Both the position numbers and the translations under genes were made by a program. The notes under the pieces are model-generated. The model ran no database searches, was not told the origin of the DNA, and saw nothing but the letters and a program-made list of their open reading frames with translations. Positions 1-36,628 of a stretch of 36,628 bases of DNA are shown piece after piece. The stretch comes from Verrucomicrobiota bacterium (lineage in GTDB: Bacteria; Verrucomicrobiota; Verrucomicrobiia; Limisphaerales; UBA8199). The stretch lies in contig JARKQH010000426.1 of the NCBI GenBank assembly GCA_029974925.1, forward strand, positions 1 through 36,628. Reading direction: 5' to 3'. The first letter of the stretch is position 1. Every line of letters starts with the position of its first letter.

Positions 1-2
1 CG

Positions 3-1892
3 GGGAGTTTTTCGGGTGTCTTGAAGAACACCTCCGGCACGCTCGCCCTGGCCAAGGTGGGAACCAACGTGTTGACGCTCTCGGCATCCAACTCGTATGC
101 GGGCCCGACGACGGTCAACGCGGGCATCCTGGCCGTTGCGACTGAACATGCGCTGGGCGTCGGCGACCTGACGGTTGCGGGTGGCACCCTGGACGTGCAG
201 AGCCCGCGGTTGTATGTGAACAGTCTGGCCGGCTCGGCCGGTGGGGTGATTGCCAACGATTCGACGGCCGCCACCAACCGGCTCGTGATCCAAGGCACCA
301 ACACCACCACCTTCGGCGGCGTCATGCAGAACGGCGCCGGCGGCGGGGGCATGGGCCTGACGTTGCTCGGCGGATCGCTCACCATGTCCGGCGCCAACAC
401 CTACACCGGCGGAACCCTCGTCGGCAGCGGCGCCAGCTTCTATATCGCCAATGGCCCGGCCGCAGTGACTGGCGGCGTCATTGCCAGCAACGGCGCCACC
501 CTCGGCCTGTCGGGTGGCAGCAGCACGCCCGGAACTCCCACCTCCATCACCACGGTGGATGGCGCGACCGTTTCGTTCACCGCCGGTGCGTTGGGCAAAA
601 TCTGGAACACGCAGTTCTATGGCACTCCCAACACCACCAACCGCATCCTGACCACCATGTCCTTCGGGGGTAACAACAGCTTCAGCAACTTCCTTGGCGT
701 GGTCCAGTTTGAAGCCAACGCTCAGGTCCGCTTCATCAACATCCCGACCGGCGGCACTGGCGGCGGCGACAACACCACGTTCGAATTCGTGGGCAACACC
801 GAGGTGATGACGCGGGATCCGGCGACCGTCAGTCTCGGTCACATTGTGGGTGGCAATCCTTCCGCCGGCATCAACGGCGCCAGCAGTGGCGCGGGGCCCA
901 ACACCTTCATCCTGGGCGCCAAGGGCGTGGATGCCTCGTTCCAAGGCTACATCCGTGGCTCGAACAACATTGTGAAGGCCGGTTCGGGCGTGCTGAGGTT
1001 CGACGGCGTTGGCGCCACCACCAACTCGGACTTCGCCACCTACACCAACTACCTTTACAACTCGCTGCTCGCTTACTACGGAAACACCACCATCAGCAAC
1101 GGCGTACTGGCCCTGGTGGTGCCTAACGATCTGAGCAACGCCTTTTCCATCACGCTGGCCGCCCCCACCGCGGTGCTGGATGCGTCGCAAATGGGTTACG
1201 TCAGCAATTTCACCGACGCTTACGGAGACAACTCGGCTCTCGTAACCAACGGCACGCTGCGCCTTTACGCCGGCCAGACGCTGGCCGGCCTGGGCACCAT
1301 TCGGGGCGCGGTCATCGCCGAAGCCGGTTCCATCATCAACCCCGGACTACCGGTGGGCGTTCTGACCATCACCAACGGCGCGGTGTTCAACGGCACGCTG
1401 AACTTCGACCTGAACCGGACCAGCAGTCCGAAGGCCGACCAGATTGCCGCTCCGTCGGTCAATGTGAATGGCGCGACGATTAATGTAACCAACCTGGGAC
1501 CCGACCTGGTCACCGGTGACACGTTCCAATTGTTCAGCGGGCCGGTCGCCGGCACGCCGGCGGCGGTGAATCTGCCGGCGCAGAATCAGGCCGGCACCAT
1601 TACTTATGTCTGGGACAACCGGCTGGCGGTGGACGGGAGCCTGAAAGTGCTCAGCGGCGCTGCGCCGGTGGATCCCACGCCGACGAATCTGGCAGCCTGG
1701 GTCAGCGGCAACCAACTAACCCTGAGCTGGCCGGCGGGCCACACGGGCTGGGAGCTCCAAACCAACGCGGTGGACGTGGCGAATCCGGCCTTCTGGTTCA
1801 CTTACCCGGGGTCCACCGCAACCAACCAGGTGACGGTGACCCTTGATCCGTCCCAGACCAACGTCTTCTACCGCCTTCGTTTGACTCCGTAA
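3..1892 (+). CDS. PATR (autotransporter-associated beta-strand repeat) secreted protein, 5' truncated
   Basis: The reading frame is open to the left edge, so the N-terminus and any signal peptide lie outside the window. The TTG at 21 is unlikely to be the true start, because the repeat pattern (FSGVLKN..GTLALAK) already begins before it. At least three PATR-type units are visible, each with a G-x-L-x-K..G..L-x-L-x-x-x-N-x-Y-x-G-x-T pattern: visible residues about 3-46, 104-150 and 314-371. Such Gly/Thr/Asn-rich repeats are expected to form an extracellular beta-helix. No C-terminal autotransporter barrel is present. Instead the last 60 or so residues form a compact module (NQLTLSWP..GWELQTN) ending in VFYRLRLTP, similar to the end of the PL11 fusion at 5373-9977. 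I infer a surface or exported protein. Substrate and binding role are unknown. Confidence 0.8.
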   Translation, partial: GSFSGVLKNTSGTLALAKVGTNVLTLSASNSYAGPTTVNAGILAVATEHALGVGDLTVAGGTLDVQSPRLYVNSLAGSAGGVIANDSTAATNRLVIQGTNTTTFGGVMQNGAGGGGMGLTLLGGSLTMSGANTYTGGTLVGSGASFYIANGPAAVTGGVIASNGATLGLSGGSSTPGTPTSITTVDGATVSFTAGALGKIWNTQFYGTPNTTNRILTTMSFGGNNSFSNFLGVVQFEANAQVRFINIPTGGTGGGDNTTFEFVGNTEVMTRDPATVSLGHIVGGNPSAGINGASSGAGPNTFILGAKGVDASFQGYIRGSNNIVKAGSGVLRFDGVGATTNSDFATYTNYLYNSLLAYYGNTTISNGVLALVVPNDLSNAFSITLAAPTAVLDASQMGYVSNFTDAYGDNSALVTNGTLRLYAGQTLAGLGTIRGAVIAEAGSIINPGLPVGVLTITNGAVFNGTLNFDLNRTSSPKADQIAAPSVNVNGATINVTNLGPDLVTGDTFQLFSGPVAGTPAAVNLPAQNQAGTITYVWDNRLAVDGSLKVLSGAAPVDPTPTNLAAWVSGNQLTLSWPAGHTGWELQTNAVDVANPAFWFTYPGSTATNQVTVTLDPSQTNVFYRLRLTP

Positions 1893-1911
1893 TGGCTGAT
1901 AGTGGGAACGA

Positions 1912-1940
1912 CCGGGCGCCAGCCCCCGGCTGGCGCCCGG
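1912..1940 (+). terminator. Perfect 13-bp GC-rich hairpin, likely terminator
   Basis: Positions 1912-1924 pair perfectly with 1928-1940 around a CCC loop. The hairpin starts 20 bases after the stop codon of the PATR gene and ends 18 bases before the pseudopilin ATG. There is no T-tract, so it may be a transcript-end stabiliser or a weak/Rho-assisted terminator rather than a classical intrinsic one. Being self-complementary, it would fold equally on either strand. Confidence 0.6.
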
Positions 1941-1957
1941 CCTTGCTCGCCTGATAA

Positions 1958-2827
1958 ATGAACGCAACCATGCCCAAGCGAAATCAACCGGCCGGTCCGC
2001 CCGGCTTTACCCTTATCGAGTTGCTGGTGGTCATCGCGATCATTGCGATCCTGGCCGCCATGCTCCTGCCCGCTTTGGCCCGGGCCAAGGAACGGGCGCA
2101 GCGAACGGAATGCGTCAACAACATGCGACAGTGGGGCATTGGCTGCATGATGTACGCCGAGGATTACGACAGCAAATTCCCCACCACCCAGGCTGGCGCC
2201 AATCCCATCAATGTCATCCGCGGCGGTTATTACACCCGCTGGATGTGGTTCAACGGCGCCTACCAGGGCTACAAGGTTCCCCAGAGCTGGACCCAGATTC
2301 CCAACGATCCCAAAAACTATTATCAGGGGCTGGGGATGCTTTATCCGCAGAACCTTGCGGGCAACGGCCGCATTTTTTATTGTCCCGGCCTGAATGCGAA
2401 GAAATCACCAATCGGTTCGAGCATGTATGAGCCGCTGCTCACCTCGAGCACGGCCCAAAACGACAGCAACAACCCGGGCAGCGTTCGCTGCAGTTACATT
2501 TACAATCCGTGGGTGAGAAACCCCGCCGGCTCCGACAACGACGCCCTGACCCGGCTCTACCAGAAAACCAGCCAGATTTCCAAGCGCAAACTCTTTGGCA
2601 TGGACTTCATTGACAGCGCGGCCTGGCTGCCGGGGGGCGAGGTGGACGTCAACGGAATCAACTTTTCCCACAGCCGCAGCCGGGGCTGGAACGTTCTGTT
2701 CACCGACGCGAGCGTTGAATTCCGCAAAGTCAATGCAAACACCAAGGCCGTCTATGCCATGGGCGGGTTCAACGGCCAATACGACATCAAAGGGATTTGT
2801 GACCTGGCCGCGCTTGTCTTTGAATAA
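1958..2827 (+). CDS. Type II pseudopilin-like protein (prepilin N-terminal methylation motif)
   Basis: This 289-residue protein has a short basic leader ([12 protein letters not shown]) and then the class III prepilin signature [19 protein letters not shown]. That fits cleavage by a PilD-type peptidase after Gly, methylation of Phe and a hydrophobic N-terminal helix. The helix leads into A-R-A-K-E-R-A-Q, with Cys and a conserved N-N-M-R-Q. The long globular tail ends with [15 protein letters not shown], a variant of the H-X9-DG motif seen in the large pseudopilin-like families of Planctomycetes, Verrucomicrobia and Lentisphaerae; here the spacing is H-x11-D and Ala replaces Gly. A second ATG lies at 1970. 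The 3' end overlaps the next gene, so the two are probably translationally coupled. The function of these multiplied pseudopilins is not established. Its place in a pectin locus suggests a surface or secretion role (inference). Confidence 0.9.
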
Positions 2828-4001
2828 CCTCTGCTTTGCCGTTCTGTTCGCCGCCGCCGCCCTCTCCGCGGCCGAGCTGCGCGACGAATGGATTGACTCC
2901 GACACCGGCCACCGCGTCGTGCGTCTTTCGCGCGTGCCCGGCGAGAGCCAGAGCTTGTATTTTCATCAAAACGGCTTCACCGCCTCCGGCGACAAGCTGG
3001 TTTACGAAAACACCCGGCCGGAGGGGCCGCCGGGCGAGCGCGGCCTGCGGTCCAGCCGCATCTACGTTTACGACTTCAAGAAAAAGGAATCCGAGTTGCT
3101 GGTTGAGAACGGCGGCCGGGTGATCCTGGTGGCGGCCAGGGGCCGGCGGGTGTACCATCAGCGCTTCAACGAACTGTTCGCCACCCACCTTGACACGCGC
3201 CAGACCACCAATCTGGCCGAGCTGCCCGCCCGCTGGCGCGTCAGCGCAATCAACTGCGACGAGACGCTGGGCGCGGGCACCTTTGTCGAAGGCGGCCCTC
3301 CGATTGACACCGGCGGCCCGCGGTCGTCGTGGTTCGAGCGGATTTTTGAGGCGGCGCGCCCGGGCGGCATTTTCCTGGCGGACCTGAAAACCGGTCAGAC
3401 GCGGGTCATCCACCGGGGGACCAACTGGTTCAACCATTTGCAGTTTTCGCCGACCGACCCCGCGCTCCTCCAGTACTGTCATGAGGGGCCCTGGCACAAG
3501 CTGGATCGCATCTGGCATATCCGGACCGATGGCACCGGCGTGCGACTGATCCATGCCCGGTCCATCCCCATGGAAATCGCCGGGCACGAGTTTTGGAGCC
3601 CGGACGGCAAGACCGTCTGGTTTGATCTCCAGGTGCCGCGGGGGGAGACCTTCTTCCTGGCGGGGGTTGAAATCGAAAGCGGGCGGAAAATTCGGTACCC
3701 CTTGGAGCGGGACCAGTGGTCGGTGCATTACAACATCTCCTGGGACGGCAAACTGTTTGCGGGCGACGGGGGAGCGCCGAACATGGTGGCGCGGGCCCGG
3801 GATGGCAAATGGATTTATCTTTTCCGGCCGCAGCCCGACGGCACGTTGAAAGCCGAGCGGCTCGTGAACATGGCCAGGCACAATTATGACCTCGAGCCCA
3901 ATGTTCAGTTCACTCCCGATGGCAAATGGATTGTCTTCCGCGCCAATTTCGACGGTCCGGCCCAGGTTTACGCCGTCGAAGTCGCCAAGGCCGGGTCTTG
4001 A
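2799..4001 (+). CDS. Oligogalacturonide lyase-like protein, PL22, exported
   Basis: Members of this family cleave unsaturated and saturated oligogalacturonides by beta-elimination, giving a 5-keto-4-deoxyuronate precursor, on a seven-bladed propeller with a bound divalent metal. The sequence shows family hallmarks: [15 protein letters not shown] near the N-terminus, SLYFHQNGF, and the C-terminal metal-site segment [10 protein letters not shown] (His at about residue 361) followed by [11 protein letters not shown]. Length from GTG 2799 is 400 residues, about normal for the family. The start choice is uncertain. GTG 2799 has AAAGGG just upstream and gives a signal peptide ([24 protein letters not shown]), whereas TTG 2820 gives a shorter one. 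Either start overlaps the pseudopilin 3' end (29 or 8 bases). Classical enterobacterial Ogl is cytoplasmic, so export is a difference. GH28 starts 7 bases after this stop. Confidence 0.88.
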
Positions 4002-4008
4002 GCGTCGT

Positions 4009-5361
4009 ATGGGTATCCGAGGCGCCGTCGTTTTTCTTGCGGCTGTGGCCGCGTCTTCACCCCTTTGGGCTGTCGCGGGGCCGCCCCCGGCCCCGGCCCG
4101 GTTTCCCGTCACCGAGTTCGGGGCGAAGGGGGATGGCCAGACCCTCAACACCGGCGCCATTCAATCCGCCATAGACCGTTGCGCCGAAGCCGGCGGGGGG
4201 GTGGTGGTGGTGCCCGAGGGGGTGTTCGTGAGCGGGGCCATTTTCCTGAAACCGGGTGTGAACCTGACCGTCGAGAAAGGCGGGGTGCTGAAAGGGTCGC
4301 AAAACACCAATGATTATCCGTGGATCCCAACCCGCATCGCCGGTCTGGAAATGCGCTGGCCCGCGGCGCTGGTCAATGCCAGCAACCTCACCCGGGTCGA
4401 ATTGAGCGGCGAGGGCACTCTGGACGGCTCCGGCGAACGCTGGTGGCGCGAGTACTGGACCGCCCGGGCGAACGAAAAGGACGGCATTGACCCGCACTTC
4501 AAAATCCCGCGCCCGCGTCTGGTGCACCTCTTCGAGTGTCGGAACGTGGTGGTGCGCGACCTGTGGCTGAAAAACTCGGCCTTTTGGAACTTGCAGCTTA
4601 CCTATTGCGATGGCGTCGAGGTTCACAACCTCAAAATCCGGGCGCCACATGAGCCGGTCAAGGCCGCCAGCTCCGACGGCATTGACATTGACTCGACGCG
4701 GAACGTCCTCATCACCGGGTGCGACATCGAATGCGACGATGACGCCATCTGCTTGAAGGCCGGTCGGGACGCGGACGGCCTGCGGGTGAACCGGCCGACT
4801 GAGAACGTGGTGATTCGCGACTGCCGGGTGGGCTACGGCGCCGGCCTGGTGGTGTTTGGCAGCGAGACGGCAGGCGGCATCCGCAATGTCCGAATCTCCG
4901 ATTGCCGGGCGGAGGCGGGGTGTGGAGAAATCGTGCGGTTCAAGACCCGGATGGGACGGGGCGGGGTGGTCGAGGACATTGTTTATGAAAACATCACGGC
5001 GGACGGGACCGCCCGCGTGTTCAATTTCAACATGAATGCCTTCAGCACCACCTGGCTCCCGGAAGCGTTTCGCACGCCCGTGCCGCCGGAGCGGGGCACT
5101 CCCATCTTTCGCAACATCACCGTCCGCAATCTCACGGCGCGAAACTGCGGCTCGGCCGGCTCGCTGGTTGGCCTGCCCGCCAGCCCCCTGCGTGATCTGA
5201 TCCTCGAAAACATTGAAATCGAGGCGCGAAACAGCTTCACCATTCGCCATGTGACCGGCTTGCGCTTCCACAACGTCAAGGTCAACGGTCAGCTCGTGGA
5301 GGCGCCGCCGGAGGGAGCCTTGCCGGCCAGTGCCGGACGCGCGCGCGCCGCCGCCGATTAG
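4009..5361 (+). CDS. GH28 family protein (polygalacturonase-like), exported
   Basis: This 450-residue protein has a signal peptide (MGIRGAVVFLAAVAASSPLWAVA) and a right-handed beta-helix of GH28 type, the family that hydrolyses galacturonan or rhamnogalacturonan. The N-terminal FGAKGDGQTLNTGAIQSAID is the usual opening. The catalytic region has SSDGIDID (Asp223) and CDDDAICLK (Asp244/Asp245), matching the conserved Asp triad, and R-F-K (310-312) in place of R-I-K. The GHG segment that normally carries the conserved His reads V-G-Y-G-A-G, with Tyr276 where His is expected, before the conserved G-S-E. The fold is clear, but activity and specificity are not. The ATG at 4009 lies 7 bases after the lyase stop, so it belongs to the same operon. 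The end is 11 bases before the PL11 start. Confidence 0.9.
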   Translation: MGIRGAVVFLAAVAASSPLWAVAGPPPAPARFPVTEFGAKGDGQTLNTGAIQSAIDRCAEAGGGVVVVPEGVFVSGAIFLKPGVNLTVEKGGVLKGSQNTNDYPWIPTRIAGLEMRWPAALVNASNLTRVELSGEGTLDGSGERWWREYWTARANEKDGIDPHFKIPRPRLVHLFECRNVVVRDLWLKNSAFWNLQLTYCDGVEVHNLKIRAPHEPVKAASSDGIDIDSTRNVLITGCDIECDDDAICLKAGRDADGLRVNRPTENVVIRDCRVGYGAGLVVFGSETAGGIRNVRISDCRAEAGCGEIVRFKTRMGRGGVVEDIVYENITADGTARVFNFNMNAFSTTWLPEAFRTPVPPERGTPIFRNITVRNLTARNCGSAGSLVGLPASPLRDLILENIEIEARNSFTIRHVTGLRFHNVKVNGQLVEAPPEGALPASAGRARAAAD

Positions 5362-5372
5362 CGGGGGGGATT

Positions 5373-8300
5373 ATGCGAGGTTCGGTTGCGCGCTGGCCGG
5401 GACGGCCCGCTTCCCGGCGGGGGAAAACCGGCGGCCTGCTTCGGGTCCTGTTGGCCGCTCTGCTTGTGGCGGACGCGGTCCCCGCTCACGCCCAGCGACA
5501 GATGGAAAGACTCGGCCGCGGATTGGTCGTGCTGCGCACCGCCACCTCGCAGGCTTACCTCAGTTGGCGGTTGCTGGCCACGGACCCCGAGGAGATTGCC
5601 TTCAATGTTTACCGTTCCACGGGCGGGGCTGCTCCCATCAAGATCAATCAGGGTGCTCCGGTCAGTCAGACGACGGATTTTCTGGACACCACCGCCAACT
5701 TTGCCGTGTCCAATGCCTGGCTGGTGGCCCCCGTCATCGGGGGAATCGAACAGGCGCCCTGCCCTCCGGCCCGACTTCCCCCCAACCCTCCGGTGCGCCA
5801 GCACCTCAATCTGCCCCTGCAAACGCCGGTCAACGACGGCCTGAATTATGACGTGAAATTCTGCTGGGTGGGCGACTTTGACGGCGACGGCGAGTATGAC
5901 TACCTGGTGGACCGGACCGCCACGACGGGCAGCTCGCGCCAATATTTGCAGGCTTACCTTCGCGACGGCACCCTGCTCTGGCAGGTGGACATGGGGCCGC
6001 TGAGCACCAACCGCTCGAACGCGTACGAGCCCGATGCCGCGGCCATCAGCGTCGGAGACAAGGACAACTTGACCGTTTATGATCTGGACGGAGACCACCG
6101 CGCCGAAGTGGTGGTTCGCGTCGCCAACGGCACGGTCCTGCCCGGCAACCTCACGGTCACCACCAACAACAACGTCGCTCAGTTCCTCTCCATTCTCGAC
6201 GGCCTGACCGGCGTCGAACGCGCCCGGGCGCTCCTCCCCAATCCCTATTTCGCCGACGGCCCGCTCAATTGCCACGCGGGCATCGCGTATTTCGACGGCA
6301 TCCATCCCAGCATCGTTTTCAGCGGCGAAAACCGCGTCGGCACCGGCCCGTTCCAGCGGCTGTCGGTGGCGTGGGATTTCCGCGACGGGAAGCTGACCCG
6401 GCGCTGGCTCTATCAAACTCCGCCCGGGCAGAATGACGAGGAGGGCCACCAGCTCCGAATCGCGGACGCCAACCATGACGGGCAGGACGACCTCATCCGC
6501 ATCGGCAGTGTGGTGACCGACAGCAACGGCGTGCCGGTCACGCTCTACTCGACCGAGCTGGGCCACGGCGACCGCTACCACGTCTCTGACCTGGACCCGG
6601 ACCGGCCCGGTCTCGAGATGTTTGCCATTCAGCAAAGCAACCCGACTCTGCTGGCCACCGCCTTGCAGGACCTGGGCAGCGGCATCCTGTACAAGAAGTG
6701 GCATGCCGGCGCGGTGACCGACGTGGGCCGCGGCCTCACGGTGGATTTGCATCCCGGCCATCGCGGCTCGGAGGTGTTCTCCACCCAGCCCGGCATGTTC
6801 GATGCCCGCGGCCTGAAGATTGGCAACGCCAAGCCGTGGCCCTGGGAGGGCCTCTGGTGGAATGCGGATCTGTGCCGCGAGTTTTTCGCCGCCCGGGACG
6901 GGAGCGGTCTCCGGCCCTGCGTGAACCGCTGGGATTACACCAGCGAGACCGAAACATTGATTTATAATGTTCACACCGAGGGTGTTCACTCCGCCTACGG
7001 CGCGCGGCCGGCGTTTTTCGGGGACATTCTTGGCGATTGGCGCGAGGAATTCGTGGTCGTGGCGGACGACTACTCCGCGCTGCGCATCTACTCGACCTCC
7101 ACGCCCGCGACCAACCGCATTTATTGCCTGATGCAGAACCCGCAATACCGCGTCCAATGCACGTTCAAAGGCTATTACCAGGCCAGCTACCCCGATTACT
7201 ACCTGGGCAACGACATGCCCCCCATCCCCATTCCCCCGGTTTCGGACGCCCAACTGGTCTGGCGCGGCGGCGGCGCCAACGTGTGGGACGAAGCCTCGAC
7301 GGCCAACTGGCTGACCAACAATCTGTGGATCAGCAACACCGTCAAAGTCCCATTTGTCTCGGGCGCCTCGGTCTTGTTCGACGTCACGGGCTCGAACCAC
7401 GCCGCCGTGACGCTCGCCGGGTCCCTCCAGCCCGCCAGCGTGCGCGTCTGGTCGCCCGCGGACTACACCTTCGCGGGCCCGGGCGAGCTGTCCGGCGCCA
7501 TGGCCCTGACCAAGGCGGGGGCGGGCCGGTTGATCTTCAATGGAACCAATCGCTACACGGGCCGGACACTGATCGGCGAGGGGTCCTTGACGGTGAACGG
7601 CTGGCTCCCGTTCAGCCCCGTCACCGTCCGCGGGGGTGTCTGGCGGGATGGGCGTCTCTGTGGAACCGGCGTCATTGGCTCGGCGGTCCGCATCGAGGAA
7701 GGCGGCGGGCTTTCACCCGGACAGGGCACGAATTCACCCGGCACCCTGACCCTCAGCAATCATCTCACGCTGGCGGGCCGCACCTTGAGCCATTTCGATT
7801 TGTCCGACGACCCGGCGGGCACGGTCAAAACCAACGACCTGGTGGTGGTTGCCGGCAACCTCGTTCTGGCGGGCACCAACGCCCTGGTGATTCACAGACT
7901 GGACGGCGCCTTGGCGCAGGGAAGCGTCTATCCCTTGATTGCCTATTCCGGCGCGTTAGTGGGCAACCTGACGAATCTGACCGTCGTTGGCCTGACCGGT
8001 GTCCCCTGTGCGCTGACCAATCCCCCCGGCCAGATCGCCCTCTTCGTCAAGAGCCATCGTCCGCCCGCCACCGTCACTTGGACGGGTGGCAGCGGGGGGA
8101 ACGCTTGGGACCTCCTCACCACCAGCAATTGGCTCAACGGCGCGGCCAAAGACCGGTTTGCCCCCAACGACCACGTGCGCTTCGACAACCTTGGCACGTC
8201 GAACCTGACGGTGACTTTGGCCGGCGACCTCAACCCGGCCACGGTCGTGGTGGACAGCACGGCCAACTACACGCTTGCCGGCGATGGGGCCATCGTCGGT

Positions 8301-9977
8301 CCGGCCTCGCTGACCAAATCCAACACCGGCACGCTCACCATCAACACTCTCAACAACGCCTATACCGGAAAAACGACCCTCGCCGGGGGGACGGTTGTGG
8401 TGTCGGAACTGGATGCCGCCGGCTACCCGAGCCCGCTGGGCGCGGCCGGTCCAAGCCCCACCAACCTGGTGCTGGCCGGCAGCCCCACCTTGCGCGTCCT
8501 GGGCCAGTCCTATACTGACCGCGGCCTGACCTTGGGTGCCGGCACCAACACCCTGGACGTTTACAACGCCGGCGAGCAGGTGACCTTGGCCGGTTTGCTC
8601 ACCGGTCCCGGCGCGCTCCAGAAAACCGGGCCAGGCACGCTCGCGCTCACCCGCAGCAACAATTTCTCCGGCGTCACCATCCTGCAGGCGGGCACGCTCT
8701 CGCTCGGCGGCGACGACGCCAACCAATACGGCTTCGGCGCGGGGGGAACCGGCACGGTGATTCTCCAGGGCGGCACGCTGACGATGTTCGACAATTCGAG
8801 CTCTTACAACAGCATTTACTGGACGGTCCACGTGCCGACCGGCTCGACGGCCACGCTTAACGCCGACAGCCGCGTGGATTACCGCGGCGCCCTCACGGGC
8901 GGCGGCACCTTGACCTTCCGCGTGCCCTACGTCCGCACCACCCTTTACGGCAACTGGTCCGGCTTCACCGGTCAGCTCAACGTCACCACCGACAGCGACG
9001 GGGGGGACTTCCGGGTCAGCAACAGCTACGGCTATGCTGGCGCGTCCGTGCATCTCGCCAGCCTGGTGAGCGCTTACCACACCACGGCGGGCTCCAGTGT
9101 GGCATTCGGCGCGCTGTCCGGCGTCGCGGGCTCGAAGCTGTCCAATGCCGCGTGGACGGTCGGAGCGAGAAACACTAACAGCACCTTTGCAGGCACCATC
9201 GCCGGCAATTCGATCACCAAGGTCGGCACGGGCACCTGGACCCTGACCGGCTCGAATTACTACGCCGGTCCAACGCTCGTCAGCGGCGGCACGCTCATAG
9301 TCAATGGAGACCACCGCGCGGCCACGGGGGCAGTGACGGTTGCCTGGGGCGCGACGCTGGCCGGCACGGGCCTCATTGGCGGTCCGGCCACCATTCAGAA
9401 CGGTGGCACCCTCTCACCCGGCAGCAATTCAATCGGCACCCTGACGTTCGCCGGCAGCCTGAACCTGCAGGCCGGCTGCACGAACCTGGTTGAAATCAAC
9501 AAAACGACCGGAACGGCGGACCGCGTGGCCGTGGCCGGCGCGCTGCAGCTCGGCGGCGTGACGATCGTTACCAATCGTTCCGGCACCCTGGCGGCGGGCG
9601 ACTCTTTTCAGTTGTTCGACGCCGGCTCGTTCGCCGGGTCTTTTCAAATGCTGCTCCTCCCCCCGCTGCCATCTCCGCTGGCGTGGAACACGAACTCGCT
9701 CGCCACCAGCGGCCTGATTTCCGTCGTCACCCGCCCGGTTCCAGCTCCGCCTCGAGTGGCTTTGGGGATCCTGACCAACGGCGCGCTGGTTTTCACGGGC
9801 ACCGGGGGTGTCGCTCAGGCCACCTTCCACCTGCTGGGCTCGTCGAATGTGGCGGCGCCCTTGAGCTCGTGGGAACGTCTTTTGACCAACCAATTCGATG
9901 AACAGGGCAACTTCATTTTCACGCATCTGCCGAATCCGGCCTGGCGCCAGGGCTTTTACCGGCTCCAAGTGCCTTAA
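5373..9977 (+). CDS. PL11 rhamnogalacturonan lyase fused to PATR repeats
   Basis: This 1534-residue exported protein begins at an ATG preceded by a G-rich ribosome-binding stretch (5363-5370); the signal peptide ends near A-H-A-Q (residue 41). Residues about 42-620 match family PL11 rhamnogalacturonan lyases (YesW/YesX type): RQMERLGRGLVVLRT, SWRLLATDP, IAFNVYRS, DFDGDGEYD, DLDGDHRAEVVVR, LGDWREEFV, YYLGNDMPP. These enzymes cut the rhamnose-galacturonic acid backbone of RG-I by beta-elimination. From about residue 625 on, the sequence becomes PATR beta-strand repeats, clearest near residues 700-750, 966-1015, 1070-1112 and 1269-1312, with a second W-T-G-G-S-G-G-N-A-W module at about 905. There is no autotransporter barrel. 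The C-terminus ends in GFYRLQVP, like the PATR protein at the left edge. Repeats probably hold the enzyme at the surface or bind the wall (inference). Confidence 0.9.
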   Translation: MRGSVARWPGRPASRRGKTGGLLRVLLAALLVADAVPAHAQRQMERLGRGLVVLRTATSQAYLSWRLLATDPEEIAFNVYRSTGGAAPIKINQGAPVSQTTDFLDTTANFAVSNAWLVAPVIGGIEQAPCPPARLPPNPPVRQHLNLPLQTPVNDGLNYDVKFCWVGDFDGDGEYDYLVDRTATTGSSRQYLQAYLRDGTLLWQVDMGPLSTNRSNAYEPDAAAISVGDKDNLTVYDLDGDHRAEVVVRVANGTVLPGNLTVTTNNNVAQFLSILDGLTGVERARALLPNPYFADGPLNCHAGIAYFDGIHPSIVFSGENRVGTGPFQRLSVAWDFRDGKLTRRWLYQTPPGQNDEEGHQLRIADANHDGQDDLIRIGSVVTDSNGVPVTLYSTELGHGDRYHVSDLDPDRPGLEMFAIQQSNPTLLATALQDLGSGILYKKWHAGAVTDVGRGLTVDLHPGHRGSEVFSTQPGMFDARGLKIGNAKPWPWEGLWWNADLCREFFAARDGSGLRPCVNRWDYTSETETLIYNVHTEGVHSAYGARPAFFGDILGDWREEFVVVADDYSALRIYSTSTPATNRIYCLMQNPQYRVQCTFKGYYQASYPDYYLGNDMPPIPIPPVSDAQLVWRGGGANVWDEASTANWLTNNLWISNTVKVPFVSGASVLFDVTGSNHAAVTLAGSLQPASVRVWSPADYTFAGPGELSGAMALTKAGAGRLIFNGTNRYTGRTLIGEGSLTVNGWLPFSPVTVRGGVWRDGRLCGTGVIGSAVRIEEGGGLSPGQGTNSPGTLTLSNHLTLAGRTLSHFDLSDDPAGTVKTNDLVVVAGNLVLAGTNALVIHRLDGALAQGSVYPLIAYSGALVGNLTNLTVVGLTGVPCALTNPPGQIALFVKSHRPPATVTWTGGSGGNAWDLLTTSNWLNGAAKDRFAPNDHVRFDNLGTSNLTVTLAGDLNPATVVVDSTANYTLAGDGAIVGPASLTKSNTGTLTINTLNNAYTGKTTLAGGTVVVSELDAAGYPSPLGAAGPSPTNLVLAGSPTLRVLGQSYTDRGLTLGAGTNTLDVYNAGEQVTLAGLLTGPGALQKTGPGTLALTRSNNFSGVTILQAGTLSLGGDDANQYGFGAGGTGTVILQGGTLTMFDNSSSYNSIYWTVHVPTGSTATLNADSRVDYRGALTGGGTLTFRVPYVRTTLYGNWSGFTGQLNVTTDSDGGDFRVSNSYGYAGASVHLASLVSAYHTTAGSSVAFGALSGVAGSKLSNAAWTVGARNTNSTFAGTIAGNSITKVGTGTWTLTGSNYYAGPTLVSGGTLIVNGDHRAATGAVTVAWGATLAGTGLIGGPATIQNGGTLSPGSNSIGTLTFAGSLNLQAGCTNLVEINKTTGTADRVAVAGALQLGGVTIVTNRSGTLAAGDSFQLFDAGSFAGSFQMLLLPPLPSPLAWNTNSLATSGLISVVTRPVPAPPRVALGILTNGALVFTGTGGVAQATFHLLGSSNVAAPLSSWERLLTNQFDEQGNFIFTHLPNPAWRQGFYRLQVP

Positions 9978-10010
9978 CGCCTCTTCCAGAAACGCCAGGA
10001 GGGCTCGACA

Positions 10011-10026
10011 GGCCGCTTGGGCGGCC
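10011..10026 (+). terminator. Short GC hairpin after PL11 gene
   Basis: GGCCGC (10011-10016) pairs with GCGGCC (10021-10026) around TTGG. It lies in the 97-base gap between the PL11 stop and the GH2 start, followed by a GGAAA-c-TTTCC inverted repeat but no T-run. It could attenuate transcription into GH2 or stabilise the upstream mRNA. The evidence is structural only. Confidence 0.3.
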
Positions 10027-10074
10027 GGAAACTTTCCCTCTCCATGCCGGGCGACAACTCATAAAGTGACCCGT

Positions 10075-13000
10075 ATGAAAACGCTGCTGCCATTGCTCTT
10101 GCTCTCCGTGGCCACGGGTTTGGCAGTGGGCGCCCCTCCGCTGCACACAGCACCCGCCGCTCTGGACCTGAGTGGCGCGTGGCGGTTTGCCTTGGACCGG
10201 GCCGATGTCGGCCTCCCGGAGGCCTGGTTCGAGCGTCGCCTGCCCGAGGCGATCCAACTGCCCGGCGTGCTCCAGGCCCAGGGTTATGGCGATGAAATCA
10301 GCACCAACACCCCGTGGGTCCTCTCGCTCTACGACAAAAACTGGTTCCTCCGTGAGGACTACAAGCCCTACGCCGGGCCGGCACCGGTCAAGGTCCCTTT
10401 TCTATCCCAACCCCCGCGTCACTATCTGGGCGTGGCCTGGTATCAGCGCGACATCGAGATTCCCCGCCACTGGATGGGACGACGGATCGAGCTGTTTCTG
10501 GAACGCGCGCGGTGGGAGACGCGGGCCTGGCTGGATCAGCGGTTGCTGGGGACCAACAACTCGCTCTGTGTCCCCCATGTCTTCGAAGCAGGGATCATTG
10601 GCGACGGCCCCGGCCAGATTCGACCCGGCACCCATCAACTGACCGTGCGGGTGGACAACCGCATGCTCATGAATTATCGCCCCGACGCCCATGCCGTGAG
10701 CGACTCGCTGGGCAGCACGTGGAATGGCATCGTGGGACGAATCGAGTTGCGCAGCACGCCCCCGGTCTGGCTCGACGAGGTCCGCGTCCGGCCGAATGCC
10801 GCCGCCAAAAGCATCGCGCTGACCGCCCGGCTCAAGAACATTTCGGGCCTGCCGGTTTCGGGAAAAATCTCTTATGAGATCGAAGCCGGAGCCGGAGCCG
10901 CGAAACTCAACTTACCGGCGCGCAGCCGGAACTTCCATGCCGCTGCGCCCAGCCTGGACCTTGTCCTCGAAGAGGACTGGCCCCTCGGAGCGGACGCAAA
11001 ATGCTGGGATGAATTCTCCACCCCGCTCTATCGGCTGCGGCTCACGCTGCGGGGTGAGATGGGCGATTCCGCGTCCCGGGTGGAACACGAACTCGGCATC
11101 TCCTTTGGTCTTCGCGATATCCAAGCCGCCGGCCAGGAGCTCCTCGTCAACGGGCGCCCCACCCACCTGCGCGGAACGCATCACGGCGGCGATTTCCCTC
11201 TCACCGGCCACCCGCCGTGCGACCTCGAGTATTGGGAGGGATTGTGGCGAACGTGCAAGGAGTGGGGATTGAATCACGTCCGGTTCCACTCCTTTTGCCC
11301 GCCGGAGGCGGCGTTTGAGGCCGCCGACCGCGCCGGCCTCTATCTCCAAATCGAGCCGGGCATGTGGAATGAGATCAGCCCGGGCACAGCCATGGAGAGG
11401 ATGCTGTATGCGGAAACCGAACGCATCCTCGCCGCCTATGGCAACCACCCCTCGTTCGTGCTGATGTCCGCCAGCAACGAAGCCAAGGGCCGGTGGAAGG
11501 ACGCGTTGCCCCGTTGGGTCAATCATTTTCGAAATCAAGACTCCCGCCGCCTTTACACCCCGGACACCGGCTGGTCGCTCATTGACGAACCCGGCCCGGT
11601 CGAGGGCGCCGATTTTCTCGCCGTCCACCGCATCGGCCCGAACATGCTGCGCGGGCCCTCGGCCTGGTTCGGCCGGGACTACGCCCGCTCCCTGCGCGGC
11701 GTCAATGTGCCGGTTGTCGCCCATGAGTTGGGGCAGTGGTGCGCTTATCCGGACTTCGAGGTCATCCGGAAGTTCACCGGCTATCTTCGGCCGGGCAACT
11801 TCGAGATATTCCGCGACTCGCTTGCCGGCCGGGGTTTGCTGGAGCAGAACCGGGAGCTGGCCCGGGCCTCGGGCCGGTTTCAGTTCCTTTGCTACAAGGA
11901 GGAGATTGAAGCCAACCTGCGCACGCCGGGGCTGGCCGGCTTCCAATTGCTGGATTTGCACGATTACCTCGGCCAGGGAACCGCCCTGGTTGGATTACTT
12001 GACGCCTTCTGGGAACCCAAGTCCTGCGCCACGGCCGCCGAGTTCCGGCGTTTCTGCGGCCCCACTGTTCCTCTGGCCCGTTTGACGCGCCGCGTGTTCA
12101 CCCCGGCGGACCCGTTCGAGGCGCCGGTCGAGATCGCCCATTACGGCCCCGCCCCGCTGACGAATGCCAGCGTCAGTTGGCGGATTCTCAACGCCAGCGG
12201 CGCCGTCGTTCGCAGCGGGCAGTGGCCGGCCCGGACACTTCCCCACGGCAGGACGGCTTTGCCCGGCGCGGTCACCGCCAGTCTTGACGGGCTGCCGGCT
12301 CCCGCTGCCTATCGGCTGGTCGTCAGGATCGAGCCCGCGTTGTCCGCTGTCACCGGTTCGGCTCAGTCCATCGTCGCGCCGGCTGCCGTGTCCGTCTTGG
12401 AGAACGACTGGAAGTTCTTTCTCTATCCGCCGCCGGATGCAGCCTTGACGCCGCCGGACATTCTCGTGACCACCTCGTGGAACGCGGCCGAAGCCCGGCT
12501 GGCCGCCGGGGGCAAGGTGCTGTTCCTCCCCCAAGCCGCCAGCCTCGACTGGAGCTGCCCGCCGCTCGATAATGTGCCCATTTTTTGGAACCGGCTCATG
12601 AACCCCGGCTGGAGCCGCATGCTGGGGCTTTGGTGCCAGGCCGGTCATCCCGCCCTGGCCCAATTCCCCACCGACTTCCACTGCGACTGGCAATGGACCG
12701 AGCTGCTGCGCCGGGCGCGGGCGATCAACCTCGACCGGTTGCCCCGCCGGCTGCAGCCCATCGTGCAGGCCGTGGATGACTGGAACCGGAACTACAAGCT
12801 TGGCGTGCTTTTTGAATGCAAAGTCGGCCCCGGCCGTTTGCTGGTGTGTTCGCTGGACCTCCAGAACGACGTGGCCTCCAGGCCTGTGGCCGCCCAGTTG
12901 CGCCGCTCGCTCCTGGCGTACATGGCCGGCACGCGGTTTGATCCCGAGGTGTCCGTTTCCCCCGCCGATCTCCGGGAGTTTCTGTTTGACACGCAGATCA

Positions 13001-13512
13001 TGCGGAAGCTCGGCGCCCAGGCGCGGGCCGGGGGGGCGGATGCGGCCGCGTTGCTCGACGGCGACCCCAACACCTTCTGGATCGCCGGCGGCGGCCGGCG
13101 CGGCGCCCCGGAACGCGGGCATCCCCACGAGATTATCATCCAGTTCCCCCGCCCCGTCCCCGTCCAAGGCGTCGTGCTGTTGAACCGTCAAAACGACCGC
13201 GATCATTTGGGCGACATTCGCGGCTACCGGCTCGACGCCGGCGAGGATGGCTCAACCTGGCGGGAAATTGCCCGCGGCGAGCTGGCTTCGACCTGGAACC
13301 CCCAGAGAGTGGCATTCAGCGCGCCCATCACCGCGCGCTTTCTGAAGCTGACCGCCCTCTCCGGCTTCGGCGCCGATGCCACCGCCGCCCTCGCCGAGTT
13401 TGCCGTCCTTTACGCCGGCCCGGCCCTGCCGGAGACTCCTCCCGGCAGGCCGGCCGAATCCCAACGTTCCCGCAGCACCTCGACCGATGTGGACGAGGGC
13501 ACTTCTCCGTGA
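10075..13512 (+). CDS. GH2 family glycoside hydrolase with C-terminal discoidin-like domain
   Basis: This 1145-residue exported protein starts at ATG 10075, giving signal peptide MKTLLPLLLLSVATGLAVGA. It opens with the GH2 sugar-binding jelly roll (LDLSGAWRFALD at about 28; YLGVAWYQRDIEIP at about 120), then immunoglobulin-like and TIM-barrel domains. The likely acid/base is Glu469 in MSASNEAKG, equivalent to the conserved N-E; the likely nucleophile is Glu551 in VVAHELGQW. Residues about 980-1112 look like an F5/8 type C (discoidin/CBM32-like) module, with ALLDGDPNTFW, VVLLNRQNDRD and FLKLTALSGF. Retaining exo-action on beta-galactoside, beta-glucuronide or related side chains of RG-I is plausible from context, but the sugar cannot be read from the sequence. 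The CE12 gene starts directly at its stop. Confidence 0.85.
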   Translation: MKTLLPLLLLSVATGLAVGAPPLHTAPAALDLSGAWRFALDRADVGLPEAWFERRLPEAIQLPGVLQAQGYGDEISTNTPWVLSLYDKNWFLREDYKPYAGPAPVKVPFLSQPPRHYLGVAWYQRDIEIPRHWMGRRIELFLERARWETRAWLDQRLLGTNNSLCVPHVFEAGIIGDGPGQIRPGTHQLTVRVDNRMLMNYRPDAHAVSDSLGSTWNGIVGRIELRSTPPVWLDEVRVRPNAAAKSIALTARLKNISGLPVSGKISYEIEAGAGAAKLNLPARSRNFHAAAPSLDLVLEEDWPLGADAKCWDEFSTPLYRLRLTLRGEMGDSASRVEHELGISFGLRDIQAAGQELLVNGRPTHLRGTHHGGDFPLTGHPPCDLEYWEGLWRTCKEWGLNHVRFHSFCPPEAAFEAADRAGLYLQIEPGMWNEISPGTAMERMLYAETERILAAYGNHPSFVLMSASNEAKGRWKDALPRWVNHFRNQDSRRLYTPDTGWSLIDEPGPVEGADFLAVHRIGPNMLRGPSAWFGRDYARSLRGVNVPVVAHELGQWCAYPDFEVIRKFTGYLRPGNFEIFRDSLAGRGLLEQNRELARASGRFQFLCYKEEIEANLRTPGLAGFQLLDLHDYLGQGTALVGLLDAFWEPKSCATAAEFRRFCGPTVPLARLTRRVFTPADPFEAPVEIAHYGPAPLTNASVSWRILNASGAVVRSGQWPARTLPHGRTALPGAVTASLDGLPAPAAYRLVVRIEPALSAVTGSAQSIVAPAAVSVLENDWKFFLYPPPDAALTPPDILVTTSWNAAEARLAAGGKVLFLPQAASLDWSCPPLDNVPIFWNRLMNPGWSRMLGLWCQAGHPALAQFPTDFHCDWQWTELLRRARAINLDRLPRRLQPIVQAVDDWNRNYKLGVLFECKVGPGRLLVCSLDLQNDVASRPVAAQLRRSLLAYMAGTRFDPEVSVSPADLREFLFDTQIMRKLGAQARAGGADAAALLDGDPNTFWIAGGGRRGAPERGHPHEIIIQFPRPVPVQGVVLLNRQNDRDHLGDIRGYRLDAGEDGSTWREIARGELASTWNPQRVAFSAPITARFLKLTALSGFGADATAALAEFAVLYAGPALPETPPGRPAESQRSRSTSTDVDEGTSP

Positions 13513-13514
13513 CC

Positions 13515-15554
13515 ATGCGTAACGACAGATTCCAGCACCTCATCCGGTTGACAATCCTGGCCGCCAGCCTGGTCCATCCTGCCGCGCGTTGGGCGGACCT
13601 GGACACTGCCGCGCCCAAACGCCATCCCTCGCTGCCCACGGTCTTCCTGGCCGGCGACTCGACCGTCCGGAACGGCAGCGGGCGGGGCGCGGACGGGCTT
13701 TGGGGTTGGGGCAGTTATCTCGACCGGCACTTTGACACCGCGAAAATACGCATCGAGAACCGGGCCTTGGGCGGGCGCAGCAGCCGCACCTTCATAACCG
13801 AAGGGCTGTGGGACAAGGTGGTCGCGGAATTGAGGCCGGGGGATTTTGTCATCATTCAGTTCGGCCACAATGACGGGGGCGAACTGGCCAAAGGCGACCG
13901 GCCGCGCGCGTCGCTCAAAGGCGCTGGGGATGAGTCCCGGGACGTCATCATCGAAAAGACCGGCAAGCCGGAAACCGTCCACACCTACGGCTGGTATTTG
14001 CGAAAATATATTGCGGACGCCAAGGCCCGGGGCGCCACGCCCATCGTCTGCTCGCCGGTTCCGCGGAACATCTGGCGGGAAGGCCGGGTGGCTCGCGCGG
14101 CCCATGACTACGCCAAATGGGCGGCGGAGGCCGCGACGGCCGGCGGCGCGTTCTTCATTGATCTAAACGAAATGATCGCCCGCCGCTACGAGGAGATCGG
14201 GCCGGAGCGGGTCGCGGCGGAGTTCTTTACCGCCGCCGATCACACCCACACCACCCGCGCCGGGGCGGAGGAAAACGCCGCGGCGGTGGCCGAGGGCATC
14301 CGCCGTCTGGAAGACTGTCCGCTGCGCGACTTTCTGTTGCCGGTGTGGCGGTTCAGCTTTGGCGGTGAAGCGCCCTCGGGCTTCGTCCGCGTCACCCCGC
14401 AAACCGCCTATGACCCCGGCCGCGGCTTTGGCTTCCTGGAGAGCAATCCCGCCAGGCCGGACCAGCCCTCCGTGTTCGCCGTGGACCTCGAGGAAGGCAA
14501 CTACCATGTGAGGCTCCGGCTGGGCGACCCGGTGCGCCCCACCTCCACCACCATCAAAGCCGAATCCCGCCGGTTGATGATTGAAAAAGTCGAAACCGCG
14601 CCAGGCCGGTTCGAAATCCGTGCGTTCACCGTGAACGTGCGCAAGCCCGCCATCCGCACCGGCGGCACCACGCTGCTCAATCCGCGGGAAAAAGGCCCGC
14701 CTCTGGCGCCCGACTGGGACGACCACCTCACCTTCGAGTTCAACGGCGCGGCTCCCGGAGTGGCCACCATGGAAATCAAGCCGGCCCGCGAGGCCATCAC
14801 CGTCTTCCTGGCCGGGGATTCGACCGTCACCGACCAGCCCAAAGAACCTTACGCCGCCTGGGGCCAGATGCTCCCGCGCTTCTTCCAGCCCGGCGTGGCC
14901 GTTGCCAACCATGCCGAGTCCGGCCTGGCCCTCTTTTCCTTCGAACGCCAGAGGCGCCTCGAGAAAATCCTCAGCACGATGAAGCCGGGCGACTACCTCT
15001 TCATTCAATTCGGTCACAACGACCAAAAGGACAAGCGGCCGGAAGCGGGCCCCTTCACCACCTACAAAGCCAATCTCCAACGGTTCATCCAGGCGGCACG
15101 GGACCGGGGAGGCATCCCGGTGTTGGTGACTCCCATGGAGCGGCGGCGCTGGCAGGACACTGGGCCGCAAACCACGCTCGCCGACTACGCCGAAGCCGTC
15201 CGCCAAACCGCCGCGGAGGAGAGAGTTCCGCTCATTGATCTCCATGCCATGAGCTTGAAACTCTACGCCGCCCTTGGCCCCGAGGCATCCGCCAAGGCCT
15301 TCGTCCATTACCCGGCCAACAGCTTCCCGGGGCAAACCCAGCCGCTGGCGGACAACACTCATCACAGCGCTTACGGCGCTTACGAGCTGGCCCGCTGTGT
15401 GGTCGAAGGCATCAAAGCCCACCTCCCCGAACTGGCGGCTCACCTGGTCCAGGATGCCGGCTCCTTCGACCCGGCCAAACCCGATCCCCCCGCGACCGTG
15501 GTCATCCCCCGCAGCCCCCTGAGAGACAGGGCGGAAAAGCCGGCCGGAGATTGA
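13515..15554 (+). CDS. Tandem CE12 rhamnogalacturonan acetylesterase (two SGNH domains)
   Basis: Two complete SGNH/GDSL hydrolase domains of the rhamnogalacturonan acetylesterase type lie in one 679-residue exported chain. Domain 1 has GDSTV (Ser49), FGHND (Asn119) and D-H-T-H (Asp242, His245). Domain 2 has GDSTV (Ser436), FGHND (Asn502) and D-N-T-H (Asp613, His616). So both sites look catalytically intact. Between them, residues about 275-425 form a beta-rich module (FSFGGE, DLEEGNYHVRLRLGD, LTFEFNG) resembling a carbohydrate-binding or malectin-like fold. Removing acetyl groups from RG-I would open the backbone to the PL11 lyase upstream. The start could be GTG 13509, overlapping the GH2 stop, or ATG 13515; both keep the signal peptide (ILAASLVHPAARWA). 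The arrangement implies translational coupling with GH2. Confidence 0.88.
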   Translation: MRNDRFQHLIRLTILAASLVHPAARWADLDTAAPKRHPSLPTVFLAGDSTVRNGSGRGADGLWGWGSYLDRHFDTAKIRIENRALGGRSSRTFITEGLWDKVVAELRPGDFVIIQFGHNDGGELAKGDRPRASLKGAGDESRDVIIEKTGKPETVHTYGWYLRKYIADAKARGATPIVCSPVPRNIWREGRVARAAHDYAKWAAEAATAGGAFFIDLNEMIARRYEEIGPERVAAEFFTAADHTHTTRAGAEENAAAVAEGIRRLEDCPLRDFLLPVWRFSFGGEAPSGFVRVTPQTAYDPGRGFGFLESNPARPDQPSVFAVDLEEGNYHVRLRLGDPVRPTSTTIKAESRRLMIEKVETAPGRFEIRAFTVNVRKPAIRTGGTTLLNPREKGPPLAPDWDDHLTFEFNGAAPGVATMEIKPAREAITVFLAGDSTVTDQPKEPYAAWGQMLPRFFQPGVAVANHAESGLALFSFERQRRLEKILSTMKPGDYLFIQFGHNDQKDKRPEAGPFTTYKANLQRFIQAARDRGGIPVLVTPMERRRWQDTGPQTTLADYAEAVRQTAAEERVPLIDLHAMSLKLYAALGPEASAKAFVHYPANSFPGQTQPLADNTHHSAYGAYELARCVVEGIKAHLPELAAHLVQDAGSFDPAKPDPPATVVIPRSPLRDRAEKPAGD

Positions 15555-15608
15555 CCGTTATTCCCGCACCCAAGGCCGGCTCGCGCGCGCCGGTCGGCGC
15601 AGCCTGGC

Positions 15609-15653
15609 CCGTCCTTCGGACGGCCGGAGCCCGCGCAGCGGGTCACGACCCGC
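15609..15653. terminator. Cluster of hairpins between convergent genes
   Basis: CCGTCC-ttc-GGACGG (15609-15623) is followed by GCGGGT-cacg-ACCCGC (15638-15653), and an alternative CCCGC-gca-GCGGG shares part of the second. They lie between the CE12 stop and the end of the minus-strand MTH1187-family gene; the second stem covers that gene's stop codon. A bidirectional transcript end is plausible, although neither stem has a T-tract. Confidence 0.4.
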
Positions 15654-15948
15654 CCAGTTTGGCCTGCACGCTCCGCGTCTTGTCCTCCATGGTCTGCGGC
15701 CGATCCGTTCGCGTGCCCATTTTGATCGTGGTGAAAATTCGTGGGGCGCCCATCTCGTGCACCACCTCGTGGCACCGCCGAATGGCGGCGAAAACCTGGT
15801 CCCATTCGCCTTCAATGTTCGTGCCATTGGCATGCAAGGCGGTTTTCAATCCCGCCGCCGTCAGCACCTTTTCGCACGCCGCCACGTACGACGACAGGGA
15901 CACCCCCGCACCGATCGGCACCACACACAAATCAAGAATGACCTTCAT
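15643..15948 (-). CDS. MTH1187 family thiamine-binding-like protein
   Basis: This small 101-residue protein of the UPF0045/MTH1187 (thiamine-binding, PF01910) family starts MKVILDLCVVPIGAG, with the family pattern of a beta-strand followed by G-x-S-x-S-x-Y, then L-H-A-N-G-T-N-I-E-G-E-W and the ending I-K-M-G-T-R-T-D-R. Members form a ferredoxin-like fold, and some bind thiamine or its pyrimidine. No leader is present, so it should be cytoplasmic. The start is supported by a strong Shine-Dalgarno sequence 9 bases upstream. It sits alone, opposite to the CAZyme genes on both sides and divergent from the GH43-type gene. Its role in the locus is not evident. The frame stays open far upstream, but only this part is convincing protein. 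Confidence 0.88.
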   Translation of the reverse strand: MKVILDLCVVPIGAGVSLSSYVAACEKVLTAAGLKTALHANGTNIEGEWDQVFAAIRRCHEVVHEMGAPRIFTTIKMGTRTDRPQTMEDKTRSVQAKLGGS

Positions 15949-15957
15949 ATTGCCTAT

Positions 15958-15963
15958 TCCTCC
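15958..15963 (-). promoter_or_regulatory. Strong Shine-Dalgarno for the MTH1187-family gene
   Basis: GGAGGA on the minus strand lies 9 bases before ATG 15948. It fixes the start of the 101-residue protein and argues against the much longer upstream open frame. Confidence 0.7.
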
Positions 15964-16042
15964 GACAGCCCCAGCCGCCTGTCCAGTCCCGATTTGAGTC
16001 TGGCCCGGGCAGGCACCAGGTCCGGGCATGGCGCCGGGCCAT

Positions 16043-16062
16043 CGCTTGCGAACGCAAGCGTT
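16043..16062. promoter_or_regulatory. Operator-like overlapping palindromes in divergent intergenic region
   Basis: CGCTTGCG-AA-CGCAAGCG (16043-16060) is a perfect 8-bp inverted repeat. It overlaps a second one, AACGC-AA-GCGTT (16051-16062). It is placed about 80 bases before the GH43-type start and about 95 bases before the MTH1187-family start on the other strand, where an operator would be expected. It could instead be a small hairpin. No regulator gene for it is visible nearby. Confidence 0.3.
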
Positions 16063-16140
16063 GCAGCCGCAGCGAGAACGACCGAACCGCCGGAGTCCTT
16101 GATTGATTCTCTGCGGTCTCCTGTTGCACCATGGCCGGGC

Positions 16141-17175
16141 ATGAAGTTTTGGAAACATGTTTGGTTGACTCTGCTCTGCCTGGCCGCCGCCCCCCTGGCC
16201 CGCGCCCAGATGCCCGATCCGCCGGGACAGGTGGCCCCGGGTGAAAAGCCCAGGCACGAAGCCTATCTCTTCGCGCACATGCTGCACGGCGATTACTGGC
16301 GGCTGTATTACAGCGTCAGCCTGGACGGTTTGCATTGGGAGCTGCTCAACGGAGGCAAACGTGTGTTCGAGGAATACCGCGGCCACGCCGATATTTGCAG
16401 GGGCCACGACGGCCGCTATTACCTGATCGGCAACCGCGGCGACCACCGGCCGGACATCAACTTCTGGGTTTCCGAGGACCTCATCGCCTGGGAAAAGCAC
16501 AGCGACTTCGTCCCGGACCTCAAGCACGTTCCCGACTACCCGAAGGCCCTGCCCCGCATCGGCGCGCCGAAGCTGTTTTTCGACGAGGCCAGTTCCCAAT
16601 ACCTCATTACCTGGCACACCACGCATGACCTGGGCCAGACGGACCTGCCCGAACCCTATTGGGCCGGCCAGCGCACGCTCTACTCGACCTCGAAAGACCT
16701 CCTCACTTTTTCCCAACCGCCGCGCAAGCTTTTCGCGTGGGACATGGCCACCATTGACACCATCATCCGCAAAGCCGGCGATTTCTACTATGCGATCATC
16801 AAAGACGAGCGCTATCCCACCCTTGAGTGGACCACCGGCAAAACCATCCGCATCTGCCGCTCGCCCAGCCTCCTGGGCCCCTACTCCGAGCCCGGTCCCC
16901 CCATCAGCCCCAACTTTCGCGAAGCCCCGACCCTGATCCCCTCGCCCAACGGCAAGGCGTGGTATCTCTATTACGAGCAGTATCCGGGTGTTTCCTACGG
17001 CCTGTCCGTGGCCGCCACGCTGGAAGGCCCGTGGTTCCAAGTGGCGGGATACCAGCAACCCAGTTGGGACAAATACTCCCTCCCGCCCAAAGTGCGTCAC
17101 GGCGCGATGCTGCCCATCAGCCGCAAGCAATATGACGCCCTGGTCGCCCGGTTTGGCAAACAGCCGGCAAAGTAA
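16141..17175 (+). CDS. GH43-type five-bladed propeller protein, exported
   Basis: This 344-residue protein has a clear signal peptide (MKFWKHVWLTLLCLAAAPLARA), which sets the ATG at 16141. The body has repeated blades of the GH43/GH117-like five-bladed propeller: YWRLYYSVSLDGLHWE, DGRYYLIGNRGDHRPDINFWVSEDLIAWE, GAPKLFFDEASSQYLITW, GPYSEPGPP, APTLIPSPNGKAWYLYYEQ. Families of this fold mostly remove arabinose, xylose or galactose residues, consistent with trimming the arabinan/galactan side chains of RG-I. I cannot assign the catalytic acids or the subfamily by eye, so substrate and activity remain inferred. It is separated from the main CAZyme run by the minus-strand MTH1187-family gene and converges with the PagL-like gene 37 bases downstream. 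Confidence 0.75.
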   Translation: MKFWKHVWLTLLCLAAAPLARAQMPDPPGQVAPGEKPRHEAYLFAHMLHGDYWRLYYSVSLDGLHWELLNGGKRVFEEYRGHADICRGHDGRYYLIGNRGDHRPDINFWVSEDLIAWEKHSDFVPDLKHVPDYPKALPRIGAPKLFFDEASSQYLITWHTTHDLGQTDLPEPYWAGQRTLYSTSKDLLTFSQPPRKLFAWDMATIDTIIRKAGDFYYAIIKDERYPTLEWTTGKTIRICRSPSLLGPYSEPGPPISPNFREAPTLIPSPNGKAWYLYYEQYPGVSYGLSVAATLEGPWFQVAGYQQPSWDKYSLPPKVRHGAMLPISRKQYDALVARFGKQPAK

Positions 17176-17212
17176 GGAACCGGCCGGTGTTCGTTTCAGG
17201 CTGCGTTTTCAC

Positions 17213-17818
17213 TCAAAACAGGACTCCAAAACCGACCATGTGCAGGTTCAGGCCCGGATTGGGCTGGGCGAGGCTGCCGTTGGACATGTGCTGGAACCGG
17301 TAACTGAGGCGCAACCTGGCCGCCAGGTCGAAGTTTACTCCGACGTGGCTGGTGAACTGCAGCTTGGTTCCAAAATTCTTGCTGCCATAAACCTCCTCGC
17401 TGATCCAGGTGGGACAAAAGCCCACCTCGAGGCTGAGCGGCACCCGCTGGCCTCCAAACAAAATGCCGAAGCCTGCTTTGAGCACCGCCCCGTCGGCGTA
17501 ATCATCGCCCAGCCAGCCGGCTGAAGCCGTCAGCGTGGGGCGCAGGTACAAGGACAACGCGCCGTTGGATTCCCAGTGCCAGGGCAGTCCGACATCGGCG
17601 TAGAATTCGCCCTGGGTGAACTGCTTGCTTTCGGTGGGAAAGGAGATGCCAAAACGCGCGCCGGCGGCGAGGATGGCCACCTGGTTGGTCGTTGAGGCAA
17701 AAGCCGCTGACAGGGTCATGACCAGGAAGGCCAACAACAGGAGAACCGCCCCGGGGCGGTTCGGTGGGATGAGGCGGGAGTCGTTTGTTTCTCGCGTGCG
17801 TTGCGGGGCCGGACCCAT
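17213..17818 (-). CDS. pagL: PagL-like lipid A 3-O-deacylase (acyloxyacyl hydrolase family)
   Basis: This 201-residue outer-membrane barrel protein of the PagL family removes a 3-hydroxyacyl chain from lipid A in characterised members. The signature is near the C-terminus: YRFQHMSNG (His177, Ser179), the H-x-S pair that is catalytic in PagL, followed by QPNPGLN. The acidic residue of the Pseudomonas triad appears to be Asn here, as judged by spacing. The protein ends GVLF, with a terminal aromatic residue as in barrel proteins recognised by BAM. The signal segment is PGAVLLLLAFLVMTLSAAFA. ATG 17818 is preferred because GGGGAGGG lies 6 bases upstream; an ATG at 17863 would add 15 residues. It is the last gene of a kinase-regulator-PagL run, 49 bases after the regulator. 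Confidence 0.82.
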   Translation of the reverse strand: MGPAPQRTRETNDSRLIPPNRPGAVLLLLAFLVMTLSAAFASTTNQVAILAAGARFGISFPTESKQFTQGEFYADVGLPWHWESNGALSLYLRPTLTASAGWLGDDYADGAVLKAGFGILFGGQRVPLSLEVGFCPTWISEEVYGSKNFGTKLQFTSHVGVNFDLAARLRLSYRFQHMSNGSLAQPNPGLNLHMVGFGVLF

Positions 17819-17824
17819 GACGGA

Positions 17825-17832
17825 CCCTCCCC
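17825..17832 (-). promoter_or_regulatory. Shine-Dalgarno selecting the PagL-like start
   Basis: GGGGAGGG on the minus strand lies 6 bases before ATG 17818. The alternative ATG at 17863 has no comparable site, so this sequence decides the start. Confidence 0.6.
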
Positions 17833-17867
17833 GTGAACGCTTCCAGGGAATCGGGGGCTTCATCCGA

Positions 17868-18494
17868 TCAGCGCTTCAGGAATTTGGCCACCGCCTCCGT
17901 CCGGGTGCGCACCTGGAGTTTTTCATAGATGCGGCGGATGTAAGTGTGGACGGTTTCGTAGCTGATGCCGAGTTTGTCGGCGATTTCCTTGTAAAGGAAG
18001 CCCTGGCTGAGGCAGTCGAGCACCTCCTGCTCGCGCTGAGACAGGTTTTCCGTTGGCTGCGGCGAAGGACCGGATTTCTGGAAGGACTGGACCACCTTGC
18101 GGGCGATGTGGGTGGTCATCGGAGACCCGCCACGGTGAACCTCACGGAGCGACTGGAGCAGCTCCGCGCTGCGAGTGCGCTTGAGCAGATAGCCCGAGGC
18201 CCCGGCGGCCAGCGCGTTGAAGATGTTATCGGTGTCCTCGTAAACGGTGAGCATCACCACCTGGATGGCCGGAGCCACCTGCTTGAGCTGGCGCACGCAC
18301 TCGACCCCGTTCATCCCCGGCAGGTTGATGTCCATCAACACCACCTCGGGCCGGTCTTTGGGCAGCCCCTGCAGGGCGGACTCGGCGTCGCCGTACTGGC
18401 TAACACAGCGGAATCCCTCCGCCCGGTTGATCACCCGCGCGAGTGTGTTGCGCAACTGTTCGTTGTCTTCGACGATGGAAACCGAAATTGGCAT
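17868..18494 (-). CDS. NarL/FixJ-type response regulator
   Basis: This 208-residue two-domain regulator has an N-terminal receiver domain with the acidic pocket E9-D10, phosphoacceptor Asp55 in V-V-L-M-D-I-N-L-P-G-M-N-G, the Thr/Val-Y switch region M-L-T-V-Y-E-D and conserved Lys in Y-L-L-K-R. The C-terminal LuxR-type helix-turn-helix (about 145-205) has LSQREQEVLDCLSQG, KEIADKLGISYETVHTYIRRIYEKLQV and R-T-E-A-V-A. It should be phosphorylated by the histidine kinase encoded 76 bases upstream and act as a DNA-binding activator or repressor. Its targets are unknown; the PagL-like gene directly downstream, on the same transcript, is an obvious candidate for co-expression. Confidence 0.96.
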   Translation of the reverse strand: MPISVSIVEDNEQLRNTLARVINRAEGFRCVSQYGDAESALQGLPKDRPEVVLMDINLPGMNGVECVRQLKQVAPAIQVVMLTVYEDTDNIFNALAAGASGYLLKRTRSAELLQSLREVHRGGSPMTTHIARKVVQSFQKSGPSPQPTENLSQREQEVLDCLSQGFLYKEIADKLGISYETVHTYIRRIYEKLQVRTRTEAVAKFLKR

Positions 18495-18517
18495 TTACAG
18501 TTTTCCCAGTGTTGCCC

Positions 18518-18534
18518 GACCCGCGTCGCGGGTC
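18518..18534. repeat. Palindrome between kinase and regulator genes
   Basis: GACCCGCG-t-CGCGGGTC is a perfect 8-bp inverted repeat in the 76-base gap between the kinase stop (18571) and the regulator ATG (18494). In the transcript it would form a tight hairpin about 25 bases before the regulator start, so it could tune relative expression or mark an RNA-processing site. It could also be a protein-binding palindrome. Confidence 0.4.
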
Positions 18535-18570
18535 AAACGGAGACTTTCCCGGCACTGTTCCGCCTCCCGC

Positions 18571-21500
18571 TCACCCGCCCTCCCCTCCGCGAGCCAGGGC
18601 GCGCAAAGGGACGGTGAGCCGGATGCAGGTGCCGCCCTCGGGGCCCGGCCCGGCCTGGAATTGTCCGCCAAGGTCTTCCATCCGGCGCCGCATGTTGCGC
18701 AAGCCGTTCCGCCCCTTGCTTTCCACGTTGGGGGGCAGACCCTGGCCGTTGTCCTCAATTTCAAGGATGAATTGAGCGGAATCCAGGCGCAATCGCAACC
18801 GGGCCGCGGAAGCCCGCGAATGCTTGACGATATTGTTGATCGCCTCCTTGGCGACCAAAAACACGTTATGGCGCAGCTCCGGGGAGATGGGCGTGGCGGG
18901 CAACTGCGGGGGGACCTCGAGCCGGTATTGCAGCCCGGCCAGCGCCAGGTATTCCTGCGCGTATTTGCACAAGTAGGTCACCAGCCCGTCCAGCGTGTCG
19001 TTGGCGGGATTAACCGTCCACACGATTTCATCCAGCGCGCGGGTGGTTTCCCGCGCCGTCTGCGAAATCTGCCGGGCATGGTTTTCAATCTCCTCCGGCA
19101 GATGCTTGTCCGCCTCCGCCATCTCCCCCAGCAGGGCGACCTGGGTCAGGTTGGCGCCCAGTTGATCATGCAGGTCGCGGGCAATCCGGGCGCGCTCTTT
19201 CTCGAGCGCCTCCTGCTGGCGCAACGCGGCGAGCTGACGCTGAAGTTTCTGGGTGGAAACGTAGTGGACTGACCCAACGATGGCGCCGAGCAGCGCCAGG
19301 GTGACCAGCGTGAGGAACCACCAAGTGCGCCAAAACGGCGGCTGAACGACGACCCCCAACGACGTGCCGGCCAGGTTCCAGACCCCGTCCTCGTTGCTGG
19401 CCGTGACTTCGAACCGGTAACGTCCGGGGGGCAGACGCGGATAACGAACCACGCGGCGGTCAGCTTCAACCTCCGTCCACTGGGTTTCGTGTGGGTTCAG
19501 CCGGTACCGGAAGCGGGCCTTCTCCGGCGCGGCGAGGTTGAGGCTGGTGTAGCGGATTTCCAGCGCCTGGCTGCCCGGTGGCACCGTCACTTCGCTCAGC
19601 GGCGCGGCGCCCAGGGTGCCCGCATCCAGGCGCCGGCCATCCAGGTAAACCGCTTCGATCATGACCGGCGGTGGATTGGTGTTTCGCTTGAGCTGCGCCG
19701 GGTCCACCGTCACCAACCCTTTGATGGTTGGAAACCAAACCCTGCCGTCGCGCGTCCGGCAGGCCGCGGGCTGCGATCCCTGCGTACACTCGGGCGAGGG
19801 CAATCCCTCGGCCCGCCCATACAGCCGCGGCGCCACCGCCGGGATCAAGCCGGCGGCCAGATCGGCCAGTTCCTTCCTTGCCACGCGCAGCAGACCCGCC
19901 GTTGTCCCCAGCCACAAATGATCGAGGTTGTCCTCCAGCAAAAACGCGATGCTGTCCCCGGCAGGTCCCAACCGTTCCGCGTAGGAGGTCCAGCGCCCCC
20001 CGGCGAAGCGGCACAAACCGCTCGAGGTGCCCACCCACAGCGCGTCGTCGCGGTCGCGCAGCAAGGCGGTCACGTTGTCGCTGGGCAAGCCGTTCGTCCG
20101 CGTGAACACCTCGAACCGCCCCTCCTGCCAGTGGGCCAGGCCGCCGCCATCGGTCCCGACCCAAAGGCCCGTTCCGCCATCCTCGGCCAGCGCCCGCACC
20201 GGAAAGGCGGGCAATCCCTCCTGGGCCGTGAGCCGCTGCCATTGCGAGCCATCCCACCACGCCAGGCCTGCCTCCGTGCCCGCCCAGAGCCTGCCCTCGC
20301 TGTCCTGATAAACCGCCGAAACGTCCCGCCGCAACAGGTCCGGTCCCGGCGCCTGCCGAAACTTGTTTTCTGAAAGCCGCAGCAAACCGCCGTTCACGGT
20401 CCCGGCCCACACCTGTTGCTGCCTGTCCACAAACACGGACCGCACGAAGCACTTCATGGGGCCCAGCGTATGCAGGTCCAGTTTCGCCTCGAAATCGGTG
20501 AACACCACGGCGCTGCCACTGGCGAAGCGCTCGATTCGCTGGTCGTTGTACCCCACCCACAGCCCCCCGAGGACGTCCTCGGCCACCGACTGGACCGTGG
20601 TGCCGCGGGTGGCCTCGAGCACCTCGAACAGGTGCCGCTTCACCCGCGCCAGGCCTCCGCCGTTCAGGCCCACCCACAAGCAACCTTCGCGGTCCATCGC
20701 CAGGGAAAGCACGGCGCTCTGGGAGAGTTCGGCGGTCGAAAGCCGGGCATAACGCCCGTCCGCTTGGAACCAGAACACGCCGTCACCGTGCGTGCCCACC
20801 ACCAGGTTGCCCTCGGCATCCTCGCAAACCGCCGTGATCGGAACCCCCTCCGTCCACGGGTACGGCCCCAGGTCACGCTGCATTTGGTCCCGCTTCCATT
20901 TCTGGATGCGATTGTCCGCCAGCCGCCAGTAACCCCCCTGCCGGCTGGCCAGCAGCGCGTCCAGCCGCCGCGCCAGCCCGGGCCGCCCATCCGGCCGGGC
21001 GGTGACCGGAAAATGAAATTCATAGACCACCGGCAGGCCGGTCGCCGGGCCCGCGGGCACCTCCCCAATCGCCGTGAGCTGCCAGTCCGAACCGACCCAC
21101 GTCAGGCCGTCGTCGTCCGTGATCACCGCCCGGCAGTTGCTGGCCAGTCCCGCTCCGGCGTTCCACACATTCACCTGCTTGTCCTGGTAACGGCAAAGCT
21201 GTCCGTCCGCGGTGTAGAGCCACACCGCCCCGCGGCGGTCCTCGCAAGCGGACATGAGCCGCCCCTGGCGGGTGCCGCGGCCGATGTCGAGGCTGATGAC
21301 GCGGCCCTGGCGGACGAGGAACACGCCGGCGCTTTCGGTGCCGATCCATAAATTCGTTTGACTGTCCTCGAACAGCTTGAGAATCCGGCTGCTCGACAGC
21401 CCCGGCGTGTTGGCCGGTCGAAAGGTGGTGAAGTGCAGGCCGTCGAACCGGGCCAGTCCGTCCAGGGTGCCGGCCCAGAGGTAACCTTCCCGGCTTTGAA

Positions 21501-21648
21501 TCAGCGTGAGCACCGCGCTCTGGGGGAGGCCATCCTCGACCCCCCAAACCCTGACATGGAAGCCGGGCGTCGAGTCAGCGCAGCTCGCAGCCACGATTCT
21601 GCACAAGAGCAATCCCGCTGCGGCAGATTTCCAGAGGTTTCCGGGCAT
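18571..21648 (-). CDS. Propeller/Y_Y_Y sensor histidine kinase (HisKA_3 type)
   Basis: This sensor kinase has 1025 residues from ATG 21648, chosen because it gives signal peptide [27 protein letters not shown] 21705 would add 19 residues. About a dozen Reg_prop blades (motifs [44 protein letters not shown]) form the periplasmic propellers to about residue 650. A Y_Y_Y domain follows ([27 protein letters not shown]). One membrane helix lies near 772-794 and a coiled coil follows it. The HisKA_3 box [14 protein letters not shown] has His827, and the ATPase has [19 protein letters not shown] and G-R-N-G-L-R-N-M. Unlike the hybrid systems of Bacteroidetes it lacks receiver and AraC domains, and signals to the separate regulator downstream. 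The ligand is unknown; the nearby pectin genes make an oligosaccharide possible (inference). Confidence 0.93.
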
Positions 21649-21746
21649 ATCGGCCAACCGCGGCTCAGTGTGCCTGCGGGGCGGCGCCGGCGCAAGCCGG
21701 GGCATGGACGCCGGGCCGCAAACGGTATAGGGTGTGCCCCAGACTT

Positions 21747-22454
21747 ATGGCCCTGGCTGACATTCGTCGAGAATACACGTTGGGCGGCTTGCGGCGGCGC
21801 GACCTCGCGCCCGAACCCCTAACCCAGTTCCGCGCCTGGTTTGACCAGGCGCTCGGAGCCCGGGGGGGCGGCCGGCTGCTCAAGTTCTTTGTCAACTTGT
21901 ACAAGGCGTTTCTCATGCTCGGGGGCGCCCAGCCGGCCGACGTCAACGCGATGACCCTCGCCACGGTGGATGCGGAGGGCCGCCCCTCGGCCCGCGTCGT
22001 GCTGCTCAAAGGCGTGGATGAGCGCGGCTTCGTTTTCTACACCAATTACCACAGCCGCAAGGGGCGGGAACTGGCGGCCAATCCCCGCGGGGCGCTGGTC
22101 TTTTACTGGGCTGACCTCGAACGCCAGGTCTGTGTCTCAGGCGAAGTCAAGAAACTGTCCGAGGCCGAGTCGGACGCCTATTTTTCCAGCCGTCCGCGCG
22201 GCAGCCGGATAGCCGCCCGCGCCTCGGACCAAAGCCAGGTGGTGCGGGATCGGGCGGAGCTGGAGCAGCGTTGGCGCGAGGAGGAGACTCGCTACGCGGG
22301 CCGCGAGGTGCCCCGGCCGCCCCATTGGGGAGGGTATGTGCTTGTGCCGGACCGGATCGAATTCTGGCAGGGGCGCCCCAACCGTTTGCACGATCGGTTC
22401 TGTTACACGCGGCAGCCGGACAACACCTGGAAAATCGAGCGTCTGGCACCTTGA
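21747..22454 (+). CDS. pdxH: Pyridoxamine/pyridoxine 5'-phosphate oxidase
   Basis: This FMN-dependent cytoplasmic enzyme makes pyridoxal 5'-phosphate. Clear family motifs are [13 protein letters not shown] at the N-terminus, [44 protein letters not shown] and the PdxH signature [14 protein letters not shown] near the C-terminus, ending KIERLAP. The length of 235 residues is about 20 longer than common PdxH proteins. The extra residues are an insert at about 39-62 ([20 protein letters not shown]) between the first helix and NAMTLATVD. The ATG at 21747 is the first Met matching the family start; GTG 21732 is upstream in frame. It is divergent from the kinase, with about 100 bases between them. 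Confidence 0.95.
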
Positions 22455-22575
22455 AACACGGACGGCCCCATCATTCCCGCCCGCCGCCGACCTCAGAGGG
22501 TCACCCTTCGGCGCGCGGCATCGCCGCCAACCATTGCCGCTTGGGGGCGCGAGGAGGTCCCGCCCAAAAACCCCG

Positions 22576-25074
22576 ATGAACTGGGTGCTGCTCCAGAACA
22601 GCTTGTTGGTCGGCGGTCTGACCGCTGCCCTGGCGGTCGGATTGGGAGCGTTGGTGGCGCTGTGGGTGGCCTGCCTGGACCGCCGGTGGCATGCGCTCCT
22701 GGCCGGGGGAGCGCTTCTGGTCCTGGCCTTGCCGCCCTTTCTGCTGGTCAACTGCTGGCTGCATTACCTCGGTCACACCGGTGTCTGGCGCGGCTGGCTG
22801 CCGGTGAACCTGTTCTCGCTGGGCGGCGCGGTGTGGATTCTCGCCTTGTGGCTATGGCCCATTACTTTTCTGGCGGTCTGGAGCGCCTGGCAGCGGCTGG
22901 AGGCCGCCCACCTCGAGTCCGATATGGCGCTCACCGGCGCGGCACTCATCCGCGTGCTGCTCCTCCCGCTGGCCCGGCCTGCGCTGGCTCAGGCGGCGCT
23001 CCTCACGCTTGTCCTCGCGCTCAATCATTTTGCCATCCCCGCCATCCTCCAGGTGAAGGTCTTCCCCGCTGAAGTCTGGGTGCGCTTCAGCACCACCTTC
23101 GACACCGTGGGCGCGCTCCAACTGAGCTGGCCGATGGTGTTGGGTCCGGCCCTCCTCATCCTCTGGCTGGCCCGCAGCCCGGTGGTGCCCTGGCCACACC
23201 TCCAACCTCCGCTGTCCCCCCGCTTGCTGCGCCTGCAAATCGGGCCGTTCTGGTTCCATGGCGCCGGCTTGGTTGCGGTCGCGATCTACGGGCTGGGAGC
23301 CGGTCTCCCGTTGTTTCAATTGGTGTCAGCGCCGCGGACCTGGCGTGAACTGCCGGGCGCGTTGGCGGCGGGCAGCGAGGCCGTCTGGAATTCATTTGGA
23401 TTCGCCGCGCTGGCCGCCACCCTCGTTATCGGTTTCAGCCTCTTGCAGACCGCCACCGCCACCCCCGCCGAGCCGGGCGGCGCAGTGACCTCATCGCAAA
23501 AGGGCCGGGCGATTGTCTGGCTGCTCTGGCTGCCGTTCCTCGTGCCGGGGGTGTTGCTTGGAGTTGGTTTGATCACCCTGCTGAACCGTCCCGTGCTGGC
23601 GTGGTTTTACCAAAGTGCCGCGGTGGTGCTGCTGGCGCTTGGCATTCGCTACCTGGCCGTAGGGTGGACGGCTGTCTGGCACGCCCTCGGCCGAAGCGAC
23701 CCGCGCCTGCTGGATGTTGCCCGCTTGCACGGCGCCAGCCGGATGCAACGGATCCGATACGTGCATTGGCCGCAGATCCGGCCGCAGGTCATGGCCGCCT
23801 GGTACATCGTTTTCCTCCTGGGCTTGTGGGATGTTGAAACGATCGTGCTGATCTGGCCGCCCGGGGCCGAAACCCTCGCCTTGCGCATCTTCAACCTCCT
23901 TCACTACGGTCACAATGCCCAGGTCAACGCGCTTTGCCTGGCGTTGCTGGGTCTGGCTGCCGCGCCGCTGGTGGCGTGGCTGGCTTGGCGCCGGATCGGC
24001 CGCTGGGGCCGGAGCGCGCTCCGGGCGAGCTGGTTCGCGGCTGGCGGCCTCTGGCTGTGCGGCTGCGGCCCGCAGGCGGCCTCCAATGAAACGCCTTTGC
24101 CAAGCCGGCTCTTCGACCGCGTGGAGATCATCGCCTCCCGCGGCGCGGGCGTCGGCCAGGTCAACAAGCCGCGCTCGGTTGCGGTGGACCGCGGGGACAG
24201 TCTCTACGTGGTGGACATGACCGGCCGGGTTCAGAAATTCGACTCGAACGGGGTCTTCGTGTTGCAGTGGCAAATGCCCGAAACGGACATTGGCCGGGCC
24301 AAAGGCCTGTGCCGGGACCACGAGGGCAACATCGTCGTGAACGAGCCGCACTATGCCCGCATCAACCATTATTCACCGGCCGGCCGGCTCGTCTTCCAGT
24401 GGGGGCGGCGCGGCTCCGGGCCGGGCGAACTCAACTTTCCCCGCGCCGTGGCGGTCAACTCCCGCAACCAAATCCTCGTCAGCGAATACGGCGCCAACGA
24501 ACGCGTGCAGCGTTTTCAACTGCCGCCTGTCCTAAGCCCCGGCGCCTCGGTCGAGTTCCTCGATGCCGTGGGTGAAATGGGGGATGCCCCGGGTCAGTTC
24601 AACCGCCCCGAGGGCCTGTGCGTGGATGCCCAGGACCGCATCTATGTGGCCGATTCCTGCAATCATCGCATCCAAATCTTTTCTCCCGAGGGCCGGTTTC
24701 TCCGCGCCTATGGCCAGCCCGGCCGCGGCCCCGGCCAGTTGAGCTACCCCTACGATATTTGCGTGGACCCTCAGGGCTTTCAATACGTGTGCGAATTTGG
24801 CAACAGCCGCATCCAGGTGTTCGACGCCAACGATCGGCCCGTCGAGATTATTGGAGGACCGGGGTCGGAGCCCGGGCGCTTCAGCAACCCGTGGGGGGTG
24901 GCTCTGGATTCGGCCGGCAACCTTTACGTTGCCGACTCGCAAAATCACCGCGTCCAGAAACTGAAACGGTCGCGGCCCTTTGCCGGCAGCCCGGTTCGTC
25001 CTGCGCCGATTTCCCTTCAATCGGATGCGGGTTTGCGGTTAGCTTCAGGGGCGTCGGCCGTTGAGCCCTTATGA
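22576..25074 (+). CDS. Two-domain ABC transporter permease fused to NHL-repeat propeller
   Basis: One open frame of 832 residues. Residues 1 to about 485 form a double MetI-like permease (FbpB/ThiP type) with about a dozen hydrophobic segments and two EAA loops: LESDMALTGAALIR..LP at about 113 and DPRLLDVARLHGASRMQRI at about 375. After the last helix and a basic stretch (RRIGRWGRSALR) comes a second hydrophobic segment ending L-C-G-C-G, a lipobox-like site with Cys497. Residues about 515-815 are NHL repeats (VNKPRSVAVDRGDSLYVVD, FNRPEGLCVDAQDRIYVAD, FSNPWGVALDSAGNLYVAD), probably a six-bladed propeller. No ATPase or binding-protein gene is in the window. It may be a real fusion, a fusion later cut by signal peptidase II, or two overlapping products with an internal start. 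GAGGAGGT lies 17 bases before the ATG, rather far. The VWA gene overlaps the stop. Confidence 0.85.
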   Translation: MNWVLLQNSLLVGGLTAALAVGLGALVALWVACLDRRWHALLAGGALLVLALPPFLLVNCWLHYLGHTGVWRGWLPVNLFSLGGAVWILALWLWPITFLAVWSAWQRLEAAHLESDMALTGAALIRVLLLPLARPALAQAALLTLVLALNHFAIPAILQVKVFPAEVWVRFSTTFDTVGALQLSWPMVLGPALLILWLARSPVVPWPHLQPPLSPRLLRLQIGPFWFHGAGLVAVAIYGLGAGLPLFQLVSAPRTWRELPGALAAGSEAVWNSFGFAALAATLVIGFSLLQTATATPAEPGGAVTSSQKGRAIVWLLWLPFLVPGVLLGVGLITLLNRPVLAWFYQSAAVVLLALGIRYLAVGWTAVWHALGRSDPRLLDVARLHGASRMQRIRYVHWPQIRPQVMAAWYIVFLLGLWDVETIVLIWPPGAETLALRIFNLLHYGHNAQVNALCLALLGLAAAPLVAWLAWRRIGRWGRSALRASWFAAGGLWLCGCGPQAASNETPLPSRLFDRVEIIASRGAGVGQVNKPRSVAVDRGDSLYVVDMTGRVQKFDSNGVFVLQWQMPETDIGRAKGLCRDHEGNIVVNEPHYARINHYSPAGRLVFQWGRRGSGPGELNFPRAVAVNSRNQILVSEYGANERVQRFQLPPVLSPGASVEFLDAVGEMGDAPGQFNRPEGLCVDAQDRIYVADSCNHRIQIFSPEGRFLRAYGQPGRGPGQLSYPYDICVDPQGFQYVCEFGNSRIQVFDANDRPVEIIGGPGSEPGRFSNPWGVALDSAGNLYVADSQNHRVQKLKRSRPFAGSPVRPAPISLQSDAGLRLASGASAVEPL

Positions 25075-27959
25075 ATTTTCAGTTCACCCAGCCCTACTAC
25101 CTGGTGCTGCTGGTGCCAGCGCTGGCGTGGACGCTCTGGTTTGCCTGGAAAACCGATGTTCAGACCAGCCGATGGCGGTGGGCCCTGTCCCTCGGCATCC
25201 GTCTCATGGTCCTCCTGGCAATCATCTTCGCTCTGGCTGGGCTGCAATGGCTGCGGCCGGTCGAAGGCATGAATGTCTTCTTTGTGCTGGACCGTTCGGA
25301 CAGCATCCCCTCCCCCCAACAGGAAGCCGCCCGCGAATACGTCAACCTGGTCAGCAACCGGAAGAAACCGGATGATCGGGCGGGGGTCATCGTGTTCGGC
25401 AGCGAGGCCAGCATCGAATCCTCACCGAACTACGCGGTGGACCTGCAGAAAATCCAGGCCGTCGTCGGCACCGAGCGCACCGACCTGGCGGGCGCCATTC
25501 GCCTGGCCACCGCCGCCTTTCCCGAAACGGGCCAGAAACGCCTGGTGCTTCTCACCGACGGCAACGAAAACGTCGGCGATGCCATGAGCGCCGTGCTCGC
25601 CGCCCGTCCGCTGGGCGTCTCAGTGGATGTTCTGCCGCTGGGCGTCGCGCGCGCCAACGACCTTTTCGTGCAAAAACTCCAGGTCCCCGCCCGCCTTAAG
25701 AAAGGCCAGTCCTTCGAAGCGAAAATCTTTGTCCAGTCCGAGCAGGCCCAATCCGCCACCGTCCGCCTTTACCGCAACGACCAGTTTCTCGGGGAGCAGA
25801 AGGTGGCCATGAGCCCGGGCAAGAACCTGTTTACGTTCCCTCAAACCCTCACCGAGCCCGGTTTTTACAGCTACGACGTGCGGATTGATGCGCCGGGGGA
25901 CCCCCTCCCGCAGAATAACCGGGCCACGGGCTTCGCCATCGTGCGTGGCGAGCCGCGCCTGCTCATCGTATCCGCGGATCCCGATCAGGACCGCCAATTG
26001 GCCGCCGCCCTCACTTCCTCCCGCCTCGAGGTGATGCTGGTCGGACTTGCCGGTTTTCCGGCCACGCTGGCCGAGATGCAAAGCTATGACGCCATCTTCA
26101 TCAGCAACCTGGCGGCGGGCGACCTCGGCTTGGACCGGCAGCGGCTGCTCGAGAGCGCGGTGCGTGATTTCGGGGTGGGGCTGGTGTGCGTGGGCGGGGA
26201 TCAAACCTATGCCGCGGGCGGATACCGGGGCACGCCATTGGAAACCACCCTGCCCGTCAACATGGAGTTGGACAGCAAGAAGGTGCTGCCCAGCGGCGCG
26301 GTGGTGCTCGTCATGCACGGCATGGAATTCGCCAACGGCAACGAGGTCGCGCGCCAGTGCGCCATTGGCGTGCTCGAAGCCCTCGGGCCGCAGGACGAAA
26401 TGGGCGTGCTGCTCTGGGACGGCTACGAGCGCTGGCTTTTCCCGCTGCAAAAGGTGGGGCAGAAAGCCAGCCTCCGCCAGCAGATCGCCGGCATGAACCA
26501 GGGCGATCTCGGCAGCTTCCAGCAAATTCTCGAGATGGCCCACGAGGGCCTCAAAAAGTCCACCGCCAACCTCAAACACATCATCGTGTTCAGTGACGGC
26601 GACCCCGGCGCCCCTTCCGCCCAGCTCATGCAGGCCATTGTCGGCGACCGCATCACGGTCAGCACCGTCCTCATCGCGGGGCATGCCGGCCCCGACACCA
26701 TGATTCAGATGGCCGATCAGGGGCGCGGCCGGTTCTACAACGTGTCCTCCGCTTACGATCTGCCCCAGATTTTCATCAAGGAAACGGCGGTCATCCTGAA
26801 ATCCGCCATCTACGAAGAGCCCTTCAAGCCCCAACTGCGCTCCTCCAGTGAAGTGGTGCGCGGCATTGGGGCGGAGGAGTACCCCCCGTTGCTCGGCTAC
26901 GTGGCCACTACCCCGAAGGCGCGAGCCGAGACCCCCCTTTGGACTGACAAAGGGGATCCGTTGCTGGCCCATTGGCAGTACGGCTTGGGCCGGGCCGTGG
27001 CCTTCACCTCGGATGCCAAGGCCCGCTGGGGCCGCAACTGGCTCAACTGGGAACGCTACCGCCAGTTCTGGTCCCAAGTCGGCCAGTGGAGCCTCCGCCG
27101 CCTGGACAGCGCCGAGTTCAGCACCGAAGTCACTGTGGACAAGGGCGAAGCCATCCTCACCGTGGACGCGCTTGACGAGCAGGGCAACTATCGCAACTTC
27201 CTCAACCTCCAGGCTGCCATCGTCAACCCCAAGGGGGAACGCCAGACCGTTCGTATTGAACAGACGGGTCCGGGCCATTACGAAGCCCGGTTCCCCACGG
27301 CCGAGGTCGGCGCCTATCTGCTCAACATCATGGACATCAAGGACGGCCAGTTGCGCGGCACGCAGGTGGTGGGGGCCAGTGTGAATTATTCTCCCGAATT
27401 CAACACGGCCGAACCCAACCTGAACCTGCTTCGCCGCCTCGCGGAGAGCGGCGGCGGCAAGCTGTTGGACCGGGCCAACCTCGCCATCAACTCGTTTTCG
27501 CACGACCGCCAGAAGACCTTCCAACCCCAGCAGCTTTGGGAGGGTTTGCTGAAACTCGCCATCCTTTTGTTCGTGGCGGACGTGGCGGTGCGGCGGGTGC
27601 AGGTGGATCGCGCGGAATGGCTCCGCTGGATGGCCGCGCTGCGGCGGCGGCTCTTCTTCTGGGAAACGGCCCCGCGACCGGTTGAAGCTGACGAATCCCT
27701 CGCCGCGCTCCTTGCTCGGCGGCAACAGGTCCGCTCGAGCACCACATCCGCCATCGAGCCACGGCCGGATTTGTTCCAGCCCCAACAACCGCCCGTGGTG
27801 GGGGAACCGGCCCCGGGACCGGCGACCGTACCCGCTGCAACAGCCGTTGCCCCGCCGCCCGAATCCGCACCCGAGCCCCCTCCCGCCCCGGCGCCGGGAG
27901 GCACGACCAGCCGGCTGCTCGAAGCCAAACGCCGCGCGCAGCAGCGTCGTCGCAAGTAG
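25071..27959 (+). CDS. Membrane-anchored VWA protein with GATase-like region
   Basis: This 962-residue protein begins at the A of ATGA that ends the permease-NHL gene (4-base overlap), so translation is coupled. Two N-terminal helices (about 7-27 and 37-58, BatA-like) precede a VWA domain with an intact MIDAS D-R-S-D-S (Asp74) and LTDGNEN. A second VWA-like domain near 405-570 has lost the D-x-S-x-S motif (VMHGMEF at about 414) but keeps FSDGD. It is followed by the conserved block YGLGRAVAFTSDAKARWGRNW typical of large VWA/glutamine-amidotransferase-like proteins of the PVC group. Another helix lies near 825-845, and the tail is rich in Pro/Ala with a basic end (RRAQQRRRK) on the cytoplasmic side. 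Function is unproven. Relatives often sit with MoxR ATPases, but none is visible here. Confidence 0.9.
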   Translation: MNFQFTQPYYLVLLVPALAWTLWFAWKTDVQTSRWRWALSLGIRLMVLLAIIFALAGLQWLRPVEGMNVFFVLDRSDSIPSPQQEAAREYVNLVSNRKKPDDRAGVIVFGSEASIESSPNYAVDLQKIQAVVGTERTDLAGAIRLATAAFPETGQKRLVLLTDGNENVGDAMSAVLAARPLGVSVDVLPLGVARANDLFVQKLQVPARLKKGQSFEAKIFVQSEQAQSATVRLYRNDQFLGEQKVAMSPGKNLFTFPQTLTEPGFYSYDVRIDAPGDPLPQNNRATGFAIVRGEPRLLIVSADPDQDRQLAAALTSSRLEVMLVGLAGFPATLAEMQSYDAIFISNLAAGDLGLDRQRLLESAVRDFGVGLVCVGGDQTYAAGGYRGTPLETTLPVNMELDSKKVLPSGAVVLVMHGMEFANGNEVARQCAIGVLEALGPQDEMGVLLWDGYERWLFPLQKVGQKASLRQQIAGMNQGDLGSFQQILEMAHEGLKKSTANLKHIIVFSDGDPGAPSAQLMQAIVGDRITVSTVLIAGHAGPDTMIQMADQGRGRFYNVSSAYDLPQIFIKETAVILKSAIYEEPFKPQLRSSSEVVRGIGAEEYPPLLGYVATTPKARAETPLWTDKGDPLLAHWQYGLGRAVAFTSDAKARWGRNWLNWERYRQFWSQVGQWSLRRLDSAEFSTEVTVDKGEAILTVDALDEQGNYRNFLNLQAAIVNPKGERQTVRIEQTGPGHYEARFPTAEVGAYLLNIMDIKDGQLRGTQVVGASVNYSPEFNTAEPNLNLLRRLAESGGGKLLDRANLAINSFSHDRQKTFQPQQLWEGLLKLAILLFVADVAVRRVQVDRAEWLRWMAALRRRLFFWETAPRPVEADESLAALLARRQQVRSSTTSAIEPRPDLFQPQQPPVVGEPAPGPATVPAATAVAPPPESAPEPPPAPAPGGTTSRLLEAKRRAQQRRRK

Positions 27960-28010
27960 TTCCCCTCCGCTCCCCCCGGCGGTCGTTCCACGGCGTGGGG
28001 ACTGTCCTTT

Positions 28011-28577
28011 TCAGCGGCTGCCGGGCTTGACCGCCGGCAGAGCCGCCAGGTCGGCGGGCAGCTTGTCCGGCTCGAAAGTCTCGACCTGAATCTTCAGCAG
28101 GCTGAACATGGGCAGGCCGAAGTCAACCGTCCCCCCGGAACGGTCCACCGCCATGGCCACGCCCACCACCTCGCCCCCGTGCGCGCGAACAATGTCTATC
28201 GTCTCCTGCACCCGCCCCCCTTTGGTCACCACGTCTTCCACCACCAGCACCTTTTCTCCGCTCGAAATCCGGAAGCCGCGGCGCAGCACGAGTTTTCCTT
28301 CCTCCTTTTCGACAAAGATGAAGCGCAAGCGCAGTTGGCGGGCCAGCTCCTGCCCCAGCACCAGGCCACCCATCGCCGGCGAAACCACGGTCACCGCTCC
28401 CAACCCCCGCACCTTGGCCGCCAGCTCCGCGCCCAGCTTCTCCACCACCGGCATTTGCTGCAACGCCAGCGCACACTGAAAATACTGGCGGCTGTGCAGC
28501 CCGCTGCGGAGGATGAAATGCCCCTCGAGCAGCGCGCCGGTGTCGCGAAAAACCTGGAGAATGTCTGACTCGGTCAT
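28011..28577 (-). CDS. pyrE: Orotate phosphoribosyltransferase
   Basis: This 188-residue cytoplasmic enzyme of pyrimidine synthesis joins orotate and PRPP to give OMP. The PRPP-binding motif VLVVEDVVTKGGR is at about 110-122, the flexible catalytic loop is at about 91-101 (KEEGKLVLRRGF), and SPAMGG lies near 66-71. The N-terminal FRDTGALLEGHFILRSGLHS with Y-F-Q is typical of the PyrE family. Length is normal for the short bacterial form. It is the last of three minus-strand genes and converges with the VWA gene, with a gap of 51 bases. No regulatory leader was recognised in the 81 bases before the start. Confidence 0.96.
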   Translation of the reverse strand: MTESDILQVFRDTGALLEGHFILRSGLHSRQYFQCALALQQMPVVEKLGAELAAKVRGLGAVTVVSPAMGGLVLGQELARQLRLRFIFVEKEEGKLVLRRGFRISSGEKVLVVEDVVTKGGRVQETIDIVRAHGGEVVGVAMAVDRSGGTVDFGLPMFSLLKIQVETFEPDKLPADLAALPAVKPGSR

Positions 28578-28658
28578 GGGCCGAGACTAATCACGGCAGC
28601 CAGCCATGACAAGCGGCTGCCCATCCTGAGCGGTCCGAACCCCGTCGCCTGGCCGCAG

Positions 28659-29444
28659 TCAGAACCCGATGCTGATGCCGCCGTCCACTGGCAGCAGGAC
28701 CCCGGTGACAAACCGGGCCGCCGGTGAACAGAGGTAAACCGCCGCCCAGCCCACATCCTGGGGGCTGCCAAACCGGTTCATTGGCGTGCGGCCCAGGACC
28801 TTCTGGCGGCGGGCGGGGTCGCCCTCCATGGCCTTGCGGGTCATCTCGGTTTCGATCCAGCCGGGGGCAACGGCGTTGACGCGCACGCCGGATGATGACA
28901 CTTCCGTCGCCAGGGTCCGGATCATGCCCAGCATCGCGGTCTTGGCCGCCGCATAAGCGACGACGAGCGGAATCCCGAACAGGGAGGCCATCGAGGCCAC
29001 AAAGAGGATGTTGCCGTGCTGGCGTTTGATCATGCCGGGGAGGACCGCCTGGTTCAGCGCGTGCGCAGCGAGCACGTGCGTTTGCAGAACGGTTTGGAAT
29101 TCTTCGGGCGTGGTCTTGACCGCGGGTTTCTTCAAATGGTTGCCCGCGTTGTTGACCAGGATCGAAACCGGCGCGCCGGCGGCCGACTCGGCCGCTTTTA
29201 CCAACCGCTCCGCCCGCTCCAAATGAGTCACGTCGTGCGCCACAAAGGCGGCCTTCGGACCCAGCCGGGCCGCCGCCTCCGCCAGCGGCGCCTCCCGCCG
29301 GCCCGCCAGCACGACCCGCGCCCCGGCGGCCACCATGCACTCCGCAATGGCCAGCCCCAAGCCGGTCCCGCCCCCCGTCACCAACGCGGTCTCGTCGTCC
29401 AACCGGAACGGGGCTTGTATTTGTTTCTTTTCAACGGACGCCAT
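28659..29444 (-). CDS. SDR family NAD(P)-dependent oxidoreductase
   Basis: This 261-residue protein is a classical short-chain dehydrogenase. The Rossmann motif TGGGTGLG is at 23-30, NNAG is followed by H-L-K-K-P, the active-site Ser is in [14 protein letters not shown] is at Tyr164/Lys168, and [12 protein letters not shown] follows. The C-terminal [16 protein letters not shown] is typical of gluconate 5-dehydrogenase / KduD-like SDRs. A KduD-like step (2-keto-3-deoxygluconate oxidation-reduction after pectin cleavage) would fit the pectin locus, but the substrate cannot be read from sequence, and it lies 11 kb away beside pyrE. The start is ATG 29444; an upstream in-frame TTG (29483) adds 13 residues without a better ribosome site. 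Confidence 0.92.
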
Positions 29445-29686
29445 ACTTGTTCTCTGCCTGTTCTCTCTCGCGGCCGGTTTCAACCATTTCGTCCGGCCGA
29501 TCGCGCCGCCCGGCTGCGGTGGCGCGGGCTACTCTCGCACAAGAATCAGAATTGCGCCACGCCTCCTGAGGGCAGCGGGCCCGTTGGAAATCGGGGTCCC
29601 GCAGGGGGCGGATCAACCGGTTCGCGCTCCATGGACAGCACGCCGGGAACGCTGCAGTTGTTGGGCCGCCGGCCTGCTCGCCAAGG

Positions 29687-32600
29687 TCAGTTCAAGGAAA
29701 GCGTGACACGCGCCTGGCCGGCCTGGCCGGGTGGCACAGGCTTGGGAGCGATCAGGAAAAGGCGTTCGGCGGTGATTTCGCCACTGGCGGTCAGGTATTG
29801 CTGCACCGCCTGGGAACGCTCCCGCATCAGCCGCAGATACTCCTCGGTTGGCACCTCGGCCCGGCTGGCCAGCAGGGCCTCCATCGTCTCCACAGCCGTG
29901 GCGGCCAGCTCGGGGTTGCGCTTGAGAATCGCCGCGTCGGCCTTCGCCCGCCGCCGGGCGATGGCTTGCGGGCTGTTCTTTCCGTGAAGGGGGAGCCAGC
30001 CGATTGCCGCTTGCAGCCAGCCCTGCCTGGGCTTTTCGATTTTGGCCGGGGGCGGCCGGTTGGTGGGGGAGGCGGCCGCTGCCGCAAATTCGTGCAGGGC
30101 CGTCGAGAGATTCGTCCCGAAGGCTTCCACCAAGGCCGCGCGCAGCAACCGCTCGTAATCGTCGGACTCGACCTCGAAGCTCTCCGCCGGCGGCGGGGGC
30201 TGGCCGGTGGAAGCGATTTCCTCAAGGCGCTTCGTCTTGATTTGCGCCCGCACCGCGCGCCGCGCCAGCGCCTGGCCGTCCGCCTGCGGGTCGGCCAGGG
30301 CTTCAATCTCCAGATTCAAAGCCGGCCGTTCGACGAGCGCCTTGACCAGCTTGTCCAGCTTGTTGGTTTCTCCCTCCAGAAAGGCGGCTGAACCGGGTTG
30401 GAATTCCACATAACTCAATTCCTCGCCGCCACCCACCAGCGCGCCGAGCAACTTGAAGGGCGAGGTGGCCGCCTTGGTGATCACATTGACCAGCACCTTC
30501 AGGATGATGGGGCCCAGCCGGAACTGCGGATCATCCAGCCGGCCGGACACCGGCACATCCAGCTCGATCAAGCCGTTCCGGTCCTTCAACAGCGCCACCG
30601 CCAGCTTGATAGGCAACTGGCTGGCGTCCGGGCTGTTGTTGCGGGCGCCCAGCATGAGCTGGTCAATCTGAGCCTTGTTTTCGGCCTTCAACGCCCGGTC
30701 CTGAATCTCGTAATGCAGATTCAGGGACAACCGCCCTTTGTTGATCGGATAACCGCCGTACTTTTCCATGTACGGCGTGAAAACTGGAAGTTGGATACCG
30801 GAATTCGAAATGCTCAAATTGAGCATCGGGGTGGGCGACAGGGGATTAAGCCGCCCCTGCACGGCAAATGGCGCCCGTTCATCCACCCGCCCGGACAGCT
30901 CCACTTCCGCGCTGGCCGCCGGGTCCGAGGACAATCCCCGGATCACGCCGTTCAGTTCCTGGACATCAAACACACAGTTGGGCTGGATCGAGGCATCGGC
31001 AAAATGAAAAGAAACATTGGTGAGGATGAAAGCATCGAGTTGGATCGGAAAGCGCGCCCGGGCCTGCCCGCCCTCGGGCGGGGCGGCCGGGGCCGTCGCA
31101 GGCTCGGCACCCGCGGCATTGGGGGTGCTCCTCGGAAAGACCGAGAGCAAATTGAGCTGTCCCTCCGGCCCAACCCGCAGGCTGGTCTTCAAGCCGTCCC
31201 AGTTCACCGCCGCCACGCGGACGCTGTCCGGTTTCAGGGTGGAATGGATGCCCGTCACCTGAAGCTGGGCCCAGCGCACGAACTCCTGCCCCGCCAGGTC
31301 GGCGGCCAACACGTTGGTGAGCTGAACTCCGCCGCGGAAAGTCAGTCGCGGCGCGCCCGGTTCCGCCTCCTGCCAATCCAGCCTCCCGTGCAGTTCGCAC
31401 TCCCCGCTCTGAATCCCCAGCCGCACGTGCTCCCGGAGATAGGGCTCAAACGGCTGGAGCGCCAGGTTCGTAATCCCAAACTGCAAGCCCGCCTGGCGGC
31501 GCCAGGGCCACACCTGACCGTCCACCGCGATCCGCCCGCTGCGGTTGACGCCAATCGCGGCGCTGACGGTCACCGGCTCGTTGCTCGAGGTCGTGACGTT
31601 CTTCACCTCCACTGTCAACGGCTCCAGCGTGATGGCCGCGGGCAGCGGTGTCGCCCGGTCTTCATACGCCACTTTCCAGTCCTCGAGCTTTACTTCTTCG
31701 ACCACCGCGGTCCAGGGGGGCGCCGGAATGGCCGTCGGTTCACTGGCTGCCGGCAGGGTGTTGGTTCTGTCAGGCGGGGCCGGCGACACCAGCGAAAGCA
31801 GGTTGATCGAAGCGTCGGCGTTGCGACGCGCTGCGATCGCAGCGCGGATGACCCTCAACTGTTTTATCCGGGCAGCGCGTGTCCCCCACTCCGCGCTTGC
31901 TCCTTCGACGGCCAGCTCCGGAACCTCCACCCAGGTTTCCTCGCTGTCGGGCGCCCGCACCTTCAGGCGCGTCACCCGGACATTCAGGTTGGAGACCGCC
32001 GCCAGAAGCGTATCGGTCCCAAACTGGACCTGGTAGGCGGCCTCGACGCCGAGTTTCCCCTCGTGAATCGGACCCCGCAGATGGCCCTCCAAATAAGGCC
32101 AATACTTTTTGAGTTCGACCGCCGCCACCTGCACTTGGCCGCTGGACTGAACGGGGCTGATTGAAAACACACCCGCGCCGGTGATTTGCTCGGCGGCTTC
32201 GGTTTGAATCGAGAAGCGGTACTGGGCCGGGCTGTGGGGCGCGTTCGAAAATTGTCGTACTTCAAGGTCAACCGGTTTAAGCAGCGTATGGAACGGAGTC
32301 TGGCGGCTCAAATCATCAAAGGCCAGCGCCGCTCCCTCGAGCTGGAACTCGTCAACGGCCACCGTCCACGGCTCTTCTGACGCTGGAGGATGGGTCACGC
32401 CCGCTTCCGGCGGTGGCGGCAGCCGGAGTCGCAGCAGATTCACCGAGCCATCCGGGTTGATTCGCGCGATGACCTCCGGCTTGCTGATGGCCACGCGCTC
32501 CACTCGCGCCCGGCGCTCGCGCCAGTTTAGAGCGCCGCCGCTGACGGACAGTTCCGGAACCGCCAGCACGGTTTCCTTGGCCTCCGCGTCTCCAACCCGA

Positions 32601-33442
32601 ACCTCCCTCACTTGCACCGTGGCGTTGGACACCACCAGGTCAATGCCATTGGTTCCCGCCGAGAAGCCATACGCAGCCTGGATGTCGGCCTTGCCGCCCA
32701 GAATCTCCGCGCGGGTCAGGTCTTCAAGGTAAGGTTGATACTTGGCCAGGTCCGCGCCGACGACTTCGATTGATCCCCAGGATGCCGGCGGGTTGACGGT
32801 GACGTCGCCCGCCCACGACAGCCGCTTGCCCGTGTCATTCTCCGCCTTGAACGAATAGGGGGTCGCCGCGCCCGGCTGCGTGCTGAGTCCCGCCAACTGG
32901 AGGTTGATCGGCCGGTACTCCGTGCGGAAGGGACGGTGTCGCGTGCGATCCTCAAACGCGACAAATCCGTTGGTCACGCTCAATAGAAACACTCTCACCC
33001 GCGGCATCCCGCCGGAGGGTTTGGAGGCGGGCGGGGCGGCTTCCTTGCGTTCAAACAGGTTGGCAAAGTTGAACCGTCCGTCCCTGTCCAGCACCACCTC
33101 CCCGAACGGTTCCTGGAGCCGGATTTCCCTGAACGTCCAGGCCCAACGGAACAGCGAGGAGAGCTGAAAATTGACATAAAACTCCTCCCAGCCGGCAAAG
33201 CGCCGGCCATCGGGTTCCGTCAGCTCCAAGCCGCGAATGGTCAACGAGAGCGCCCAAGGGTTGAATTTCACCTGCCGCACCGTGGCGTTCCGTTGCGTCA
33301 GCCCGGGCAGCCGTTTCTCCAGTTGCGACTTGAGGACCCACGGCACGAGGAGGAAGCCCGCCAGCGAATAGATCACAAGGAGGCCGACCAAAATCAACAC
33401 ACGGCGCCGCCATTGGGGGGAAACGTTTCTGTACCAAGCCAT
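29687..33442 (-). CDS. DUF748 / AsmA-like envelope protein
   Basis: This 1251-residue protein has one N-terminal membrane helix (about 15-37, LILVGLLVIYSLAGFLLVPWV). A very long beta-rich periplasmic region follows, with repeated units beginning A-x-F-E-D-R-T / ALAFDDLSRQTPF and blocks such as VSGGALNWRERRARVERV. This is the pattern of DUF748 and AsmA-like proteins, some of which are thought to bridge the envelope for lipid transport. The conserved DUF748 end is present (LIELDVPVSGRLDDPQF, PFKLLGALVGGGEELSYVEFQPGSA at about 1000-1020). It is followed by a stretch (LDKLVKALVERPALNLEIEALAD, with D-x-x-A-L-A-x-x-R) that resembles an OmpA-like peptidoglycan-binding pattern (inference). It starts at ATG 33442. 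The SDR gene follows after a 242-base gap in which I see no gene. Confidence 0.88.
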   Translation of the reverse strand: MAWYRNVSPQWRRRVLILVGLLVIYSLAGFLLVPWVLKSQLEKRLPGLTQRNATVRQVKFNPWALSLTIRGLELTEPDGRRFAGWEEFYVNFQLSSLFRWAWTFREIRLQEPFGEVVLDRDGRFNFANLFERKEAAPPASKPSGGMPRVRVFLLSVTNGFVAFEDRTRHRPFRTEYRPINLQLAGLSTQPGAATPYSFKAENDTGKRLSWAGDVTVNPPASWGSIEVVGADLAKYQPYLEDLTRAEILGGKADIQAAYGFSAGTNGIDLVVSNATVQVREVRVGDAEAKETVLAVPELSVSGGALNWRERRARVERVAISKPEVIARINPDGSVNLLRLRLPPPPEAGVTHPPASEEPWTVAVDEFQLEGAALAFDDLSRQTPFHTLLKPVDLEVRQFSNAPHSPAQYRFSIQTEAAEQITGAGVFSISPVQSSGQVQVAAVELKKYWPYLEGHLRGPIHEGKLGVEAAYQVQFGTDTLLAAVSNLNVRVTRLKVRAPDSEETWVEVPELAVEGASAEWGTRAARIKQLRVIRAAIAARRNADASINLLSLVSPAPPDRTNTLPAASEPTAIPAPPWTAVVEEVKLEDWKVAYEDRATPLPAAITLEPLTVEVKNVTTSSNEPVTVSAAIGVNRSGRIAVDGQVWPWRRQAGLQFGITNLALQPFEPYLREHVRLGIQSGECELHGRLDWQEAEPGAPRLTFRGGVQLTNVLAADLAGQEFVRWAQLQVTGIHSTLKPDSVRVAAVNWDGLKTSLRVGPEGQLNLLSVFPRSTPNAAGAEPATAPAAPPEGGQARARFPIQLDAFILTNVSFHFADASIQPNCVFDVQELNGVIRGLSSDPAASAEVELSGRVDERAPFAVQGRLNPLSPTPMLNLSISNSGIQLPVFTPYMEKYGGYPINKGRLSLNLHYEIQDRALKAENKAQIDQLMLGARNNSPDASQLPIKLAVALLKDRNGLIELDVPVSGRLDDPQFRLGPIILKVLVNVITKAATSPFKLLGALVGGGEELSYVEFQPGSAAFLEGETNKLDKLVKALVERPALNLEIEALADPQADGQALARRAVRAQIKTKRLEEIASTGQPPPPAESFEVESDDYERLLRAALVEAFGTNLSTALHEFAAAAASPTNRPPPAKIEKPRQGWLQAAIGWLPLHGKNSPQAIARRRAKADAAILKRNPELAATAVETMEALLASRAEVPTEEYLRLMRERSQAVQQYLTASGEITAERLFLIAPKPVPPGQAGQARVTLSLN

Positions 33443-34021
33443 GTCTCCATGCTATCACTTTTTTCGCCCCTTCCAACGCCAAATCATTACCTAAACCGTT
33501 CCAGTCCGCACCTCCTCGGCCAACAGTGGGTTTGGGTGCTGACCCCGAAGCGCGCACCCGTCAAGGCTTCAAGGTAGTGCTGCAACTCCCGGGCCGCGAA
33601 TTCTGCCGCGGGTGAAGGTTTTCCTGGAATAACAAGCGAGAGCCCGGCGTCTTTCCGGCCACCGGAGCCTCGGCCCGCCAGGTCAAAATGATCATCTGGA
33701 CCATCATGCGGATGAAACAAATCCGTGCAATAAACGACCGGCTGGGAACCTGCCTCGGCTGCCGCAGCCGTCGTCCGCGCCGGCAGGTGGGTTGCCAGCG
33801 CCCAAGCCAACAACCAGCCGAGCATTGTCAAGAGTTCTTTCCCCTTCGGGCTGTTCATGGGACAAAACCCCAAGCCGGCCCCGGCGGCGTTGACAAGGTG
33901 GATTGCCGCGTCTCGTCCCGAGGACTGGTTCCGCTTTTTTACGGGCTCAATTACCGTGAAAATCATGAACAGTTGTTGGTGCAATTCGTCCAAGGTGTGG
34001 TATTCTAGAACGGATTTTAGA
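33443..34021. other. 579-base region without a clearly intact gene
   Basis: This region separates the DUF748 gene (minus) from prc (plus). It holds the chimeric remnant ORF at 33487-33858 on the minus strand. Between 33859 and 34021 there is no convincing protein. TTGGTG (33976) and TATTCT (34001) with a 19-base spacer could be a weak sigma-70-type promoter for prc, with a very short leader. A TTGACA at 33890 has no matching -10 box. The region is locally less GC-rich just before prc, as expected for a promoter. Confidence 0.5.
33487..33858 (-). pseudogene. Chimeric remnant: signal peptide, CTDLFHPHD segment and hydrolase N-domain fragment
   Basis: This is a 123-residue open frame from ATG 33858. 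It begins with an export signal (MLGWLLAWALATHLPARTTA). Next comes VVYCTDLFHPHDGPDDHFDLA, which resembles the opening of exported nucleoside-hydrolase-like proteins in the PVC group. After a Gly/Arg junction (GRGSGGRKD) comes a different segment, LSLVIPGKPSPAAEFAARELQHYLEALTGA, which resembles the small alpha/beta N-terminal domain in front of GH20, GH67 and DUF4838-type hydrolases. The frame then runs into a Cys/Arg-rich tail and stops. I read this as two gene ends joined by a deletion, or a decayed gene. It could also be a genuine short exported protein. The family matches are from memory and need a search. Confidence 0.4.
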
Positions 34022-36418
34022 ATGAAGTTGGAACTTTTTGCCGTCAGGCTCCTGGGGCTGGGATTCTCCGGATTGCTGCTTGTCAAGGCTTGGGCGGAGC
34101 CCAATCCGGCCCCGGCAGGCGCCGAGCCCCGCCATTCCGCCACCAATGAATTCCGGCTCATCAGTCCGGGCCCGGCGGATGCGCGCATCGCTTTCATTAC
34201 CGCCAAGATGCTCGAGGAGCTTCAATATGACCGAAAGCCTTTTGGGGACGCGATTTCCAGCCAGTTCCTGGACCGCTATCTGGAGTCCCTTGACCCCCAG
34301 CATCTTCACTTTCTTCAAAGTGATCTGGCCGAATTCGAGCGGTACCGGACCAACCTCGACGATCTGACCATTCGCCGCACGCAGCTTGCCGATACCCGCC
34401 CGGCGTTCGAAATCTTCAACCGGTTCATCGAGCGCATCCAGCAGCGGGTGGCTTACGTGGATCAGCTCCTCACCAACGAGACGTTCAGCTTCGACGCCGA
34501 CGAACGGATTACCATCAACCGGCGCAAGGCACCTTACCCAAAGGATCTCCAGGAGGCCCAAAACCTCTGGCGGGACCGCCTTCGTTACGAGTACCTCCAG
34601 GAAAAACTTGGCAAAGCCGAGGCGCGGAAGAAAGCCGAGAAAGAGAAGGCCAGTCGCGGCACCAACGACCTGAACGGCGCCGCCAGTCCGCCGAAGAAAA
34701 GCCGGTCGGACGCCGAACAGATTGTTGAAACCCTCGCCAACCGCTACCATCGGACCCTGCGCACCTTCCGGGATTGGGACCACGACGACGTGATGCAGGT
34801 TTATCTGACCGCGCTGGCTCACGTGTACGACCCCCACTCGGACTATTTCGGCCACGAACAGCTCGACAGCTTTTCCATCACCATGAACCTCAGCCTGTTC
34901 GGCATCGGAGCCGAGTTGCAGTCCGAGGATGGTTACTGCACCATCCGCCGCCTCCTGCCCGGCGGCCCGGCGGAGAAAAGCAAGAAGCTGAAGGAAAAAG
35001 ACCGCATTGTCGCCGTCGCGCAAAGCAATCAGCCGCCGGTGGATGTGGTGGAAATGAGCCTGAACAAGGCCGTGCAGCTCATTCGGGGCCCCAAAGGGAC
35101 GGAAGTCCGGTTAACGGTCATTCCCGCCGGGGCGGATTCGTCCGAACGAGTTGAGATCCGGTTGATCCGTGACGAAATCAAATTGGAAGACCAGGCTGCA
35201 AAGGCCAAGCTCATCGAGTTTCCGCCGCGCAGTCCCGGCGAGAATCCCGTGCGCATCGGAGTGATTGACCTCCCCTCGTTTTACGCCTCCTTCGATCCCG
35301 CCCACACGCGGGGCAAAGGTGAGATTCGCAGCACGGCCGCCGATGTCGCGAAACTGTTGACGAAGCTGAAACAGGAAAACGTCAGCGGCATCGTCCTGGA
35401 CTTGCGCCGCAATGGCGGCGGTTCGCTCGAGGAAGCCAAGCGCCTCACCGGCCTGTTCATCAAGGAGGGTCCCGTGGTCCAGGTGCGCGATGCCGACGGC
35501 TCGATCGAGGAAGACCGCGACAATGATCCCTCGGTGCTTTACGACGGGCCGCTCGTGGTGCTGACCAGCCGGTTCAGCGCCTCCGCCTCGGAAATTCTGG
35601 CCGGCGCGCTGCAGGATTACGGGCGCGCGCTGATTGTGGGGGATGCCTCCACCCACGGCAAAGGCACCGTCCAAAGCGTCAACACCCTCAAGCCTTACAT
35701 GCGTCTCGGCAACGTGGTCTGGACCAACGACCCCGGCGCCCTCAAAGTGACCATCAAGAAGTTCTACCGCGCCAGCGGCGCCTCCACCCAGCTCAAAGGC
35801 GTCGTCCCCGACATCGTGCTGCCCTCGGTCATCAGCGAGTCCAAGGACTTCGGCGAAAGCGCCCTCGACAACCCCATGCCTTGGGACACCATTCCCAGCG
35901 CCGAGTTCCAGCGTCTCAATCTCGTGGATGCTTTCGCGGCGGAACTGCGCAAGCGCTCCGCCGAGCGGGTCGCCCGGGAACAGGACTTTGCCTACATCCG
36001 CGAAGACATCGAACAGTTCAAGAAACTTCAGGAGGACAAGACCGTCTCGCTCAACGAGCAGCAGCGCATCAAGGAAAAAGAGGAGGCCGAGGCGCGCCAA
36101 AAAGCCCGCGACCGCGAGCGCCGGGCCCGGCCTGAACCCGTCGAAAAAGTTTACGAAATCACACTCAAGCAAGTGGATTTGCCCGGCCTGCCGCCGCCGG
36201 TGCAGCGGACCAACCAGGTGTCGGCTGTGACCAACGCCGGCGCCGCTTCGCAGCTTTCCGCCAGCGCGGACGCCGAAACGGCCGCCGCTGCCGACGATCT
36301 TGAAAATGCCGACGAAACGGCGCCGGCCGTGGACCCGATCCTCGACGAAGCGCAGCGCATCCTGCTCGACTATCTCTCTCTCCTGCGCAAGCGGGAGGTG
36401 GTCGCCACCGGCTCCTGA
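34022..36418 (+). CDS. prc: Tail-specific protease Prc/Tsp (S41 peptidase)
   Basis: This 798-residue periplasmic serine protease degrades proteins from exposed C-termini; in other bacteria it trims lipoproteins and murein hydrolases. The signal peptide is MKLELFAVRLLGLGFSGLLLVKAWA. The N-terminal helical region has FLDRYLESLDPQHLHFL and DPHSDYFG. The PDZ domain is near 295-375 (GIGAELQSEDGYCTIRRLLPGGPA). The S41 core has GIVLDLRRNGGGSLEEA, SRFSASASEILAGALQDYGRA with Ser521, and HGKGTVQ with Lys547, forming the Ser/Lys dyad. The C-terminal DUF3340-like region contains a charged coiled coil (about 670-705) and ends with a low-complexity Ala/Asp/Glu stretch. ATG 34022 is preferred over upstream in-frame Met codons because of the signal peptide. 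No strong Shine-Dalgarno sequence is seen. Confidence 0.95.
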   Translation: MKLELFAVRLLGLGFSGLLLVKAWAEPNPAPAGAEPRHSATNEFRLISPGPADARIAFITAKMLEELQYDRKPFGDAISSQFLDRYLESLDPQHLHFLQSDLAEFERYRTNLDDLTIRRTQLADTRPAFEIFNRFIERIQQRVAYVDQLLTNETFSFDADERITINRRKAPYPKDLQEAQNLWRDRLRYEYLQEKLGKAEARKKAEKEKASRGTNDLNGAASPPKKSRSDAEQIVETLANRYHRTLRTFRDWDHDDVMQVYLTALAHVYDPHSDYFGHEQLDSFSITMNLSLFGIGAELQSEDGYCTIRRLLPGGPAEKSKKLKEKDRIVAVAQSNQPPVDVVEMSLNKAVQLIRGPKGTEVRLTVIPAGADSSERVEIRLIRDEIKLEDQAAKAKLIEFPPRSPGENPVRIGVIDLPSFYASFDPAHTRGKGEIRSTAADVAKLLTKLKQENVSGIVLDLRRNGGGSLEEAKRLTGLFIKEGPVVQVRDADGSIEEDRDNDPSVLYDGPLVVLTSRFSASASEILAGALQDYGRALIVGDASTHGKGTVQSVNTLKPYMRLGNVVWTNDPGALKVTIKKFYRASGASTQLKGVVPDIVLPSVISESKDFGESALDNPMPWDTIPSAEFQRLNLVDAFAAELRKRSAERVAREQDFAYIREDIEQFKKLQEDKTVSLNEQQRIKEKEEAEARQKARDRERRARPEPVEKVYEITLKQVDLPGLPPPVQRTNQVSAVTNAGAASQLSASADAETAAAADDLENADETAPAVDPILDEAQRILLDYLSLLRKREVVATGS

Positions 36419-36585
36419 CCTCCCGGCCGCCGGCGCGAGACGGTGTCGGGCCGGCACGCCAGCCGAACCGACGGGGCGCGGACGCTTGTTCCCCGCCACC
36501 GGCCTTGCGGTTGCCAGGCTGCTGCGGTCCCGCCCGAGGCTGTCTTGAATGCACTCGGGTGTTGACATTGCTGCCCGCTGAAACC

Positions 36586-36590
36586 GAGGA
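36586..36590 (+). promoter_or_regulatory. Shine-Dalgarno for the gene at the right edge
   Basis: GAGGA lies 8 bases before the ATG at 36599, a good position, and supports a real start there. Confidence 0.5.
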
Positions 36591-36598
36591 TTGCTGTC

Positions 36599-36628
36599 AT
36601 GTCAACGGATCCTCGCTCGTTTGGCTCC
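36599..36628 (+). CDS. Start of an unidentified gene cut by the window edge
   Basis: ATG 36599 opens a frame of ten codons (MSTDPRSFGS) running off the window. It is preceded by a well-spaced GAGGA. The 180 bases between the prc stop and this ATG contain no other gene that I can recognise. Too little sequence is present to name the product. Confidence 0.45.
   Translation, partial: MSTDPRSFGS

Follow-up and report, generated by a model that had tools for sequence, protein, structure and literature searches.

Two-component systems that control genes for the lipid A deacylase PagL have been described in other bacteria. PhoPQ controls PagL in Salmonella, according to a passage of PMC2689224 that cites this work, and in P. 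putida the PagL gene PP0737 is under negative influence of ColR from the ColRS system (PMC2689224). The hybrid sensors BT4663 (PDB 4A2L/4A2M), BT3049 and BT4673 of Bacteroides represent a second group of related systems, in which the periplasmic sensor is built of two Reg_prop propellers and a Y_Y_Y domain. The combination of a propeller kinase, its regulator and a PagL gene was not found described in the literature searched, which covered few relevant papers, and searches for propeller kinases in Verrucomicrobia gave no match. The earlier note's remark that it knew of no described system of this form agrees with this search as regards the trio, whereas two-component control of PagL as such is known from PhoPQ and ColRS.

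Here, we analyzed a stretch of 36,628 nucleotides from an uncultured member of the order Limisphaerales, phylum Verrucomicrobiota (the window), in which such a trio is located on the minus strand next to a group of pectin-degradation genes. The relevant features are as follows:

3886..17175, plus strand: rhamnogalacturonan/pectin-degradation genes (GH28, PL11, GH2-like, GDSL and weak GH43-like), outside the trio
17213..17818, minus strand: PagL-type outer-membrane 8-strand barrel with a signal peptide (PF09411, 2ERV by phmmer, AlphaFold)
17819..17867, minus strand: regulator-PagL spacer of 49 nt with the Shine-Dalgarno sequence GGGGAGG; no promoter-like element found
17868..18494, minus strand: NarL/LuxR-type response regulator, REC + GerE with Asp55 (Pfam, order-wide orthologues)
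18571..21648, minus strand: sensor histidine kinase (Pfam, AlphaFold with pLDDT 86, Foldseek)

The propeller kinase, the NarL/LuxR-type regulator and the PagL-type gene are all found at the positions first given. The open reading frame of the kinase spans 21705-18571, with the ATG at 21648 as the best start, and a gap of 76 nt separates it from the regulator gene. For the PagL gene, an alternative in-frame ATG at 17863 would leave a gap of only 4 nt; the start at 17818, 49 nt past the regulator stop, is favored because it is preceded by GGGGAGG. The proposed identities of the three proteins were confirmed by Pfam and, for the kinase and PagL, by AlphaFold and structure comparison, and the spacing of 49 bases and the strong Shine-Dalgarno sequence of the PagL gene were as described in the earlier note. 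The proteins are of known kinds and their arrangement is a family-level one. With moderate confidence, we favor the interpretation that the kinase and regulator constitute an order-wide two-component module with its main regulon elsewhere, and that pagL is a family-level neighbor of this module, probably reached by read-through in the window.

The kinase consists of a periplasmic sensor with two propellers (Reg_prop, 5.6e-43) and a Y_Y_Y domain (3.2e-11), one transmembrane helix, and the HisKA_3 (3.8e-10) and HATPase_c (5.1e-11) domains, with the phospho-acceptor His at position 846 of the long ORF. The regulator matches Response_reg (3.2e-26) and GerE (7.2e-18), and has Asp55 and a LuxR-type helix-turn-helix, so that the sensor, kinase and output components of a two-component system are all present. 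They do not form a Bacteroides-type hybrid with the kinase, REC and AraC-type DNA-binding domain in one polypeptide: the genes are separate and the output domain is of the LuxR type. The best Foldseek match of the kinase model is the BT4663 sensor (4A2M/4A2L; E 4.5e-48, TMt 0.70), followed by BT3049 and then BT4673, in agreement with phmmer. Because of this best match, the sensor is assigned to the saccharide-sensing kind, an assignment from which no specific ligand can be read. By analogy with the BT4663-type sensors, the kinase would sense a periplasmic ligand, probably a carbohydrate, and would phosphorylate its NarL-type regulator. The names MctS/MadS and PorZ, suggested by weak NCBIfam matches below the cut-off, were rejected for naming.

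Of 293 genomes sampled from the order, 108 contain an orthologue of the regulator (E<=1e-88; 70-93% identity), and each of these contains a single one at this threshold; paralogues within the family of the window show at most 64% identity and are clearly apart from the orthologue. At 59 of the roughly 70 loci inspected, the kinase orthologue is located directly upstream of the regulator; some of the loci are cut by contig ends, and the orthologous regulator has no upstream propeller kinase at eight loci (L065, L066, L067, L081, L085, L091, L093 and L106). The genomes carrying the pair belong to Limisphaerales, or Verrucomicrobia subdivision 3. The pair (17868-21648 in the window; loci L068-L127) is an orthologous two-component system that much of the order has in single copy, and a conserved, probably vertically inherited module. 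Clustering of all neighbors revealed no order-wide conserved neighbor besides the kinase and regulator themselves. Under the favored interpretation, the main regulon of the pair would lie elsewhere in the genome. A palindromic regulator site shared upstream of 58 orthologous kinase genes was not found by an in-house EM search, and no regulator motif is claimed here, because control regions upstream of other genes of the same loci scored equal or higher. Separately, TTTAC[A/T]-N16/17-GGAACAAT-type elements that end a few nucleotides before the kinase ATG are present at 16 of the 58 loci (e.g., L069, L073, L075 and L080; 1/58 in shuffles), which suggests that the orthologous kinase may be expressed from a leaderless mRNA.

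The third protein of the trio scored 87.6 bits against PF09411 (cut-off 23; E 1.1e-24), and AlphaFold, using 31 homologues, predicted an 8-strand barrel with pLDDT 88.9. P. aeruginosa PagL (2ERV) was the first-ranked Foldseek match of this model, and their VIA-align superposition covers 146 residues (Z 19.2, rmsd 2.0 Å). The catalytic triad of Pseudomonas PagL, which we take to be His-Ser-Glu, was set on the 2ERV sequence. In the resulting alignment, His192 and Ser194 (long-ORF numbering) are in place and the Glu position, 14 residues past the His, is occupied by Asn206; Asn202, 10 residues past His192, is also present. The protein of the window is therefore a PagL-fold family member and a predicted, rather than proven, deacylase; its activity is unproven because Asn replaces the catalytic Glu in this protein and in most of its Limisphaerales homologues. 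The alternative that it is a structural or inactive barrel without deacylase activity is doubtful but deserves consideration. It would explain the substitution at the Glu-equivalent position, which is Asn in most of the 33 sequences from the order and Asp in three, and E, D or N in other families of the phylum. However, His, Ser and the NxG motif are invariant across the 31 homologues, as is the oxyanion Asn position, a pattern not expected of an enzyme that has lost its activity. Under the favored interpretation, PagL would be an outer-membrane barrel with the lipid A 3-O-deacylase fold that may act as an enzyme despite the Asn.

Among the 13 genomes of the window's family, PagL is present in 11, the regulator orthologue in 12, and both in 10. 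PagL directly follows the regulator in six of them (the window, G192, G200, G156, G097 and G119), and in a seventh (G170) it is located 3.9 kb beyond the regulator. The trio is thus kept in at least four genera, all of this single family, and the 5 of 80 named loci that carry the trio or its spaced form correspond to genomes already counted. Across the order, PagL is in most cases absent next to the pair. In a phylum-wide sample of 29 non-own PagL loci, no related regulator or kinase was present within ~1.5 kb. The conservation of the trio in relatives, proposed in the earlier note as a check, was accordingly observed in several genera of one family, but PagL is unlinked to the pair in all 22 PagL-bearing genomes from other families of the order. 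The regulator occurs more often than expected in these PagL genomes (16/22 vs 80/258; Fisher p 2e-4); this co-occurrence is not used as proof, because it is confounded by phylogeny, which may explain the excess.

The gene order in the family is c4, kinase, regulator, PagL, aconitase (acnA) and an rsmB-like gene, mostly in the same direction, where the aconitase and rsmB names are those we presume from reading the sequences and c4 is presumed by eye to be NIPSNAP-like. Under the favored interpretation, the pair would stand upstream of pagL as part of this inherited block. PagL adjoins the aconitase gene in G200, G156, G097 and G170. It does so in G209 and G218 as well, both of which lack the pair there. 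PagL without the pair was found in four family genomes other than the linked ones (L033, L042, L036 and L044), in two of them directly before aconitase. It is kept without the pair in G181 as in G209 and G218. In G008, the regulator and aconitase are present, but neither PagL nor the kinase is. As PagL adjoins aconitase even where the pair is missing, it is tied to this housekeeping neighbor as often as to the pair. In the window and G192, the trio is present without the aconitase neighbor, and the window also lacks the flanking c4. The edges of the trio in the window coincide with synteny breaks, with c4 and acnA gone and the trio kept, a possible sign that the trio is under selection; these two genomes leave room for a real tie between PagL and the pair.

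In G200, G209, G181 and G218, the end of a promoter-like element, TTGCnn-N17-nATnnT, precedes the PagL start by 8-9 nt in a leaderless-like layout. A scan for promoter-like elements was positive in 5 of 11 family sequences, compared with a shuffle mean of 0.28 (maximum 4 in 300), a significance that is somewhat optimistic, since the pattern was spotted by eye before the scan was written; the calls are consensus matches, that is, predicted rather than measured start sites. Before PagL of the window, no such element was detected by either the family-pattern scan or a consensus scan of the window. In the other five genomes with direct linkage, 21 to 291 nt separate the regulator from PagL, unlike the kinase-regulator junctions, which are mostly tight or overlapping. 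An own promoter of PagL, which according to the earlier note would speak against the operon, is therefore indicated by promoter-like elements in relatives but not in the window. The missing element, together with the 49-nt gap and its Shine-Dalgarno sequence, makes read-through into pagL plausible in the window. The likeliest reading, and a plausible one, is that PagL is an independent transcription unit in several relatives, seemingly under its own promoter, and is probably transcribed in the window by read-through from the kinase-regulator unit.

Two perfect 20-bp palindromes are present in the window (0.1 expected in shuffles), one at 17743-17762 within the codons of the PagL signal peptide (GAACCGCCCCGGGGCGGTTC) and the other centered at 31836. 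The former was considered and rejected as a binding site, having no second copy at <=3 mismatches in the window, and as an attenuator, having a poor T-run.

The trio could instead be a functional unit, with the kinase as a detector of an envelope or saccharide ligand and pagL as an operon member under the regulator's control, leading to lipid A remodeling. Such a unit, which we regard as unlikely, would account for the retention of the trio in at least four genera despite the loss of flanks in the window. In addition, lipid A synthesis genes, which supply the substrate, are present in the genome (LpxC, E 2.0e-96; LpxK, E 5.2e-77), and two-component control of PagL has precedents in other bacteria (PMC2689224). 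On the other hand, no PagL adjoins the pair outside the family, G209, G218 and G181 keep PagL without the pair, promoter-like elements precede PagL in relatives, and no regulator-specific motif was found upstream of the kinase. The proposed link of a periplasmic sensor to outer-membrane lipid remodeling is consequently retained as far as the identities of the proteins, their shared direction and the persistence of the trio in the family are concerned, but is weakened by the order-wide pair mostly lacking PagL and by the equal association of PagL with aconitase. A functional link between the pair and PagL is possible judging from gene order; the broader scenario, in which the propeller two-component system of one Limisphaerales family recruited pagL to convert a saccharide or envelope signal into lipid A remodeling by a PagL variant with an Asn active site, appears improbable.

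If the pair does control pagL, this would be, to our knowledge, the first case in Verrucomicrobiota of lipid A modification linked to a propeller-type saccharide sensor. Two other results are more secure. Much of the order has the pair as a conserved module in single copy; we found no function assigned to it, and its regulon would be well worth identifying. In the PagL proteins of the order, Asn (or Asp) occupies the position of the catalytic Glu of the known deacylase.

The plus-strand pectin genes converge tail-to-tail with PagL. Their PL11 gene matches RGL11_C, the GDSL gene encodes an esterase, and the GH43-like match is below the Pfam cut-off. The pectin locus noted beside the trio does adjoin it at 3886-17175, but the two are convergent, the pectin genes are not conserved next to the pair in relatives, and the proximity is most simply read as a local feature of the window genome. 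It is highly improbable that the kinase senses pectin or rhamnogalacturonan oligomers and turns on lipid A deacylation together with the adjoining pectin genes: these genes are physically close and the fold of the sensor is that of the heparin/heparan-sulfate sensor BT4663, but they are encoded on the opposite strand, no homologues except for single weak matches of the GH28 and GH2-like kinds were found near the orthologous pair in ~150 other loci, and the orthologous kinase is distributed order-wide, so that pectin signaling to lipid A is unlikely. The PL11 rhamnogalacturonan lyase (5373-9977) carries PATR passenger-associated repeats in the same polypeptide, and a second PATR protein is encoded at the left end of the window (21-1892), which suggests that these may be autotransporter-like secreted pectin enzymes.

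In comparison with known systems, the window resembles PhoPQ-PagL of Salmonella and ColRS-PagL of P. putida in combining a two-component system with a PagL gene; however, those links were demonstrated by experiment, whereas that in the window is one of gene adjacency, and the kinase and regulator families of PhoPQ and ColRS differ from those of the window pair. The kinase shares the periplasmic architecture of two Reg_prop propellers and Y_Y_Y with BT4663, BT3049 and BT4673. Unlike these hybrids, it is a HisKA_3 kinase of the DesK/NarX-like kind that is separate from its regulator, the latter being of the NarL type without an AraC output domain, and no polysaccharide-utilization operon adjoins the pair on the same strand. 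Finally, the PagL-type protein has the 8-strand barrel and the HxSN and NxG motifs in common with P. aeruginosa PagL (PDB 2ERV), from which it differs by an identity of only 18% and by the exchange of the triad Glu for Asn.
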